From Stutzerimonas nosocomialis (GTDB taxonomy: Bacteria; Pseudomonadota; Gammaproteobacteria; Pseudomonadales; Pseudomonadaceae): 64,000 nucleotides of DNA. Numbering within the stretch: the first letter of the stretch is position 1; the number at the start of each line of letters is the position of its first letter. Shown here piece by piece: positions 1 through 64,000 of the stretch. Position numbers and translations under genes: made by a program. A model generated the notes under the pieces. It saw nothing but the letters and a program-made list of their open reading frames with translations. It ran no database searches and had not been told where the DNA came from. The DNA is taken from positions 124,001-188,000 of the forward strand of contig NZ_QLAE01000002.1 in assembly GCF_005876855.1 (NCBI RefSeq), written 5' to 3'.

Positions 1-626
1 CGCTCGACTACGCGCTGGACAACGCCCGCGTCGATCGCTCGCGCATCTACCTGCTCGGCTATTCGGGCGGCGCGCTCAACGCGATGCACCTGGCCAGCCG
101 CAACCCCGACCTGTTCGCCGGCGTCTCGCTGTGGGTCCCGGTGTACGACTTGGTCAGCTGGTATCGCTGGAATGACGAGCGTGGCGAGAAATATGCCGGG
201 GAAATCGCCCAGGCCTGCGGCGGCGAGCCGACCTCGGGCACCGACGCGCACGAGGAATGCGTCAAGCGCAGCGCGAAGGCGCACATCGACGACGCGGCCG
301 GCAAGGTGCGGATACGCATCGCGCACGGCATCGGCGACCAGACGGTGCCGCCGGACCAGGCGCTGCACGCCTTCAACGACCTGGCCGACGAGTCGGACCG
401 CATCCCCCAGGAGCAGATCGACCAGCTGATGGCAGACCGCAAGGTACCCGAGGCGCTCGAAGGGCGCTCGATCCATGCGCAGGAGGACCATGCGCGCTTC
501 GACGAGGCCGGCGCGCCCGTGCTGCTGCACCTCAAATCCGGGCTCGCCGAGCTGATCCTGTTCGACGGCGAACACGACATGCTCTACCGCCCGGGGCTCG
601 AATGGCTCGCCGAACAGGAGCGCTGA
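1..626 (+). CDS. alpha/beta hydrolase (S9/esterase-like), 3' part only
   Basis: The gene runs off the left edge; the reading frame is open from base 3 and gives 207 visible residues. Near the visible N-terminus is the nucleophile elbow GYSGG (GxSxG, at about bases 57-71), followed by a helix, as in alpha/beta hydrolases. The C-terminal part carries FDGEHDM, a likely position for the catalytic histidine. This supports a serine hydrolase (esterase, or peptidase of the prolyl-oligopeptidase type); the substrate cannot be told. The stop overlaps the next start (ATGA at 626), so it is probably translationally coupled to the murein endopeptidase. The true start and any signal peptide lie outside the window. 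Confidence 0.75.
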   Translation, partial: LDYALDNARVDRSRIYLLGYSGGALNAMHLASRNPDLFAGVSLWVPVYDLVSWYRWNDERGEKYAGEIAQACGGEPTSGTDAHEECVKRSAKAHIDDAAGKVRIRIAHGIGDQTVPPDQALHAFNDLADESDRIPQEQIDQLMADRKVPEALEGRSIHAQEDHARFDEAGAPVLLHLKSGLAELILFDGEHDMLYRPGLEWLAEQER

Positions 627-1489
627 TGAAGGCAACCATCACCGGGGCCGCCGCGTCCCTTCGCCGTCTCTCCAACCCCTGGCGCAGCGGGCGTGTCGCC
701 CCGGCAGCGCTGGCGATCGCCGCGGCCTGCCTGCTGCCGGCGTCCGACGCGCTCGCCCGGGACTGGTCCGAAGTCCCCGGTCCGCTGGCCGGCCCGCCGC
801 GCATCATCGGCCACCACGGGGCCGCCTGCCTGATCGGCGCGCAGCAGTTGCCGGCCGAGGGCGTCGGCTACCAGGCCGTCGACCTGGAGCGCCGCCGCCA
901 CTATGGCCATCCCGAGCTGCTGGACTACATCCAGACCCTGGGTCGCCGCGTCGCCGAGGCCGGATTCGGCCCGATGCTGGTGGGCGACATGTCCCAGCCG
1001 CGCGGCGGGCCGATGAGCTACGGGCACGTCAGCCACCAGAGCGGGCTGGACGTGGACATCTGGTTTCGCCTGGACCTGCCGGTACTCGACCGCAGCGAGC
1101 GCGAAGGGCTCGAACAGCCGATCCTGGTCGACCCGAAGACCGCCCGGCTGGATGCGCGCTGGACCGATCGACATGCCGAGCTGATCCGCCTGGCCGCGGA
1201 CGACCCGCGCGTGGCGAGGATCTTCGTCGACGGCGCGGTCAAGCGCGACCTCTGCGACCGCGAGTGGGACGACCGCTCCTGGCTGCGACGCATCCGCCCC
1301 TGGCCCTGGCACGACGAACACCTGCACGTGCGCCTGCGCTGCCCGGCGGACCAGAAGGAATGCGTCGACCAACCCGAGCCGCCGGCAGGCGACGGCTGCG
1401 CCACCATCCTGCCGACCCCGCGCCCCTTGGTCGAAGCCAGCCCGGTACGACGCCTGCCCCCGGCCTGCGCCGCCGTGCTCGAGCAGTAG
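626..1489 (+). CDS. mepA: penicillin-insensitive murein endopeptidase (MepA-type, M74)
   Basis: A 287-residue protein with an Ala-rich N-terminal export segment (about residues 15-42, ending ASDALA). MepA enzymes are zinc metallo-endopeptidases that cleave the D-Ala-meso-DAP cross-links of peptidoglycan in the periplasm. The family metal-site motifs are visible: HQSGLDVD in the middle and a HDEHLHVRL segment near the C-terminus that supplies the His-x-His ligands. Cysteines near the C-terminus fit the disulfide-rich tail of the family. The start is the ATG at 626, which overlaps the TGA of the upstream hydrolase; a longer reading upstream would run through that hydrolase and lacks a signal peptide. 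Family identity is firm; the role in cell-wall growth is from family knowledge. Confidence 0.88.
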   Translation: MKATITGAAASLRRLSNPWRSGRVAPAALAIAAACLLPASDALARDWSEVPGPLAGPPRIIGHHGAACLIGAQQLPAEGVGYQAVDLERRRHYGHPELLDYIQTLGRRVAEAGFGPMLVGDMSQPRGGPMSYGHVSHQSGLDVDIWFRLDLPVLDRSEREGLEQPILVDPKTARLDARWTDRHAELIRLAADDPRVARIFVDGAVKRDLCDREWDDRSWLRRIRPWPWHDEHLHVRLRCPADQKECVDQPEPPAGDGCATILPTPRPLVEASPVRRLPPACAAVLEQ

Positions 1490-1572
1490 AGACCCTCAGT
1501 GGAGCGCTCAGCTGGTCGACGCCTCGGCAGGCCTGCGGCCGGGATTCCGGGCTCTGGTGGAAACCGGGCATG

Positions 1573-1597
1573 AAAAAAGGGCGCCACCGGCGCCCTT
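1573..1597 (-). terminator. rho-independent terminator of the small exported-protein gene
   Basis: Perfect stem GGGCGCC / GGCGCCC with a 3-nt loop (1579-1595). On the minus strand it is followed by a run of six T (bases 1573-1578 read in reverse). It sits just downstream of the minus-strand gene that ends at 1616, and also lies beyond mepA. Confidence 0.85.
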
Positions 1598-1615
1598 GAT
1601 GGGTGACGCGCGGGT

Positions 1616-1870
1616 TCAGTTCCACCAGCGCGGCAGGCCTTGGCGGTCCTTGCGGAACTCGGCGCGCGAGGCGCTGCGTTCTGCCTTCGCTTCGACTGCG
1701 GTGTCGGTCGTGCGCGCATCGGCCAGTTCGATGTTTTGCTGAGCCGGCTCGGCACGGCTTGCTTCGACGCGGGTCGCCTGGGTGGAGGCGAGGTTGGTGT
1801 CTACCGTGGCGGCAAGGGCGTTACCGGCGAAAGCGGCGACGAACAGGGACGCGATGATGTGCTTGCTCAT
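1616..1870 (-). CDS. small exported protein of unknown function (84 aa)
   Basis: The start at 1870 is chosen because a GAGGAA ribosome site precedes it and the protein then begins with a clean signal peptide (MSKHIIASLF..., cleavage expected after NALA at about residue 20). Extending upstream would add arginine-rich sequence without an export signal. The mature part is about 64 residues, rich in Ala, Glu, Arg and Thr, probably helical, ending in a basic and aromatic tail (RWWN). I recognise no domain. It has its own terminator and lies alone between mepA and polB, so it looks like a monocistronic periplasmic protein; function unknown. Confidence 0.7.
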   Translation of the reverse strand: MSKHIIASLFVAAFAGNALAATVDTNLASTQATRVEASRAEPAQQNIELADARTTDTAVEAKAERSASRAEFRKDRQGLPRWWN

Positions 1871-2051
1871 GATGGGTTCCTCAAGGTTGTCGGTGACTTC
1901 GGTGCCCATGGTGGCGGCCGAGCGCGCGCATGAGAAACGCAGAGGATCACTAGTGAATATCGACGCGATCGATCCGGTCATCGTCGTATCCGGGTGAGGG
2001 CGGGCCAGGCTCGCTACAATCGGCGGCTTCCATCGCTCCCAGGAAAACGGC

Positions 2052-4415
2052 GTGAACCAACAGCAGGGCTTCGTCCTCACCCGCCATTGGCGCGACACGC
2101 CGACAGGCACCGAAGTCGAGTTCTGGCTGGCGACCGATGACGGGCCGCGTCGTGTCCGGGTGCCGGATCAGGTGTCCACCGCCTTCGTTCCGGTCGCACA
2201 GCGCCAGGCCGCCGAGGCCGTGCTGCGCGGCGAGCGGGGTGTCGAGCTGCGCCCGCTGGAGCTGCGCGATTTCCGCCAGCGGCCGGTGTTCGGGCTGTAC
2301 TGCCGCCAGTACCGCCAGCTGCTGCAGCTGGAAAAGCGCCTGCGCGCCGCGGGCGTCGACGTCTACGAGGCCGATGTCCGCCCGCCGGAGCGCTATCTCA
2401 TGGAGCGCTTCATCACCGCGCCCGTGGGGTTCGACGGGCAGGCCGAGGGCGACGGCGCGCTGCAGGTCGCCCAGCTCAGGCCCATGCCGTCCTATCGGCC
2501 GCGCCTGAAGCTGGTCTCGCTGGACATCGAGACCACCGCCCGTGGCCAGCTCTATTCCATCGCGCTTGAGGGCTGCGGCCAGCGGCAGGTGTACATGCTC
2601 GGCCCGCCCAACGGGGACGCCGGGCAGGTCGACTTCGACCTCGAGTACTGCGACAGCCGCGGCGAGTTGCTCGAACGGCTCAACGCCTGGCTGGCCACCC
2701 ACGACCCCGACGCGATCATCGGCTGGAACCTGGTGCAGTTCGACCTGCGGGTGCTACATGAGCATGCCCAGCGGTTGAAGATTCCCCTGCGCCTGGGGCG
2801 TGATGGGCAGGCCATGGAATGGCGCGAGCACGGCGCGCGCAGCAACCACTTCTTCGCCGCGGCGGCGGGGCGCCTGATCATCGACGGCATCGAGGCGCTG
2901 CGCTCGGCCACCTGGAGCTTCCCCTCGTTCAGCCTGGAGAACGTCGCGCGGACGCTGCTCGGCGAAGGCAAGGCGATCGACAATCCCTACCAGCGCATGG
3001 ACGAGATCAACCGCATGTTCGCCGAGGACAAGCCCGCCCTGGCGCGCTACAACCTCAAGGACTGCGAGCTGGTGACGCGCATCTTCGAGAAGACCGAGCT
3101 CCTGAGCTTCCTGCTCGAACGCGCCAGCGTGACCGGGCTGGCGGCCGACCGCAGCGGCGGCTCGGTGGCGGCGTTCGAGCACCTCTACCTGCCGGCGATG
3201 CACCGCCAGGGCTTCGTCGCGCCGAACCTCGGCGAGCGCAGGCCCGAGGCGAGCCCCGGCGGTTTCGTCATGGATTCGCGCCCGGGCCTCTACGACTCGG
3301 TGCTGGTGCTCGACTACAAGAGCCTCTATCCGTCGATCATCCGCACCTTCCTGATCGATCCGGTGGGGCTGGTCGAAGGCCTGCGCGAGCCTGGCGACGA
3401 GGCCTCGGTGCCCGGCTTTCGCGGCGCACGCTTCTCGCGCACCCGGCACTGCCTGCCGGCCATCGTCGAGCGGGTGTGGGAGGGCCGCGAGGCGGCCAAG
3501 CGCGAGGGCAACAAGCCGCTGTCCCAGGCGCTGAAGATCATCATGAACGCCTTCTACGGCGTGCTCGGCTCCAGCGGCTGCCGCTTCTTCGACCCGCGCC
3601 TGGCCTCGTCCATCACCCTGCGCGGCCACGAGATCATGCGTCGCACCCGCGAGCTGATCGAGGCCCGTGGCCACGCGGTGATCTACGGCGACACCGATTC
3701 GACCTTCGTCTGGCTCGGCCGCCCCCACGAGGAGGCCGATGCCGCGCGCATCGGCCAGACGCTGGTGGCCGAGATCAACGCCTGGTGGCGCGAGCATCTG
3801 GCGCGGGAGTTCGGCGTGCAGAGTGCGCTGGAGCTGCAGTTCGAAACCCATTTCCGGCGTTTTCTGATGCCGACCATCCGTGGCGCCGAGGAAGGCAGCA
3901 AGAAGCGCTACGCCGGGCTGGTCAGGCGCGCCGACGGCAGCGAGTCGATGGTGTTCAAGGGGCTGGAAACCGTGCGCACCGACTGGTCGCCTCTGGCCCA
4001 GCGGTTCCAGCAGACACTGTACCGGCGCATCTTCGACGGCGAGCCGTACCAGGACTACGTGCGCGACTACGTGCGCCAGACCCTGGCCGGCGAGCTGGAC
4101 GAGCTGTTGATCTACCGCAAGCGGCTGCGCCGCCGGCTCGACGACTACCAGCGCAACGTGCCGCCCCACGTGCGCGCGGCGCGCCTGGCCGACGACTACA
4201 ACGAGCGCAAGGGCCGGCCGCGCCAGTACCAGAGCGGTGGCTGGATCAGCTACGTGATCACCACCGCGGGCCCCGAGCCGCTGGAGAACCGCCGCGCCGC
4301 CATCGACTACGACCATTACATCAGCCGCCAGCTGCAACCGGTCGCCGATGCGATCCTGCCGTTCGTGGGCGATGACTTCGCCAGCCTGATCGACACCCAG
4401 CTGGGGCTGTTCTAG
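2052..4415 (+). CDS. polB: DNA polymerase II (family B)
   Basis: A 787-residue family-B DNA polymerase, the usual length for Pol II. The N-terminal part holds the 3'-5' exonuclease (ExoI motif SLDIETT with Asp158 and Glu160; a later DLKDCEL segment). The polymerase part has motif A (DYKSLYPSI at about residue 420), motif B (KxxxNAFYG, about residues 495-505) and motif C (YGDTDST, Asp547 and Asp549), so both active sites look intact. Pol II acts in replication restart, translesion synthesis and repair; in E. coli it is in the SOS regulon. The start is GTG (CGGCGTGAAC), with AGGAAAA just upstream; no ATG fits better. I see no convincing LexA box in the 180 bases upstream, though that gap was only inspected by eye. 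Confidence 0.95.
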
Positions 4416-4432
4416 GCGCCGGCCGAAAAAGG

Positions 4433-4459
4433 AAAGGCCCGCGCGAGGCGGGCCTTTTT
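4433..4459. terminator. bidirectional terminator between polB and mucD
   Basis: Stem AAAGGCCCGC / GCGGGCCTTT (4433-4442 and 4448-4457) with a 5-nt loop, followed by a T-run on the plus strand and by A-rich sequence on the other side. It serves convergent polB (+) and mucD (-). Confidence 0.9.
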
Positions 4460-4479
4460 CGTGCCGTGAAGGCTGCCGG

Positions 4480-5886
4480 TCAGTCCGGCAGGCGGAAGGT
4501 GATGAAGCTGGCGCGGCCCTGGCGCAGCACCCGCATCGACACCGACTGCTTGGACGGCAGCTTGTCGACGATGGCGCGGAAGGTCTTCGCCGAGTCGATC
4601 GCCTGGTTGTTCAGGTGGGTGATCACGTCGCCCGGACGCAGGCCGATTTCCACGGCCGGACCGTTGCTCACTTCGCGCACCACCACGCCGCCGCGCAGGT
4701 CGAAGGTCTTCTTCTGCTCCGGGCTCAGCTCGGCCACGGTGACCCCGAGGCGGTTGCTGCTCTGCTGGGCGCCACCCGGCGCACCGCCGCCGGCGACCAC
4801 TTCGTCGTCATCGGGCAGGGCGCCGATGGTGATGTTCAGCGTCTGGCGCTTGCCGTCGCGGACCACGGCGAACCGCGCCACGCTGCCGGGCTTGAGCGCG
4901 CCGACCAGGTGCGGCAGGTCGCTGGACATCTCGATCGACTTGCCGTCCATGCTCAGGATCACGTCGCCGACCTGCAGGCCGCCCTTGGCCGCCGGGCTGT
5001 CCTCGAGCAACTGCGCGACCAGCGCACCGGCCGGGCGATCCAGGCCGAAGGAGTCGGCCAGGTCCTTGTTCACTTCCTGGATCACCACGCCGAGCCAGCC
5101 GCGGCTGACCTTGCCCGTGGTGCGCAGCTGGTCGGCCACGTCCATCGCGACGTCGATCGGAATGGCGAACGACAGGCCCATGAAGCCACCGGAACGGGTG
5201 AAGATCTGGGAGTTGATGCCCACCACTTCGCCGTTCAGGTTGAACAGCGGGCCGCCGGAGTTGCCCGGGTTGATCGCCACGTCCGTCTGGATGAAGGGCA
5301 CGTAGCTTTCGCTTGGCAGGGTGCGCCCGGTGGCGCTGACGATGCCGGCGGTGACAGTGTGGTCGAAGCCGAACGGCGAACCGATCGCCACCACCCATTC
5401 ACCGGCCTTGAGCTGGTCGGACTTGCCGAGCTTGACCGTCGGCAGGTTGTTGCCCTCGATCTTCAGCAAGGCCACGTCGCTGCGCGGGTCGGCGCCGACC
5501 AGCTTGGCGGTCAGCTCGCTGCGATCGGGCAGGCGCACCATGATTTCGGAGGCATCGGCGACCACGTGGTTGTTGGTCAGCACGTAGCCGTCCTGGGAAA
5601 TGATGAAGCCCGAGCCCAGCGACTGGGCCTCGCGCTGGCGTTCCGGACGGTTGGGGATGCTGCGTTCGAAGAACTCGCGGAAACCCGGCGGCAACCCTTC
5701 CAGATCGGGCAGCTGCGCCGCGGGACCGCGTGCGGGCATCTTCTGCTTGGTGCTGATGTTGACCACCGCTGGCGACGCACTTTCGACCAGCGGTGTGAAG
5801 TCCGGCAGGTCGGCATAGGCCACGAGGGCCTGGCCGAGCATCACGACACCTGCCGTGACGGCCAGCAATTGCTTACGAAGTAACAT
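4480..5886 (-). CDS. mucD: periplasmic serine protease, MucD/DegP family (HtrA)
   Basis: A 468-residue HtrA protease with a signal peptide (cleavage expected after VAYA, about residue 25). The trypsin-like domain has the complete triad: His107 (TNNHVV), Asp137 (RSDVALL) and Ser210 (GNSGGPLF). Two PDZ domains follow at about residues 265-355 and 375-465. Members degrade or refold misfolded envelope proteins, and MucD restrains the AlgU alginate stress response in Pseudomonas. The start at 5886 has a GGGGAGA site; the frame continues upstream into Arg/Cys-rich sequence that is not exported. Oddity: in many Pseudomonas mucD is the last gene of algU-mucABCD, but here it stands alone between polB and metQ-like, so it may be DegP-like with its own promoter. 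Confidence 0.9.
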   Translation of the reverse strand: MLLRKQLLAVTAGVVMLGQALVAYADLPDFTPLVESASPAVVNISTKQKMPARGPAAQLPDLEGLPPGFREFFERSIPNRPERQREAQSLGSGFIISQDGYVLTNNHVVADASEIMVRLPDRSELTAKLVGADPRSDVALLKIEGNNLPTVKLGKSDQLKAGEWVVAIGSPFGFDHTVTAGIVSATGRTLPSESYVPFIQTDVAINPGNSGGPLFNLNGEVVGINSQIFTRSGGFMGLSFAIPIDVAMDVADQLRTTGKVSRGWLGVVIQEVNKDLADSFGLDRPAGALVAQLLEDSPAAKGGLQVGDVILSMDGKSIEMSSDLPHLVGALKPGSVARFAVVRDGKRQTLNITIGALPDDDEVVAGGGAPGGAQQSSNRLGVTVAELSPEQKKTFDLRGGVVVREVSNGPAVEIGLRPGDVITHLNNQAIDSAKTFRAIVDKLPSKQSVSMRVLRQGRASFITFRLPD

Positions 5887-6346
5887 GGCGGTTGGTCTCC
5901 CCACGCTGTTCAAAGGATTGGGCGAAACTGACGTGTCCCCGGTCGCAACGCAAGTGCCGCGGGCGCAGGAAGGGCTGCCGACACCGAGGCGCTGCATGAC
6001 GGCAATGTGGGGGCACCGGTGCCCTCATCCAAGGGGGCCGGTCGATCCGTCAGCCTGGCTCCAGACTCTACGCCTAACAAGGTCAGCATCGTGTGAAGTC
6101 GACGTAAAGGAAACGTAAGCACGGTTTTCCGAGGCACTGACGTCGCGGCCCTCGGCCGTCCGGGTCGAAAGCGCTGCGGCGGAACCGTAGTTTTATTCAT
6201 GTTTAGAATATAAAAATAACAATTCGATATTTTATTGGAATAACTATAGTCCGTACTGTCGTCTCGTTGCGGCCAAGCCGGCCGAACGTTCCCTCCCGCC
6301 GCGCGGCTGCGATCCAGCCGGGGCTTCCTCACCGAGAACAATGGAC
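5887..6346. promoter_or_regulatory. divergent promoter region, mucD / metQ-like, with AT-rich core and LysR-type dyad
   Basis: About 460 bases without a gene. Most of it is GC-rich, but 6187-6250 is strikingly AT-rich for this genome and is the likely promoter core of the rightward gene. It contains the dyad ATTC-N7-GAAT (6195-6209) inside a TTATTC...GAATATAA context, resembling a LysR-type (T-N11-A) site. TATAGT at 6245-6250 could be a -10 element, but no good -35 lies 17 bases upstream. Regulation by a sulfur or methionine regulator is inference from the neighbours. Confidence 0.45.
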
Positions 6347-7129
6347 ATGAAAAAGACCTCGCTACTGGCCGCTTTGGCCGCTGCCTTTTCCATCAGCCTC
6401 GCGCAAGCCGGCGAAACGCTCACCATCGCCGCGACTCCGGTGCCCCACGCCGAGATTCTCGAGCTGATCAAGCCGCAGCTGGCCGAGCAGGGCGTGGACC
6501 TGGACATCAAGGTGTTCACCGATTACGTGCAGCCCAACATGCAGGTCAGCCAGAAGCGGCTGGACGCCAACTACTTCCAGACCAAGCCCTACCTGGACAC
6601 CTTCAACAGCAGCCGCGGCACGGACCTGGTGACCGTCACCGGCGTCCACGTCGAGCCCTTCGGCGGCTATTCCAGCCGCTTCGACTCGCTGGACGAGCTG
6701 CCCAGGGGCGCCACCATCGCCATCCCCAGCGAAGGCAGCAACAGCGGCCGGGCCCTGCTGCTCCTGCAGAAAGCCGGCCTGCTGACCCTCAAGGACCCGA
6801 GCAACGCGCAGGCCACGCCGCGCGACATCGCCGATAACCCGCGCGGCTTCAAGTTCAGGGAACTGGAGGCGGCCATGCTGCCGCGCGTGCTGAACCAGGT
6901 CGATCTGGCGATGATCAACACCAACTACGCGCTGGAGGCCAAGCTCGATCCGGGCGCCGACGCGCTGGTGATAGAGGACCGCGATTCGCCCTACGTGAAC
7001 TACCTGGTGGCCCGCCCGGACAACCGTGACAGCGAGGCGATCAGGAAGCTCTCCGCCGCGCTGACCAGCCCGGAAGTCAAAGCCTTCATCGAGAAGCGTT
7101 ACGCTGGCGCGGTCGTGCCCGCGTTCTGA
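6347..7129 (+). CDS. MetQ/NlpA-family substrate-binding protein (no lipobox)
   Basis: A 260-residue periplasmic binding protein of the MetQ (D-/L-methionine, NlpA) family. Family landmarks are visible: TDYVQPNMQVSQKRLDANYFQTKPYL, IAIPSEGSN and AMINTNYAL segments. The signal peptide ends SLAQA before GETL; there is no Cys, so it should be free in the periplasm rather than a lipoprotein as MetQ usually is. The start at 6347 is preferred over the ATG two codons earlier because GAGAA lies about 8 bases upstream of it. No MetN or MetI gene is next to it; the next gene is a Cys/Met PLP enzyme in the same direction. It may bind methionine or another sulfur compound and use a transporter encoded elsewhere. 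Confidence 0.85.
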   Translation: MKKTSLLAALAAAFSISLAQAGETLTIAATPVPHAEILELIKPQLAEQGVDLDIKVFTDYVQPNMQVSQKRLDANYFQTKPYLDTFNSSRGTDLVTVTGVHVEPFGGYSSRFDSLDELPRGATIAIPSEGSNSGRALLLLQKAGLLTLKDPSNAQATPRDIADNPRGFKFRELEAAMLPRVLNQVDLAMINTNYALEAKLDPGADALVIEDRDSPYVNYLVARPDNRDSEAIRKLSAALTSPEVKAFIEKRYAGAVVPAF

Positions 7130-7155
7130 TCGAGCCGGGCGCTCGGCCCGCATGG

Positions 7156-7179
7156 CGCCGGCCGCACGAGGCCGGCGTT
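7156..7179 (+). terminator. GC-rich hairpin between metQ-like and PLP-enzyme genes (weak attenuator candidate)
   Basis: Stem CGCCGGCC / GGCCGGCG with a 6-nt loop (7156-7177), followed only by TTCTC rather than a proper T-run. It could lower read-through or stabilise the upstream transcript end. Confidence 0.35.
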
Positions 7180-7222
7180 CTCGCATCTGCCGGGTGCCCC
7201 CAACCCTTGCGAAGGAAGCGAT

Positions 7223-8413
7223 ATGAGCAAGCAGCAGCCAGGACTCTCCACCCGCGCGGTGCACAGCGGCAACGACGTCGACCACAAGATGGTCACCCGC
7301 GCCAAGAGCCTGCCGATCTACGAAACCTCGGTGTTCGTCTACGAGTCCCTCGCACAGGTCGATGATTTTCTCGCCGGCAACCCCGACAACTACATGTACA
7401 CCCGCCTGGGCAACCCGAACACCGCCGCGCTGGAAACCCTGGTGTGCGAGCTGGAAGGGGGCGAGGCGGCGCTGTTTTCCGCTTCCGGCATGGCCGCCAT
7501 CAGCGCGGCGCTGCTCGGGCGCCTGAACGCGGGCGACCACCTGATCGCCAGCCGCGAGCTCTACGGCACCACGCAAAGCCTGATCGAGAAGGAGCTCGCG
7601 CGCTTCGGCATCGGCGCCACGCTGGTCGACATCAACGACCTCGCCGCCGTCGAGGCCGCCATCACGCCGAACACCCGGCTGATCTACACCGAAACCGCGT
7701 CCAACCCACTGGTGCGCATCAGCGACGTGCCCGCCCTGGCCCAACAGGCCAAGGCCCGGGGCCTGAAGCTCGTGGTGGACAACACCTTCCTCTCGCCGGC
7801 GTTGTACCAGCCGCTCGCCGACGGCGCCGACCTGGTGCTGCACAGCACCACCAAATACCTCAACGGCCACAGCGATGCGACCGGTGGGGTGATCGTCGGC
7901 GATGCCGAGTGGGTCGCCCAGGCGCGGCGCTTCCAGATCAACGCCGGCGGCAGCGCCAGCCCGTTCGAGGCCTGGCTGACCTTCCGCGGCGCCAAGACCC
8001 TCGCCCTGCGCATGCGCGCGCACGCCGACAACGCGCAACGACTGGCCGAAGCGCTGGAGGCGCATCCGAAAGTCGCCAAGGTCCACTACCCCGGCCTGCC
8101 GTCGCACCCGGACCACGCGCGGGCCAAACGGCTGTTTCCCAAGGGTTGCTCGGGCATGCTCGGCTTCACCCTGAAGGGCGGGCTGGCCGAAGTCGACGCC
8201 CTGATCCAGGGCCTGCAACGCACCGCCTTCGCCCCGTCGCTCGCCGGCGTGGCCAGCAGCATCACCCACCCCGGCAAGACCTCGCACCGCGCGCTCTCGG
8301 CCGAGACGCTCAGCAGCCTGGACATCCACGACGGCACGATCCGCGTGTCGGTGGGCATCGAGGATGCGCAGGACATCGTGGCGGACTTCGTCGGGGCGCT
8401 GGATCGGCTGTGA
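7223..8413 (+). CDS. trans-sulfuration family PLP enzyme (cystathionine gamma-synthase/lyase-like)
   Basis: A 396-residue Cys/Met-metabolism PLP-dependent enzyme. The PLP Schiff-base lysine is Lys211 in HSTTKYLNGHSDATGG; Tyr59 and Arg61 (YTRLGNPN) and Tyr114 (ELYGTT) are the usual phosphate and active-site residues; the C-terminal substrate-carboxylate segment SSITHPGKTSH is present. The position equivalent to Cys116 of methionine gamma-lyase is Thr here, so a classical methionine gamma-lyase is less likely than a cystathionine gamma-synthase/lyase or homoserine-ester sulfhydrylase type. Sequence inspection alone does not settle the reaction. A GAAGGAAG site precedes the ATG. It lies 93 bases after the MetQ-like gene, in the same direction, suggesting a sulfur amino-acid acquisition and conversion unit. 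Confidence 0.88.
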   Translation: MSKQQPGLSTRAVHSGNDVDHKMVTRAKSLPIYETSVFVYESLAQVDDFLAGNPDNYMYTRLGNPNTAALETLVCELEGGEAALFSASGMAAISAALLGRLNAGDHLIASRELYGTTQSLIEKELARFGIGATLVDINDLAAVEAAITPNTRLIYTETASNPLVRISDVPALAQQAKARGLKLVVDNTFLSPALYQPLADGADLVLHSTTKYLNGHSDATGGVIVGDAEWVAQARRFQINAGGSASPFEAWLTFRGAKTLALRMRAHADNAQRLAEALEAHPKVAKVHYPGLPSHPDHARAKRLFPKGCSGMLGFTLKGGLAEVDALIQGLQRTAFAPSLAGVASSITHPGKTSHRALSAETLSSLDIHDGTIRVSVGIEDAQDIVADFVGALDRL

Positions 8414-8704
8414 GCAGCCGTTTCGGATAAGCGCCACTTGGCGGGGCGGGGTTTGGAGGCATCGGCCCGGTGACGGCGCCGGGCCGCAAGCCGCCAGGCA
8501 GCGGCACGTTGGGGCCGCTGGCGCCTGACTGTACCGGTCGCAATCCATCGAATCTGGTACTGCAATCGCCTGGATAGACCCATTAGGCTGTACGTGGCGC
8601 GATGACCCCGATGGCGCGAATCCAGCCGTGCGGTGCGGCGGCCGCGTTCCCGCGTACCGGCTAGAATCGATGCTCCGCTTGCAAGATAACCAGAAGGAAA
8701 CGCC

Positions 8705-9907
8705 ATGAGTTCCCATTGGCGCACCAGCGTCTGGCTGATGCTGGGTGCTTCGCTCATCCTCTTCCTGTCACTGGGCATCCGCCACGGCTTCGGCCTGTTT
8801 CTCTCTCCGATGAGCCTGCAGTTCGGATGGGGACGCGAGGTGTTCGCGTTTGCCCTGGCATTGCAGAACCTGGCCTGGGGCGTCGCTCAGCCCTTCGCCG
8901 GGGCGGTTGCCGATCGGTTCGGCGCGCGCATGACCCTGATCGCCGGTGGCCTGCTGTACGTCGCGGGCCTGATTCTGATGGGGCTGTCGGACTCGCCGCT
9001 CTCGCTTGCCGTGAGTGCCGGCTTGCTGATCGGCATCGGGCTGTCCGGCACCTCGTTCTCGGTGGTCCTGGGCGTCGTCGGCCGTGCGGTGCCCGCCGAG
9101 AAGCGCAGCATGGCCATGGGGCTCGCGGCGGCTGCGGGCTCGCTCGGCCAGTTCGCCATGCTTCCGGGATCGCTCGGCCTGATCCAGTGGCTTGGCTGGT
9201 CCGCCGCTCTCATCGCGCTGGGCATGCTGGCCGCGCTGATCGTGCCCCTGGCCTTCGTCATCAAGGACAAGCCACCCGTCTCGCAGGGGCTGGAGCAGAG
9301 CCTCGTGGAAGCGCTCCGGGAAGCCTGTGGCCAGCCGGGCTTCTGGCTGCTGTCACTGGGCTTTTTCGTCTGCGGGTTCCAGGTGGTCTTCATCGGGGTG
9401 CATCTGCCCGCTTACCTGGTCGACCAGCGGCTGCCGGTCATCGTCGGTACCACGGTGCTGGCCCTGGTCGGGCTGTTCAACGTGTTCGGAACCTACATCG
9501 CCGGCTGGCTGGGCGCTACCCGTTCCAAACCCAGGCTGTTGAGCCTTCTCTACCTGGCGCGGGCGGTGGTCATCGTCCTGTTCATCAGCACGCCCCTGAG
9601 CATTTGGAGCGCCTACGCCTTCGGCATCGCCATGGGGCTGCTGTGGCTCTCCACCGTGCCGCTGACCAATGGCACCGTCGCGACAATGTTCGGGGTGCGC
9701 AACCTTTCCATGCTGGGCGGCATCGTCTTCCTGTTCCACCAGATCGGTTCGTTCCTGGGAGGCTGGCTGGGGGGCTACGTGTTCGATCGGACCGGCAGCT
9801 ATGACCTGGTCTGGTACATCGCGATCAGCCTCAGCTTCATAGCCGCCGCGCTCAATTGGCCCATACATGAGCGCCCCGTCGCACGATTGCAGCGGGCGCT
9901 GGCATGA
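8705..9907 (+). CDS. MFS transporter (12-TM, OFA/NNP-like)
   Basis: A 400-residue protein with roughly 12 hydrophobic segments. The loop after TM2 reads GAVADRFGARMTL, the MFS motif A (G-x3-D-R-x-G-x-R). Length and pattern fit single-component carboxylate or drug MFS carriers; substrate unknown. The start at 8705 has AAGGAAA about 6 bases upstream. The stop overlaps the start of a 41-codon membrane microprotein (ATGA at 9904). The 291-base gap upstream holds facing GTACC (8531-8535) and GGTAC (8556-8560) half-sites, which could be an operator; no regulator gene is adjacent. Confidence 0.88.
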   Translation: MSSHWRTSVWLMLGASLILFLSLGIRHGFGLFLSPMSLQFGWGREVFAFALALQNLAWGVAQPFAGAVADRFGARMTLIAGGLLYVAGLILMGLSDSPLSLAVSAGLLIGIGLSGTSFSVVLGVVGRAVPAEKRSMAMGLAAAAGSLGQFAMLPGSLGLIQWLGWSAALIALGMLAALIVPLAFVIKDKPPVSQGLEQSLVEALREACGQPGFWLLSLGFFVCGFQVVFIGVHLPAYLVDQRLPVIVGTTVLALVGLFNVFGTYIAGWLGATRSKPRLLSLLYLARAVVIVLFISTPLSIWSAYAFGIAMGLLWLSTVPLTNGTVATMFGVRNLSMLGGIVFLFHQIGSFLGGWLGGYVFDRTGSYDLVWYIAISLSFIAAALNWPIHERPVARLQRALA

Positions 9908-10029
9908 GCTGGCGAATGCTTCGCAACGTCCTGCTGGCGGCCGTCGCCATGGTCGTGCTTGGCGCCATTCTCTGGGCCTGGCGGCAAGGGGGCCTGGCGT
10001 ACCTGCTGATGAACACGCTCCATTGCTAG
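9904..10029 (+). CDS. single-pass membrane microprotein (41 aa), overlapping the MFS gene
   Basis: A 41-codon frame whose ATG overlaps the stop of the MFS transporter in an ATGA, the classic translational-coupling layout. The translation starts MSWRMLRNVLLAAVAMVVLG, has one hydrophobic segment of about 20 residues (residues 9-25) preceded by arginines, and ends NTLHC before TAG. Charge pattern and hydrophobicity are as expected for a real inner-membrane microprotein. I recognise no family. It could be a small accessory subunit of the transporter. The evidence is the overlap and composition only. Confidence 0.55.
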   Translation: MSWRMLRNVLLAAVAMVVLGAILWAWRQGGLAYLLMNTLHC

Positions 10030-10164
10030 GAGGCCTGGCCGCCAGTGGGTCCGACCGCAAGGGTGTGATCGTCGTCGCCAGCGGCCCTCCCGTTACCTGC
10101 GGGCGGCGCCAGCGCCGGTTCCGGGCTAGTCTGCTCGGGTCAGCCCTCTGTCGGGAGATGCGAG

Positions 10165-10644
10165 ATGACCCCCAGGAACAGGATCTGCCTCTGGTACGAC
10201 GGCGCGGCGCTGGAGGCCGCGACCTTCTATGCCCGCACCTTCGAGGACAGCGCGGTAGGCGCGGTCCAGCATGCGCCGGGCGATTATCCGGCGGGCCAGG
10301 AGGGCGATGTCCTGACCGTCGAGTTCAGCGTGCTGGGCATCCCCTGCCTCGGGCTGAACGGAGGCCCGGTCTTCACCCATAACGAAGCCTTCTCCTTCCA
10401 GGTCGCGACGGACGACCAGGCCGAGACGGATCGCTTGTGGCACGCGATCGTCGACAACGGCGGCCAGGAAAGCGCCTGCGGCTGGTGCAAGGACAAGTGG
10501 GGCCTGTCGTGGCAGATCACGCCACGGGCATTGACCGCGGCGCTGAGCCACCCTGACCGGGCGGCGGCCAGACGCGCGTTCGAAGCCATGATGACCATGG
10601 GAAGGATCGACATCGTGGCGATCGAGGCGGCGTTGAAGGCCTGA
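10165..10644 (+). CDS. VOC-superfamily PhnB-like protein
   Basis: A 159-residue protein of the PhnB / 3-demethylubiquinone-methyltransferase-like branch of the vicinal-oxygen-chelate fold. Family landmarks: an N-terminal LWYDGAALEAATFYARTF strand-helix, GIPCLGLNGGP and FTHNEAFSFQV in the middle, and a DNGGQESACGWCKDKWGLSWQI segment followed by a helix. These proteins are common in Pseudomonas, usually without an assigned substrate; a methyltransferase label would be an over-call. GGGAG precedes the ATG by about 7 bases. It stands as a single gene between the MFS pair and the TPS locus. Confidence 0.85.
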   Translation: MTPRNRICLWYDGAALEAATFYARTFEDSAVGAVQHAPGDYPAGQEGDVLTVEFSVLGIPCLGLNGGPVFTHNEAFSFQVATDDQAETDRLWHAIVDNGGQESACGWCKDKWGLSWQITPRALTAALSHPDRAAARRAFEAMMTMGRIDIVAIEAALKA

Positions 10645-10680
10645 AGAGGCACAGGACGCAAGCGGTGCGGGCCTTTTTTT
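10636..10680 (+). terminator. probable terminator after the PhnB-like gene
   Basis: An interrupted stem (AAGGCC ... GGCCTT with an inner GCAC / GTGC pair) runs into seven T at 10674-10680. It overlaps the end of the coding region. Confidence 0.5.
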
Positions 10681-10988
10681 GTAACCGGGTCACAGATATC
10701 GCTTGCCAGGTTCGGGAAAGACGGCTTATATCGCGCGCCGCTCCGTTCTGGAGCTGAAACCGGGCGCCTCCACCGTTCGTCGCCCGGCGCGCAAACACCC
10801 TAAAAGAACCCACACCAGGTGCCGATGCAATGCGGAGCCTGGTGCGTTCGACGGCGGCCGTCTGCGTTTCAGCCAGGTTTCGGATCGGCAATGGATGTCC
10901 GTGGCGGTTGAGCACTTCGAGTCGTGGCCCATGCCACGAAAGCCTTCAGTCGTCGCTTTTCTTCTTCGTAGTTATTGAGCAGTCCCTC
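10681..10988 (+). promoter_or_regulatory. leader / promoter region of the TPS locus
   Basis: About 310 bases with no convincing gene. An open frame continues upstream of the tpsA start, but it contains no export signal and shows Arg/Cys-rich shadow composition. I see no clear sigma-70 promoter, no perfect operator and no strong ribosome site immediately before the tpsA ATG (only GAGCA, about 7 bases upstream), so tpsA translation may start weakly or depend on leader structure. Confidence 0.3.
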
Positions 10989-13900
10989 ATGAATCATGTC
11001 TATCGCACGATCTGGAACCATGCCAAAGGCGTCTGGCAGGTAGTCGGAGAGCACACCACGCGCCAGGGCAAGACCAAATCGGCGAAGTCTGCGAAAGCGG
11101 CCCGTAGCGCCGGCATCGTGGCGATAGGCGCGCTGCTCGGCAGCCCCGCGCTGTACGCGCAGGGCATCGTGACGGACGGGCGGACGGCCACCAGCGTGAC
11201 GCAGACCGGCAACGTCACGGACGTCCACACCTCGACGATCAGGAACGGCAACGGCTTCAACTCCTTCTCCCGCTTCGACGTGGACAAGGGCGACGTGGCC
11301 AACCTGCACGTGCCCGACTCGGCCAAGGCGCTGATCAACATCGTTCGCGACCAGCGCAGCGAGATCAACGGCATCCTCAACGGTTACCAGAACGGCCAGA
11401 TCGGCGGCGACATCTACTTCGCCAACCCGCACGGCATGGTCGTGGGCGAATCCGGCGTGATCAACGTCGGCTCGCTGAGCGTGTCGACCCCGGATTCGGC
11501 CTTCCTCGAGCGCATGCTCGGTGCCGACGGGCAGATCAACGCCCAGGCGGTGGAGCAGCTCAAGGCCGGCAACGTCCCGCTGTCGGAAAGCGGCCTGGTG
11601 TCCATTCGTGGCCAGGTCAACGCCACCGGCGCCATCACCCTCACCGCGCAGGACGTCGGCATCGAGACTGGCGCGCAGCTCACCGCCGGCCGCCAGGCGC
11701 TGCCGCGCATCGAGCAGCTGGTGAACATCGGCGACCTGCAGAGCGGTGGCGCGCTGGTCGAGGCCAACGGCGAGATCGTCATCGTCGCCGGCAACGACGT
11801 GAAGGTCGGCGGCCAGGTGGTGGCCGATGGTGCCGCCGGGCATGCCGCGGGCGATATCGAGATTCGTGCCGGTCGCAACATCGACCTGGCGCAGACCGCG
11901 CGGGTCTCCGCGTCCGGACAGGGCGCCGGCTCCGACGGCGGCTCGGTGGTGATCAAGGCCAAGCAGCAGAGCAGCCTGGCCAAGGGTGGCGTGGTCGCGG
12001 CCAATGCCGGCGAAACTGGCGACGGCGGCTTCGTCGAGCTGTCGGCCGACAAGACCGTCACCTGGGGCGGCAGCCTGGAGGCCAGCGCCGGCAAGGGCGG
12101 CGCCGCCGGCCACGTGCTGATCGACCCGGAAGAGATCCTGGTCAGCCAGGACCAGCGCCTGGGCGGGACCAACTACACCCTGCAGGCCTCCAAGCGCATC
12201 GACCTCGCCGATGGCGTGATGATCTCCACCCGCGATATCGCCAACTACCAGAGCGCCAGCCAGACCGAGCACCGCGACGCGGTGTCCATCGGCGACTCCG
12301 GCAGCATCACCCTCGAAGCGCCGACCATCGCGCTGGGCGAGGGCGCCAAGCTCTACGCGCACACCAACACCGATGCGTTCAAGGCCGGCGACATCACCCT
12401 CAAGGCCCAGGCCGCCGAAGGAGCCATGCTCACCCCCGGCATCCAGGTCGGCGTGGGCAGCAACAAGGCCGAGATCCTCGTCGGCGCGGACAGCGAGCTT
12501 CGCGGCGGCCAGGTCACCCTGATCGCCGAAGCCTCCACCGCGCTGACCGACGCCCTCTCCAGCGATGCGCTGTACAACGGCGTGGACGCCCAGGGGCGCC
12601 CCATCGCCAAGGTGCTCTCCGACGATGAGCTGGAAGAGCAGAGCCAGATGCTGGCGGAAGCCGGCGTGACCGACCCCAACGCCGAGGACGACGGCTTCTT
12701 CGCCGGCGTGCTCGATAACCTGGCCAGCACCGGCCTGCTGGCCTCGGTACAGGTGCTCAAGGCCGAGGCGCGCGTCGACATCGGCGACCGCGTGACCCTC
12801 ATCGCCAGCGACGACGTGACCATCGCCGCCCATGCCGCCACCAATGCCCAGGCTGAAGTCGGCGAACTGCCGGTGGGCGCGGTGGTTTCGGTGACCCGCA
12901 GCGACGCCCAGCTCAACGTCGGGCAGAACGTGCGCATCGAGTCGCTCGGCGGCAGCGTCGAGCTCAAGAGCCAGTCCGACAGCACGGTGGAAACCAGCGT
13001 CGAGGCCGGCGCCCTGGAAGGCCTGCCGGTCACCCTGACGGCCAACGTGTCCCACGTGAAGGGCCGCGCGACCACCACCGTGGGCAACGGCAGCCTGATC
13101 AAGGCGGCCTTCGATGCCACGGTGAGCGCCGAGCAGGTGAAGGTGTTCGACGTCAGCGCCAGCGCCGGTGACACCGATGGCTCCATCGGCATCGCGGTGC
13201 TGGTGGCGCTGTCCGACCTGCAGGCGCGCAACGATTTCAACGGCACCCTGGAAGCCGGCCGCGACGCCAACCTGACGGCGATGGTCGACACCCAGTCCAA
13301 CCACCACGAAGCGGCGGTGCTGCTCGGCGACGAGAACAAGATCGTCTCCACCCTCGAGGAAAAGATCGGCGAAGCCGGCGAGGACCCGAAGGAGCTGCTG
13401 CAGGGCAAGGTCAGCGACGGCATCAAGGAGCTGATGAAGACCCTGCTTAAAAAAGCCGTGGAGGAAGAGAAGAAGAAGGAAGAGGGCGCCGGCGAGCAGC
13501 CCGCACCGACCAAGGGCTTCCTCGACGAGCTCGGCGCCGCCGGCGCCCTGGCCTACGTCAACCACGACAACCAGGCGCTGGTGAACGTCGGTGGCCAGGC
13601 CAAGGTCAAGGCCGGGCAGAACGCCAACCTCTCCGCCGAGGTCACCGACCTGCTGGATTCGCAGGTCTCGGCCACCATCTCCGACAGCAAGAACGCCGAG
13701 AAGCCGTTCGACTTCAGCACCGAAAGCACCGGCAAGAAGAACGGCGTCGGCGTCGCCATCCTGATCAGCGACCAGGACAACAGCGCCGTGCTGAGCGTGC
13801 GCCCGGGCGCCGAGCTCGATGCGCTGGAGGCCCTCGGCCTCAACGCCAAGGCCAGCCTGCCCTGGGTCGACCAGAGCCGCCTGTCGAACCTGATCAAGGC

Positions 13901-16900
13901 CTTCGACAGCGACAACCTCGGCGACTTCCTGGCCACCATCAACGAAGGCCAGAGCTTCAGCACCTGGGTCAACGCCGCCACCGCCGTGTCCGGCGAAGGC
14001 GCGAAGGACGACGGCACCACCCTGAGCGGCATGGTCGACATCAACAACGTCGGGCTGACCGCCAAGGTGGACGTCGCCGATGGCGTGAACGTCAACCAGG
14101 ACGCGGCCTACCGCGGCCAGGCACAGACCGTCGACGTCTCGGCACGCACCGAGTCGCAGATGATCAACGTCGCCGCCGACCCGATGCTGTTCAACAACGA
14201 AGGCGGCAAGAACGGCTTCGGCGCTGGCGTGATCGTCGGCCGCTACACCAATACCGCCGAGGCCACCCTCGGCGCGGTCAACCTGTACGCCAACGCGCTG
14301 AACGTCGAGGCGGTCACCGACGTCGACCTGCTCAACTACGCGGTCGGCGGTTCCAAGGGGGGCACCAATGCGCTGAGCGGCTCGGTGGCGGTCTCGACGC
14401 TGACCAACCTCACCCGCGCCGGCATCGACGACGGCGCCAACCTGCTGCTGGTGGCCACCCCGGACGTCGGCGGCGACCTGCGCGTCTCCGCCCGTGACGA
14501 GACCGACGGCCTGACCATCACCGGTGGCGTGGTGAGCTCCTCCAGCCGCGCCGCCGGCGTGGCCGCCGGGGTGCACGATTTCGACCGCACCACCGAAGCC
14601 TGGCTGGGCAGCCGCGACAGCGACAAGGCCCCGGGCCGCACGTCCGCCGACGGCGCGCTGGTGGTCGATGCCGGCAGCGCCGGCCGCCTCGGCAACTACG
14701 CGCTGTCGGTCGCCATGACCGCGCCGCCCGCGCCCAGCACTTCGGGCGCGGCGCAATCGCGCGAGGGCACCGGCGCCTTCGGCATCAACGTCTCCGGTTC
14801 GGCGGCGGTGAACCTGGTGGACAACCGCGTCTCGGCGCGCGTGGCCGACGATCTCGACGTCGCGGCCGACAGCGTCACCGTCAGCGCCCGCGACGACAGC
14901 GCCCAGCACGCCATCGCCGGCGGCGCTTCGGTGTCGCGCAACACCGGCAACGGCGTCGGCCTGGCCGGCGCCTACACCCAGAACACCATCAATGCCGAGG
15001 TGGAGGCCGAACTGGCCGCCAACGGCAGCGTCGACGCACGGCGCGTCGAGGTCACGGCCAGGAACGACGCCGATGCCCTGTCGATTTCCGCCGGCGTGTC
15101 CGCCAGCGCCTCGGCCTCCAGCTATCAGGTGGCCGGCTCGGTGAGCGTCAACGCCATCGACGCCACCACCCGTGCGCGCCTGGCCGACGGCAACCTCAGC
15201 GCCCGCGACGGCGTCACGGTGAGCGCCGACGACAGTTCGACCATCCACGCCGTGGCCGGCGCGGCCAGCTTCGGCGGCAAGGCCGGGGTCGGCGCGGGCC
15301 TGTCGATCAACGAGATCGGCGGCGCCACCGAGGCGCTGGTCGAGAACCTGCGCGGCCTGGACACCAACGGCGACCTGCAGGTGAGCGCCCACAGCGAAGC
15401 GGACCTGGTCTCCGTCGCCGCGGCCATGGGCTACTCCAACCGGTACGCCTTCGACGGCTCGGTGGCCATCAACCAGGTCGACCACGACACCACCGCCGCC
15501 GTGCGCGACAGCCGCAACCTGCTGGTCGGCGGCGCGCTGGCGGTGCAGGCCGGCAACGACAGCAGCATCTGGACCGCCTCCGGCTCGGCCGCCATCGGCA
15601 ACGACGGCGCGATGGGCGCGGCCTTCGGCTACAACACCGTCAGCGATCGGGTCGCAGCCGAGATCCTGAACAGCCAGGCCGACGCCGGCAGCATCCTGGT
15701 CGCCGCCGAGCAGAGCAGCGACATCAATGCGCTGGTCGCCGGCGGCGCCGTGGCCGCGCGTTCCTCCGCGGTGGCCGGTTCCATCGCCATCAACACCATC
15801 GACAACCAGGCCAGCGCCCGGGTGATCGACGCCGACCTCGACAGCGCCGGCACCCTGCGGGTGGATGCCCGCGACCATTCGCTGATCCGCAGCCTGACCG
15901 GTGCCCTGGCATTCGGCGGCAACGGCGCCGGCGTCGGCATCGCCGGTTCCTACAACGACATTTCCGGCCTGGTCCATGCCGCGGCCCTGGGCGGCAACCT
16001 GAAGGCCGGCGATCTGCTGCGCGTCAGCGCGCTGCGCGACCAGCAGCTGCAGTCCCTGGCCGCCGGCGTCGGTGCGGGCAACGCCACCGGCGTCGCCGGT
16101 TCGGTCGCGGTGAACAGGGTCGGCGGCGCCACCCTCGCCGAGATCGCTCAGGGCGCGGTGCTCGACAGCGACGGCAGCCTGCTGCTCGCCGCGCGCTCGG
16201 ACAGCGACATCGAAACCGTCGCCGGCGCCCTGGGCGTCGGCCTGTCCAGCGTCGGCCTGTCCGGCGCGGTGGCGGTGAACCAGCTCGAAGGCAGCACCGC
16301 CGCGCGGGTCACCGGCGGCGCCAACCTGCACGCCAAGGGCCTCGGCAGCGGCGTCGCGGTGGACAACGGCGCGCTGAGCGGCAACACCGGCAGCGACCTG
16401 CGCGACCGCACCCTGACCCAGAACGTAAGCGGCATCGCGGTGATCGCCAGCAGCACCGACGAGGTGGACACCGTGGCCGCCAGCGTCGGCGTCGGTGGCA
16501 ACACCGGCGTGGCCGGTGCCGTCACCACCAACCTGGTGGGCGGCAGCACCCTGGCCGAGGTCAGCGGCGGCGCCCGCCTGAGCAGCGAGGGCGCGGCCCA
16601 GGTCGGCGCCTACCACCACACCCGCGTCACCACCGGCAACGGTGCCGGCGCGGGTGGCGGCACCGCCGGCGTCGGCGCTTCCGTGACCACCAACATTCTC
16701 GACCACGACACCCAGGCCCTGGTCAACGGCGCGAGCATCGCCGCCGCCGGCGCACTGGGCCTGAACGCGCGCGCGACCCACGACCTCAACGCCGTGGTGG
16801 TGGGCGCCGCCATCGGCGGCACCGCCGGCGTCAACGGCTCGGTGGCCGTCACCACCCTCGATGGCAGCGTGCGCAGCAAGGTCACCGACGGCGTGCTGAC

Positions 16901-19900
16901 CAGCACCGGTGGCGGCGTGCAGATCGCCGCCGATGCCGACAACGACCTCGACATCGTCGCCGGCGGCATCGCCGGTGGTGGCGTGGCCGGCGTGGGCGCC
17001 ACGGTGATCGTCAGCACCCTGCAGCAGAGCACCGAGGCCTCTACCGCCGGTGCCACGCGCATCGACGCCAGCGGGCTGACCGCGATCGACGCCAGCGCCT
17101 CGCAGGACGTGACCACCGTCGGCTTCACCGGAGCCGGCGGCGGTACCGCCGGCGTCGCCGGTACCGTCAACGTGCTGGTCGCCAACGGCAGCACCCTCGC
17201 GGCCGTGGGCGCCGGCAGCCGGATCAACGAAAACCTCGGCGGCGCGCAGCAGGACGTGCGCCTGCACGCCTCCGACGCGCTGAGCACCACCAGCGTGCTG
17301 GGTACCGCGGGTGTCGGCGGCGTCGCCGGCGTCGGCGCGGGTGCCGACGTGCAGGTGGTGCGCAGCGGCGCGGTGGCCAGCGTGGGCGACGGCGCCTACG
17401 TCGGCGCCGACCGCGACATCCTCATCGCCGCCGAGAACCGTCGCGACATCGACTCCGTGTCGGTGGCCGCCGCCGGTGGCGGCTACGTCGGCGCCGGTGC
17501 CGGCGTGTCGGTGGTCAGTGTCGCCGCGGGGGCCTCGGCCGAGGCGACCAAGAGCCTCGACAGCAGCCTGGCCAGCGCGCAGGCCGCCGCCCGCAACTCC
17601 GGCCTCAAGGGCCAGATGGGCACCCAGTTCTCCCGTGCCGGCGAACTGCAGGGCGAGATCAACGCCCGCCAGCAGGCCGTCAGCCCGAACGACACCTTTC
17701 TCTCCGCGCCGGACGCGACCCGCTATTCGGCGGCGGCGCGGGTCGGCAACGCGGTCATCGACGCCGGCCGCAACGTGCAGGTCAGCGCCAGCAACCGTAC
17801 CGATGCCCTCAGCGAGGCGGCCGGCGTGGCCGCTGGCCTGGCCGGCGCCGGTGGCGGCGTGTCGGTGATCAACGTCGGCGACCGCAGCCTGGCCGAGCTG
17901 GGCGGCACCCTGCTGGCCGGCGGCAACGTCTCGATCAGCGCCGACGACGGCCAGAACGGCGTCACCCAGGCCCATGCGCAGGCCGGTGGCGGCGGGGCGC
18001 TGGGCCTCGGCGCCGCGGTCGCGGTCAGCCAGAAGTCCAGTCAGGTCACCGCGCGGCTGCTCGACGGTGCTTCGGTCACCGCCGGCGGCACCCTCGAGGT
18101 CGCGGCCAATCTCGACCATGCGCTCAAGGCGCAGACGGTCGGCACCAGCCTCGGCGGGCTGGCGATCGGCGCCTCCATCGCCACCGCCAGCACCACCGGA
18201 CAGGCCGAGGCCCTGATGGGCCGGAACGTGCAGGTGCGTGCCGGCAACATCGCCGTCGACGCCAATGCCCGTTCCAGCAACAACGTGGACGCCGTCGGCG
18301 TCAGCGGCGGCATCCTGCTGGCCGGCAACGCGGTGGTCGCCACCGCGGTGGACGACACCCGGGCCCGCGCCTGGGTCGGCGACGGCAGCCTGCTGCTGGC
18401 GCAGAACGCCATCGGCATCCGCGCCAGCACCGACCCGATGGCCCGCGCCTTCGCCATCGGCGCGGCGGTGGGCAAGGCCGCCATCGGCGCCAGCGTCGCG
18501 GTGGCCGCGGTGAACAACCAGGTGCAGGCCGGTGCCGGTGCGGTGAACCTCGCCGGTGCTTCGCTGGAAGTGGACGCCAGCGCCGAGCGCAGCCGCGCGC
18601 AGAGCGCCGAGGCCCGCGCCATCGGCGCCGCCGGCGGTGCGCTGCTGGGCGTTAACGCCACCGTGGCCAGCGCCGACCTCGACACCCTGGTGCAGGCCGA
18701 GCTCGGCCAGGGCACCCGACTGGCGATCGGCGGCGACGCCAGTGTCAGGGCCAGCGACGCCACCCGGATCAAGACCGACGCCACCGGCCTGGCCGTGGGC
18801 GGTGCCCTGGCCATCGGCGCCAACGTCGGCAACGCCGACATCAACGCCAGCCAGCTGGTGCGCTTCGGCGCCACCGGCCTGGTGGGCGGCACCCTCGACC
18901 TCTCGGCGACCGGCAGCAACGGCATCGCCGGCGAGGCGGTGGCAGGCAGCGGCGGCGTGATCGCCGGCAGTGCCTCGGTCCTGAATCTCGACGCCCGCAG
19001 TGCCACCACCGTGGACGTGCTGGGCAGCACCGACGTGCTCAGCGGCCGTACCACCGTGCTCGCCGAGCACCGCCTCGACTATTCGGCCGACAGCAACTCG
19101 CTGCAGGCGGCGATGGTCGGCGCCTCGGGCACCTTCATCGACCTCGACCTGGCGGCCGATACCCGCGTGCTGATCCGCGACGGCGCCAGCCTGGCGGCGG
19201 TCGAGGGGCTGGACGTCGAGGCGCACAGCATCACCCAGGGCAGCGCGCTGGCCTATTCCGGCTCCGGCGGCGTGCTCAACGGCAGTGCCGTGCTGGTCGA
19301 TAACAGCATCCGCGACGACAGCCGCATCCTGGTCGGCAACGGCGTGAACCTGGCCACCGTCGGCAGCCCGCTGGTGACCGACAAGGGCCACCTGCGGATG
19401 ACCGCGCACAACACCCTGCGCGCCTCCGACACCGGCCGGCTGTCCGCCGGCGGCGCCATCGCCGCGCCCTACGCGGGCACCGAGATGGACGTCGACGTGA
19501 CCAACCAGGTGGTGTTCGGCAACGACGTCTCGCTCAGCAGCAGCGGCCTGCTGCAGGTCGGCGCCTACAGCGATACCCGGGCCACCACCCAGGCCCGCGT
19601 GGACGTCTACGGCCTGGTCGGCGCCGGCGGCGGTTCGTCGAAGATCGACCTGGTCGCCAACCAGCTGGTGCGCTTCGGCGCCAACGCCGACCTGCTCGCC
19701 TACGGCAACATCGGCCTGCGCGCCGGGCAGAGCGCCGACGGCAACCTGAGCAACGACATCCGTGCCGTGGCCAACACCCTGGTGATGAACAACACGCTGA
19801 TCCCGGTGACCGCGGTGCTCGACGCCGACGCCATCGCCAGCACCACCAACGACCTGCTGTTCGGCAGCAACAACCGGGTCCGCTCGGTGCGCAGCATCGA

Positions 19901-22900
19901 CCTGGTCGCCACCAACGGCAGCGTCACCGCCGACGGCGGCGGCGTGGGCAAGAACCCGTACCTGTCGCTGTTCTCCAGCGAGCAGACCACCCGCTCCAGC
20001 CGGATCGACCGCTCGGCCACGCTGAACCTGGCCAATACCCACCTGGTCGCCGGCGTCTCCAACCGCCAGGAACTCTACTGGGACGGCACCACGCTGCGTA
20101 CCGTCTCGGCCCTGGGCGACATCGGCGCGCAGTACAAGGCCGCCGGCAGCACCGACGCGTTCCGCCCGCTGGCCGAGATCGACGCCACCCTGGCCGCGCT
20201 GAACCAGCAGCGCGCCACGCTGAACCCGGCGTCGGCCGATTACGCCCGCCTCGGCGAGCAGATCGACCTGTACACCCAGATGCGCGCCAGCACCGCCCAG
20301 GCCCTGGGCGCCGGCGCCAACGGCAGCACCAGCGTGGATACCCTGGTGATCAGCGACATCGTCGCCGGCGCCGGCGACATCAACGTCAACGCCGAGCGCA
20401 TCCAGCAGTCCGGCGCCAGGCTGGCCGCCTATGGCGCGCCGACGGTGATCATCCACAACAGTTCGGACGACTACCTGGTCACCAACGGCATCCTGGTGTC
20501 GGCCGCCGGCAGCGGCAGAATCCTCTCCAGTGGTGCGGCCAAGGTGGCCAACAGCGGCGCCAGCCTGACCGAGGTCGGCCGTTCGCAGTCGGACTACTAC
20601 GATGCCAACCAGCGCCCGGACGTGCCCTCGATCGTCATCGAGAACAGCTACGACACCAGCCTGCCGGGTAACACCGGCAAGGCGCCGGGCATCCTGGTGC
20701 TGGGCGACATCGAGAACCTCAAGGGCAGCACCTCGCTGAGCAACGTCTCGGGCAACGTCTCGCAGTTCGCCACCATCGAGAGCTACCAGCTGAGCATGAA
20801 CGTGCCCAATGGCGACCTGTTCGTGAACCTGCCGGGACGCAACTGGAGCCTGGCCTCGGTGCAGGCCGAATGGGCGAACGTCATCGACGGCCTGAGCCCC
20901 TCGTCCCTCAGCGGTCGCAGCGTGCCCAACTCGATTGCCGAGTTCGCCGCCAACGTGGTCTACAACGCCAACGGGCAGTACGACCGCTTCGGCCTGAACG
21001 ACTACCTGATCCGCCAGTACGGCCGGGGCAACGGACATGACCAGCACATCATCGTCGGCAACGCGATCGACCAGTATTGGGAAACGTCCGACGATTACAC
21101 GGCCAACCGGGCGTTCCTGAACGGGGGCAATTACATCTACACGGCCAACGTGTCGGCCAACGACCATGACTTCTGGTCGGGCAAGACCGGTGCCCGTCAG
21201 TGGTCCTATACCGCGCTCAACGCCTACAACACCGCCAACAGTGCGGCGCTGTCCCAGGCCGATACCTCCGGTTCGGCCCGGAGCGCGCTGCGTGTCGGCG
21301 GCGCCCTGGCGATCAACGCCCGCAACATCAACGTCAACGCCGGCATCGAAGTGGGCAGCCGGACCGACTGGTCGCTGGATCTGGGCAGCGCCACTGCCGC
21401 GGAAATCGCCGGGATCGGCGCCACCAGCGGCCTCGTACGTCTGAACAACCTGAATGCCATCGCCGACGGCAACGGTCTGGACGACGTGCCGCAGGTCTAC
21501 TGGGACGTCGACAACCAGCGCATCCAGGTGCAGCGCATCAAGGCCTCCGGCGGCGGCTCGGTGTCGCTGACCGGCAACATCATCAACACCAACACCCTGG
21601 GCAACATCACCGTCAACTCCGGTTACGGCGACGTCCAGATCAACAACAGCACCGGCCATGGCATGCAGCTGTCGGACATCGACCTGGGCAACGGTGGGCA
21701 GAGCGTGGTGCGCATCACCGACACCCTCAAGTCGTGGGGCGACGGTCGCGCGCAGACCTGGTGGTACGTCAACCAGGCCGGCCAGGACAGCGTCTCGGTG
21801 TACAACGACGCCAACGGCGCCACCGGCCTGGCCAGCGCCGGCCTGAGCAGCGTCATCGGTCGCGAGTTCAGCTACAACCCGCAGACCGGCGCACGCTACG
21901 AGTGGACCCACGACTACCACATCACCCGTGATTACGCCGGTGCCACCACCGTGCGCGGCGACGGTCCCGTCGAGCCCGGTCCCTGGACCTCGGAAATCGC
22001 CACCGCGGACGGCAACGCCTACCGGGTGAGCGACGGCACCGTGGTGGTCCGTGCGCCGACCGGCAACGGCCAGGCCTTCATGCAGTGGGCCGATGCCGAC
22101 ATCGACTACACCACGGTCTATTCGAACGGTGCGATCAGCAATGGCTGGGGCGGTTTCGACAACAGCACCCAGTTCAACCTGGCCACCGACATCAAGCTGA
22201 CCGTCACCAACAGCGTCAAGGCCGACCACGCCATCCCGATCCGCTTCGTCGGCAACAGCGAGTCGCGCCTGAAGGTCGATTCGAACGCCGACGTGCTGAT
22301 CGGCGGCGACATCCGCAACGATGTCGGCACCAGCCGCTTCGACGTCAATGGCGGCGCATTGCTGCAGGCCGGCGGCTCGCTGCAGGGCCTGGACCTGCAG
22401 CTCAACGCCACGTCCGGCATCGGCAGTGCCGACCAGGCGCTGAACATCATCGACTCGCGCGTGACGGGAGCCTCGGTGAGCGCCAGCAGCCAGGGCGACA
22501 TCTTCCTGGCCAGCAGCGGCGACTTCTACGCCAAGGCGATCCAGGCCTCGGGCGACGTCACCGTCAGGGCCAAGGGTGGCATCTACCAGCACGCCGATGC
22601 GGCGGGTGCGTCGATCTCCGGCGACGTGCTCAACCTGCACTCGGGCTCCGGCAGCTCGATCGGCGGCGTGAACGCGCCGCTGATCACCCAGAGCAACGAG
22701 ATCAACGCCTCGGCGCCCGGCAACGTCACCCTGACCCAGGCGGTCGGCAACATGAACGTCGGCTACATCGAGTCGACCCTGGGCAGCGTCGAACTGAACA
22801 CCCCCGGCGGCCAGATTCTCGGCGCGGCACCGAAGGCGGAAGACTACGACGCCCAGCTGCAGGACAAGATCGCCACCTGGCAGGACATGGGCGTCACCGA

Positions 22901-25091
22901 CGCCAACCATGCCGACAGCACCATCAACGGCTACGAGAACCTGGTGGAGCGCTACTACGGCGACTACTGGACCATCCGCGAGCTGGCCAACAACCCCGAC
23001 GGCAGCTTCAGCCTCACCGCCACCGGGATGGACCGCTTCCGCGATCAGGTGGCCGCCAGCCTGGGCCGCGCGCCGACCAATGCGGAAGTCAACGCCGCGG
23101 TCAAGGCGCGCTACCTGGAGGCCAGGGCCTTCCTGGTCAGCGCCCCGGGCGTCGACCAGGGCCTGCTGACCACCTACAGCGACGGCTTCCAGTACAGCCT
23201 GGATACCGGCTCGGAGCAGTACGCGCAGATGACCCATGGCGCGGTCTGGGACAAGAGCATGCTCGGCACGGTGATCAACGCCGGCGCCGCAGCGGGCGAA
23301 CGGCCGTCCACCGGCGCGCTGGCCAACGTCTCGGCCACCCAGGGCGCGATCCGCCTGAACAACGACCCGAACCAGGCGCTGCCGGAGTCGGAGATGCTGG
23401 TGTTCACCCTGCAGGCCAACGGCACCTTCCAGCCGACGGTGACCCAGCTGTCCTCGTCGGAGGGCAACAGCTACTCGGCGAGCCAGCTGCTGGCCTTCCT
23501 GTCCCAGGCCAAGCCGGGGACCATGGAGGCCCAGCAGGTCGACGGCAACACTGTGCGCATCACGCTCAAGCCGCGCTACGACCTGGCGGTGGAGGCGGCG
23601 GAGCCGGTGGTCATCAACGCCAAGGGCGACTACCACGTGGGCACCTCGAAGGACGTGATCCTCAAGGACATCACCGTGGGCGGCACCCTGTACGTCTATG
23701 CCGGGCGCGACGTGATCAACCAGACCGCCGCTGGCGTGGCCGGTGCGGTCACCGGCGGGCTGTACATCGACGCCGGTCGCAACATCGGCTCGCCGGACAA
23801 CCCGATCCAGGTCACCAACGACGGCACCAACCCGGTGACCGTGTACCGCCTGGTGGCACCGGGCACCGCCAACGTGGTGGTGATCAACGGCGACGTGGTG
23901 ATCGGCAAGATCGACGTCCAGGGCGAGACCAACCTGGTGGCCAACGCCGGCAACTTCCACTCGCTGGGCGACCACGCCACCTTCGACGGTGGCCTGGTCA
24001 ACCTGCGTGCGGTGGACGGCGACGACAAGACCTCCGGTTACATCGGCACCGACGCCAACCCGTTCAAGGTGGTGCAGAAGCGTGGCGCGCTCGGCCTGTA
24101 CGGCCTCGGCGCCAACGTGGTGGCCATGCAGAACGACCTGGTGATGGCGGGCAGCGTGCTCGACGGCCGTGTCGGCCTGACGTCCGCGCAGGGCGTCATC
24201 CGCATGGACAGCCCCAGTGCGGTGATCCGCACCACCGACGAGGCGCTGGGCCAGGTGAATCTGGTCGCCGCCACCGGCATCGGCGAAACCGAGGGCGCGG
24301 TCCGCCTGGACACCGGTCGCTTCAACGCGCAGACGCCGGTCGGCGACGTGCGCCTGCACCTGCACCGCGAAGCCAGCGCCGAGCGCGTGCACGCGCTGAC
24401 CGGCTCGGCCTACCTCGTCGGCGACGGTGACGGCGTGCTCGCCAGCACCGACCTGGACCTGGCCGACGTGCGGGTGGCGAAGGACCTGGACCTGCGTGCG
24501 CAGACCCTGCGCGCCAAGGTCACCCAGACCCTGCAGGACACCCCGCTGCGTGTCTGGGCCACCGACCAGGGCGGCGCGGTCGCCGACCGGGTCGAGCTGC
24601 AGGTCGCCGCCGCGCCGCACGTGCGCGTCGAGCGACTCGCCGCGCGCCTGGCGGACGTCCGCACCGACGCCCATCGCGCCAACGTGGTGAGCGGCCACAT
24701 CGGCGAGGAAATGAACCTGACCACCCGCCACGTCAGTGCGCTGATGGACAACACCACGCCGGCCCTGCGTTACGGCCACGACTTCCAGTACTACATCCCG
24801 AAGAAGGACTTCAGCCTGGATCTCGAGGCCCGCGGCGCCACCGGCTCGCGCGCGCCGATGTGGTTCGACGTGTCGCGCGGCGTGTTCACCCGCAACATGG
24901 TCACCAGCGGCCACGCGACCTTCGACCTGGCCCGTCCGCAGTTCAGCCAGGACTACCGGTCCACCGGCAGGAATGGCCTGCTGCAGGCCTTCGCGGCCGC
25001 CTACCCGGTCATCCCTGCGCTGCAGCTGCCGGGCACCCTTTCCAACGCGGCCATCGCCGTGAACACCGAGATCGATGATGAAACTCTGTAA
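10989..25091 (+). CDS. giant two-partner secretion exoprotein (TpsA; filamentous-haemagglutinin / LktA-like adhesin), 4,700 aa
   Basis: The start at 10989 is set by the extended signal peptide region (MNHVYRTIWNHAKGVWQVV), a hallmark of very large TpsA proteins, followed by a hydrophobic core ending LYA-QG at about residue 57. Residues ~58-250 form the TPS secretion domain; the usual NPNG motif is NPHG (146-149). Next comes a beta-helical part, a Lys/Glu-rich insert (~786-843), then ~25 repeats of 53-56 residues (~1265-2670) of the type VAGSVAVN...TxAxV...L.V.A. The repeats are broken by a helical insert (~2183-2240). An aromatic-rich region (~3270-3700), a helical insert (~3955-4105) and a unique C-terminus ending EIDDETL follow. 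I found no cysteine anywhere, so the Cys-hook anchor of HMW1/CdrA is absent. TpsB overlaps the 3' end by 17 bases. Family role: secretion through TpsB, then adhesion or aggregation; target unknown. Confidence 0.92.
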   Translation: MNHVYRTIWNHAKGVWQVVGEHTTRQGKTKSAKSAKAARSAGIVAIGALLGSPALYAQGIVTDGRTATSVTQTGNVTDVHTSTIRNGNGFNSFSRFDVDKGDVANLHVPDSAKALINIVRDQRSEINGILNGYQNGQIGGDIYFANPHGMVVGESGVINVGSLSVSTPDSAFLERMLGADGQINAQAVEQLKAGNVPLSESGLVSIRGQVNATGAITLTAQDVGIETGAQLTAGRQALPRIEQLVNIGDLQSGGALVEANGEIVIVAGNDVKVGGQVVADGAAGHAAGDIEIRAGRNIDLAQTARVSASGQGAGSDGGSVVIKAKQQSSLAKGGVVAANAGETGDGGFVELSADKTVTWGGSLEASAGKGGAAGHVLIDPEEILVSQDQRLGGTNYTLQASKRIDLADGVMISTRDIANYQSASQTEHRDAVSIGDSGSITLEAPTIALGEGAKLYAHTNTDAFKAGDITLKAQAAEGAMLTPGIQVGVGSNKAEILVGADSELRGGQVTLIAEASTALTDALSSDALYNGVDAQGRPIAKVLSDDELEEQSQMLAEAGVTDPNAEDDGFFAGVLDNLASTGLLASVQVLKAEARVDIGDRVTLIASDDVTIAAHAATNAQAEVGELPVGAVVSVTRSDAQLNVGQNVRIESLGGSVELKSQSDSTVETSVEAGALEGLPVTLTANVSHVKGRATTTVGNGSLIKAAFDATVSAEQVKVFDVSASAGDTDGSIGIAVLVALSDLQARNDFNGTLEAGRDANLTAMVDTQSNHHEAAVLLGDENKIVSTLEEKIGEAGEDPKELLQGKVSDGIKELMKTLLKKAVEEEKKKEEGAGEQPAPTKGFLDELGAAGALAYVNHDNQALVNVGGQAKVKAGQNANLSAEVTDLLDSQVSATISDSKNAEKPFDFSTESTGKKNGVGVAILISDQDNSAVLSVRPGAELDALEALGLNAKASLPWVDQSRLSNLIKAFDSDNLGDFLATINEGQSFSTWVNAATAVSGEGAKDDGTTLSGMVDINNVGLTAKVDVADGVNVNQDAAYRGQAQTVDVSARTESQMINVAADPMLFNNEGGKNGFGAGVIVGRYTNTAEATLGAVNLYANALNVEAVTDVDLLNYAVGGSKGGTNALSGSVAVSTLTNLTRAGIDDGANLLLVATPDVGGDLRVSARDETDGLTITGGVVSSSSRAAGVAAGVHDFDRTTEAWLGSRDSDKAPGRTSADGALVVDAGSAGRLGNYALSVAMTAPPAPSTSGAAQSREGTGAFGINVSGSAAVNLVDNRVSARVADDLDVAADSVTVSARDDSAQHAIAGGASVSRNTGNGVGLAGAYTQNTINAEVEAELAANGSVDARRVEVTARNDADALSISAGVSASASASSYQVAGSVSVNAIDATTRARLADGNLSARDGVTVSADDSSTIHAVAGAASFGGKAGVGAGLSINEIGGATEALVENLRGLDTNGDLQVSAHSEADLVSVAAAMGYSNRYAFDGSVAINQVDHDTTAAVRDSRNLLVGGALAVQAGNDSSIWTASGSAAIGNDGAMGAAFGYNTVSDRVAAEILNSQADAGSILVAAEQSSDINALVAGGAVAARSSAVAGSIAINTIDNQASARVIDADLDSAGTLRVDARDHSLIRSLTGALAFGGNGAGVGIAGSYNDISGLVHAAALGGNLKAGDLLRVSALRDQQLQSLAAGVGAGNATGVAGSVAVNRVGGATLAEIAQGAVLDSDGSLLLAARSDSDIETVAGALGVGLSSVGLSGAVAVNQLEGSTAARVTGGANLHAKGLGSGVAVDNGALSGNTGSDLRDRTLTQNVSGIAVIASSTDEVDTVAASVGVGGNTGVAGAVTTNLVGGSTLAEVSGGARLSSEGAAQVGAYHHTRVTTGNGAGAGGGTAGVGASVTTNILDHDTQALVNGASIAAAGALGLNARATHDLNAVVVGAAIGGTAGVNGSVAVTTLDGSVRSKVTDGVLTSTGGGVQIAADADNDLDIVAGGIAGGGVAGVGATVIVSTLQQSTEASTAGATRIDASGLTAIDASASQDVTTVGFTGAGGGTAGVAGTVNVLVANGSTLAAVGAGSRINENLGGAQQDVRLHASDALSTTSVLGTAGVGGVAGVGAGADVQVVRSGAVASVGDGAYVGADRDILIAAENRRDIDSVSVAAAGGGYVGAGAGVSVVSVAAGASAEATKSLDSSLASAQAAARNSGLKGQMGTQFSRAGELQGEINARQQAVSPNDTFLSAPDATRYSAAARVGNAVIDAGRNVQVSASNRTDALSEAAGVAAGLAGAGGGVSVINVGDRSLAELGGTLLAGGNVSISADDGQNGVTQAHAQAGGGGALGLGAAVAVSQKSSQVTARLLDGASVTAGGTLEVAANLDHALKAQTVGTSLGGLAIGASIATASTTGQAEALMGRNVQVRAGNIAVDANARSSNNVDAVGVSGGILLAGNAVVATAVDDTRARAWVGDGSLLLAQNAIGIRASTDPMARAFAIGAAVGKAAIGASVAVAAVNNQVQAGAGAVNLAGASLEVDASAERSRAQSAEARAIGAAGGALLGVNATVASADLDTLVQAELGQGTRLAIGGDASVRASDATRIKTDATGLAVGGALAIGANVGNADINASQLVRFGATGLVGGTLDLSATGSNGIAGEAVAGSGGVIAGSASVLNLDARSATTVDVLGSTDVLSGRTTVLAEHRLDYSADSNSLQAAMVGASGTFIDLDLAADTRVLIRDGASLAAVEGLDVEAHSITQGSALAYSGSGGVLNGSAVLVDNSIRDDSRILVGNGVNLATVGSPLVTDKGHLRMTAHNTLRASDTGRLSAGGAIAAPYAGTEMDVDVTNQVVFGNDVSLSSSGLLQVGAYSDTRATTQARVDVYGLVGAGGGSSKIDLVANQLVRFGANADLLAYGNIGLRAGQSADGNLSNDIRAVANTLVMNNTLIPVTAVLDADAIASTTNDLLFGSNNRVRSVRSIDLVATNGSVTADGGGVGKNPYLSLFSSEQTTRSSRIDRSATLNLANTHLVAGVSNRQELYWDGTTLRTVSALGDIGAQYKAAGSTDAFRPLAEIDATLAALNQQRATLNPASADYARLGEQIDLYTQMRASTAQALGAGANGSTSVDTLVISDIVAGAGDINVNAERIQQSGARLAAYGAPTVIIHNSSDDYLVTNGILVSAAGSGRILSSGAAKVANSGASLTEVGRSQSDYYDANQRPDVPSIVIENSYDTSLPGNTGKAPGILVLGDIENLKGSTSLSNVSGNVSQFATIESYQLSMNVPNGDLFVNLPGRNWSLASVQAEWANVIDGLSPSSLSGRSVPNSIAEFAANVVYNANGQYDRFGLNDYLIRQYGRGNGHDQHIIVGNAIDQYWETSDDYTANRAFLNGGNYIYTANVSANDHDFWSGKTGARQWSYTALNAYNTANSAALSQADTSGSARSALRVGGALAINARNINVNAGIEVGSRTDWSLDLGSATAAEIAGIGATSGLVRLNNLNAIADGNGLDDVPQVYWDVDNQRIQVQRIKASGGGSVSLTGNIINTNTLGNITVNSGYGDVQINNSTGHGMQLSDIDLGNGGQSVVRITDTLKSWGDGRAQTWWYVNQAGQDSVSVYNDANGATGLASAGLSSVIGREFSYNPQTGARYEWTHDYHITRDYAGATTVRGDGPVEPGPWTSEIATADGNAYRVSDGTVVVRAPTGNGQAFMQWADADIDYTTVYSNGAISNGWGGFDNSTQFNLATDIKLTVTNSVKADHAIPIRFVGNSESRLKVDSNADVLIGGDIRNDVGTSRFDVNGGALLQAGGSLQGLDLQLNATSGIGSADQALNIIDSRVTGASVSASSQGDIFLASSGDFYAKAIQASGDVTVRAKGGIYQHADAAGASISGDVLNLHSGSGSSIGGVNAPLITQSNEINASAPGNVTLTQAVGNMNVGYIESTLGSVELNTPGGQILGAAPKAEDYDAQLQDKIATWQDMGVTDANHADSTINGYENLVERYYGDYWTIRELANNPDGSFSLTATGMDRFRDQVAASLGRAPTNAEVNAAVKARYLEARAFLVSAPGVDQGLLTTYSDGFQYSLDTGSEQYAQMTHGAVWDKSMLGTVINAGAAAGERPSTGALANVSATQGAIRLNNDPNQALPESEMLVFTLQANGTFQPTVTQLSSSEGNSYSASQLLAFLSQAKPGTMEAQQVDGNTVRITLKPRYDLAVEAAEPVVINAKGDYHVGTSKDVILKDITVGGTLYVYAGRDVINQTAAGVAGAVTGGLYIDAGRNIGSPDNPIQVTNDGTNPVTVYRLVAPGTANVVVINGDVVIGKIDVQGETNLVANAGNFHSLGDHATFDGGLVNLRAVDGDDKTSGYIGTDANPFKVVQKRGALGLYGLGANVVAMQNDLVMAGSVLDGRVGLTSAQGVIRMDSPSAVIRTTDEALGQVNLVAATGIGETEGAVRLDTGRFNAQTPVGDVRLHLHREASAERVHALTGSAYLVGDGDGVLASTDLDLADVRVAKDLDLRAQTLRAKVTQTLQDTPLRVWATDQGGAVADRVELQVAAAPHVRVERLAARLADVRTDAHRANVVSGHIGEEMNLTTRHVSALMDNTTPALRYGHDFQYYIPKKDFSLDLEARGATGSRAPMWFDVSRGVFTRNMVTSGHATFDLARPQFSQDYRSTGRNGLLQAFAAAYPVIPALQLPGTLSNAAIAVNTEIDDETL
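14780..19000 (+). repeat. coding repeat array within tpsA (about 25 units of 53-56 codons)
   Basis: Successive units share a framework of a Gly/Ala-rich VAGSVAVN-type strand, a T-x-A-x-V strand, a G-x-L-x-V-x-A strand and an AGA-x3-GG turn. Measured spacings between equivalent positions are 55 (VAGSVAVN to LSGAVAVN near 16,090-16,260) and 53 residues (VGASV to VNGSV near 16,670-16,830). Units are diverged in protein sequence, so this is an old array rather than a recent DNA expansion. The limits given are approximate. Confidence 0.75.
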
Positions 25092-26739
25092 GCGTCTCAA
25101 CGCCGGCGACCTGCGGGTCGCCAGCGCCTGTCTCCCGCTGCTGCTGGGCGCGGCCGCATTGCCGTCCGTATCTCTGGCCCAGGCGGTTCCACCGGGCGCG
25201 CAGCCCGGTGCGATCAGCTCCGAGCTGCTGCGCCAGCCGCAGCGCATCGAGCGCATGGAAGCCCTGCCGCAGGGCGAGGCGCCGGTGCTGGACGTGCCGC
25301 TGGTGGGCGACCAGCAGCTGCCGGACAACCCCGGCGTGGCCTTCACCCTCGAATCGGTGGTGTTCAGCGAGACGGCCATCCTCTCGCGCGAAGAGCTCGA
25401 TGCCGTGGTGCAGCCCTACCTGGCGCGCACCGTCGGCTTCGCCGAGCTGCAGCAGGTCATCGTCGCGGTCAACCGGCTCTATGACGACAAGGGCTACGTC
25501 ACCGCCCGGGCGATCCTGCCGCCGCAGCGCATCGAAGGCGGTCGCGTGCGGGTGCAGCTGGTCGAGGGACGCGTCGGCGAGCTGGTGCTCGAAGGCGCCA
25601 CCTACATGAAGCCCGAGTACATCCGCCAGCGGGTGGGCATCGAGTCCGGCGAGCTGATCGAACCGCGCCGCCTGGAAGAGGAACTGTCGCGCTTCAACCG
25701 CCTGAGCGCCGGCGCGCTGTCCGCCTCGCTGCAGCCGGGCAAGGGCTATGGCCTCACCGATGTCTACCTCAACGTCACCGAGCCGCCGCGCAACAGCCTC
25801 GACCTGTTCGTCAACAACCACGGCTACGAATCCACCGGCGAGGAAACCGGCGGGGTCATGTACCGCCACTATGGCGCGCTGGGTGCCGACGACGTGTTCT
25901 CCTTCTTCGGCGCCGGCTCGCGGGGCTCGGGCGTCGGCAGCCTGTCCTACGACGCGCCCTTCAACGCCTATGGCGGACGCATCGGCGCGCGCCTGGGCAA
26001 GAGTTCGGCGCGGGTCGTTTACGGCCCGTTCCGCGATCTCGATTCCAGGAGCGATTCGGAAAACGGCTCGGTGTTCCTCAGTCATCCGCTGTGGAGCAAC
26101 CGCGACTGGCTGCTCACGGGTCAGCTGACCGTCGGCGAGCAGCGTACCGAGAACCGCGTGGCCGGCGTGTTCCTCAACGAAACCCGGGTCAAGTCGACCC
26201 AGGGCGACCTGACCGCGCTGTATCTGGTGCCCGGCCGCTCGGCACGCCTCGGCCTGGGGTACCAGGAAGCCCGCAGCGAGCTGGAGGGTACCCCGGAGCG
26301 CGAAACCTTCGACCTCTGGTCCGGCTACTGGCAGCTCTACCAGGCGCTCGGCGCCGACTGGTACCTGAACGGCGCCGGCGCCTGGCAGTACTCGCGCAAG
26401 GAAGGCGTGCCGTCCAGCCAGCTGTTCCAGATCGGCGGTGCTTCGACCGTGCGCGGCTACCGCCAGGGCGAACTGGCCGGCGACGGCGGCGCCTACGCCA
26501 ACTTCCAGGCCAACTATCGCGTCACCCAGGCGCTCACCGGCTTCGGTTTCTACGACTTCGGCAAGATCGACTCCTCGTTCCGCCAGCCCGAAACCCTCGA
26601 CAGCGTCGGGGCCGGGTTCAACTGGCAAGTGAACCGCCGCCTCGCCACCGAGGTGTCGATGGGCGTTCCGCTCAGAAACGTCCGCAATGACCAGGACGAC
26701 GTCTACCTGAACGTCCAGCTGGTACTCAAGGCGCTCTGA
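25075..26739 (+). CDS. TpsB outer-membrane transporter (FhaC/ShlB/HecB family) for the giant exoprotein
   Basis: A 554-residue Omp85-superfamily two-partner secretion pore. A signal peptide ends SLAQA at about residue 37. Residues ~89-163 are the ShlB-type POTRA domain with the characteristic VNRLYDDKGYVTARAILPPQ segment; a second POTRA follows at about 165-240, then the beta-barrel. The conserved VRGY motif of the L6 loop is at residues 459-462 (Arg460). POTRA domains bind the TPS domain of the partner and the barrel exports it. The ATG at 25075 lies inside the end of tpsA (17-base overlap, two adjacent ATG codons), implying translational coupling. The order tpsA-tpsB is the reverse of many fhaC-fhaB type loci but is as in cdrAB. 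Confidence 0.93.
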   Translation: MMKLCKRLNAGDLRVASACLPLLLGAAALPSVSLAQAVPPGAQPGAISSELLRQPQRIERMEALPQGEAPVLDVPLVGDQQLPDNPGVAFTLESVVFSETAILSREELDAVVQPYLARTVGFAELQQVIVAVNRLYDDKGYVTARAILPPQRIEGGRVRVQLVEGRVGELVLEGATYMKPEYIRQRVGIESGELIEPRRLEEELSRFNRLSAGALSASLQPGKGYGLTDVYLNVTEPPRNSLDLFVNNHGYESTGEETGGVMYRHYGALGADDVFSFFGAGSRGSGVGSLSYDAPFNAYGGRIGARLGKSSARVVYGPFRDLDSRSDSENGSVFLSHPLWSNRDWLLTGQLTVGEQRTENRVAGVFLNETRVKSTQGDLTALYLVPGRSARLGLGYQEARSELEGTPERETFDLWSGYWQLYQALGADWYLNGAGAWQYSRKEGVPSSQLFQIGGASTVRGYRQGELAGDGGAYANFQANYRVTQALTGFGFYDFGKIDSSFRQPETLDSVGAGFNWQVNRRLATEVSMGVPLRNVRNDQDDVYLNVQLVLKAL

Positions 26740-26792
26740 GCCGATCCCGTAGATACCGGATGCCGGCGATCGGCAACCGACGAGCAGAAACG

Positions 26793-26820
26793 AAAGGCCC
26801 ACCACCCGGTGGGCCTTTTT
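26793..26820. terminator. bidirectional terminator, tpsB / OhrR-type gene
   Basis: Stem AAAGGCCCACC / GGTGGGCCTTT with a 4-nt loop (26793-26818) and T-run to 26820; A-rich on the other side. It separates convergent tpsB (+) and the MarR-family gene (-). Confidence 0.92.
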
Positions 26821-26833
26821 CATGGTGCGATGC

Positions 26834-27304
26834 TCAGAGCGGCGGGTTCCAGCCGTCCATTCCGGAATAGATGGCATCGCGAAGCTGCCTGATGTGCCTG
26901 TTCAGCTCCGCCAGTTCCGTCGGCGACTGGCCGGAGGCCTGCAGCAGCGAATCCCCCAGGCAGCCCGCATCGGACTGGAGCGCGCGACCCTGCTCGGTCA
27001 GGGCAACGACGACCTGGCGCTCGTTTTGCGGGTTTCGGGTGCGGCGCACCAGGCCTGCGGCTTCCAGCCGCTTCAGCAGCGGCGTGAGGGTGCTCGATTC
27101 GAGCGCCAGCTTCTCCGCGATCCCGCTAACCGTCTGCTCGTCCTCTCGCCACAGGACGTTGAGCACGAGGTACTGCGGATAGGTCAGGCCCATCTCGTCG
27201 AGCAAGGGTTTGTAGATGCGCTGGATCGCAATGCTCGCCGAATAGATGGCGTAGCACAGCTGGTCGCCCATGGCGGGAGCAGGGTTGGCTTTCTTGCGGG
27301 TCAT
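26834..27304 (-). CDS. MarR-family regulator, OhrR type (organic-peroxide sensor)
   Basis: A 156-residue winged-helix repressor. The N-terminal segment DQLCYAIYSAS carries Cys17 in the setting of the redox-sensing cysteine of OhrR; YKPLLDEMGLTYPQYLVL and TLTPLLKRLEAAGLVRR are the OhrR dimer and recognition-helix segments. OhrR proteins repress until the cysteine is oxidised by organic hydroperoxides. The usual target, ohr, is not adjacent; instead the gene is divergent from an exported alpha/beta hydrolase, with two near-identical palindromes in the 129-base gap, one of them only 35 bases upstream of this gene's start. Autoregulation is therefore likely. Confidence 0.88.
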   Translation of the reverse strand: MTRKKANPAPAMGDQLCYAIYSASIAIQRIYKPLLDEMGLTYPQYLVLNVLWREDEQTVSGIAEKLALESSTLTPLLKRLEAAGLVRRTRNPQNERQVVVALTEQGRALQSDAGCLGDSLLQASGQSPTELAELNRHIRQLRDAIYSGMDGWNPPL

Positions 27305-27339
27305 GAGGTGCTCGTCGGGAACTGCCGGTAACTGATATT

Positions 27340-27356
27340 GCGATAAATGTTATCGC
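27340..27356. promoter_or_regulatory. operator palindrome 1 of the OhrR-type regulator (proposed)
   Basis: Perfect 7-bp inverted repeat GCGATAA-ATG-TTATCGC, proximal to the regulator gene. A TTGACA (27357-27362) that could be a rightward -35 box abuts it, although no good -10 is correctly spaced. It is identical to site 2 apart from one spacer base. Confidence 0.75.
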
Positions 27357-27394
27357 TTGACAATCGATGAGCCCTGTCGCAGCTTATGGTTATC

Positions 27395-27411
27395 GCGATA
27401 ACTGTTATCGC
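27395..27411. promoter_or_regulatory. operator palindrome 2 of the OhrR-type regulator (proposed)
   Basis: Perfect 7-bp inverted repeat GCGATAA-CTG-TTATCGC. It overlaps a second perfect palindrome, GTTATCGCGATAAC (27389-27402), so three TTATCGC-type half-sites are crowded here. The two 17-bp sites are 55 bases apart, start to start. This site lies 22 bases upstream of the hydrolase start. Confidence 0.75.
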
Positions 27412-27433
27412 GAAACATGGCGAGAGGACCAGA

Positions 27434-28213
27434 ATGATGAAGATAAAAAAACTGTTGTGCGTAATCGCGACTATCGTAATCAGCTCGGCCGGCTTCGCGC
27501 ATTCGGCCGAGCGGATTCCCGACGCTCAGGCCGTCAGAAACGTGGTGCTGGTGCATGGCGCTTTCGCTGACGGCTCGGGGTGGCGCGGCGTGTACGACGA
27601 GCTGACCGGGCGCGGATACCGGGTCACGATCGTCCAGAACCCACTCACCTCGCTTGCCGACGATGTCGCCGCGACGAAACGGATTCTCGATCGCCAGGAC
27701 GGGCCAACGCTGCTGGTCGGCCATTCCTACGGCGGCACGGTGATCACCGAGGCCGGCGTGGACCCGAAGGTTGCCGGGCTGGTTTACGTCTCGGCCCTGG
27801 CGCCGGACGTCGGGGAATCGACGGGCTCGCAGTTCAAGGACATACCGGCTCCGCCGGAATTCATCATCGAGACTCAGGAAGATGGCTTCGGATTCATCGA
27901 TCTCGAGCAGTTTCGGGTCGGCTTCGCGGGTGACACCAGCGAGGCGGACGCCGCCTTCCTGCGCGACTCGCAGGTCCCGATCAACATGGCGATCTTCGAC
28001 ACCCCGGTCACCCGGGCCGCCTGGAAGAGCAAGCCGAGCTGGGCGGTCGTCGCCACGCAGGACAAGGCGATCGACCCGGCATTGTTGCGTCATACCGCCA
28101 AACGCATCGGCGCCCAGGTCGAGGAGGTGGACGCGAGCCACGTGCCGTTCCTCACCCAGCCCAAGGCGGTCGCCGATGCCGTCGATCGTGCCGCGCGGGG
28201 CGCCTCCCGCTGA
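27434..28213 (+). CDS. exported alpha/beta hydrolase
   Basis: A 259-residue alpha/beta hydrolase with an N-terminal signal peptide (MMKIKKLLCVIATIVIS..., cleavage after AHSA at about residue 26). The oxyanion segment VLVHGAFADGSGW and the nucleophile elbow GHSYGGT are clear; VVATQDKAIDP and DASHVPFLTQP supply the likely acid and catalytic His. It resembles the small esterase branch often called salicylate-esterase-like. The start at 27434 is supported by GAGAGGA about 6 bases upstream; an upstream ATG in frame would place 16 extra residues before the signal peptide. It is divergent from the OhrR-type gene and shares its operators, so induction by organic peroxide or a related electrophile is a reasonable inference; substrate unknown. 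Confidence 0.85.
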   Translation: MMKIKKLLCVIATIVISSAGFAHSAERIPDAQAVRNVVLVHGAFADGSGWRGVYDELTGRGYRVTIVQNPLTSLADDVAATKRILDRQDGPTLLVGHSYGGTVITEAGVDPKVAGLVYVSALAPDVGESTGSQFKDIPAPPEFIIETQEDGFGFIDLEQFRVGFAGDTSEADAAFLRDSQVPINMAIFDTPVTRAAWKSKPSWAVVATQDKAIDPALLRHTAKRIGAQVEEVDASHVPFLTQPKAVADAVDRAARGASR

Positions 28214-28245
28214 CGGACCGCCGTCGAGCCCGCGCCGGCGGGGCA

Positions 28246-28268
28246 GGGCGGCCAGCCGTGGGCCGCCC
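28246..28268. other. GC hairpin after the hydrolase gene, no T-run
   Basis: Stem GGGCGGCC / GGCCGCCC with a 7-nt loop. There is no poly-T after it, so it is not a clear intrinsic terminator. Confidence 0.3.
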
Positions 28269-28355
28269 GTCCCTGGCCGGCGATGGACCCCCTGAAAAAG
28301 GCGAATGACCTGGGCGAAGCCAGGTTCCAGATACTCTCTTTGAGGACGACATTCC

Positions 28356-29948
28356 ATGGGTAGCGATTCCGTCAATCCGCATCGGCCATTGAAGGCCGAT
28401 GCGGCCGATCTCGATTCACGTTATGACTTCATCGTCTGCGGAGCGGGCTCCGCTGGATGCGTGGTCGCGGCGCGGCTGGCCGAGCGACCCGAAGTCCGGG
28501 TCCTGCTGATAGAGGCGGGCGGCGATGGCGTCTGCCCGGCGACGACAGAGCCCGGCAGCTGGCCGTTGAACCTCGGCACCGAGCGCGACTGGGCTTTCGA
28601 AAGCGAGCCGGGGCCACACCTGAACGGCCGCCGTCTGCCCCTGAACATGGGCAAGGGGCTGGGCGGCGGCTCGAGCATCAACGTCATGGTCTGGGCGCGA
28701 GGCCATGAGTCCGACTGGGAGTATTTCGCTTCGCAATCGGGCGATCCTGCCTGGGGCTACGCGTCGGTACTCGGCTACTACCGGCGAATCGAAGACTGGC
28801 AGGGCGCCGCTGACCCGCAGCGTCGCGGCTCGGGCGGGCCCGTGCACGTGGCGCCTCCCGTTGCGCCGCAGCCACTGGCCCAGGTCACGGTCGAGGCCGC
28901 CGGCCTGCTGGGCATTCCGCGGTTCGACAGCTCCAACGGGGCGATGATGGAGGGGCCGGGCGGTGCCGCGATCGCCGACCTGAGCATTCGCGACGGCAAG
29001 CGGCAGTCGATGTATCAGGCCTACATTCTCCAGCGTCCGCATCGGCCGAACCTGAAGGTACTGCCCCATGCGCTCGTTTCCCGCCTGCGGCTGCAAGGCC
29101 GCAAGGTGACCGGCGTCGAGGTGCTGGTGGACGGAGCGCCCAGGACGATCGAGGCGCGCAGCGAGGTGATCCTGTGCCTGGGGGCGATCAACACGCCCAA
29201 GGTGCTCATGCAATCGGGCATCGGCCCGGAGGAGGAACTCGGGGCGCACGGCATCGACGTGGTACAGCACCTGCCGGGCGTCGGCCGGAATCATCAGGAC
29301 CATGTGGCCTTCGGCTGTACCTGGGAGTACCTGCAGCCGCAGGAAGTCGGCGGCGGCGGATGCGAAGCCAAGCTGTACTGGAAAAGCGATTCGCGCCTCG
29401 ACGCTCCGGATCTTCTGCACTTCCAGCTCGAGTTCGCCGTGCCGTCCCCGGCCGAGGTCGGCATCGCCGCTCCCGAACACGGCTGGACCATGTTTGCCGG
29501 CCTGGCCCGCCCCAGGAGCCGGGGACGTCTGCGCCTGTCAGGGGCCGGCCCGCTGGACAGGATGCTCATCGAATCGAACGCGCTGAGCGAGCCGGAGGAC
29601 ATGGCGGCCGCACTGTCGACCGTCGAGTTGTGCCGCGAGCTGGGCAACCACCCGGCATTCGGGCGGCTGGTGAAGCGGGAGGTCGTGCCCGGCCAGCGGG
29701 ACCGTCGCGCCATGGAGCAGTTCGTTCGTGACTCGGCGGTCACCTATTGGCACCAGTCCTGCACAGCGAAGATGGGGCGGGACGCCGACTCGGTCGTCGA
29801 TCATCGGCTGCGGGTGTACGGCATCGACAACCTGCGCATCGCCGATGCTTCGATCATGCCGCGGATCACGATCGGCAACACCATGGCGCCCTGCGTGGTC
29901 ATCGGCGAGCGCGCCGCCGACATGATCCGCGCCGACCATGGGCTCTAG
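28356..29948 (+). CDS. GMC-family FAD oxidoreductase (choline-dehydrogenase-like)
   Basis: A 530-residue glucose-methanol-choline oxidoreductase. The N-terminal FAD site is CGAGSAGCVVAARLAE followed by LLIEAG (GxGxxG...E); the GMC signature appears as NMGKGLGGGSSINVMVWARG; the C-terminal catalytic pair is His in TYWHQSC and Asn in IGNTMAPCVVIGERAA. There is no signal peptide, so it is cytoplasmic. Members oxidise alcohols to aldehydes; the substrate here cannot be read from the sequence. TGAGGA precedes the ATG. A FAD monooxygenase follows 75 bases later in the same direction and could be co-transcribed. Confidence 0.9.
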   Translation: MGSDSVNPHRPLKADAADLDSRYDFIVCGAGSAGCVVAARLAERPEVRVLLIEAGGDGVCPATTEPGSWPLNLGTERDWAFESEPGPHLNGRRLPLNMGKGLGGGSSINVMVWARGHESDWEYFASQSGDPAWGYASVLGYYRRIEDWQGAADPQRRGSGGPVHVAPPVAPQPLAQVTVEAAGLLGIPRFDSSNGAMMEGPGGAAIADLSIRDGKRQSMYQAYILQRPHRPNLKVLPHALVSRLRLQGRKVTGVEVLVDGAPRTIEARSEVILCLGAINTPKVLMQSGIGPEEELGAHGIDVVQHLPGVGRNHQDHVAFGCTWEYLQPQEVGGGGCEAKLYWKSDSRLDAPDLLHFQLEFAVPSPAEVGIAAPEHGWTMFAGLARPRSRGRLRLSGAGPLDRMLIESNALSEPEDMAAALSTVELCRELGNHPAFGRLVKREVVPGQRDRRAMEQFVRDSAVTYWHQSCTAKMGRDADSVVDHRLRVYGIDNLRIADASIMPRITIGNTMAPCVVIGERAADMIRADHGL

Positions 29949-30023
29949 GCGCGTTGCCGAGCGGCCTGCCACGCGTGAAGCGGTCTCTTTGGGTCAATAA
30001 CCGACGATGAAAGGATGCGGACG

Positions 30024-31136
30024 ATGAGGATATTGGTGGTGGGCGGCGGCATCGCCGGCTTTTCCATGGCCCGGGCGCTCGAGCTCAAGGGCTATCGACC
30101 CGAGCTGGTCGAGCGCCGTCCCGATGAACTCTCGGGCGGCACCGGGCTTTATCTGCCGGGCAACGTTGCCCGGGCGCTGGGTCAGCTCGGCCTGCACGAG
30201 GCGGTTCGCGAGGCGGCTGTCGTGATCGCCTCGCAGCGCATACTGGACAGCCGTGGCCGGCCGTTGACCCTCACCCGGACGCAGGATGTCTGGGCGTCTT
30301 GTGGTCCATGCCTTTCGCTTCCGCGCGCGGCCTTGCATGCCCTTCTGCGCGACTCGCTGAGCAGCACGAGCGTTCGCTTCGGCGTCTCGCTGGAAGGACT
30401 GACGCCGTCGGGCCAGGGGTGCGAGGTGGCGTTTTCCGACGGCACGACGGCCAGCTACGACCTGGTCATCGGCGCGGACGGCATCGATTCGACCGTGCGT
30501 GGACTGATGGTCCCGGGCGTGCAGCCCGCCTATGTCGGGAACGTCTGCTGGCGCCTGATGGCGCGCAACACCACGGGCATCGAAGGCTGGACGGCCATGC
30601 TGGGCGCTGGACGCACCCTGCTGGCGATTCCCGTGAGCGCGGAGCAGGTCTACCTGTATGCCGACCTGGCGATAGCGGAGGCCGATATCCAGGAATCGCT
30701 CGCCCACACCTCCCTGGCGGGGCTGTTCGAGGGTTTCGCGGCGCCGCTGTTTCCGCTGATTGCCGATGTGCCACCGGACACGCCGGTCCATTTCGGCAGG
30801 ATCAGGCAGGTGGTGCTGGACGACTGGACCCGCGGCCGCGTCGTGCTCATCGGCGACGCCGCGCACGCTTCCTCGCCCAGCATGGCCGAGGGCGCCGGGA
30901 TGGCGATCGAGGATGCGCTGGTGCTGGCCGAGGTCCTCGCGGCGTCCGGCAGTCCCGACGCCGCGCTTGCCGCCTACACGGCCAGACGCCGCCCGCGGGT
31001 CGACTGGGTGCAGCGACAATGCGTGGCGCGGGACAGGATGCGCACCCTGCCCACGCCGGCGCGCAATGGCGTCCTCAGGTTGCTCGGCAACAGGCTGTAC
31101 AGGCGGAGCTATACGCCTTTGCTTGCGCCTGTGTGA
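30024..31136 (+). CDS. FAD-dependent aromatic-type monooxygenase
   Basis: A 370-residue flavoprotein hydroxylase (UbiH/PHBH fold). The start at 30024 is chosen over the ATG at 30015 because AAAGGA sits about 8 bases before it but abuts the earlier ATG; the protein then begins directly with the FAD strand RILVVGGGIAGFSMARALE. A DG-type motif (LVIGADGIDSTVR) and the GDAAHASSPSMAEGAGMAIEDA segment complete the set. Such enzymes use NAD(P)H and O2 to hydroxylate aromatic or related substrates. It lies between a GMC oxidoreductase and a small membrane-anchored protein, all on one strand, which suggests a small catabolic or detoxification unit. Confidence 0.88.
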   Translation: MRILVVGGGIAGFSMARALELKGYRPELVERRPDELSGGTGLYLPGNVARALGQLGLHEAVREAAVVIASQRILDSRGRPLTLTRTQDVWASCGPCLSLPRAALHALLRDSLSSTSVRFGVSLEGLTPSGQGCEVAFSDGTTASYDLVIGADGIDSTVRGLMVPGVQPAYVGNVCWRLMARNTTGIEGWTAMLGAGRTLLAIPVSAEQVYLYADLAIAEADIQESLAHTSLAGLFEGFAAPLFPLIADVPPDTPVHFGRIRQVVLDDWTRGRVVLIGDAAHASSPSMAEGAGMAIEDALVLAEVLAASGSPDAALAAYTARRRPRVDWVQRQCVARDRMRTLPTPARNGVLRLLGNRLYRRSYTPLLAPV

Positions 31137-31151
31137 ACAGAGGCGCGAACG

Positions 31152-31547
31152 ATGCTGAAGCAATTCATCGTTGTGGTTATGGGCCTGGTGCTCGCCGCCG
31201 GGGCGGTGGTTGCCACCGCAGCCTATCTGGCGACGCCGACAGTGGTGGTGAAGAACCAGGCGAGCGTCGAAGTCGACGTCACGGCGCGATGGAACCGGGC
31301 AAGCAAAGCGCTGGGCGTTATCCCGCCGGGCGCCAGCCGGACGTTCAAAACGGGCGGCGAGGCGGCGATGAGCTTCGACGTCGGTTATCCCGCTGGGCAG
31401 CGCATCGCCACCGAGAGGGCGTATTTCACGACGGCAACGATCGTGACCGCTCTGGTCACGGACGCCTCCGTCAAGGTCTCCACCCGGCTGCGGGGTGGCG
31501 ATGCGGTTATGCAGGTGGTGGCCGCCCGGCCCGAGGCGGCCGAATGA
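31152..31547 (+). CDS. small protein with an N-terminal membrane anchor or signal (131 aa)
   Basis: I recognise no family. Residues ~4-27 are hydrophobic (FIVVVMGLVLAAGAVVATAAYL), acting as a membrane anchor or uncleaved signal. The rest is beta-rich (VVVKNQASVEVDVTARW, KVSTRLRGG) and probably periplasmic. Translation starts 16 bases after the monooxygenase stop with AGAGG upstream, so it is very likely in the same transcript. It converges on the SDR gene, and I see no clear terminator in the 49 bases between. Confidence 0.65.
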   Translation: MLKQFIVVVMGLVLAAGAVVATAAYLATPTVVVKNQASVEVDVTARWNRASKALGVIPPGASRTFKTGGEAAMSFDVGYPAGQRIATERAYFTTATIVTALVTDASVKVSTRLRGGDAVMQVVAARPEAAE

Positions 31548-31596
31548 GCCTTCCCCTGCGGCGCCGGCCGATCGGGCATCAGCGGTCGGTTCGACC

Positions 31597-32373
31597 TCAG
31601 ACCGTCGGGACCGTGCCGCCATCGATGGTGATGTCCGTTCCACTGATCGCCGCTGCTCTGGGTGATGCCAGGAAGGCGATCAGGTCGGCCACTTCCTCTG
31701 GCCTGGCCGGCCTCCCCAAGGGGATACCGCCGAGCGCGTCCATGATGATCCGTTTGCCACCCTCGTAGTCGGTGCCGCTTTGCTCGGCCAGGCGTTCGGC
31801 CAGAGCCACGGCCGACTCGGTCTCGACCCAGCCGGGGGACACCCGCAGCACCCGAACGCCCTTGGGCGTCACTTCCTTGGACAGGCTCTTGCTGTAGGCG
31901 CTCAGGGCTGCCTTGGCGGCCGCATAGGCGGTCGTCGATTCAGGCAGAGGCATTCGTGCCTGGATGGAGGCCACGTGAATCACCACGCCGGCTCCCCGGG
32001 CCACCATGTCCGGAACCAGCGCCCGATCCAGGCGCACCGCCGGGAAGAGATTCAGGGCTAATTCCCGCTCCCATTCCTCGTCGGACAAGGCGGCAAAGCC
32101 ACCGCCTGGTGCGGATGAGCCTCCCAGTACGTGAGCGACGATGTCGACGCCGCCGAGGCGCTGCACCCTGTCCACCACGTCCGCGCAGCCGTCGGCGCTG
32201 GTCAGGTCGGTTTCGATGAAGGTGGCACCGATTACCGATGTCGACGCGTGCCTGGCAACGGCCAGGACCTGCGCGCCTTGCTCGACGAAGCGCTGCATCA
32301 CGGCCGCACCGATTCCACGGCTGGCACCGGTCACCAGCACGCGTTTGCCGGCAAGCTCCAGGTTCATGCTCAT
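31597..32373 (-). CDS. short-chain dehydrogenase/reductase (SDR)
   Basis: A 258-residue classical [14 protein letters not shown] is the NAD(P) site; the catalytic Ser is in VASIQ and Tyr/Lys in YAAAK; the C-terminal [10 protein letters not shown] is the usual oligomerisation end. Substrate unknown. The start at 32373 is set by a one-base TGATG overlap with the upstream NTF2-like gene; a longer frame upstream crosses that gene and is Arg-rich shadow. The pair is divergent from an HxlR regulator, a common arrangement for regulator-controlled quinone or aldehyde detoxification genes. Confidence 0.88.
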
Positions 32374-32699
32374 CAGTCGATCTCCAGGCGATCGATCCGA
32401 TCGCCGTTCAGGTGGAAGACGTAGCGCAACCGTGCCGGGGAGCCCGGAAAGGTGCCGGATACACGGGCCATCACGGTGACCTTGCCGTCCTGTTCCCGCT
32501 GTTCCAACGGCTCGGCCTGGAAGCGATAGAGGCGCCGCGCTTCGTCCAGCCATGCGCTGATGGCGTCGTGGCCGACGTGGGTACGTCGCTCGTCGACAAC
32601 GACCGCATCGGTGGAAAAGCACGGGTGCAACGGTGGCTGTGCTGGTCCGTTACTGAGGGCGAAGAAGGTTGCGATTGGCGAAGGCAGCGGCTCGGTCAT
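32373..32699 (-). CDS. NTF2-like / SnoaL-type small protein
   Basis: A 108-residue alpha+beta protein with the cone-fold pattern of the NTF2/SnoaL superfamily: an N-terminal helix, [19 protein letters not shown] (a typical G-x-D-A-I helix segment), and C-terminal strands ending [14 protein letters not shown]. The family includes isomerases, dehydratases and binding proteins, so the reaction is undetermined. AAGGTGA precedes its start. Its stop overlaps the SDR start by one base, giving tight coupling. The HxlR gene starts 90 bases away on the other strand. Confidence 0.75.
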
Positions 32700-32789
32700 G
32701 TCAGATTCACCTTGTCAGGGGGTGGCTTTACAGTGTCGCCATCCACTAACCTATCGACAAGAACGCACCTAAAAGTAAGTAACTACCCC

Positions 32790-33122
32790 ATGACCATCTA
32801 CACGCCGGACACGGCCGCAAGCGGTGTCGAAAACATCCTGAAGCTACTGGAGGGTCGGTGGAAACTGATCATCCTGTTCCACCTGTTCGACGGCAAGGTG
32901 CAACGCTTCTCCGACCTGGAAAGGCTGATTCCCGGCATTTCCCAGAAGATGCTGGCGCAACAACTGCGCCAGCTGGAAGCCGACGGCATCGTCTCGCGCA
33001 CCGTCTACCCCCAAGTCCCGCCGAAAGTCGAGTACCGCCTGACGGCCTGGGGACAGGCGCTGTGCCCGGCGCTGGACGCCCTGTTGAAATGGGCCGAGCA
33101 GCGCGACGCGTTGCTCGGCTGA
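32790..33122 (+). CDS. HxlR-family transcriptional regulator
   Basis: A 110-residue HxlR-type winged-helix protein. GRWKLIILFHLFDGKVQRFSDLERLIPGISQKMLAQQLRQLE followed by DGIVSRTVYPQVPPKVEYRLTAWG is the textbook HxlR helix-turn-helix plus wing. Members respond to aldehydes, quinones or thiols, and often regulate a divergent dehydrogenase. Here the divergent pair is NTF2-like plus SDR. The ATG at 32790 is the natural start; the frame is open much further upstream, but only as antisense of the divergent genes. The 90-base gap contains a GTAAGTAA direct repeat (32775-32782); I see no perfect palindrome in it. Confidence 0.88.
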   Translation: MTIYTPDTAASGVENILKLLEGRWKLIILFHLFDGKVQRFSDLERLIPGISQKMLAQQLRQLEADGIVSRTVYPQVPPKVEYRLTAWGQALCPALDALLKWAEQRDALLG

Positions 33123-33182
33123 CGCGCCATGCGGCGGGTACCGAGCATCGACAATCCTCTAGACCCAAAAGCCCGGAAACGA

Positions 33183-33210
33183 AAAAGGCCCACCTTGCGG
33201 TGAGCCTTTT
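33183..33210. terminator. bidirectional terminator, HxlR gene / tRNA-Thr
   Basis: Stem AAAAGGC-C-CACC / GGTG-A-GCCTTTT with a TTGC loop and one mismatch, flanked by A- and T-rich ends. It lies just beyond the 3' end of the minus-strand tRNA-Thr and after the plus-strand HxlR gene. Confidence 0.88.
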
Positions 33211-33220
33211 CGTGAATTCG

Positions 33221-33296
<76 letters not shown>

Positions 33297-33390
33297 ATGA
33301 AGGGTCGCCATTATATCCATTGCACGGGGCTAGTAAACCGTTGATTGCTGGGGATTTGCTGGCTTTCTTCGCAACGCGTCGAATCGGTGT

Positions 33391-34593
33391 TCAGGGGCGC
33401 TCGGCGAGCAGTAGCAGATTGCGAGGGGTCAGGCTGGTCGGGCAGAAGGTGCCGAGGCGCACGCGGTAGCCGCTTTCTTCGAGACGCAGCGCGCGGTCGA
33501 GCAGCAGCCAGAGTTCGAGCGGACGGCGGAACAGGTTGCGGACCGTTTCGAGGTTGCGCACCTGGGCCAGGCGCTGCCAACCGGCGTCTTCCAGTGCGTT
33601 CCAGTCCTGTTCGTCGACGTTGCCCAGGTTCTTGAGCGAGGCGAGGTCGCGGCAGTATTGGGCGAAGGGCTTGCGCAGCCAGGCGCTGGGGAGCGACGGC
33701 GTCGGCAGGTAGCTGTCGGTGCCACGCAGCCGGCGTTGCAGCAGGTCGAAGCCGAGGCGCCAGGCCATCGACTGGTCGCGTTGGCGTCGCTCGCGGGCGC
33801 CGGCCGTGACGGTTTCGCTGAGCGGCAGGCCGAGATCGTCGCGGCTCAGGGTCAGCGCAGACCGGCGAGCGGCCTGGGACAACGGCTGGTAGCGATCGCC
33901 TTCGATGCGGTTGTAGCAGCAGGGGGCGATGGCCAGCTGGCGGCAGCCGCGGCTCATGGCGAGCTCCATCAGCCTGACGTGCAGGTCGCCGCAGGCGTGC
34001 AGGGCGATGGGGGTGTGGCCTGGCTCGAGGCAGGTGGCTGCGTTCTCGGCCATCACGTCCTGCTGGCGATGGCTGGCCGCGATGTTCAGGCGGCGACTCA
34101 GTCGCTCGCCTTCGGCGACCAGCGCCGCGTCCCATTCCAGGCAGGTCAGGGGCATGTCGGGATAGGCCACCAGGCGGCCCAGGTGGCCTTTGCCGGCGCA
34201 CCAGTCGAGCCAGTGCCGTGGCGGTTCGGTGAACCCGAGGCGCCCGGCGAAGGCCTGTATCTGTTCCCATTTGCGGCCGGGCACGTCTACCGACTGGCGT
34301 GGCGCGCCTGTCGTTCGCGTGCTCGCGGGCAGTTCGTCGAGCCGTGAAAGCTCGGCGGCGCGGGTGGCGAGTTGGCCGAGGTTCGGCGGCGCGTCACCGG
34401 GCAGGCCCTGCAGGGCGATCCGTTCGGCATCGTCCAGCGAGCGGGCGCGTAGCCAGGCCGACCAGTCCGGGTGGTCGGCTTCCCACGGCAGGCGGAGGCA
34501 GGTGAAGGGGCGCGGGCGCCAAAGTGCCTGATGGGCGAGCAGGAAGGCGTCCAGCTCGCCGAACCGCGCCAATGTCCCGGTTGACGGCGCCAC
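33391..34593 (-). CDS. class I SAM-dependent methyltransferase (uncharacterised)
   Basis: A 400-residue protein with a methyltransferase core in the middle: DWCAGKGHLGR is the SAM-binding glycine loop, LTCLEWDAALV the second strand with its acidic ribose ligand, and ALHACGDLHVRLME and IAPCCYN follow, a pattern seen in the GSTCD-like / Methyltransf_32 group. The target (RNA, protein or small molecule) cannot be named. The start is a GTG at 34593 with no clear ribosome site; a TTG at 34573 is an alternative, so the first residues are uncertain. It lies 51 bases downstream of the amino-acid permease gene on the same strand and could be the tail of that operon. Confidence 0.8.
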   Translation of the reverse strand: MAPSTGTLARFGELDAFLLAHQALWRPRPFTCLRLPWEADHPDWSAWLRARSLDDAERIALQGLPGDAPPNLGQLATRAAELSRLDELPASTRTTGAPRQSVDVPGRKWEQIQAFAGRLGFTEPPRHWLDWCAGKGHLGRLVAYPDMPLTCLEWDAALVAEGERLSRRLNIAASHRQQDVMAENAATCLEPGHTPIALHACGDLHVRLMELAMSRGCRQLAIAPCCYNRIEGDRYQPLSQAARRSALTLSRDDLGLPLSETVTAGARERRQRDQSMAWRLGFDLLQRRLRGTDSYLPTPSLPSAWLRKPFAQYCRDLASLKNLGNVDEQDWNALEDAGWQRLAQVRNLETVRNLFRRPLELWLLLDRALRLEESGYRVRLGTFCPTSLTPRNLLLLAERP

Positions 34594-34644
34594 GTTGTTC
34601 AGCGGCGCCCGACGACACCCCGCCGCGGCAAGCGCAGCGGGCGG

Positions 34645-35334
34645 TCAGCGGCCCTGGCAGGCATCGACCCGCAGCCAGCGCTCGAGCAGTTTGAAGCCCT
34701 GCATGAGGACGAAGGCGATGACCAGGTAGATCAGGCCGGCGGTGAGGAACATCTCTTCGTGCATGTAGGTGCGGGCGGCGATCTTGCGCGCCATGCCGGT
34801 CAGTTCCAGCAGGGTGATGGTGCTGGCCAGGGCACTGGCCTTGAGCATCAGGATCACTTCGTTGCTGTAGGCCGGCAGGCCGATGCGCGCGGCACGCGGC
34901 AGGATGATGTGCAGCAGCGCCTGGCTGCGGGACATGCCCAGCGCCCGCGCCGCTTCGACTTCGCCGGCCGGTACGTTCTGGATGGCGCCACGCAGGATCT
35001 CGGCGATGTAGGCGGCAGTGTGCATGGTCATGGTGATGACCGCGCACCAGTACGGGTCGCGCAGATAGGGCCAGAGCACGCTTTCACGCACGGCTTCGAA
35101 CTGCGCCAGGCCGTAGTAGACGAGGAACAGCTGCACCAGCAGTGGCGTGCCGCGGAAGAAGAAGATGTATCCGTAGGGCAGGGCACGCACCGCGAGGACG
35201 CGTGACGAGCGGGCGATGCCCAATGGCAGTGCAAGGATGAGTCCGGCAATCACCGAGAGCCCCACCAGCTGCAGGGTCAGCCAGGCGCCTTCGAGAAAGC
35301 TCGGCAGCCAGCGGATGAAGATTTCCCAGGTCAT
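34645..35334 (-). CDS. amino-acid ABC transporter permease (HisM/ArtM type)
   Basis: A 229-residue inner-membrane permease of the histidine/basic or polar amino-acid family with about five hydrophobic segments. The EAA loop, which contacts the ATPase, is visible as EVEAARALGMSRSQALLHIILP. Its start overlaps the stop of the other permease by 4 bases (35331-35334). It is the last transporter gene of an ATPase - binding protein - permease - permease operon on the minus strand, the gene order I recall for P. aeruginosa PA5152-PA5155. Confidence 0.93.
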   Translation of the reverse strand: MTWEIFIRWLPSFLEGAWLTLQLVGLSVIAGLILALPLGIARSSRVLAVRALPYGYIFFFRGTPLLVQLFLVYYGLAQFEAVRESVLWPYLRDPYWCAVITMTMHTAAYIAEILRGAIQNVPAGEVEAARALGMSRSQALLHIILPRAARIGLPAYSNEVILMLKASALASTITLLELTGMARKIAARTYMHEEMFLTAGLIYLVIAFVLMQGFKLLERWLRVDACQGR

Positions 35335-36026
35335 GCGGCGCTCCTGACGAAACCGCGTCCGGCGCGTTTTTCGAGAAAGTACATGGCGATCATCGCGAGG
35401 ACGGTCAGGCCCAGGTAGATGAAGGCGGCGACGAGGAAGAAGGTGAACGGCTCCTTGCTCGCGGTGACGGCGATCTGCGAGCGGCGCATGATTTCCTCGA
35501 GGCCGATCACCGAGACCAGCGCGGTGTCCTTCATCAGGATCATGAACAGGTTGCCCAGGCCCGGCAGGGCCAGGCGCCACATCTGCGGCAGGATCAGCCG
35601 CCAGAAGATCCGCCGCTTGCCCAGGCCCAGTGCCAGGCCGGCTTCACGATGGCCCTTGGGGATGGCCAGCAGCGCGCCGCGAAACACTTCGGTCGCGTAG
35701 GCGCCGAAGCACAGGCCGAGGGCGATGGTGCCGGCCGCGAACGGGCTGAGCGCCAGGTCCTGGATGCCGACCAGTTCGCCCAGGCCGCGAACCAGATTGA
35801 TGGTGCCGAAATAGATCAGCAGTACCCAGAGCAGCTCGGGTACGCCGCGCACGATGGTGGAGTAGGTGCCGCCGAGCCAACGGAAAAAGGCGTAGGGCGA
35901 AGTCTTGGCCAGCGCACCGAGCAGCCCGAGCACCAGGCCCAGGGCCAGCGATGCCAGCGCCAGCTGAATGGTCATCCAGGTCCCGGCAATCAGTGCCGGA
36001 CCGAATCCGTGAAGGTCAGGAATCAT
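35331..36026 (-). CDS. amino-acid ABC transporter permease (HisQ/ArtQ type)
   Basis: A 231-residue polytopic permease. An RGVPELLWVLLIYFG segment and the EAA loop (HREAGLALGLGKRRIFWRLILP) mark the polar amino-acid permease family (HisQ side). It pairs with the overlapping downstream permease to form the transmembrane channel. The 54-base gap from the binding-protein gene contains a GC-rich inverted sequence (GCTGCCCGG / CCGGGCAGC, 36046-36072) that could tune expression of permeases relative to the binding protein. Confidence 0.93.
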   Translation of the reverse strand: MIPDLHGFGPALIAGTWMTIQLALASLALGLVLGLLGALAKTSPYAFFRWLGGTYSTIVRGVPELLWVLLIYFGTINLVRGLGELVGIQDLALSPFAAGTIALGLCFGAYATEVFRGALLAIPKGHREAGLALGLGKRRIFWRLILPQMWRLALPGLGNLFMILMKDTALVSVIGLEEIMRRSQIAVTASKEPFTFFLVAAFIYLGLTVLAMIAMYFLEKRAGRGFVRSAA

Positions 36027-36045
36027 GTGTACTCGAAAAGCACCG

Positions 36046-36072
36046 CTGCCCGGAAAGGGGCCGGGCAGCGGT
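36046..36072 (-). other. intra-operon hairpin between binding-protein and permease genes
   Basis: Inverted repeat GCTGCCCGG / CCGGGCAGC with a 9-base loop in the 54-base spacer. Hairpins at this place in binding-protein transporter operons often stabilise the upstream binding-protein mRNA. No T-run follows on the minus strand, so attenuation would be partial. Confidence 0.5.
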
Positions 36073-36080
36073 CAGGCGGG

Positions 36081-36833
36081 TCAGTAAATGCTGAAGGGGA
36101 AATACTTGTCGTTGATCTGCTTGTAGGTGCCGTCGGCGAGGATTTCTTCCAGCGCCTTGTTCAGCTTCTCACGCAGCTCATCGTTGCCCTTGCGTACGGC
36201 AATGGCGATCTTGTCGTCGTCGAAGACCGGCTCGCCCTTGAATTCGAAGTTCTTGCCGGCGTCGCTCTTGAGCCATTCCCACTGCACGAAGGTGTCGGCG
36301 AGGATGCCGTCGACGCGACCGGAGGCCAGGTCCAGGTAGGCGTTTTCCTGGGTGTCGTACAGTTTCACGTCGACGGTCCGGCCCAGGTTGTCTTCCAGCC
36401 AGGTGCCGGCGATGGTGGCGCGCTGGGCGCCGATCACCTTGCCCTTGAGGCTGGCTTCATCGGTCTTGAAATCCTTGGATTTCGGCGCGATGAACTGCAG
36501 CTTGTTGGTGTAGTAGGGGTTGGTGAAGTCCACCGCCTGCTTGCGCTCTTCGGTCACCGACATGGAGGCGATGATGAAGTCGAACTTGCGGGCGTTCAGG
36601 GCTGGGATGATGCCGTCCCAGTCGGAGGTGACCACTTCGCACTCGGTCTTCATCTTGGCACAGAGGGCGTGGCCGATGTCCAGATCGAAGCCTACGACCT
36701 GGCCGCTGGCGTCGATGAGGTTGAAGGGAGGGTAGGCGCCTTCGGTGCCGATGCGCAGCTTCTCCGCCGCGAACGAACTGCCGCAGGCCAGGGTGACGGC
36801 CGCGGCGAGGAGGATCTTGTGGAAGCTCTTCAT
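36081..36833 (-). CDS. periplasmic amino-acid-binding protein (family 3; HisJ/AotJ type)
   Basis: A 250-residue binding protein with a signal peptide (MKSFHKILLAAAVTLACGSSFAA, cleaved before EKLRIG). Ligand-site segments of the basic amino-acid group are present: GTEGAYPPFNLID, GFDLDIGHALC, WDGIIPALNARKFDFIIASMSVTEERKQAVDFT and FDFIIA. The fold and context suggest lysine/arginine/ornithine/histidine as ligands, but specificity needs binding data. It lies between its ATPase (16-base gap) and two permeases. Confidence 0.92.
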   Translation of the reverse strand: MKSFHKILLAAAVTLACGSSFAAEKLRIGTEGAYPPFNLIDASGQVVGFDLDIGHALCAKMKTECEVVTSDWDGIIPALNARKFDFIIASMSVTEERKQAVDFTNPYYTNKLQFIAPKSKDFKTDEASLKGKVIGAQRATIAGTWLEDNLGRTVDVKLYDTQENAYLDLASGRVDGILADTFVQWEWLKSDAGKNFEFKGEPVFDDDKIAIAVRKGNDELREKLNKALEEILADGTYKQINDKYFPFSIY

Positions 36834-36849
36834 TGTTGTTGCTCCAGTT

Positions 36850-37623
36850 TTAGCGATGGCTAGACATGAATTGTTTACAGCGCGCCGACTCCGGGCGTTC
36901 GAAGACCTGCTCGGGTGTTCCCTGTTCCTCCACCAGCCCCTGATGAAGGAAGACGACTTCGCTGGACACCTGCCGGGCGAAGTTCATCTCGTGGGTGACC
37001 AGCAGCATGGTCCGTCCCTCTTCGGCGAGCGAACGGATGACATTAAGCACTTCTTGTACCATTTCCGGGTCCAGCGCCGAGGTGGGCTCGTCGAACAGGA
37101 TCACCTTCGGCTGCATCGCCAGTGTGCGGGCGATCGCGGCGCGCTGCTGCTGTCCACCGGACAGCTGTGCGGGATAGACGTGGCGCTTGTCGGCGATGCC
37201 GACCTTGGCCAGCAGGGCCTCGGCCGTTTCGGTCGCCTCGGCACGGCTCTTGCCGAGGACACGGCGCGGGGCTTCGATGATGTTGTCGAGCACGGTCATG
37301 TGCGGCCAGAGGTTGAAATTCTGGAACACGAAGCCGATTTCGCTGCGCAGGCGGTTGATCTGCCTGGCGTCGGCCGCCACCAGCTCGCCGCCCTTGGCGG
37401 TCTTGAGCTTCATCTGTTCGCCGGCCACCAGGATTTCCCCTTCGTTGGGGTTTTCCAGCAGGTTGATGCAGCGCAGAAACGTCGACTTGCCGGAGCCTGA
37501 GGAGCCCAGGATGGAAATCACGTCGCCATCGTGCGCGGTCAGCGAAATGCCCTTGAGAACTTCCAGATCGCCGTAGCGCTTGTGCAGATTGCGAATTTCC
37601 AGTGCGGGTATGGCCTCGGCCAT
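36850..37623 (-). CDS. amino-acid ABC transporter ATPase (HisP/GlnQ type)
   Basis: A 257-residue ATPase and the first gene of the operon. Walker [10 protein letters not shown], the Q-loop in [15 protein letters not shown], signature LSGGQQQR, Walker [13 protein letters not shown] and the H-loop LLVTHE are all intact. The extra loop around [17 protein letters not shown] matches the HisP/AotP subgroup. It energises uptake by the two permeases downstream. The order with the ATPase first is unlike the aotJQMOP order. Confidence 0.95.
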
Positions 37624-37979
37624 TGATCTACCTACCTCTTAATCAGACCCCAAGAACGATATTTCACGGGCTGTTCGATTGATTGCGCTCCGGCCTAGGG
37701 CTCGCCCTCCTGGCGAGGGCGCAAAGCTAGCATGCATGCGGCCTAGAGCCAAGCGCGGGTGCAGCCGGTTTCGCGCTCGTACGGCTCGGTTGCAGGCATG
37801 TTCGCGGTGCGAGCCGTCTGGATCGCGGCCTGCAATTGGCACCATGGCGAACGACGCTTTGTCGGCTTTCGCGGCTATAGTCGGAACGCTGTGCGTTCAG
37901 TCACGCCAGTGTAGCGGGCGGGCGGGTAAAACACCGGGTCCGTCAGGATCGCCAGCAAACGGCTATGGGAGTTATCGAC
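37624..37979. promoter_or_regulatory. divergent intergenic region, ABC operon / DUF4124 gene
   Basis: About 355 bases without a gene. It must hold the promoter of the leftward transporter operon and of the rightward DUF4124 gene. A hairpin CTCGCC / GGCGAG with a 5-nt loop lies at 37701-37717. No clear operator or canonical -35/-10 pair was found by eye. Confidence 0.35.
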
Positions 37980-38327
37980 ATGCGCATTCTTCTGGTTTTG
38001 CTGCTTGCGCTGCCCGGCTGGGCGCATTCGGCGACCGTCTTCAAATGCGTGGGCGGCGACGGCCATGTCACGTTCTCCGACCGACCCTGCGGTGTTCAGG
38101 GCGAGGAGACCCGTCTTTTCGAGCCCAAGGTGACCAACGAGCTGCCATCGGCCCAGCAGATCGAGCAGCTGCTCGGCCCGGCATCGCAGACGGTCTACGA
38201 AGTGCGAGGGCCGAACATTTCCGACGCCCCCGCGCCCGGTAGCGACCTGATGCCCGACAACGAGCCGCCGCCGGGCATCAGCTATGGCGACCCCAGCGGC
38301 ATCCGGCGCAACCCGGCGGGCCTGTGA
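37980..38327 (+). CDS. DUF4124-domain exported protein
   Basis: A 115-residue protein. The start at 37980 is chosen because GGGAG lies 7 bases before it; an ATG 15 bases earlier overlaps that site. The signal peptide ends GWAHSA, and the DUF4124 core VFKCVGGDGHVTFSDRPCG (two cysteines, F-S-D) follows immediately. DUF4124 proteins are small periplasmic proteins of unknown function, common in Pseudomonas. It ends only 6 bases from the convergent betT stop. Confidence 0.85.
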   Translation: MRILLVLLLALPGWAHSATVFKCVGGDGHVTFSDRPCGVQGEETRLFEPKVTNELPSAQQIEQLLGPASQTVYEVRGPNISDAPAPGSDLMPDNEPPPGISYGDPSGIRRNPAGL

Positions 38328-38333
38328 CCGGCC

Positions 38334-40385
38334 TCAGTGCCCAGGCTGCTTGGCCTCGGTCAGCGTGTCGCCGAGCATCTCGTCGTGTTCCTCCATCTTC
38401 CAGGGCAGGCTTCCCGGCGAGATGTGCAGGAAGTGCAGGTATTTCTCGAACTGGTCGAGAATGTCACCAATGATTTCCTGCTGGTCGTAGCCATAGATGT
38501 CGTATGACTGCCCGCCGCGCCGCAGGAATACCTCGGCCCGGTAGTAGTGCTCGTCGCCGTCGGGGCTTTCCGGATGCGCGAACGCCGGCATCGCATAGCT
38601 CATCAGGCGGATCTCGTAGACGAAATCCAGCTGATCCTCCCTGACCACCTCCAGATACAGCCGCGAATTGGGCTCGTCGACGTGTACCTGCGCCGGCCAG
38701 CCCTGCTCCTGCAGCCCGCGCTGCACGCGGCGCATCGCCTTGAGCACGGTGGTGGACATGAATGCCTCCACCGGTTCGCGGGCCGGGAAGTTGACCAGCC
38801 CGGCCAGCCGTTTCTTCCATACCCCCGGCGCGGCACCGACGGAGGTCCGGCTGCCCTGCATCTGGTTCTGCAGGCTCAGCTGGTGCCCTTCGATCACCAG
38901 CGCGCGCCACATGCCCAGCGCGGTCAGCATCATCAGGATGCAGAAGGGCAGGCCCGCCGCGATGGCCATGGTCTGCAGCGCGCTGAGTCCGCCGGCGAGC
39001 AGCAGTGTCGAGGCGACGACGCCTGCGGTGGTCGCCCAGAAGACGCGCTGCCAGGTGGGCGTGTGGCTTGCGCCGCCGGCGGCGATCGAGTCGATCACCA
39101 GCGAGCCGGAGTCCGAGGACGTGACGAAGAAGGTGACTATCAGCAGCACCGCCAGCATCGAGGCGAGCGAGGTCAGCGGCAGGTGCTCGAACAGCTTGAA
39201 CAGCGCGATGGCGTGGTCGGCCTGCACGTCGTTGATCAGGCTGGTGTAACCCTCGACCATGATCAGGTGCAGCGCGGTATCGCCGAACACCGAGAACCAG
39301 AAGAAGGTGAACAGCGTGGGGACGATCATGACGCCGAAGACGAACTGGCGAATGGTGCGGCCCCGGCTGATCTTGGCGATGAACAGCCCGACGAAGGGCG
39401 ACCAGGAAATCGTCCAGCCGAAGATGAACAGCGTCCAGTTGCCGATCCAGTCGCTGCGGCTGTAGGCCTGCAGGTTGAAGGTGCGCTCGATGATGTTGTT
39501 CAGGTAGCTGCCGGTGTTCTGCAGGAAGGTTTCCAGAATGAAGATCGTCGGGCCCACCGCCAGCACGAACAGCATCAGGATCGTGGCCAGGACGATATTG
39601 AGCAGCGACAGGTTCTTCACGCCCTTGTCCAGGCCCGCGACGACCGAGCAGATCGCCATGCCGGTGATGACCGCAATGGCTATCACCTGCACGGTGATGC
39701 TCACCGGCACGTCCCACAGGTAGTTGATCCCGGCGTTGATCTGGGTGACCGAGAGACCCAGGGTGGTCGCGATGCCGAACAGCGTGCCGAGGATGACCAG
39801 CACGTCGACCACATGGCCGATCGGGCCGTGGATGCGTTCGCCGATCAGTGGGTAGAGCGCCGAGCGCAGCGACAGCGGCAGGCCGTGGCGGAAGGAAAAG
39901 TAGGCCAGCGCCAGGCCCACGATCCCGAAGATGCCCCAGATGTGGAAGCCCCAGTGGAAGAAGGCGATCTGCATCGCCTGCTTGGCGGCATCCACGGTTT
40001 CCGGTGCGCCGGTCGGAGGCGTCGAATAGTGCAGCACCGGCTCGGCGACGCCGAAGAACAGCAGCGCGATGCCATAGCCTGCGGAAAAAAGCATGGCGAA
40101 CCAGGCCGGGAAGCTGTACTGCGGCTCCGAATGATCCGGCCCGAGCTTGATGTTGCCCCACTTGGTCAGCGCGATCCCGACGATGAACACCAGGAAGAAC
40201 GCCACCGACAGCATGTAGAACCAGCCGAAGGTGCGGGTGATGTAGGCCAGCACCGAGTCGAACAGCTCCCCGGCCAGTTCCGGGTTGCTGATGGTGCCGA
40301 CCACCAGCAGGAAGGTGATGACGACGGAGGGGATGAAGACGGGAAGCAGGATGACGGCGCGGGGTAGTTTCTTGTTCGTGTCCAT
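38334..40385 (-). CDS. betT: BCCT-family choline/betaine transporter (BetT-type)
   Basis: A 683-residue BCCT carrier with about 12 membrane segments and a long cytoplasmic C-terminal domain (~residues 505-683), as in BetT rather than shorter BCCT members. Family motifs: GMAICSVVAGLDKGVK and WTISWSPFVGLFIAKISRGRTIRQFV (the aromatic box region). BetT imports choline by proton symport, and the C-terminal domain senses osmotic state. No bet oxidation genes (betIBA) are adjacent; the GMC oxidoreductase 10 kb away is not obviously linked. The convergent DUF4124 gene ends 6 bases away. A 290-base upstream gap separates it from tRNA-Phe. Confidence 0.9.
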   Translation of the reverse strand: MDTNKKLPRAVILLPVFIPSVVITFLLVVGTISNPELAGELFDSVLAYITRTFGWFYMLSVAFFLVFIVGIALTKWGNIKLGPDHSEPQYSFPAWFAMLFSAGYGIALLFFGVAEPVLHYSTPPTGAPETVDAAKQAMQIAFFHWGFHIWGIFGIVGLALAYFSFRHGLPLSLRSALYPLIGERIHGPIGHVVDVLVILGTLFGIATTLGLSVTQINAGINYLWDVPVSITVQVIAIAVITGMAICSVVAGLDKGVKNLSLLNIVLATILMLFVLAVGPTIFILETFLQNTGSYLNNIIERTFNLQAYSRSDWIGNWTLFIFGWTISWSPFVGLFIAKISRGRTIRQFVFGVMIVPTLFTFFWFSVFGDTALHLIMVEGYTSLINDVQADHAIALFKLFEHLPLTSLASMLAVLLIVTFFVTSSDSGSLVIDSIAAGGASHTPTWQRVFWATTAGVVASTLLLAGGLSALQTMAIAAGLPFCILMMLTALGMWRALVIEGHQLSLQNQMQGSRTSVGAAPGVWKKRLAGLVNFPAREPVEAFMSTTVLKAMRRVQRGLQEQGWPAQVHVDEPNSRLYLEVVREDQLDFVYEIRLMSYAMPAFAHPESPDGDEHYYRAEVFLRRGGQSYDIYGYDQQEIIGDILDQFEKYLHFLHISPGSLPWKMEEHDEMLGDTLTEAKQPGH

Positions 40386-40619
40386 TGGGGCGTCCGGTTT
40401 TCTCGTCGGAGTTCGGTAACGGCGAGGCGACAGGCTCCGAGATAAAAATGCAGCGTGTGCAAGGGTAGACGGCCAATTGCCTGCAAATACTCACCGGTAT
40501 TTTCGCGGCTCTTGATGCTGCGGGTTGCCTGAGGGCTCGATTACCGAGCTAGGCGTGAGGACGGTGGGGCTGCTCTGCCCCGGCCGAAAGGCTGGCGCCG
40601 CGAACACGCGGGCAACAAA

Positions 40620-40640
40620 AAACCGGCTCTAGGCCGGTTT
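40620..40640 (-). terminator. terminator downstream of tRNA-Phe
   Basis: Stem AAACCGGC / GCCGGTTT with a 5-nt loop. On the minus strand it is followed by TTTTTTGTTG (plus-strand bases 40613-40622 reversed). Confidence 0.88.
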
Positions 40641-40675
40641 CTGTTTCGGGTGGCTTGCACCACTCGAGAAATCAG

Positions 40676-40751
40676 TGGTGCCCAGGGACGGAATCGAACC
40701 GCCGACACGGGGATTTTCAATCCCCTGCTCTACCAACTGAGCTACCTGGGC
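40676..40751 (-). tRNA. tRNA-Phe (anticodon GAA)
   Basis: A 76-nt cloverleaf on the minus strand with encoded CCA (40676-40678). The acceptor GCCCAGG pairs with CCTGGGC; the D-arm has AGCTCAGTTGGTAGAGC; the anticodon loop TTGAAAA gives GAA; the T-arm has GGTTCGATTCC. It lies 133 bases downstream of yggX on the same strand and has its own terminator. Confidence 0.96.
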
Positions 40752-40884
40752 AACGGGGCGCCATTAAACGGATTTGGCTTTGCTCTGTCAAGCAAGGCCG
40801 GGAAAATATTTAGCTACGGCGGGCGCTTAGGTGTCTTCCAGCGGCTCGCCGGTATCGCGGGCCGCTGTGCGGTCGAGGCGGCGC

Positions 40885-41157
40885 TCACTCGCTGGGCGGT
40901 ACGTAGCCTTCGGCCTGGGCGTACTCTTCGCCGGAGAGGAATTTGTCCATTTCCTCCTGGAGGAACTTGCGGTCCTCGGCGTTCATCATGTTCAGGCGAC
41001 GCTCGTTGATCAGCATCGTCTGGTGCTTCTGCCAGTCTTCCCAGGCCTTCTTCGAGACGTTGTTGTAGATGTCCTCGCCTTTGGCGCCAGGGTAGGGCGG
41101 CCGGTCCAGGCCCGGAAGCGCTTCCTTGTATTTACGGCAGTTCACGGTGCGGGTCAT
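40885..41157 (-). CDS. yggX: YggX, Fe(II)-trafficking / oxidative-damage protection protein
   Basis: A 90-residue protein with the complete YggX pattern: [24 protein letters not shown], an internal W-x2[11 protein letters not shown] segment and [14 protein letters not shown]. Cys7 is the family's conserved cysteine. YggX protects Fe-S proteins from superoxide, and its position after mutY (itself an Fe-S enzyme) with a 4-base overlap is conserved in gamma-proteobacteria. Expression must depend on the asmA-mutY transcript or an internal promoter. Confidence 0.96.
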
Positions 41158-42221
41158 GACGTCACTCCTGCGTTCAGTTCGGTGGCGGCGCGCTTGAGCA
41201 GTTTCTTCACCGGGGCGGCGAGGCCCAGGCGCTGCGGGGCGGCGAGGTTATACCAGAGCCAGTCCGCTTCGGTCACGGCGGGTGCGGCGCTGCGTACCTG
41301 CACCAGCCAGGGTTCGATGGCGAGCTGGAAATGGCTGAAGGTATGGGTCAGCCCGGGCAGCGGGCGGGGCTCGCCGAGGTCCAGGGCATGGCGCTGGGCG
41401 AGCGGGGCCAGCGCGTTCAGATCGTCGAGTTCGGGCAGGCTCCAGAGCCCGCCCCAGAGTCCGCTGGCCGGTCTGCGGTAGAGCAGGATCTCGCCATCCG
41501 CGTTGGCCAGCAGCGGCATCAGGGTGCGCTTTTGCGGCAGCGCCTTGCGCGGCTTGGGCGCCGGGTAGTCGGTTTCGCGGCCCAGCAGGTGGGCCTGGCA
41601 GCCGCTGCGCAGCGGGCACAGCAGGCAGCTCGGGCGGCTGCGGGTGCACAGCGTCGCGCCCAGGTCCATCATCGCCTGGGTGTAGTGGTTGACGCGCTGG
41701 TGCGGCGTCATGCGCTCGGCCGTCAGCCAGAGCTCGCGCGCGACCTTCGGTTCGCCGGGATAGCCGCTCTGGGCGCTGAAGCGTGCCAGCACGCGCTTGA
41801 CGTTGCCGTCGAGGATCGCCGCGCGCAGCCCCATGCTCAGGCTGGCGATGGCGCCGGCGGTGGAACGGCCGATGCCGGGCAGCTCGGCCAGTTGCTCGAC
41901 GTCGCGCGGGAACTCGCCGCCGTGCTCGGCGACGATCAGCCTGGCGGTCTTGTGCAGGTTGCGGGCGCGGCTGTAGTAGCCGAGGCCGGTCCACAGGTGC
42001 AGCACTTCGTCCTCATCGGCTTCGGCCAGGGCCTGAACCGTGGGCAGCGCTTCCATGAAGCGGTCGAAATAGCCGAGCACGGTGCTGGCCTGGGTCTGCT
42101 GCAGCATGATTTCCGAGACCCATACCCGATAGGGCGTGATGCCGATCTGCCAGGGCAGATCCTTGCGGCCGTGGCGGTCGTACCAGTCGAGGACCGCCTC
42201 GCCGAACGCTTCGGGGGTCAT
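41154..42221 (-). CDS. mutY: A/G-specific adenine glycosylase MutY
   Basis: A 355-residue MutY that removes adenine mispaired with 8-oxoguanine. The catalytic Glu37 (SEIMLQQTQ) and the HhH plus Asp segment ([12 protein letters not shown] ... [13 protein letters not shown]) are present; the [4Fe-4S] ligands follow the C-x6-C-x2-C-x5-C pattern in [17 protein letters not shown]; the C-terminal NUDIX-like domain reads the oxidised base ([16 protein letters not shown]). The start at 42221 overlaps the asmA stop (ATGA). Extending upstream would only give Arg-rich shadow of asmA. Confidence 0.96.
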
Positions 42222-44443
42222 CGGTTGAACAGGCCTCTGAGGGCGTCCTTGAGGTCTGGCGAGACCTTGTCGCCGAGCTTCTCTTCGATCTTCTCGTTGA
42301 GCTTGTCGCCGGCGAGCTTGGCCGCGACCTTGCCCAGCCCGTCCTGGTCGAGGCGGCAGGCCTTGGCGCCGATTTCCAGCGGGCCGCGGCAGCGCAGCGG
42401 CCACTCGATGCCGGCGTAGCGCTGGTTGACCTCGCAGGCCGGGTCCGGCATCTCGCCCTTGTCGCCTTCGATGACGATGCCGATGCGGTAGTCCAGGCCC
42501 AGCACGCGCAGGTCCAGGTCGCCGTTGCCGTTGACGGTCATCCCCGGGATGCTCGCCTTGAGGTCAGGGTTGGTCGCCACGCCGTTGCGCAGCAGCAGGT
42601 TGCCTTGCAGGGCGCGGAACGGGGTGTCCTGACTGCGCGGTTCGCTGGAGAGGCTCTTGCGATTGAGGGTGGCGATCGCCCGGCACAGCTGCTGTTCGAG
42701 GTTGGCGTCGACCAGCACGCCGTTGTTCACGGTGAAGCCGAGGGTGCCGTTGAGCCCGTCGATCCAGGCCCGCTCGCTGTTGCCCTGGGTGCGCAGGTCG
42801 GCGTTGAGGTCGAGCAGGCCCCGCACCGTCGGCTGCTGGCCCTGGCTTTCCAGCAGGCGCTCGACCGGCACCCGGCTGATGCGCTTGGTGGCGGTCAGTA
42901 CCGGTATCTGCGGGCGTACGTCGACGGTCGCGTTGGCTTCGAATCGGCCGTTGTAGAGATTGCCGCGCAGTTCTTCGAGGGTGATCAGGCCGCCGCGGCT
43001 GTTGGCCTTGAGGCTGAACGCTTCGAGGGGCAGCTTCTTCACCGCGAGGCTGTCGACGACCAGGTTGATGCGGCTGTCGAGCGCGCGCAGGGTGGTGATC
43101 GGCAGCACGTCGGCTTCGCTCCAGGCGTGCTGGCTGGGCTTGTCCGGCAGCGGGGTGGTGCCATTGCCGACCGCGGCCGCTTCGGTGCTGCGCACCTGAT
43201 CCTGGCGGGCGGCGGTGGCGGCCTTGCTCTGCTCGCTGTCCGGCGGCAGGTAGCGGTCGAGGTTGAGGCGGTCGCCCTTGAGCGTGACGCGCAGTGCCTG
43301 GGTGCTGAAGTTGGCGACGCCGAGCTGGCCGGTGAAGGTGCTGTCGTCGAGCTTCAGGGTGGCATCTTCGAGCATCAGGCTGTTGGCCGTGCCGTTGAGG
43401 CGGGTGACCAGTTCGGCCTTTTCCAGAGTCTTGCCGTCGGCCATGGGCGGCAGCTGCTGGCCGACGCCGTCGAGGAATTCGCGCAGGTTGAACGGGGCGA
43501 TGGACAGCGCACCGGCGATCTTCGGTTCGCTTTCCAGTTCGCGCACCTTGAATTCGCCCAGGCCGCGCAACTGGTTGGCGGAGAACTTGAGGCCGTTCCA
43601 TTCGGCGATCTGCGCGGCGCGGTCGACCAGCAGCTGGCCCTGGGCGCTGAAGGCGAGGGTCTTGCCGTTCAGCGGCTCGCCAGAGGCTTCGCCGGACAGG
43701 CGCAGGTCTTCGAGGGAGTAGCGCAGCAGCTGGTTGTCGAAGCGCAGGTTGCCCTGCAGTTCGGTGCGCGCGCGCATGACCGGCTGGTTGCTGCCGAAGA
43801 AGGCGCTGAGCTTCAGGGGAATGGTCGCGCCTTCGCGGATGGCGCCGGTGCTCAGCTCGATGCTTTCGGCGCTGAGCTGCTGGCCGCTGCGCGCGTCATG
43901 GTAGGTGACCCGTGCATCGCTGATGGCCAGGCTGTCGATGTCCAGCTTGAGCGGTTTGCGCCGTGCCGGCTCGGCTTCGGTCGGCGCGGGTTGCTCGGCC
44001 TCTGGCGCGGCGGGCGGCGTTTCGGCGCTCGCCTGGCCCGCTGGCTGGCCGACGCCTTCCCAGTTGCCGTGGCCGTTCTCGTCGCGCACCAGGGTCAGGT
44101 TCAGGCCGTTGACGGTGATGTCGCTCATCTGCACTTCGCGGCGCAGCAAGGGCATCACGCGTACCGAGAGGCCGAGCATGCGCAGGTCGGCGAAGGGCTG
44201 CTCCGGCGTCTGGGCGCTGGCCAGGGTGGTCTCGTGCAGTTCGAGGCCCAGCCAGGGGAACAGGCTCCAGCCGATGTCGCCGTTGATGGTCAGCTCCAGC
44301 CCGGCCCGCTCGCGCGCCAGTTGCTGGATCTCGTCCTTGTAGTCGTTGGGATCGAACAGGTGGGTCAGTGCGAAGCCCAGCGCCACCAGTATCAGCAGCA
44401 ATCCGAGAATGACCAGACCCAGGATCTTGCCCAGCGCTTTCAT
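42218..44443 (-). CDS. asmA: AsmA-family protein
   Basis: A 741-residue AsmA-like protein with an N-terminal membrane anchor (LGLVILGLLLILVALGFAL) and a large periplasmic part. The N-terminal AsmA segment FDPNDYKDEIQQLARERAGLELTINGDIGWSLFPWLGLEL is diagnostic, and the conserved C-terminal core (DLNADLRTQGNSERAWIDGLNGTLGFTVNNGVLVDANLEQQLCRAI) is intact. Residues ~145-175 are Pro/Glu/Ala-rich and likely disordered. AsmA-like proteins are thought to bridge or transfer lipids between membranes. The start at 44443 has AAGGGA. It is first of the overlapping asmA-mutY-yggX operon. Confidence 0.92.
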   Translation of the reverse strand: MKALGKILGLVILGLLLILVALGFALTHLFDPNDYKDEIQQLARERAGLELTINGDIGWSLFPWLGLELHETTLASAQTPEQPFADLRMLGLSVRVMPLLRREVQMSDITVNGLNLTLVRDENGHGNWEGVGQPAGQASAETPPAAPEAEQPAPTEAEPARRKPLKLDIDSLAISDARVTYHDARSGQQLSAESIELSTGAIREGATIPLKLSAFFGSNQPVMRARTELQGNLRFDNQLLRYSLEDLRLSGEASGEPLNGKTLAFSAQGQLLVDRAAQIAEWNGLKFSANQLRGLGEFKVRELESEPKIAGALSIAPFNLREFLDGVGQQLPPMADGKTLEKAELVTRLNGTANSLMLEDATLKLDDSTFTGQLGVANFSTQALRVTLKGDRLNLDRYLPPDSEQSKAATAARQDQVRSTEAAAVGNGTTPLPDKPSQHAWSEADVLPITTLRALDSRINLVVDSLAVKKLPLEAFSLKANSRGGLITLEELRGNLYNGRFEANATVDVRPQIPVLTATKRISRVPVERLLESQGQQPTVRGLLDLNADLRTQGNSERAWIDGLNGTLGFTVNNGVLVDANLEQQLCRAIATLNRKSLSSEPRSQDTPFRALQGNLLLRNGVATNPDLKASIPGMTVNGNGDLDLRVLGLDYRIGIVIEGDKGEMPDPACEVNQRYAGIEWPLRCRGPLEIGAKACRLDQDGLGKVAAKLAGDKLNEKIEEKLGDKVSPDLKDALRGLFNR

Positions 44444-44556
44444 GGAGAGTCCCTTTGTGAGGTGTGGCAAAAGTGGCGAGTATAACGCTGCCCCGTGACG
44501 GCGGTAGGCGCGGCAGGTTTGGAGCGCCCGGCCGGGCGCCGGTTCCGCGCCTGGGA

Positions 44557-44961
44557 CTAGGGTTGCAGAGGCTGCAGCGGCAGATGCGCGCGCGCCGCCA
44601 GCGCCTGGGCTTCGAGGTGATCGGTCGGCGCGGCCAGGCGCAGGGTCTTGCCGGCTTCGCCGGTCAGGCGCTCGGCCTCTTCCAGCAGGCGCCGGCCGAC
44701 CCCACGGCGGCGGGTGACCCGGCGTACGCACAGGTGCGACAGTTGCCAGGCCTGTTCGCCGGGTTGCAGCAGGGCCGCGCCCAGCAGTCGATCGTTGAAG
44801 CGCCCGGCGATCAGCCGGCCGCTGGCCAGGCCCGCCTCGATGAGCGCTTCGGCAGTGTCGTAGGGGGCGAGCAACCAGGCTGGCGCATCGGCGTAGATCT
44901 TCGCCAGATCGATGCGGTCCTGGGCGGACGGGGTGCCGACGGCTTCGACGAGTACAGGCAT
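44557..44961 (-). CDS. panZ: PanZ-like GNAT-fold acetyl-CoA sensor
   Basis: A 134-residue GNAT-fold protein. Three segments match E. coli PanZ as I remember it: SAQDRIDLAKIYADAP, GRFNDRLLGAALL and LCVRRVTRRRGVGRRLLEEA (the last holds the acetyl-CoA pyrophosphate loop R-R-x-G-V-G). In E. coli PanZ promotes self-cleavage of the PanD pro-enzyme and feedback-regulates pantothenate synthesis; whether PanD in this organism needs it is unknown. The start at 44961 fits the domain, although no strong ribosome site was identified. The gene is divergent from hisB (116-base gap). Confidence 0.72.
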   Translation of the reverse strand: MPVLVEAVGTPSAQDRIDLAKIYADAPAWLLAPYDTAEALIEAGLASGRLIAGRFNDRLLGAALLQPGEQAWQLSHLCVRRVTRRRGVGRRLLEEAERLTGEAGKTLRLAAPTDHLEAQALAARAHLPLQPLQP

Positions 44962-45077
44962 GACAGGCTCCGGAGCGGGGATGCCAGTGTACCCCAGCCC
45001 CAGCACGGCGGTAGCCGGGGGAGGCGGCGCACGCCTATAATGGCAGCCTTTTCCCGATCGCTTTTGTGGAGCAGGTG

Positions 45078-45671
45078 ATGGCCGAACGTACGGCATTCGT
45101 CGAGCGCAACACCCTGGAAACCCAGATCAAGGCCTCGATCAATCTGGATGGTACCGGCAAGGCGCGTTTCGCCATCGGTGTGCCCTTTCTCGAGCACATG
45201 CTCGACCAGATCGCCCGTCACGGGCTGATCGACCTGGACATCGAGTGCAAGGGCGACCTGGAAATCGACGACCATCACACCGTCGAGGACGTGGGCATCA
45301 CCCTCGGCCAGGCGTTCGCCAAGGCCATCGGCGACAAGAAGGGCATCGTCCGCTACGGCCACTCCTACGTACCGCTCGACGAGGCGCTGTCGCGCGTCGT
45401 GATCGATTTCTCCGGCCGCCCGGGCCTGCACATGAACGTGCCCTACACCCGCGCGGTGGTCGGTCGCTTCGATGTCGACCTGTTCCAGGAATTCTTCCAG
45501 GGCTTCGTCAATCACGCCCAGGTCACGCTGCACATCGACAACCTGCGCGGCACCAATACCCATCACCAGATCGAGACGGTATTCAAGGCGTTCGGCCGTG
45601 CCCTGCGCATGGCGGTGACGCTCGACGAGCGCATGGCCGGGCAGATGCCGTCCACCAAGGGATGCCTGTAA
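45078..45671 (+). CDS. hisB: imidazoleglycerol-phosphate dehydratase
   Basis: A 197-residue monofunctional HisB that makes imidazole-acetol phosphate in histidine synthesis. Manganese-site motifs are present: [47 protein letters not shown]. The start at 45078 follows GGAG; a frame-extending GTG/ATG at 45066 would place the ribosome site inside the protein. The phosphatase domain found in enterobacterial HisB is absent, as normal for Pseudomonas. It overlaps hisH by one base (TAATG). Confidence 0.96.
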
Positions 45672-46309
45672 TGCAGACGGTAGCCGTCATCGACTACGGC
45701 ATGGGCAACCTGCATTCGGTAGCCAAGGCGCTCGAGCACGTCGGCGCCGGCCGCGTGCAGGTGACCAGCGATGCCCGGGTGATTCGCGAGGCCGACCGGG
45801 TGGTGTTCCCCGGCGTCGGTGCGATCCGCGACTGCATGGCCGAGATCCGCCGCCTGGGCTTCGACGAGCTGGTGCGCGAGGTCAGCGTCGACCGTCCCTT
45901 CCTCGGCATCTGCGTCGGCATGCAGGCCCTGATGGAGCGCAGCGAAGAGAACGGCGGCGTCGACTGCATCGGCCTGTTCCCCGGCCAGGTGCGCTTCTTC
46001 GGCAAGGATCTGCAAGAAGAGGGCGAGGCGCTGAAGGTCCCCCACATGGGCTGGAACGAAGTCAAGCAGGCCGTCGACCATCCGCTGTGGCACAGCATTC
46101 CCGACGATGGCCGCTTCTATTTCGTTCACAGCTACTACATCGATGCCGGCAACCCGCGCCAGGTCGTCGGGCGCGGACACTACGGCAAGGATTTCGCCGC
46201 CGCACTGGCCGACGGCTCGCGCTTTGCCGTGCAGTTCCATCCCGAGAAGAGCCACACCCACGGCCTGCAGCTGCTGCAGAACTTCGCCGCCTGGGATGGG
46301 CGCTGGTAA
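45671..46309 (+). CDS. hisH: imidazole glycerol phosphate synthase, glutaminase subunit
   Basis: A 212-residue class I glutamine amidotransferase. The nucleophile Cys is in [11 protein letters not shown], and the His/Glu of the triad are in VQFHPEKS. It supplies ammonia to HisF. The N-terminus [13 protein letters not shown] is typical. It starts on the last base of hisB. Confidence 0.96.
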
Positions 46310-46326
46310 ATACCTGAGCTGGAAGC

Positions 46327-46384
46327 GGAAAGCCGGAAAGCCGGAAAGCCAATGCGCTTCAGGCTTCGGGCTTCAGGCTTCAGG
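46327..46384. repeat. tandem octamer and heptamer repeats in the hisH-hisA spacer
   Basis: Three perfect tandem copies of GGAAAGCC (46327-46350), then six bases, then four tandem heptamers CTTCAGG/CTTCGGG (46357-46384). The first block is roughly the complement of the second (GCC-x-GAA type on either strand), so the spacer can fold. The hisA ribosome site (GAAGGAAAAAG) begins about 10 bases after the array. Confidence 0.85.
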
Positions 46385-46406
46385 CTCTTTTCCGAAGGAA
46401 AAAGAC

Positions 46407-47150
46407 ATGCTGATCATCCCCGCAATCGATCTCAAAGACGGTGCCTGCGTGCGCCTGCGTCAGGGCCGTATGGACGATTCGACGGTATTTTCCGACGATC
46501 CGGTGAGCATGGCGGCCAAGTGGGTGGAAGCCGGCTGCCGTCGCCTGCACCTGGTCGACCTCAATGGCGCCTTCGAGGGCCAGCCGGTCAACGGTGAAGT
46601 GGTCACGGCGATCGCCAGGCGCTTCCCGCAATTGCCGATTCAGATCGGTGGCGGCATCCGCTCGCTCGAGACCATCGAGCATTACGTCAAGGCCGGCGTG
46701 AGCTACGTGATCATCGGCACCAAGGCGGTGAAGGAGCCGGAATTCGTCGCCGAGGCCTGCCGTGCCTTCCCCGGCCGGGTGATCGTGGGCCTGGACGCCA
46801 AGGATGGGTTCGTCGCCACCGACGGCTGGGCCGAGGTCAGCAGCGTACAGGCGACCGACCTGGCGCGCCGCTTCGAGGCCGACGGGGTCGCGGCGATCGT
46901 CTACACCGACATCGCCAAGGACGGCATGATGCAGGGCTGCAACGTCGAGGCCACGGTGGCCCTGGCCAACGCCAGCCGCATCCCGGTGATCGCCTCCGGC
47001 GGCATCCACAACATCGGCGACATCCAGAAACTGCTGGATACCGATAACCCCGGCATCATCGGCGCCATCACCGGTCGTGCGATCTACGAAGGCACGCTGG
47101 ACGTCGCCGAAGCGCAGGCGATCTGCGACCTGAAGTACAAGGACGAGTGA
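46407..47150 (+). CDS. hisA: ProFAR isomerase (phosphoribosylformimino-AICAR-P isomerase)
   Basis: A 247-residue TIM-barrel isomerase, the fourth step of histidine synthesis. The catalytic Asp is in IPAIDLKDG, the second acid in [13 protein letters not shown], and the phosphate loops IGGGIRS and ASGGIH are both intact. It follows the repeat-bearing 97-base spacer after hisH, unlike the tight hisB-hisH join. GAAGGAAAAAG precedes the ATG. Confidence 0.96.
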
Positions 47151-47164
47151 TTCGCTGAACCTGC

Positions 47165-47234
47165 GGTGGATCGGTGAAGCGCGATCCACCTACACGTGCT
47201 ACGTGCAGCTTGAAGCCTGCGGGCTTGGAGCTGC
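47165..47234. repeat. REP-like double hairpin in the hisA-hisF spacer
   Basis: Two successive imperfect palindromes. The first is GGTGGATCG / CGATCCACC (47165-47173 and 47182-47190, perfect 9-bp stem); the second is GCAGCT...AGCTGC with inner AAGCC / GGCTT (47205-47234). The first resembles Pseudomonas REP/BIME stems of the type GGTGGAT...ATCCACC. No coding potential. Confidence 0.75.
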
Positions 47235-47248
47235 CTTCGGAGAAAGCC

Positions 47249-48019
47249 ATGGCCCTGGCCAAACGCATCATTCCCTGCCTCGACGTGGACAACGGCCGCG
47301 TGGTCAAGGGCGTCAAGTTCGAGAACATCCGCGATGCCGGCGATCCGGTGGAGATCGCCCGCCGCTACGACGAGCAGGGCGCCGACGAGATCACCTTCCT
47401 GGACATCACCGCCAGCGTCGACAACCGTGACACCACCCTGCACACCGTGGAGCGCATGGCCAGCCAGGTGTTCATCCCGCTGACCGTGGGCGGCGGGGTG
47501 CGCAGCGTGCAGGACATCCGCAACCTGCTCAACGCGGGTGCCGACAAGGTCTCGATCAATACCGCCGCGGTGTTCAACCCCGAGTTCGTCGGCGAGGCCG
47601 CGCAGCGCTTCGGTTCGCAGTGCATCGTCGTGGCCATCGACGCCAAGAAGGTGTCCGCCGAAGGCGAGACGCCGCGCTGGGAAATCTTCACCCACGGCGG
47701 ACGCAAGCCCACCGGGCTCGACGCGGTGGCCTGGGCACAGAAGATGGAGGCCCTCGGCGCCGGCGAGATCCTGCTGACCAGCATGGATCAGGATGGCATG
47801 AAGAGCGGCTTCGACCTGGGCGTGACCCGCGCCATCAGCGAGGCGGTTCGCATCCCGGTGATCGCCTCGGGGGGCGTCGGCAACCTCCAGCACCTGGCCG
47901 ACGGCATCCTCCAGGGCAAGGCCGATGCGGTGCTGGCCGCGAGCATCTTCCACTTCGGTGAATACACTGTCCCCGAGGCCAAGGCCTACCTGGCGAGCTG
48001 CGGCATCGTGATGCGCTGA
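47249..48019 (+). CDS. hisF: imidazole glycerol phosphate synthase, cyclase subunit
   Basis: A 256-residue TIM-barrel cyclase with catalytic Asp in [16 protein letters not shown] and [11 protein letters not shown]; phosphate loops GGGVRS and ASGGVGN. It combines HisH-derived ammonia with PRFAR to give imidazole glycerol phosphate and AICAR. The start at 47249 ([13 protein letters not shown]) is preceded by GGAGAAA; longer readings would translate through the REP-like spacer. hisIE is not nearby to the right. Confidence 0.96.
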
Positions 48020-48138
48020 GGCCGCGGCCGCTCCCTTCCTGTTACCGATGCAGCCGCGTTCAGGCGCGGCGCAGGGAAGCTTTTTTCATCAAAAGGATGC
48101 GCCTGCTGGCCGGGCGCGCATTAAAGAGGAACCTGGCA

Positions 48139-48891
48139 ATGCCCCGTCGTCTGCTGATCGGCCTGATCGGCGCCCTGCTTTTCGTCTCGGTCGCCCAGGC
48201 CGAAGTCCCCGCCAACTACAAGGTCGACCTGCTGACCGAGAACTTCCCTCCGTACAACATGGCGCCCAACGGGAAGAATTTCGCCCAGGGCGATGCCGTG
48301 TCCGGCATCGCGGCGGACATCGTGCGGGAGATGTTCCAGCGTGCCGGCATCGATTACACCCTGACGCTGCGTTTTCCCTGGGAGCGCCTGTACGCAACGG
48401 CGCTGGAGACGCCTGGCTACGGCATCTTCGTGACGGCGCGCCTGCCCGAGCGCGAGGCGCTGTTCAAGTGGGTAGGGCCGATCGGCCCGGACGATTGGGT
48501 GCTGCTGGCGCGTGGCGACAGCCGCATCAGCCTGAGCACCCTGGCGCAGGCCGGAGCATTCGACGTGGGAGCCTACCGGGGCGACGCGATCGCCGAGCAT
48601 CTGATCCAGCAGGGCCTGGAGCCGGTGCTGGCGCTGCGTGATCAGGAAAACGCGACGAAACTGGCGGCCGGCGAGATCGACCTCTGGGCCACGGGCGATC
48701 CGGCAGGCCGCTACCTGGCGCGCCAGCAGCAGATCACCGGGCTCAAGACGGTGCTGCGGTTCAATCGGGCCGAACTCTTCCTGGCGCTCAATCGCGACGT
48801 GCCGGACACCGTGGTCGAGCGGCTGCAAAAGGCGCTCGAGCGGATGCGCGCCGAGGGCTTCGTCGACGCCGTGAGCGACCGCTACCTCTGA
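48139..48891 (+). CDS. family-3 substrate-binding protein, copy 1 (orphan)
   Basis: A 250-residue periplasmic binding protein of the amino-acid (SBP_bac_3) family with a signal peptide ending VAQA. The start at 48139 has AGAGGA 8 bases upstream; an ATG 42 bases earlier would put a basic stretch before the signal. Its sequence parallels the next binding protein along the whole length (for example LTENFPPYNM / LTENFPPFNM, DIVREMFQRAGI / DIVREMFKRAKI, LTLRFPW in both, LALNRDVPD / LALNKDTPD). The arginine/aspartate ligand site of classical amino-acid binders is not obvious (TARLPEREALFKWVGP instead), so the ligand may differ. No permease or ATPase adjoins. Confidence 0.88.
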   Translation: MPRRLLIGLIGALLFVSVAQAEVPANYKVDLLTENFPPYNMAPNGKNFAQGDAVSGIAADIVREMFQRAGIDYTLTLRFPWERLYATALETPGYGIFVTARLPEREALFKWVGPIGPDDWVLLARGDSRISLSTLAQAGAFDVGAYRGDAIAEHLIQQGLEPVLALRDQENATKLAAGEIDLWATGDPAGRYLARQQQITGLKTVLRFNRAELFLALNRDVPDTVVERLQKALERMRAEGFVDAVSDRYL

Positions 48892-49220
48892 GCGGCTGCC
48901 CTCATGGCGCGAGCGTCATGACCGGTTTTGGACGCGCACGCCCTGCAATGGGGCGTGCGCGTCGTGACTGCATTCGGGCGCATGGTCTTGATGCGTGACG
49001 GGCGGCTGAAAACTGTCCTTCAAATTTCTCGTTTACCTTTCTCTCTCGCCTCTGCCTGCGGCCATCTGGCACTATGCCATCGGCGCCGAAACGTGGAAGC
49101 CGGCACAGTTTGTTCTGGTGTAGAACTTGCTTTAACCAGTGCGACAATAGCCCGGCGCCAAGGCGTCGACATAACAAAGACAATTTTTGTGCACTGCACA
49201 TGGAAACCATGGGGATCACT
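48892..49220 (+). promoter_or_regulatory. intergenic region between the two paralogous binding proteins
   Basis: A 329-base gap with no gene. It contains the 13-bp perfect hairpin (listed separately) and the dyad GTTCT-GGTGT-AGAAC (49112-49126) about 95 bases before the second gene's start. The segment from about 49,110 on is less GC-rich and probably contains the promoter of copy 2, suggesting the paralogues are transcribed separately. Confidence 0.4.
48931..48963. other. perfect 13-bp inverted repeat (hairpin) after binding-protein copy 1
   Basis: GACGCGCACGCCC (48931-48943) and GGGCGTGCGCGTC (48951-48963) are exact complements with a 7-nt loop. The bases after it (GTGACTGC) contain no T-run, so it is not a standard intrinsic terminator; it may act as a 3' stabiliser. 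Confidence 0.7.
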
Positions 49221-49970
49221 ATGTTCAAGCGAATCCAGTCCATTCTGCTGCTGGCGCTCATCGCCACCGCTGCCAAGGCCGAACTGCCGGCCGATTATCA
49301 AGTTGTCGTGCTGACGGAAAATTTCCCGCCGTTCAACATGTCGGTCGACAACAAGAACTTCGCCCAGGAGGCGAACATCACCGGCATCAACTCGGACATC
49401 GTGCGTGAGATGTTCAAGCGGGCGAAGATCAACTACAACCTGACGCTGCGCTTTCCCTGGGACCGCATCTACAGCCAGGTCCTGAGCCAGCCGAACCAGG
49501 CGATCTTCTCCACCACCTATACGCCGGCCCGTGAGCCGCTGTTCAAATGGGTCGGCCCGCTCTCGAACACCGGCTGGGTGCTGCTCGCCGCCCCCGGCAG
49601 CGATATCCGCCTGACCTCCCTCGAGCAGGCCCGGCAGTACCGGATCGGCGCCTACAAGAACGGCTCGGTGAGCCAGCATCTGGAAGACAAGGGGCTGGAG
49701 CCGATCAACGCGCTCAAGGACCAGGACAACGTCGCCAAGCTGCTCAGGGGCGAAATCGACATGTGGGCGACCACCGACCCCGTCGGCCCCTACTGGGCCA
49801 AGCAGGAGGGCGTGGCCGGACTGGTCACCGCGCTGCGCTTCAACGATGCCGAGCAGTTTCTGGCGCTGAACAAGGACACGCCGGACGAAGTCGTCAAGCG
49901 TCTGCAGAACGCGCTCAACCAGATGCGCGCAGACGGCACCATCGACGAGATCCGTCGCCGCTACCTGTAA
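49221..49970 (+). CDS. family-3 substrate-binding protein, copy 2 (orphan)
   Basis: A 249-residue paralogue of the preceding binding protein, with a signal peptide ending TAAKA before ELPADY. The start at 49221 (MFKRIQ) has GGGGAT about 5 bases upstream; ATGs at 49200 and 49209 are in frame but less well placed. Like copy 1 it lacks a neighbouring permease and ATPase. Proteins of this type in Pseudomonas are annotated as amino-acid binding on family grounds only; a sensory role is equally possible. It converges with the polysaccharide deacetylase gene, with only 6 bases between stops. Confidence 0.88.
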   Translation: MFKRIQSILLLALIATAAKAELPADYQVVVLTENFPPFNMSVDNKNFAQEANITGINSDIVREMFKRAKINYNLTLRFPWDRIYSQVLSQPNQAIFSTTYTPAREPLFKWVGPLSNTGWVLLAAPGSDIRLTSLEQARQYRIGAYKNGSVSQHLEDKGLEPINALKDQDNVAKLLRGEIDMWATTDPVGPYWAKQEGVAGLVTALRFNDAEQFLALNKDTPDEVVKRLQNALNQMRADGTIDEIRRRYL

Positions 49971-49976
49971 CACGCC

Positions 49977-50795
49977 TCAGCGGTAGATACCGCCTTTCCC
50001 GTGCGCGGCCATCGCCCGGTTGCCGCGCACGGCGATCATCTGCTCCACCCCTATCCAGTCGATACCGCGTGCCGCCAGCCGTGGCAGTTCGCGTTCGAGC
50101 ACGTCGAGCGTGGCGGGATAGGGGTGGCCGATCACCACCACCGAGCCCTGCTTGCGCGCAAGCTCCACGGCCTTTTCGAGTTGCGCGGCGACCGCCTCGG
50201 CCGTGGGCTCGTTATCCAGGAAGACGTCGCGGGACAGGCTCGCCAGGCCAACGCGCTGGGCGGTGGCGCCGGCGACCGTGGCTGTGCTGGTGCGGCTGTC
50301 GATGAAGAACCGATGGCGTCGTTGCAGTTCGCCCATCAGCCAGCTCATGGCCGTGGCGTCGGCCGTCATGCGGCTGCCCATGTGGTTGTTGACCCCGTGG
50401 GCATGGGGCACGGCGTCGAATGCCGCGTCGAGCCGCTTCTCCAGTTCGTCGACGGGAAGCCCGGGGTGCCAGGCATAGCGGCCTCCGGCGGGGTCCATCG
50501 GCAGATGCAGCATGACCGTCTTGCCGTTGCGGTGGGCCTCCTCGGCCAGCCGCGTGGCGTGGGGCGTGTCGGGAAGGATCGCCAGCGCCACCGGGCCGGG
50601 CAGGGCGAGCACCCGGCGGTCGCGGCTGGGCGTCTGGCCGAGGTCGTCGATGATGAGGGTCAGGCGGGCAGGCGCGGTGCTTGCCTGCGCGTGCCGGTCG
50701 GTGGGTTCGCCCGCTGCCGGCGCGGCGGGCTGAGCGGCCAGAGCACTGCTCAGCAGGGCCAGCAGCAGCGGAGCGAGAAACCGCACTCCGGTCAT
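49977..50795 (-). CDS. divergent polysaccharide deacetylase-family protein (YibQ-like)
   Basis: A 272-residue exported protein (signal peptide MTGVRFLAPLLLALLSSALA) of the divergent polysaccharide deacetylase family. Visible motifs: LTLIIDDLGQ (Asp pair), MLHLPMDP, NNHMGSRMT (metal His region), FFIDSRTS and GHPYPAT. Family members are YibQ-like periplasmic proteins; deacetylase activity is not established for most. The start at 50795 overlaps the ctpA stop (ATGA), so it is the last gene of the envC-ctpA-deacetylase operon, a common gamma-proteobacterial set connected with peptidoglycan remodelling. Confidence 0.85.
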   Translation of the reverse strand: MTGVRFLAPLLLALLSSALAAQPAAPAAGEPTDRHAQASTAPARLTLIIDDLGQTPSRDRRVLALPGPVALAILPDTPHATRLAEEAHRNGKTVMLHLPMDPAGGRYAWHPGLPVDELEKRLDAAFDAVPHAHGVNNHMGSRMTADATAMSWLMGELQRRHRFFIDSRTSTATVAGATAQRVGLASLSRDVFLDNEPTAEAVAAQLEKAVELARKQGSVVVIGHPYPATLDVLERELPRLAARGIDWIGVEQMIAVRGNRAMAAHGKGGIYR

Positions 50796-52126
50796 TTTCC
50801 GCGGGTGAGGTTCAACCCTTTGAGCAGGTTCAGCGCCTGGCCGAGCTGGAAATCGTCGTCCTGCGGACGCGGCGAGTCGCTGACCACCTGGGTGCTGCTC
50901 GGGCGGTCCGGGCCGCCGTTGCCATTGCCCAGGTGCCCTTGCAGGTCCGCTTCGCGGAAGCCCTCGGCCGCCTGCTCGCGGGTGAGCTTGGCGCGCTCGA
51001 CCTGGATGTCCGGGACGATGCCCTGGGCCTGGATCGAGCGGCCGTTGGGCGTGTAGTACAGCGCCGTGGTCAGTTTCAGGGCGCGGTCGTTGTTGAGCGG
51101 CAGCACGGTCTGCACCGAGCCCTTGCCGAAGCTGTCGGTCCCCATCAGCACGCCGCGCTTGTGGTCCTGCAGGGCGCCGGCGACGATTTCCGAGGCCGAT
51201 GCGCTGCCGCCGTTGATCAGCACCACCAGCGGCACCCCTTCGCTGGGGTCGGCCGGATCGGCGTTGAAGCGCAGTTCGGAGTTGGCGATGCGGCCCTTGG
51301 TGTACACCACGAGGCCGCCGGTGAGGAAGTGGTCGGCCACTTCGACCGCGGCCTGCAGCACGCCGCCGGGGTTGTTGCGAAGGTCGAGCACCAGGCCGTT
51401 GAGCTTGTTGCCCTGGTTTTCCTTCTTCAGGCGCTCCAGGGCCTTGCCCACCTCGTCGCCGGTGTTGACCTGGAACTGGGTGATCCGCAGGTAGCCGTAG
51501 CCCGGTTCGAGGATCTGGCTGCGCACGCTGCGCACCTTGATCACCGCGCGGGTGAGCTTGATGTCCCGCGGGCTGCCGCCGTCGCGCACGATGCTCAGGG
51601 TGATCTCGCTGCCCGGCTTGCCGCGCATCTTTTCCACGGCTTCCATCATCGACAGGCCCTTGGTGGGCTGGCCGTCGATCTTGACGATCAGGTCGCCGGC
51701 CTCGATGCCCGCCTTGGAGGCCGGCGTGTCGTCGATGGGCGATACCACCTTGATGAAGCCATCCTCGAGACCGACCTCGATGCCCAGGCCGCCGAATTCG
51801 CCGCTGGTGCTTTCCTGCAGTTCGGCGAAGGCCTCGGGCTCGAGGTAGGCCGAATGAGGATCGAGGTTGCTGAGCATCCCCTTGATCGCGTTCTCCAGCA
51901 GCGTCTTGTCGTCCACCGGCTCGACGTAGGCGGCCTTGATGCGGTCCAGCACCTCGGCGAAGGTGCGCAGTTCGTCCAGCGGCAGCGGCGACTTGTTGGC
52001 CGGCGCGTCGATCACGGGCGGCGGTACCAGCTCCGCGGGCTGCTGCGCCCAGGCGTTGCCGTAGGCTCCCAGCGTGACGGCCAGGGCGAGCGTTGAAGGT
52101 CGGGCAAAGCGGCGCAGGTACAGCAT
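50792..52126 (-). CDS. ctpA: carboxyl-terminal processing protease CtpA (S41)
   Basis: A 444-residue S41A protease with a signal peptide (cleaved after AWA at about residue 27). A PDZ domain (~residues 105-185, GGLGIEVG... DLIVKIDGQPT) precedes the catalytic core. The dyad Ser310 (SASASE), Lys335 (DSFGKGSVQ) and Gln339 are intact. In Pseudomonas aeruginosa CtpA degrades peptidoglycan cross-link hydrolases with the help of the lipoprotein LbcA. It lies 26 bases downstream of the EnvC-like gene, consistent with a cell-wall hydrolase control unit. Confidence 0.93.
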   Translation of the reverse strand: MLYLRRFARPSTLALAVTLGAYGNAWAQQPAELVPPPVIDAPANKSPLPLDELRTFAEVLDRIKAAYVEPVDDKTLLENAIKGMLSNLDPHSAYLEPEAFAELQESTSGEFGGLGIEVGLEDGFIKVVSPIDDTPASKAGIEAGDLIVKIDGQPTKGLSMMEAVEKMRGKPGSEITLSIVRDGGSPRDIKLTRAVIKVRSVRSQILEPGYGYLRITQFQVNTGDEVGKALERLKKENQGNKLNGLVLDLRNNPGGVLQAAVEVADHFLTGGLVVYTKGRIANSELRFNADPADPSEGVPLVVLINGGSASASEIVAGALQDHKRGVLMGTDSFGKGSVQTVLPLNNDRALKLTTALYYTPNGRSIQAQGIVPDIQVERAKLTREQAAEGFREADLQGHLGNGNGGPDRPSSTQVVSDSPRPQDDDFQLGQALNLLKGLNLTRGK

Positions 52127-52152
52127 GTCGAACTCCGAGTTTGAGGGCGCGC

Positions 52153-53427
52153 TTATCCTTGCGCGCGGCACCATTGCGCCGGGTCGCTTGGACGACCCTG
52201 TTGGCGAATGGCGAAATACAATGCGGCAGCTTCCTGCCCGCCACTGGTGCCTACCGTGGCGATGGGGTCTCCCGCCTTGACGATGTCGCCGGCGTCGCGC
52301 AGCAGGCTCTGGTTGTGGCCGTACAGGCTCAGGTAGCCGTTGCCATGGTCGAGGATCACCAGCAACCCGGCACCGCGCAGCCAGTCGGCGAACACCACCC
52401 GGCCGCCGTGCACGGCGCGTACCTGGGTGCCGGCGCTGGCGCCGATCAGGACACCGTCCCACTTGGTTCGAGCGTCGCCGCCGCGCGGAGTGCCGTAGCG
52501 CGCGATCAATTGGCCGTCGACCGGCCACGGCAGCTTGCCCTTGGCCTTGTCGAACGGGCCGCCGTAACTGGCGCCGGCGCTGGAAACGATCTGCTGCGGT
52601 GCGGTACCGGGCGCGGCGGCCGGCGCGGCGGCGTTGGCCTGGCGCTGGCGCTCCTGGGCTTCGCGCGCCTCGGCGAGGGCCCGCTGGCGGGCTTCTTCGG
52701 CCTCGCGCGCCTGGCGGGCGAGGGTCTGTTCGATGGTTCTGAGCACCCCTTCGAACTCGGCCTGCTCCTGCTGCCTGGCCTTGAGCGCCCGGCCGCGGCT
52801 GGACTGGTCCTGGTTGAGCTTGGCCAGCACCTGCTGGCGCTCCTTGCGCACCTCGGCAAGCTCGCTGCGGCGCGCCTGCAGGCCGTTGCGCTGGTCGGCC
52901 AGGCGGCTCTGCTCGGCGGCGATGCCGGCCTCGACGTTGGCCAGCTGGCGCAGGGTTTCGTTGAAGGCGTCGAGCTGTTCGAAGCGGGCCTTGTTCAGGT
53001 AGTCGTAATAGGTCAGCGTGCGGCTGAATTTTTCCGGATTCTGCTGGTTGAGCAGCAGCTTGAGGTATTCCTGCCGGCCGCTCTGGTACGCGGCCCGGGC
53101 CTGGATGCCAATCAACCGCTGCTGTTCGATCCGGGCGCCTTCGAGGGTGGTCTTCTCCTCCTCCAGGCGCTGCAGCTCCGACTGGCTGCGGTCGATCTCC
53201 TGCTGCAGGGTGTCGACCTGCCTTTCCAGCGTGCCCATTTCCTTTTCGGTGGTCTGCAGCTGCTTCTGCACGCTGCTCTTCTCCTGCTCGATCTGCTTGA
53301 GCAGTTTCTGCAGCTCGGCGACATCCTTGCGGGCGGCCTCGATCTGCGCACGGGCGGCGGCGCGATCGTCCGCCACGGCGGTGCCAACGACGAGCGCGAG
53401 TAACAGGGGAGGGAGAAGGCGGAGCAT
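52153..53427 (-). CDS. envC: EnvC-like amidase activator (coiled coil + degenerate LytM/M23)
   Basis: A 424-residue protein with a signal peptide (ending TAVA), a long coiled coil (~residues 22-270; AAARKDVAELQKLLKQIEQ onward, with heavy Gln/Glu/Arg heptads), an Ala/Pro linker, and a C-terminal LytM domain (~300-424). In catalytic M23 domains the first zinc ligands are His and Asp in an R-x4-H-x-G-x-D pattern; here the segment is TKWDGVLIGA, with Lys/Trp where His is expected, so zinc binding is broken although HGNGYLSLYGHN is kept. That is the hallmark of EnvC/NlpD-type activators of AmiA/B amidases rather than a peptidase. It is first gene of the operon with ctpA. Confidence 0.9.
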   Translation of the reverse strand: MLRLLPPLLLALVVGTAVADDRAAARAQIEAARKDVAELQKLLKQIEQEKSSVQKQLQTTEKEMGTLERQVDTLQQEIDRSQSELQRLEEEKTTLEGARIEQQRLIGIQARAAYQSGRQEYLKLLLNQQNPEKFSRTLTYYDYLNKARFEQLDAFNETLRQLANVEAGIAAEQSRLADQRNGLQARRSELAEVRKERQQVLAKLNQDQSSRGRALKARQQEQAEFEGVLRTIEQTLARQAREAEEARQRALAEAREAQERQRQANAAAPAAAPGTAPQQIVSSAGASYGGPFDKAKGKLPWPVDGQLIARYGTPRGGDARTKWDGVLIGASAGTQVRAVHGGRVVFADWLRGAGLLVILDHGNGYLSLYGHNQSLLRDAGDIVKAGDPIATVGTSGGQEAAALYFAIRQQGRPSDPAQWCRAQG

Positions 53428-53469
53428 GAGTGGCGCGATACCAGGGTACGAGACCGGGCTAGTATGCCT

Positions 53470-53491
53470 AAAAAATGCAGCCTGAGGCTGC
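53470..53491 (-). terminator. gpmI terminator, second hairpin
   Basis: Stem GCAGCC / GGCTGC with a 3-nt loop (53477-53491); on the minus strand it is followed by ATTTTTT (53470-53476 reversed). Confidence 0.85.
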
Positions 53492-53500
53492 ACGCCGAAT

Positions 53501-53536
53501 AAAAGCCGCGCGGCGTTGTGAACGGCGCCGCGCGGC
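53501..53536 (-). terminator. gpmI terminator, first hairpin
   Basis: Perfect 11-bp stem GCCGCGCGGCG / CGCCGCGCGGC with a 10-nt loop; on the minus strand TTTTATTC follows. With the second hairpin this forms a tandem terminator between gpmI and envC, so envC-ctpA likely has its own promoter. Confidence 0.85.
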
Positions 53537-53574
53537 CCGATGAGCGGCGGGCGTCAGCCCCGCCGCTGGCCGCT

Positions 53575-55110
53575 TCAGTCGAGTTCGACGATGCTGCGGC
53601 CGGTCATTTCGGCTGGCTGCGGCAGGCCCAGGAGGGTCAGCATGGTGGGCGCCACATCGGCGAGCACGCCGCCTTCGCGGATCTTCAGGCTGCGCTTGCC
53701 GACATAGATGAAGGGCACCGGCTCGCAGGTATGCGCCGTGTGCGCCTGGCCGGTCATGGCATCTTCCATCTGCTCGACGTTGCCGTGGTCGGCCGTGATC
53801 AGCGCCTCGCCGCCGACCTTGTCCAGGGCCGCGACGATCCGGCCGACGCAATGATCCAGGCATTCGACCGCCTTGACCGCCGCCTCGAATACGCCGGTGT
53901 GGCCGACCATGTCGCCGTTGGCGTAGTTGACCACGATGACGTCATAGCGCTGGTTCTCGATGGCGTCGACGATCCGGTCGGTCACCTCCGGGGCGCTCAT
54001 TTCCGGCTGCATGTCGTAGGTCGCGACCTTGGGCGACGGGATCAGGATGCGCTCCTCGCCTTCGAAGGGTTCCTCGCGCCCGCCGGAAAAGAAGAAGGTG
54101 ACATGGGCGTACTTCTCGGTTTCGGCGATACGCAGCTGGGTCTTGCCGTTCTTGGCCAGGTACTCGCCTAGCACGTTGCTCAGCGACTCCTGGGCGAAGG
54201 CGCTGGGCGCCGGGATGCTGGCCGAATACTGGGTGAGCATGACGAAACCGGCCAGCTGCGGGCGGCGGGCACGGGCGAAGCCGTCGAAGTCGTCCTCGAC
54301 GAAGGCGCGGGACAGCTCGCGGGCGCGGTCGGCGCGGAAGTTCATGAACACCACGGCATCGCCGTCCTCGACCTTCACCGGCTCGCCGATGGTGGTGGCC
54401 TTGACGAACTCGTCGCTCTCGCCGCGCTCGTAGGCGGCGATCAGGCCGTCCACCGCGTAGTCGGCGTGGTACTCGGCCTTGCCGTCGACGATCAGCTCGA
54501 AGGCCTGCTGCACGCGGTCCCAGCGGTTGTCGCGGTCCATCGCGAAGTAGCGGCCGATCAGGCTGGCCACCTTGCCCTTGCCGAGGCGGCCGAAGGTGGC
54601 CTGCATCAGTTCGATGGAGCCCTGGGCGCTCTTGGGCGGCGTGTCGCGGCCGTCGAGGAAGGCGTGCAGGTAGATCTTCTCGGCGCCGCGCTTGGCGGCC
54701 AGCTCGGCCATGGCGACCAGGTGGTCCTGATGGCTGTGCACACCGCCGTCGGACAGCAGGCCGAGAATGTGTACGGCCTTGCCGGCGCCGACCGCCTTGT
54801 CCACCGCGGCGCAGAGGGTCGGGTTCTCGAAGAAGTCGCCGTCGCGGATGGATTTGGTCACCCGGGTGAAGTCCTGGTACACCACGCGGCCGGCGCCGAG
54901 GTTCATGTGGCCCACCTCGGAGTTGCCCATCTGCCCGTCGGGCAAGCCCACATCCATGCCGCTGCCGGAAATGAGCCCGTGCGGCTGGGTGCTCAGCAGG
55001 CGGTCGTAGACCGGTGTGTTGGCCGCATGGATGGCGTTGAACTCGGGGCTTTCGCTATGCCCGAAGCCGTCGAGGATGACGAGTACCAGGGGTTTGGGTG
55101 CAGCAGGCAT
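53575..55110 (-). CDS. gpmI: 2,3-bisphosphoglycerate-independent phosphoglycerate mutase
   Basis: A 511-residue alkaline-phosphatase-superfamily mutase (family usual ~510-515). The phospho-acceptor serine is Ser64 in [11 protein letters not shown]; metal ligands are in [19 protein letters not shown] and [11 protein letters not shown]. It interconverts 3- and 2-phosphoglycerate in glycolysis/gluconeogenesis. The start at 55110 follows AAGGAG. It is divergent from the rhodanese-grxC-secB unit. Confidence 0.96.
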
Positions 55111-55187
55111 GTTCGGGCTCCTTGCGCGGGGACTTGAAAGGGCGGCCAGTCTACTGGCGGGCCGGGCCAGGGTCACGAGTATCAGGG

Positions 55188-55216
55188 TTCAGCCGGCTGG
55201 GGGGGCTGTGTATACT
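55188..55216 (+). promoter_or_regulatory. candidate sigma-70 promoter of rhodanese-grxC
   Basis: TTCAGC (55188-55193), a 17-base spacer, then TATACT (55211-55216). The -10 is good and the -35 poor. Distance to the start codon is 33 bases. Confidence 0.4.
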
Positions 55217-55248
55217 GGCCCGCATTTTATCCCCCGGGTACCCTATTG

Positions 55249-55662
55249 ATGGTCGCTAACCTGATTGAATTTGTCTCCAACCACTATGTATTGAGCAGCC
55301 TGTTCGTCGTGCTGCTGATCCTTCTGGTCATCACCGAGACTCGCAAGGGCGGCAAGAGCCTGAGCAATCGCGAGCTGACCGCCCTGGTCAACAGTGGTGA
55401 AGGCGTGGTGTTGGACGTGCGGGCGAAGAAGGAGTTCGCCGCCGGCCATATCGTCGACGCGTTGAACATTCCGCACGACAAACTGGTCAGCCGAATGGCG
55501 GAGCTGGAAAAGTACAAGGGCAAGACGCTGATCGTCGTCGACGCCCTCGGCCAGCACGCCGGTACGGTTTGTCGGGAGTTGCAGAAGGCAGGCCACACGG
55601 CCGCCAAGCTGGGCGGAGGGATTTCCAGCTGGCGCGGCGACAACCTTCCCCTGGTCAAGTGA
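55249..55662 (+). CDS. membrane-anchored rhodanese-like protein without catalytic cysteine
   Basis: A 137-residue protein with one N-terminal membrane segment (YVLSSLFVVLLILLVI) and a rhodanese domain (LDVRAKKEFAAGHIVDALNIPHDKL is the diagnostic first half). In active sulfurtransferases the loop after the strand LIVV starts with Cys; here it reads DALGQHAG, and the only Cys (in TVCREL) is off the loop, so sulfur transfer at the normal site is unlikely. Start: ATG at 55249, with TTG immediately before it. grxC begins 1 base after its stop, suggesting a shared transcript and a thiol-related function. Confidence 0.85.
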   Translation: MVANLIEFVSNHYVLSSLFVVLLILLVITETRKGGKSLSNRELTALVNSGEGVVLDVRAKKEFAAGHIVDALNIPHDKLVSRMAELEKYKGKTLIVVDALGQHAGTVCRELQKAGHTAAKLGGGISSWRGDNLPLVK

Positions 55663-55663
55663 T

Positions 55664-55918
55664 ATGTCCCATGTCGTGATCTACACCACCGCCTGGTGCC
55701 CCTACTGTCTGCGGGCCAAGAGCCTGCTGGACAAGAAGGGCGTCGACTATGAGGAAATCCCGGTCGACGGCCGGTCCGACCTGCGCGCCGAGATGGCTCG
55801 CAAGGCGGGGCGCACGTCGGTGCCGCAGATCTGGATCGGCGAGCAGCACATCGGTGGTTGCGACGATCTTTTCGCCCTCGATCGCGCCGGCCGTCTCGAC
55901 CCGCTGCTCGCATCCTGA
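55664..55918 (+). CDS. grxC: glutaredoxin 3
   Basis: An 84-residue dithiol glutaredoxin with the CPYC active site (Cys12, Cys15), the cis-Pro loop TSVPQIW and the GSH-binding GGCDDL. It reduces glutathione mixed disulfides and protein disulfides in the cytoplasm. It lies immediately after the rhodanese gene (1-base gap) and before secB (66-base gap), a conserved trio in Pseudomonas. Confidence 0.96.
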   Translation: MSHVVIYTTAWCPYCLRAKSLLDKKGVDYEEIPVDGRSDLRAEMARKAGRTSVPQIWIGEQHIGGCDDLFALDRAGRLDPLLAS

Positions 55919-55984
55919 CGGCTCGGGCCGCAGCGGACGGTCGCCGACAACCCTTATCAAACGCACAACGAGAAGGCTTCGAAA

Positions 55985-56482
55985 ATGGCTGAACAAGAAA
56001 CCAACGGCGCCGCTTCCCAGAACGGCGAGCAAGGCGCGCAGTTCTCCCTGCAGCGCATCTACGTCCGCGATCTGTCGTTCGAGGCGCCCAAGAGCCCGGA
56101 AATCTTCCGCCAGGAGTGGAATCCGAGCGTCGCTTTGGATCTGAACACCAAGCAGAAGGCGCTCGAAGGCGACTTCCACGAAGTGGTGCTGACCCTGTCG
56201 GTCACGGTCAAGACCAACGAAGAAGTGGCGTTCATCGCCGAAGTGCAGCAGGCCGGCATCTTCCTGATCAAGGGGCTGGATGCGCCGTCCATGAGCCACA
56301 CCCTCGGTGCGTTCTGCCCGAACATCCTGTTCCCTTATGCCCGCGAAGCCCTGGACAACCTGGTCACCCGCGGCTCGTTCCCGGCGCTGATGCTTTCCCC
56401 GGTGAACTTCGATGCGCTCTACGCGCAGGAAATGGCCCGCATGCAGCAGGCGGGCCAGGCGCCGAGCACCGCTCAGCACTGA
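55985..56482 (+). CDS. secB: protein-export chaperone SecB
   Basis: A 165-residue SecB. Typical segments are [19 protein letters not shown] and QAGIFLIKG, then [40 protein letters not shown]. It forms tetramers that keep pre-proteins unfolded and deliver them to SecA. The ATG follows GAGAAGG. A hairpin after the gene probably ends the transcript. Confidence 0.97.
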
Positions 56483-56516
56483 GGCCGCGCCGCGTCTGCG
56501 GCATCACGCGCCGGAT

Positions 56517-56548
56517 ACGAAGGGCTCGCCTGATGGCGGGCCCTTCGT
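56517..56548. terminator. hairpin terminator between secB and the quinone oxidoreductase
   Basis: ACGAAGGGCTCGCC / GGCGGGCCCTTCGT with a TGAT loop and one T-G mismatch; only a short CGTTC follows, so its strength is uncertain. It could serve both convergent genes. Confidence 0.6.
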
Positions 56549-56572
56549 CGTTCTGGCGCCCGAGGTCTCGTC

Positions 56573-57553
56573 TCAGCGAACCTTGACCACGACCTTACCG
56601 ACGGCGCGGCGCTGGGCCAGGGTATCGATCGCCTCGGAGGCTTGCGCCAGCGGGAAGGTCTGGGACACCAGCGGCTTGAGCTTGCCCTCGGCATGCCAGG
56701 CGAACAGCTGCTGGAAGTTGGCGGCGTTGTCCTGGGGCTGGCGCTGGGCGAAGGCGCCCCAGAACACGCCGACCAGGGATGCGCCCTTGAGCAGCGGCAG
56801 GTTGGCCGGCAGCGCAGGAATGCCGTCCCCGGCGGCGAAGCCGACCACCAGCATGCGGCCGTTCCAGGCGATGCTGCGGAATGCCTCCTCGAACAGCGAG
56901 CCGCCGACCGGATCGTAGATCACGTCGACGCCCTGGCCGCCGGTCAGCTCCTTGAGCCGGTCCTTGATACCGCCTTCGCTGTAGTTGATCAGCTCGTCGG
57001 CGCCGGCCTTGCGCGCCACTTCGAGCTTCTCGGTCGTCGAGGCCGCCGCGATCACCCGGGCGCCCATCGCCTTGCCGATTTCCACCGCCGCCAGCCCCAC
57101 GCCGCCCGAGGCGCCGAGTACCAGCAGGGTCTCGCCCGGCTGCAGGTTGCCGCGCTGACGCAGCGCGTGCATGGACGTGCCGTAGGTCATGCTGAAGGCC
57201 GCGGCCGTTTCGAAATCCATGCTGTCAGGAATGGGCAGGACGTTGTAGGCCGGGACCGCGGTCTGCTCGGCGAACGCGCTCCAGCCGGTCAGGCCCATCA
57301 CCCGGTCGCCGACCTTCAGGTGGGTGACCTTCTCGCCCACCGCCGCCACCACGCCGGCCGCCTCGCCGCCGGGGGAGAAGGGAAACGGCGGCTTGAACTG
57401 GTACTTGCCCTCGATGATCAGCGTGTCTGGAAAGTTGACCCCGGCGGCGTGCACGTCGAGCAGGATCTCGTTCTTCTTGATCTCGGGGCTGGCGGTCTCT
57501 TCCAGCACCAGGGTGTCGGCGGGGCCGAAGGCTTTGCACAGGATGGCTTTCAT
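56573..57553 (-). CDS. NADPH:quinone oxidoreductase family (zinc-free MDR)
   Basis: A 326-residue medium-chain reductase. No catalytic zinc cysteines; the N-terminal part has AAGVNFPDTLIIEGKY and PGGEAAGVVAAVG, and the nucleotide-binding site is VLGASGGVGLAAVEIG. Members reduce quinones or enoyl compounds with NADPH. The gene is divergent from the cyo operon across a 560-base gap with a long inverted repeat; a functional link to quinone chemistry is attractive but only inference. Confidence 0.9.
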   Translation of the reverse strand: MKAILCKAFGPADTLVLEETASPEIKKNEILLDVHAAGVNFPDTLIIEGKYQFKPPFPFSPGGEAAGVVAAVGEKVTHLKVGDRVMGLTGWSAFAEQTAVPAYNVLPIPDSMDFETAAAFSMTYGTSMHALRQRGNLQPGETLLVLGASGGVGLAAVEIGKAMGARVIAAASTTEKLEVARKAGADELINYSEGGIKDRLKELTGGQGVDVIYDPVGGSLFEEAFRSIAWNGRMLVVGFAAGDGIPALPANLPLLKGASLVGVFWGAFAQRQPQDNAANFQQLFAWHAEGKLKPLVSQTFPLAQASEAIDTLAQRRAVGKVVVKVR

Positions 57554-58114
57554 CGGGAGGGTCCTTGTTGGAGTTGTCGGGCCGCAGTTGCAGGCAGTCT
57601 AGGTCCGCGAGGCCGGGGCGCAACGAGCATGGCCCTCCCTGATGGCGTCGCATAAGTGCGGTCCGAGCGCTGCCTTGCCTGGTGTGGGCGGGTCGAGGCG
57701 CTGACACAAATTGCAAAAGTTTGTATTGTCTTGAAACAATTAAAACTTTGCTTCACACTTGATTTGTTACCTAGGACACGGATGCGTTGCTCTGGTTGAT
57801 CCAGAGCCGCTGGCTAGCTCGCCATCGCGCTGCTGTCCGTCCCTGCCATGGGGCGATTCATGGCACCGGCCATGGATGCGCCTGCACCGCCCCCTCCGCC
57901 CACCAGAACACAACAATTTGGGCCACGGATCCGCTGGCGCAACGCCAGTCGCCGTTATCCGGCAATAACGCACCGCGCCGACAGACGAGCCTTCGCGCTC
58001 CTCTGCCTGCCTTCGAGCCGCTTCGAAGGTACGGGCACCTGCGACCTATCGATTCCCAAGGACTGAATGGCAGCCAATGGTCGATGCCTTCAGGCACACA
58101 GTTCGAGGCCGAGA
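57554..58114. promoter_or_regulatory. divergent regulatory region, quinone oxidoreductase / cyo operon
   Basis: About 560 bases without a gene. The AT-rich stretch 57705-57775 is the likely promoter core and contains the 39-base inverted repeat listed separately. The rest (57,780-58,114) is GC-rich leader of cyoA with no clear hairpin or gene. I did not find a TTGAT-N4-ATCAA (ANR) box; ATTGT-N6-ACAAT (57725-57740) forms the centre of the inverted repeat. Confidence 0.5.
57713..57751. promoter_or_regulatory. 39-base imperfect inverted repeat upstream of cyoA (proposed operator)
   Basis: Left arm GCAAAAGTTTGTATTGT (57713-57729), 6-base centre, right arm ACAATTAAAACTTTGC (57736-57751), whose complement reads GCAAAGTTTTAATTGT. 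The arms match at 14 of 17 aligned positions with one gap, very unlikely in GC-rich surroundings. It lies about 364 bases before cyoA and about 160 from the divergent oxidoreductase. Confidence 0.65.
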
Positions 58115-59026
58115 ATGAGCAACAAGCGATACCCGAGATTTCTGAGCGTCCTGCCGTTTCTGACCATGCTGCTGCTCGGCGGGTGTGACATGGTCCTGTT
58201 CAATCCCAAGGGGCAGGTGGGGCTGGATGAGCGGAACCTGATCATCGCCGCGACGCTGCTGATGCTGATCGTGGTGATCCCGGTATTCATCATGACCGCC
58301 GTGTTCGCCTGGAAATACCGCGCCAGCAACACCCAGGCGAACTACCAGCCCAATTGGGCGCATTCGGTCCGCATCGAGGCCGTGGTCTGGGGCGTTCCGG
58401 CGCTGATCATCATCGCCCTCGGCATCCTCACCTGGAAAAGCACCCACGCCCTGGACCCCTACAAGCCGCTCGAGTCGGACGTGCCGCCGGTGACCGTCCA
58501 GGTCATCGCCATGGACTGGAAGTGGCTGTTCATCTACCCGGAGCTCGGCGTGGCATCGGTCAACGAGCTGGCGATTCCCGACAACACGCCCATCAACTTC
58601 CGCATCACCTCGGACGGGGCGATGACTTCGTTCTTCATCCCGGCGCTCGGCGGGCAGATCTACGCGATGGCCGGCATGCAGACGCAGCTGCACCTGATCG
58701 CCAACGAGATCGGCGAGTACCGCGGATTCGCCGCCAACTACAACGGCGAAGGCTTTTCCAAGATGGGTTTCGCCGCCCGGGCCATGAGTCCCGCCGACTT
58801 CCAGGCCTGGGTCGCACAGGTGCGTGGCGACTCGGCACGGCTGGCCTCGATGGCCGACTACGAGGTGCTGGCCAAGCCCAGCATCGAGCATCCCGTCCAG
58901 CATTTCGCTTCGGTGCAGCCGGGCCTGTTCCAGCACGTGGTGGACAAGTACGAGGGCATGAACAGGGGCGCACCCGCCCACGGAAAGATGGATGACATGC
59001 CCGACATGACCATGGATAGCCATTGA
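58115..59026 (+). CDS. cyoA: cytochrome bo3 ubiquinol oxidase subunit II
   Basis: A 303-residue subunit II with lipoprotein signal MLLLGGC (Cys about residue 24) and two membrane segments, then the periplasmic cupredoxin-like domain. It lacks CuA ligands (IYPELGVASVNELAIPDNTPINFRITSDGAMTSFFIPALGGQIYAM), as expected for a quinol rather than a cytochrome c oxidase. The start at 58115 (MSNKRYPRF) follows GAGG; a frame-extending ATG at 58067 would precede the signal. First gene of cyoABCDE. Confidence 0.95.
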   Translation: MSNKRYPRFLSVLPFLTMLLLGGCDMVLFNPKGQVGLDERNLIIAATLLMLIVVIPVFIMTAVFAWKYRASNTQANYQPNWAHSVRIEAVVWGVPALIIIALGILTWKSTHALDPYKPLESDVPPVTVQVIAMDWKWLFIYPELGVASVNELAIPDNTPINFRITSDGAMTSFFIPALGGQIYAMAGMQTQLHLIANEIGEYRGFAANYNGEGFSKMGFAARAMSPADFQAWVAQVRGDSARLASMADYEVLAKPSIEHPVQHFASVQPGLFQHVVDKYEGMNRGAPAHGKMDDMPDMTMDSH

Positions 59027-59074
59027 GCCGAGGCAGACACAGATGCATTCGAATGAAGGCAGAGGAAATTGAGC

Positions 59075-61048
59075 ATGTTCGGTAAGTTGACCCTTGATGC
59101 CATCCCGTGGCACGAGCCCATCATCATGTACACGCTGGCCGTCGTCGGGGTCATCGGGGTTGCCGTTCTCGCCCTGATCACCCGTGCCAAGGGCTGGGGA
59201 CCGCTGTGGCGTGACTGGCTGACCTCGGTGGACCACAAGAAGATCGGCGTGATGTACATCGTCGTGGCGCTGATCATGCTGCTGCGTGGCTTCTCCGACG
59301 CGATCATGATGCGCACCCAGCAGGCGATGGCCGCCGCCGGTTCGGCCGGCTACCTGCCGCCGGAACACTACGACCAGATCTTCACCGCCCACGGCGTGAT
59401 CATGATCTTCTTCATGGCCATGCCCTTCATGATCGGCCTGATGAACATCGTCGTGCCGCTGCAGATCGGTGCCCGCGACGTCGCGTTCCCCTTCCTCAAC
59501 TCGCTGAGCTTCTGGCTGTTCGTGGTCGGCGCGGTGCTGGTGAACATCTCGCTCGGCGTCGGCGAATTCGCCCGCACCGGCTGGGTGGCGTATCCGCCGC
59601 TGTCGGAGCTCGGCTACAGCCCGGGCGTGGGGATGGACTACTACATCTGGTCGTTGCAGATATCGGGTATCGGGACGCTGCTGACGGGCCTGAACTTCTT
59701 CGTGACCATCCTCAAGATGCGCACCAGGGGCATGGACCTGATGAAGATGCCGATCTTCACCTGGACCTGCTTCTGCACCGCGATCCTGATCCTCGCCGCC
59801 TTCCCGATCCTGACCGCGACCCTCGGCCTGCTGACCCTGGATCGCTACCTGGACATGCATTTCTTCACCAATGAGCTGGGCGGCAACCCGATGATGTACG
59901 TCAACCTCATCTGGGCCTGGGGCCATCCTGAGGTGTACATCCTGATCCTGCCGGCGTTCGGCATCTTCTCCGAAGTGACCTCGACCTTCGCCCGCAAGCG
60001 GTTGTTCGGCTACGCCTCGCTGGTGTGGGCGACCATCGCGATCACGGTGCTGTCGTTCGTGGTGTGGGTGCATCACTTCTTCACCATGGGCGCCGGGGCG
60101 AACGTCAACGCCTTCTTCGGCATCATGACGATGATCATCGCGGTACCGACGGGGGTGAAGATCTTCACCTGGCTGTTCACCATGTTCCGCGGGCGGATCG
60201 TGTTCGAGACGCCGATCATGTGGACCATCGGCTTCATCATCACCTTCACCATCGGGGGCATGACCGGTGTGCTGCTGGCCGTACCCGGTGCCGACTTCCT
60301 GCTGCACAACAGCCTGTTCCTGATCGCGCACTTCCATAACGTGATCATCGGCGGCGCGGTGTTCGGCTACCTGGCGGGGCTGACGTACTGGTTCCCCAAA
60401 GCGTTCGGTTACCGCCTGCACAACCGCCTCGGACAGGTTGCCTTCTGGTGCTGGCTGGTGGGCTTCTTCTTCGCCTTCGTTCCGTCCTATTTCCTGGGCT
60501 TCATGGGCATGACCCGGCGCCTGAGCAGTTTCGACGTGCCCGAGTGGCGGCCTTTCCTGATGCTGGAACTGGTGGGCGTGGCCCTGATCCTGATCGGTGT
60601 CTGCGCCCAGGCGGCGCAACTCGTGGTGAGCTACCGCAACCGCGAGACGCTGCGCGATGTGACGGGCGACCCCTGGAATGGCCGCACCCTGGAATGGTCG
60701 ACCTCCTCGCCGCCGCCGTTCTACAACTTCGCCGAACAGCCCGAGGTGGACGACCTGGACGCCTACTGGGGCATGAAGGAGCGCGGGGTCAGCACGGCCA
60801 TACGCAGCGACTACAAGAAGATCCACATGCCGCGCAATACCAGCGCAGGCCTGGTCCTCGCCGGCTTCAGCCTGGTGATCGGCTTCGCCCTGGTCTGGCA
60901 CATCTGGTGGATGGCCATCGCCGGCCTGGTGGGCTCGGTGGTCGCTTTCATCATCCGCAGCAACGACGACGACATCGATTATTACGTGCCGGCCGAAGAG
61001 GTGGCGCGGATCGAGAGCGCACGACTCGAATCACTGGCGAAGGCTTGA
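59075..61048 (+). CDS. cyoB: cytochrome bo3 ubiquinol oxidase subunit I
   Basis: A 657-residue haem-copper oxidase subunit I with about 15 membrane segments. Ligand segments: [12 protein letters not shown] (low-spin haem His), [17 protein letters not shown] (CuB His with the cross-linked Tyr), [10 protein letters not shown] (CuB His pair) and [14 protein letters not shown] (haem o3 and low-spin haem His). The start at 59075 is preferred because AGAGGA lies 8 bases upstream; a TTG six bases earlier is in frame. It translocates protons while reducing O2 with ubiquinol. Confidence 0.96.
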
Positions 61049-61052
61049 CGAT

Positions 61053-61667
61053 ATGCAACATGTACTTCATGCAACAGAGCACGCCGCCGAGGAGCACGGT
61101 CCGGAGCATGTCGGCTCGGTGACGGTGTTCGGCTTCTGGATCTACCTGATGACCGACTGCATCCTGTTCGCGACCCTCTTCGCGACCTATGCGGTCCTGG
61201 TCGACAGCGTGGCGGGCGGCCCGTCCGGCGCCGAGATCTTCGAGCTGCCCTACGTGCTGGTGGAAACCTTCTGCCTGCTGTTTTCCAGCATCACCTATGG
61301 CTTCGCCATGCTGGCGATGCACCGGGGCGACAAGCAGAAGCTGCTGGGCTGGCTGGGGGCCACCTTCCTGCTGGGCCTGGCATTCATCGGGCTCGAGATC
61401 AACGAGTTCCACAAGCTGATCAGCGAGGGCTACGGCCCCAACCGCAGCGCATTCCTCTCCGGCTTCTTCACCCTGGTCGGCACCCACGGGCTGCACGTGA
61501 TCAGCGGGCTGCTGTGGATGGCCGTGCTGATGTTCCAGGTGCGCGCCAGGGGGCTGACCGAGACCAACCAGACCCGCCTGCGTTGCCTGAGCCTGTTCTG
61601 GCACTTCCTCGACGTGGTGTGGATCTGCGTGTTTACCGTCGTTTACCTGATGGGAGTTCTGCGATGA
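61053..61667 (+). CDS. cyoC: cytochrome bo3 ubiquinol oxidase subunit III
   Basis: A 204-residue subunit III with five membrane segments ([59 protein letters not shown]). It starts 4 bases after cyoB and overlaps cyoD by 4 bases. It stabilises subunit I and proton uptake. Confidence 0.95.
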
Positions 61668-61996
61668 GCAACACCTTCACGGACGCCACCGGCGCCGATC
61701 ACGGCACCGCGGGTTCCTACCTCCTCGGCTTCGTGCTGTCGGTCATCCTCACCGTCATACCCTTTGCGCTGGTGATGTTCCCCACCTTCTCCCAGAGCAC
61801 CACGCTCTGGCTGGTGGTTGGCTTCGCGGTAGCCCAGGTGCTGGTGCACCTGGTGTTCTTCCTGCACATGAACGGCTCTTCGGAGCAGCGCTGGAACCTG
61901 GTGGCGCTGGGCTTCTCGGCGCTGATCATCTTTCTGCTGGTGTTCCTGTCGCTGTGGATCATGTTCAGCGTTCACCACTACATGCTGGCGCACTGA
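61664..61996 (+). CDS. cyoD: cytochrome bo3 ubiquinol oxidase subunit IV
   Basis: A 110-residue subunit with three membrane segments ([61 protein letters not shown]). It is ATGA-coupled to cyoC and overlaps the cyoE start by one base (TGATG). Confidence 0.93.
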
Positions 61997-62898
61997 TGAT
62001 GAAGCCGCGCGATGCGCTGGGGCATTTCTTACAGGTCACCAAGCCGGGGATCATCTTCGGCAACGCGATCTCGGTGGCGGGGGGGTACCTCCTCGCCGCG
62101 CGGGGGGCTGTCGACCTCTGGCTGCTGCTGGTGACGCTGGTCGGCACCGCCCTGGTGGTGGCTTCCGGCTGCGCTTTCAACAACTACATCGACCGCGACA
62201 TCGATGTGATGATGGAGCGCACCCGCAACCGCGTGCTGGTGCAGGGGCTGCTGCCGGGCCGGGTGGTGCTGGCTTACGCCACGGTGCTGGGGCTGGCCGG
62301 CGTGTCCCTGCTGTATCGGGGGGCGAGCCCGCTGTCCGCGCTGTTCGCGGTGCTCGGCTTCGTCATCTACGTGGGCTTCTACAGCCTGTACCTCAAGCGC
62401 AGGTCGGTGCATGGCACGCTGGTCGGCAGCATCTCCGGCGCCATGCCGCCGGTGATCGGCTACTGCGCGGCGAGCGGCTCGTTCGACCTGGCCGCGCTGA
62501 CGTTGCTGGTCATCTTCAGCCTCTGGCAGGTGCCGCACTCCTATGCGATCGCGATCTTTCGCTACAAGGATTACCTGGCGGCATCGATCCCCGTGTTGCC
62601 GGTGGAGCGGGGCATCGCGGTGGCCAAGCGGCATATCCTTCTTTATATCCTGGCGTTCCTGCTCGCCACGCTGATGCTCGCGTTCTGGGGCTATGCGGGC
62701 GTCAGCTATCTGGTGGTCGCGGCCGCGATGGGTTCCTACTGGCTGTACCTGGCCTGGACCGGTTACCAGGCGATGGACGATCGGCTGTGGGCGCGCAAGC
62801 TGTTCTTCTTCTCCATCTATATCATCACCGCCCTGAGCCTGATGATGGCGGTGGACGTCCAGCGCACGGGCCAGATGCTGCTCAGCTACGTCGGTTGA
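61996..62898 (+). CDS. cyoE: protohaem IX farnesyltransferase (haem O synthase)
   Basis: A 300-residue polytopic prenyltransferase. The first Asp-rich motif appears as [18 protein letters not shown], and a later conserved loop is [17 protein letters not shown]. It makes haem O for the bo3 oxidase. Two tandem ATG codons (61996, 61999) are possible starts. Last gene of the cyo operon; a GGCGGC / GCCGCC hairpin lies just after (62904-62924) without a T-run. Confidence 0.95.
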
Positions 62899-63022
62899 AG
62901 AAGGGCGGCTCAAGATAGGCCGCCGCTGGCCGATTCATCGGGAACAATCGACGCCGCCTGCGCCCCGGTACTGACGCCGTGCGCAGGGACAGGCAGAATC
63001 GCCGTTTTCGAGGAGAAGCCCG

Positions 63023-63427
63023 ATGAAGTCGTTCGCTGCCCTGCTGGCCCTGACGCTGGGGCTGTGCTGCCAGGCCATGGCCAGCTCGGCGCCTGAAGCA
63101 ACGGTCAACAAGACCCTCTACTACACCCTGACGCCTGCGCTGGTCGGCAACTACGGCAGCGGTGAGCGGCTGAAGTACTACAAGGCCGACGTGGCCCTGC
63201 GGGTCGCCAATATCGATGCGGAAAACCGCGTGAAGCATCACGAGCCGCTCATCCGCAATCAGCTGGTCATGCTCTTCTCGCAGCAGACCGACGAAAGCCT
63301 GGGGAGCCTGGACGCCAAGGAGACCCTGCGCCAGGAAGCGCTCAAGCAGGTGCAGGACGTGCTGAGCCAGGAAACCGGCCAGCCTCTGGTGGACGATCTG
63401 CTGTTCAATAACCTGATCATCCAATGA
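63023..63427 (+). CDS. exported FliL-like protein
   Basis: A 134-residue protein with a signal peptide (ending AMA, about residue 20). The rest matches the FliL periplasmic domain pattern: YYTLTPALVGNYG, LKYYKADVALRV, VKHHEPLIRNQLVMLFSQQ and a C-terminal VDDLLFNNLIIQ. FliL helps the flagellar motor, but here there are no flagellar genes nearby and the export signal looks cleavable, so it may do something else at the cell surface or in the periplasm. GAGGAGAAG precedes the ATG. Confidence 0.78.
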   Translation: MKSFAALLALTLGLCCQAMASSAPEATVNKTLYYTLTPALVGNYGSGERLKYYKADVALRVANIDAENRVKHHEPLIRNQLVMLFSQQTDESLGSLDAKETLRQEALKQVQDVLSQETGQPLVDDLLFNNLIIQ

Positions 63428-63446
63428 CCGACTGGCCGCGCCCGGT

Positions 63447-63896
63447 TCAGCGTAGCGCCAGGATCGCGTCCCATTCGTCGGGCGACACCGGCATCACCGA
63501 GAGGCGGCTGCCCTTGCGAACCAGTGCGAGGTCCGCGAGGGCCGGCGCGGCCTTCAGTCGCGCCAGCGGCAGCACCATGTCGAAGGCCTCGACGAAGCGT
63601 ACGTCGACCGCGCTCCAGGGATTCTTGTCGGCGCTGGCCTTGGGGTCGAAGTAGGGGCTCTGGTCGTCGAGGGCGGCAGGGTCGGGGTAGGCGACGCGAA
63701 GGATTTCGCCAATCCCCGCCACGCCCGGCTCCGGGCAGCTAGAGTGATAGAAGAAGAAGCGGTCACCCTCGCGCATCTCGCGCAAATAATTGCGCGCCTG
63801 GTAGTTGCGCACGCCGTCCCAGCGGGCGTTGCCCTTTTCCTTCAGGTGCTGGATGGAAAATTCGTCAGGTTCCGATTTCATCAACCAATAGGGCAT
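63447..63896 (-). CDS. EVE-domain (PUA-like) protein
   Basis: A 149-residue EVE-domain protein. Hallmarks: YWLMKSEPDEFSIQHL, WDGVRNYQARNYLREMREGDRFFFYHS, VAGIGEILR and WSAVDVRFVE. The fold is related to PUA and YTH domains and is thought to bind modified bases; human THYN1 is a relative. The start at 63896 has GGAG upstream; a longer reading adds 19 residues without support. It converges with the FliL-like gene. The last ~100 bases of the window (63897-64000) show nothing I can name. Confidence 0.9.
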   Translation of the reverse strand: MPYWLMKSEPDEFSIQHLKEKGNARWDGVRNYQARNYLREMREGDRFFFYHSSCPEPGVAGIGEILRVAYPDPAALDDQSPYFDPKASADKNPWSAVDVRFVEAFDMVLPLARLKAAPALADLALVRKGSRLSVMPVSPDEWDAILALR

Positions 63897-64000
63897 GAAG
63901 TTTGCTCCGTGAATTACCGCAGGCAGCCGAATGACGGCAAGGTTAACCGACAACTGGTGTCAGCACCGGTTTGCGGGACGCCCACCCTTCACGGAAAATG

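What the first reader, a model, noticed from the sequence alone, without database searches (positions are those of the whole stretch)
10989..25091. A 4,700-residue two-partner-secreted protein with no cysteine
Reading the whole translation, I found no Cys. The best-studied self-anchoring TpsA proteins (HMW1, CdrA) stay on the cell through a C-terminal Cys-hook. This protein is larger, has an intact secretion signal and TpsB partner, and ends in a Cys-free tail (EIDDETL). It must either be released or be retained by a different anchor, possibly a folded C-terminal domain that stops in the TpsB pore.
Basis: partly seen in the sequence, partly recalled or inferred. Interest (0 to 1): 0.7.

Follow-up and report, generated by a model that had tools for sequence, protein, structure and literature searches.

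The report
Cysteine-free giant secreted adhesin, ordinary
This is a very large bacterial surface protein that really has no cysteine, but proteins of its kind have very few anyway, and its relatives end in a shared, so far unmodelled C-terminal domain rather than in the cysteine hook known from other such proteins.

Summary
In detail: window 10989-25091 encodes a 4,700-residue TpsA with 0 Cys, followed by tpsB. It is a LktA-family filamentous adhesin (NF012204, E 1.5e-52). Zero Cys is striking against nine genes of the window (about 46 expected) but not against its class: TpsA proteins fetched here hold about 0.11% Cys, and 6 of 52 complete non-Lkt TpsA are Cys-free. At the family's pair rate the chance of none is about 0.09. 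Inside the family, only the window's own clade is Cys-free (4 of 25 long members, 0 of 20 outside it). A Cys hook is missing across the family, Cys-bearing members included: 2 of 28 C-termini have any Cys in the last 300 residues. The tail EIDDETL is poorly conserved and overlaps the tpsB start. Found instead: a conserved C-terminal module (residues about 4476-4660) without a Pfam or NCBIfam model, present in the same 6 of 369 class genomes as NF012204. TpsA held without a hook are already in print. Ordinary family member, one new lead.

The parts
10989..25091 (+). tpsA, LktA-family filamentous adhesin, 4,700 aa, no Cys
10989..11129 (+). extended signal peptide region (ESPR, residues 1-47)
   Evidence: PF13018, E 1.3e-14
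11217..11672 (+). TPS domain (NF012204, residues 77-228)
   Evidence: E 1.5e-52
15768..15917 (+). best of 11 LktA_tand_53 repeat stretches (residues 1594-1643)
   Evidence: NF012206
24414..24968 (+). C-terminal module shared by the LktA family (residues 4476-4660); T4579, F4608 and V4638 identical in 23 of 23 aligned members
24969..25088 (+). poorly conserved tail (residues 4661-4700) ending EIDDETL
25075..25091 (+). 17-base overlap of the tpsA end with the tpsB start (14 if the second ATG is used)
25075..26739 (+). tpsB, outer-membrane transporter, 554 aa
   Evidence: PF08479 and PF03865; nearest solved relative by sequence CdiB 6wim

Best explanation
An ordinary tpsA-tpsB operon for a giant LktA-family, probably beta-helical, filamentous adhesin. 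By knowledge of the pathway it crosses the inner membrane through Sec, is recognised by TpsB through its TPS domain and is threaded out unfolded. It has no Cys because proteins of this route carry few, in this family as close pairs, and this orthologue clade has lost or never gained them. It is not held by a Cys hook, and neither, as far as sampled, is the rest of its family. It ends in a conserved C-terminal module followed by a fast-changing tail whose last bases also start tpsB. My guess for the module, at a bit under even odds, is that it ends translocation, as a stable fold that either caps the rod outside or halts at TpsB without a covalent lock. Shown here: gene anatomy, Cys statistics, the module and its distribution, the overlap. 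Inferred: beta-helix, topology, adhesion, retention.
For: Family. Cys poverty: 48 Cys in 43,500 residues (8 Lkt proteins with a stop in the stretch, L124 with an N run among them) and 123 in 112,333 (52 others). Close pairs: 116 of 116 Cys in 20 long family members outside the window clade lie within 15 residues of another. No hook in the family: Cys in the last 300 residues in 2 of 28 C-termini (L121, L122, a vicinal CC). Module: the profile matches 7 of 7 intact complete Lkt proteins (all of them rows of the profile) and, not in the profile, L148, L149 and L151 at E 2.2e-55, 7.2e-50 and 1.2e-68; it matches 0 of 52 complete other TpsA at E 0.001. A profile built without the window clade finds the window at E 8.3e-26. 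The same 6 of 369 class genomes carry NF012204 over its cut-off and the module. tpsB overlap. Print: low Cys content, Cys a few residues apart (PMC8151025, passages).
Against: Within the family Cys-freeness is confined to the window's clade: 0 of 20 long members outside it are Cys-free, and one orthologue (L148) has a single unpaired Cys. A profile built from three window-clade rows alone finds only close orthologues and L151 (E 1.7e-9), none of the 7 complete Lkt proteins. Four of the six co-occurring genomes were in the search alignment; in the other two (G205, G486) module and TPS domain lie on different contigs. L185 matches the alignment (E 1.1e-13) but gave no match to the module profile. 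Between close orthologues the module is no more constrained than the passenger, and the window clade has a 15-residue insertion and a changed VPNF stretch there.
Confidence: 0.85

Rival explanations
1. Non-covalent C-terminal anchor: the module folds in the periplasm or in the pore and is too large or too tightly bound to pass TpsB, so the fibre stays on the cell.
For: A conserved C-terminal module throughout the sampled family, which lacks a hook; in 13 of 16 further relatives 57-67 residues follow the module; TpsA held without a Cys hook are in print.
Against: No structure, no localisation data; a cap of the rod would be conserved too; constraint within the clade is not unusual.
Confidence: 0.3
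2. Release: the whole protein passes TpsB and is shed; the module is the distal or proximal cap of the beta-helix or a folding nucleus.
For: No hook and no LapG; the weakly conserved tail shows no anchoring signal.
Against: Lack of a hook does not mean release: ExlA and FhaB are the published counter-examples.
Confidence: 0.4
3. Hairpin topology as described for FHA: the N-terminal TPS domain stays with TpsB and the C-terminal end lies outside.
For: A published model for FHA (PMC3297439 passages; PMC7616799 passages); nothing in the sequence excludes it.
Against: Not tested here; other work favours the N-terminus leaving first (PMC5422565 passage).
Confidence: 0.2
4. Annotation artefact: translation starts at 10830 and the protein does contain Cys.
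For: The frame is open to an ATG at 10830 with 3 Cys in the extension.
Against: ESPR matches from the ATG at 10989; two orthologues contain the same start; those Cys would lie before the signal peptide, not at the C-terminus.
Confidence: 0.03

Closest known systems
Leukotoxin LktA-family filamentous adhesins (NCBIfam NF012204, NF012206)
   Same: TPS domain and tandem repeats over the curated cut-offs; same C-terminal module as relatives fetched here
   Different: The 20 long relatives outside the orthologue clade hold 2-12 Cys each; this clade holds none or one. The Fusobacterium namesake was not fetched or compared.
HMW1 and CdrA (Cys-hook TpsA)
   Same: TpsA with its own TpsB
   Different: No C-terminal Cys; no LapG in the genome
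ExlA of Pseudomonas aeruginosa
   Same: Pseudomonad TpsA with one Cys, in the signal peptide; no hook; reported at the membrane (PMC8472254, passages)
   Different: 172 kDa pore-forming toxin with another C-terminal domain; sequences not compared here
FhaB of Bordetella
   Same: Long beta-helical TpsA described as joined by a latch across the pore to a C-terminal part (PMC13232309, Introduction)
   Different: FhaB has a C-terminal part of about 1,240 residues with its own CT domain; sequences not compared here

Membership tests
LktA-family filamentous adhesin (TpsA) | NF012204 TPS domain over the curated cut-off | tested here: met
   177.5 bits, cut-off 60
LktA-family filamentous adhesin (TpsA) | LktA_tand_53 repeats over the cut-off | tested here: met
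   215.5 bits, cut-off 50, 11 stretches
LktA-family filamentous adhesin (TpsA) | adjacent TpsB with POTRA and FhaC-type barrel | tested here: met
LktA-family filamentous adhesin (TpsA) | leukotoxic activity of the namesake | not testable with these tools
   the name says what members are annotated as; no functional data
Cys-hook TpsA (HMW1/CdrA type) | C-terminal Cys pair forming a disulfide | tested here: not met
   0 Cys
Cys-hook TpsA (HMW1/CdrA type) | LapG protease in the genome (CdrA only) | tested here: not met
   PF06035, 0 matches in G000
CdiA (contact-dependent inhibition) | a known CdiA C-terminal domain | tested here: not met
   Pfam gives only ESPR, NCBIfam only LktA and haemagglutinin models at E 0.001
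FhaB-type retention | large C-terminal part held at the pore | not tested
   no comparison with FhaB and no localisation data

The most novel reading that the evidence does not exclude
LktA-family TpsA proteins carry a C-terminal domain, not yet modelled in Pfam or NCBIfam, that serves as a cysteine-independent stop or anchor in or under the TpsB pore: another way of keeping a two-partner-secreted fibre on the cell.
Probability: 0.25. Interest if true: 0.55.

Novelty: new member of a known kind. Interest (0 to 1): 0.25.

Why it matters
The Cys count itself changes little: it fits what reviews state for type V proteins. What may matter is the shared C-terminal module. Whether the C-terminus of giant TpsA proteins is released, held or left as a cap is not settled, and a delimited module with near-invariant positions makes this testable across a whole family.

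Tried and rejected
Considered and rejected: (1) EIDDETL as a signal: the last 50 residues are 47, 47, 43 and 24% identical to L007, L008, L148 and L149 and the end overlaps the tpsB start. The overlap is not general: L185 and L186 show no start within tpsA, L187 none at all, and L070 gave no line. (2) LapG-type release: the window has AAAG and TAAG at 600 and 454 residues from the end; six close-orthologue rows (L007-L009, L147-L149) have no such motif in the last 700, the distant L150 and L151 have one each, and the genome has no LapG. The motif pattern is recalled. (3) CdiA-type end: no model. (4) The antisense frame as a gene: both full-length orthologues carry codons that interrupt it, 4 TCA or 2 CTA. 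(5) dN/dS by region: nothing special. (6) Solved structures: none for the module or the TPS domain. (7) Tandem DNA repeats: short ones only. (8) Structure prediction: not available.

Sampling and dropped rows: the census took 75 of the 128 distinct places listed (counts), picked by hand by frame length; short frames and several very long ones were left out. Cys were counted from the domain match onward. Of 75, 9 are Lkt (8 with a stop in the stretch) and 66 others (52 with a stop). In one search L124 was left out of the Lkt set. skips the first 120 residues in its Cys count, one search does so for frames over 3,000 residues. One search left out five loci (L173, L176, L185, L186, L187). L009 and L147 come from contigs of the same length, as do L071 and L150, and are probably the same genomes; L124 and L176 lie on one contig and are probably pieces of one gene.

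Full report
Observation. The frame at window 10989-25091 encodes 4,700 residues and no Cys. It carries an extended signal peptide region (PF13018, E 1.3e-14), the TPS domain of the leukotoxin-LktA-family filamentous adhesins (NF012204, E 1.5e-52), 11 LktA_tand_53 repeat stretches and a weaker general haemagglutinin N-terminal match. tpsB follows, 554 aa, with POTRA_2 and the ShlB barrel; its nearest solved relative by sequence is CdiB (6wim, E 5.7e-20). The genome is probably of the Pseudomonadaceae: a genome of the same family, G040, has a contig of 36,136 bases, the length of Pseudomonas alcaligenes contig BATO01000063.1 (inference). The genome holds one other match over the TIGR01901 cut-off, a frame of 2,855 residues with 12 Cys in close pairs.

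Is the absence of Cys remarkable? Nine likely genes of the window have 31 Cys in 3,142 residues, which predicts about 46 in 4,700, so against ordinary genes it is far from chance. Against its class it is not. From two family searches (369 class genomes; 398 phylum genomes) I took 75 of the 128 distinct places listed, picked by hand by frame length. Of those with a stop in the stretch, 8 Lkt proteins hold 48 Cys in 43,500 residues (0 of 8 Cys-free) and 52 others hold 123 in 112,333 (6 of 52 Cys-free; 5 of 23 among those of 2,000 residues or more). In 7 intact Lkt proteins 46 of 46 Cys lie within 15 residues of another; in the 52 others 80 of 123 do. In 20 family members of at least 2,900 residues outside the window's clade it is 116 of 116, a rate that predicts 2.4 pairs in the window protein and a chance of none of 0.09. 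None of these 20 is Cys-free, so within the family the trait is confined to the window's clade as far as sampled: L007 and L008 (related genomes) full length and Cys-free, L149 (Oxalicibacterium MAG) Cys-free over the 3,636 residues held, L148 (Pseudomonas putida 31800) with one Cys in 3,635. Reviews state that type V secreted proteins have few Cys and that these lie a few residues apart (PMC8151025, passages; few Cys in autotransporters: PMC3297439, passages).

Is the lack of a hook remarkable? Two or more Cys in the last 100 residues occur in 10 of 13 complete non-Lkt TpsA under 1,000 residues, 4 of 16 of 1,000-2,000, 4 of 11 of 2,000-3,500 and 3 of 12 above. In the LktA family 2 of 28 C-termini, L121 and L122, have Cys in the last 300 residues, as a vicinal CC. 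So large TpsA of this sample mostly lack a hook, and this family lacks it whether or not it has Cys elsewhere. [quoted passage not shown] ExlA, whose one Cys is in the signal peptide, is reported at the membrane (PMC8472254, passages). [quoted passage not shown]

The tail. The last 50 residues are 47, 47, 43 and 24% identical to L007, L008, L148 and L149, against 64-83% for residues 4561-4650 and lower than any 200-residue bin with data. The tpsA end overlaps the tpsB start by 17 bases in the window (14 if the second ATG is used), 14 in L007 and L008, 11 in L148 and L149. The DDE of EIDDETL is the codon run GAT GAT GAA, which carries ATGATG in the tpsB frame. In 13 of 13 other family loci looked at, a GTG (10) or TTG (3) lies at -13 inside the end of tpsA, with ATG at -1 in 5 of them; which start is used is not proven. 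In L185, L186 and L187 no such overlap was seen. I read the acidic end of the window protein as a by-product of the overlap (inference).

The C-terminal module. Aligned C-termini of the family show a shared stretch. In 23 aligned members T4579, F4608 and V4638 (window numbering) are identical in all, and L4502, L4577, N4588 and Q4600 in 22. A profile of it matches the 7 intact complete Lkt proteins, all of which are rows of the profile, and also L148, L149 and L151, which are not. It matches none of the 66 other TpsA at E 0.001 (52 of these complete; best L125, E 2.5). The truncated L072 and the broken L124 are not matched. Built without the window clade it finds the window at E 8.3e-26; built from three window-clade rows alone it finds only close orthologues and L151 (E 1.7e-9). 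Of 16 further family loci 15 match it and L185 does not; in 13 of the 16 the match ends 57-67 residues before the stop. In 369 class genomes the alignment matches 6, the same 6 that have NF012204 over its cut-off. Four of these contributed rows; G205 and G486 are independent, but there module and TPS domain lie on different contigs. In 198 family genomes 17 match, against 5 found with the window's own C-terminus. Of 11 members scanned, Pfam and NCBIfam give only single stray matches (E 0.012-0.029), and no solved structure matches by sequence. The window clade differs from the rest by a 15-residue insertion and a changed VPNF stretch. Between close orthologues the module is no more constrained than the passenger.

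How it works. By knowledge of the pathway: Sec export, recognition of the TPS domain by TpsB, threading and folding outside into a long rod. Whether the C-terminus stays in, plugs or follows is not known. The module is a natural candidate for whatever ends the process, but a cap fits the data as well as an anchor.

Novelty. Paper searches with terms for TpsA, Cys, anchor and hook, the LktA-family name and ExlA/FhaB/CdiA listed no title on a C-terminal module of LktA-family TpsA. The lists were capped and most subscription journals are not in that library, so this is a weak negative. The finding as given is a new member of a known kind.

Noticed in passing
window 10869-25379, minus strand: An antisense frame of 4,836 codons is open opposite tpsA, because tpsA uses no TTA, CTA or TCA codon in 4,700 (about 9 expected at the rate of nine other genes). 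Both full-length orthologues carry such codons, so it looks like codon bias.
   Followed up: yes
L154 1740-10304 (+), own genome, contig C11: A second TpsA-like frame of 2,855 residues with 12 Cys in close pairs, the last pair 16-21 residues from its end. Its end looks CDI-like by eye only.
   Followed up: partly
L007, L008, L148, L149: Orthologues with 67-77% identity are scattered (3 of 197 other family genomes with strong matches, plus a MAG named Oxalicibacterium), which may mean horizontal transfer.
   Followed up: no
ends of tpsA in L010, L172-L175, L177-L184: 13 of 13 loci looked at end in W-x-I/L/F with a GTG or TTG at -13, possibly the tpsB start read in the tpsA frame; the real tpsB start is unproven.
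   Followed up: partly
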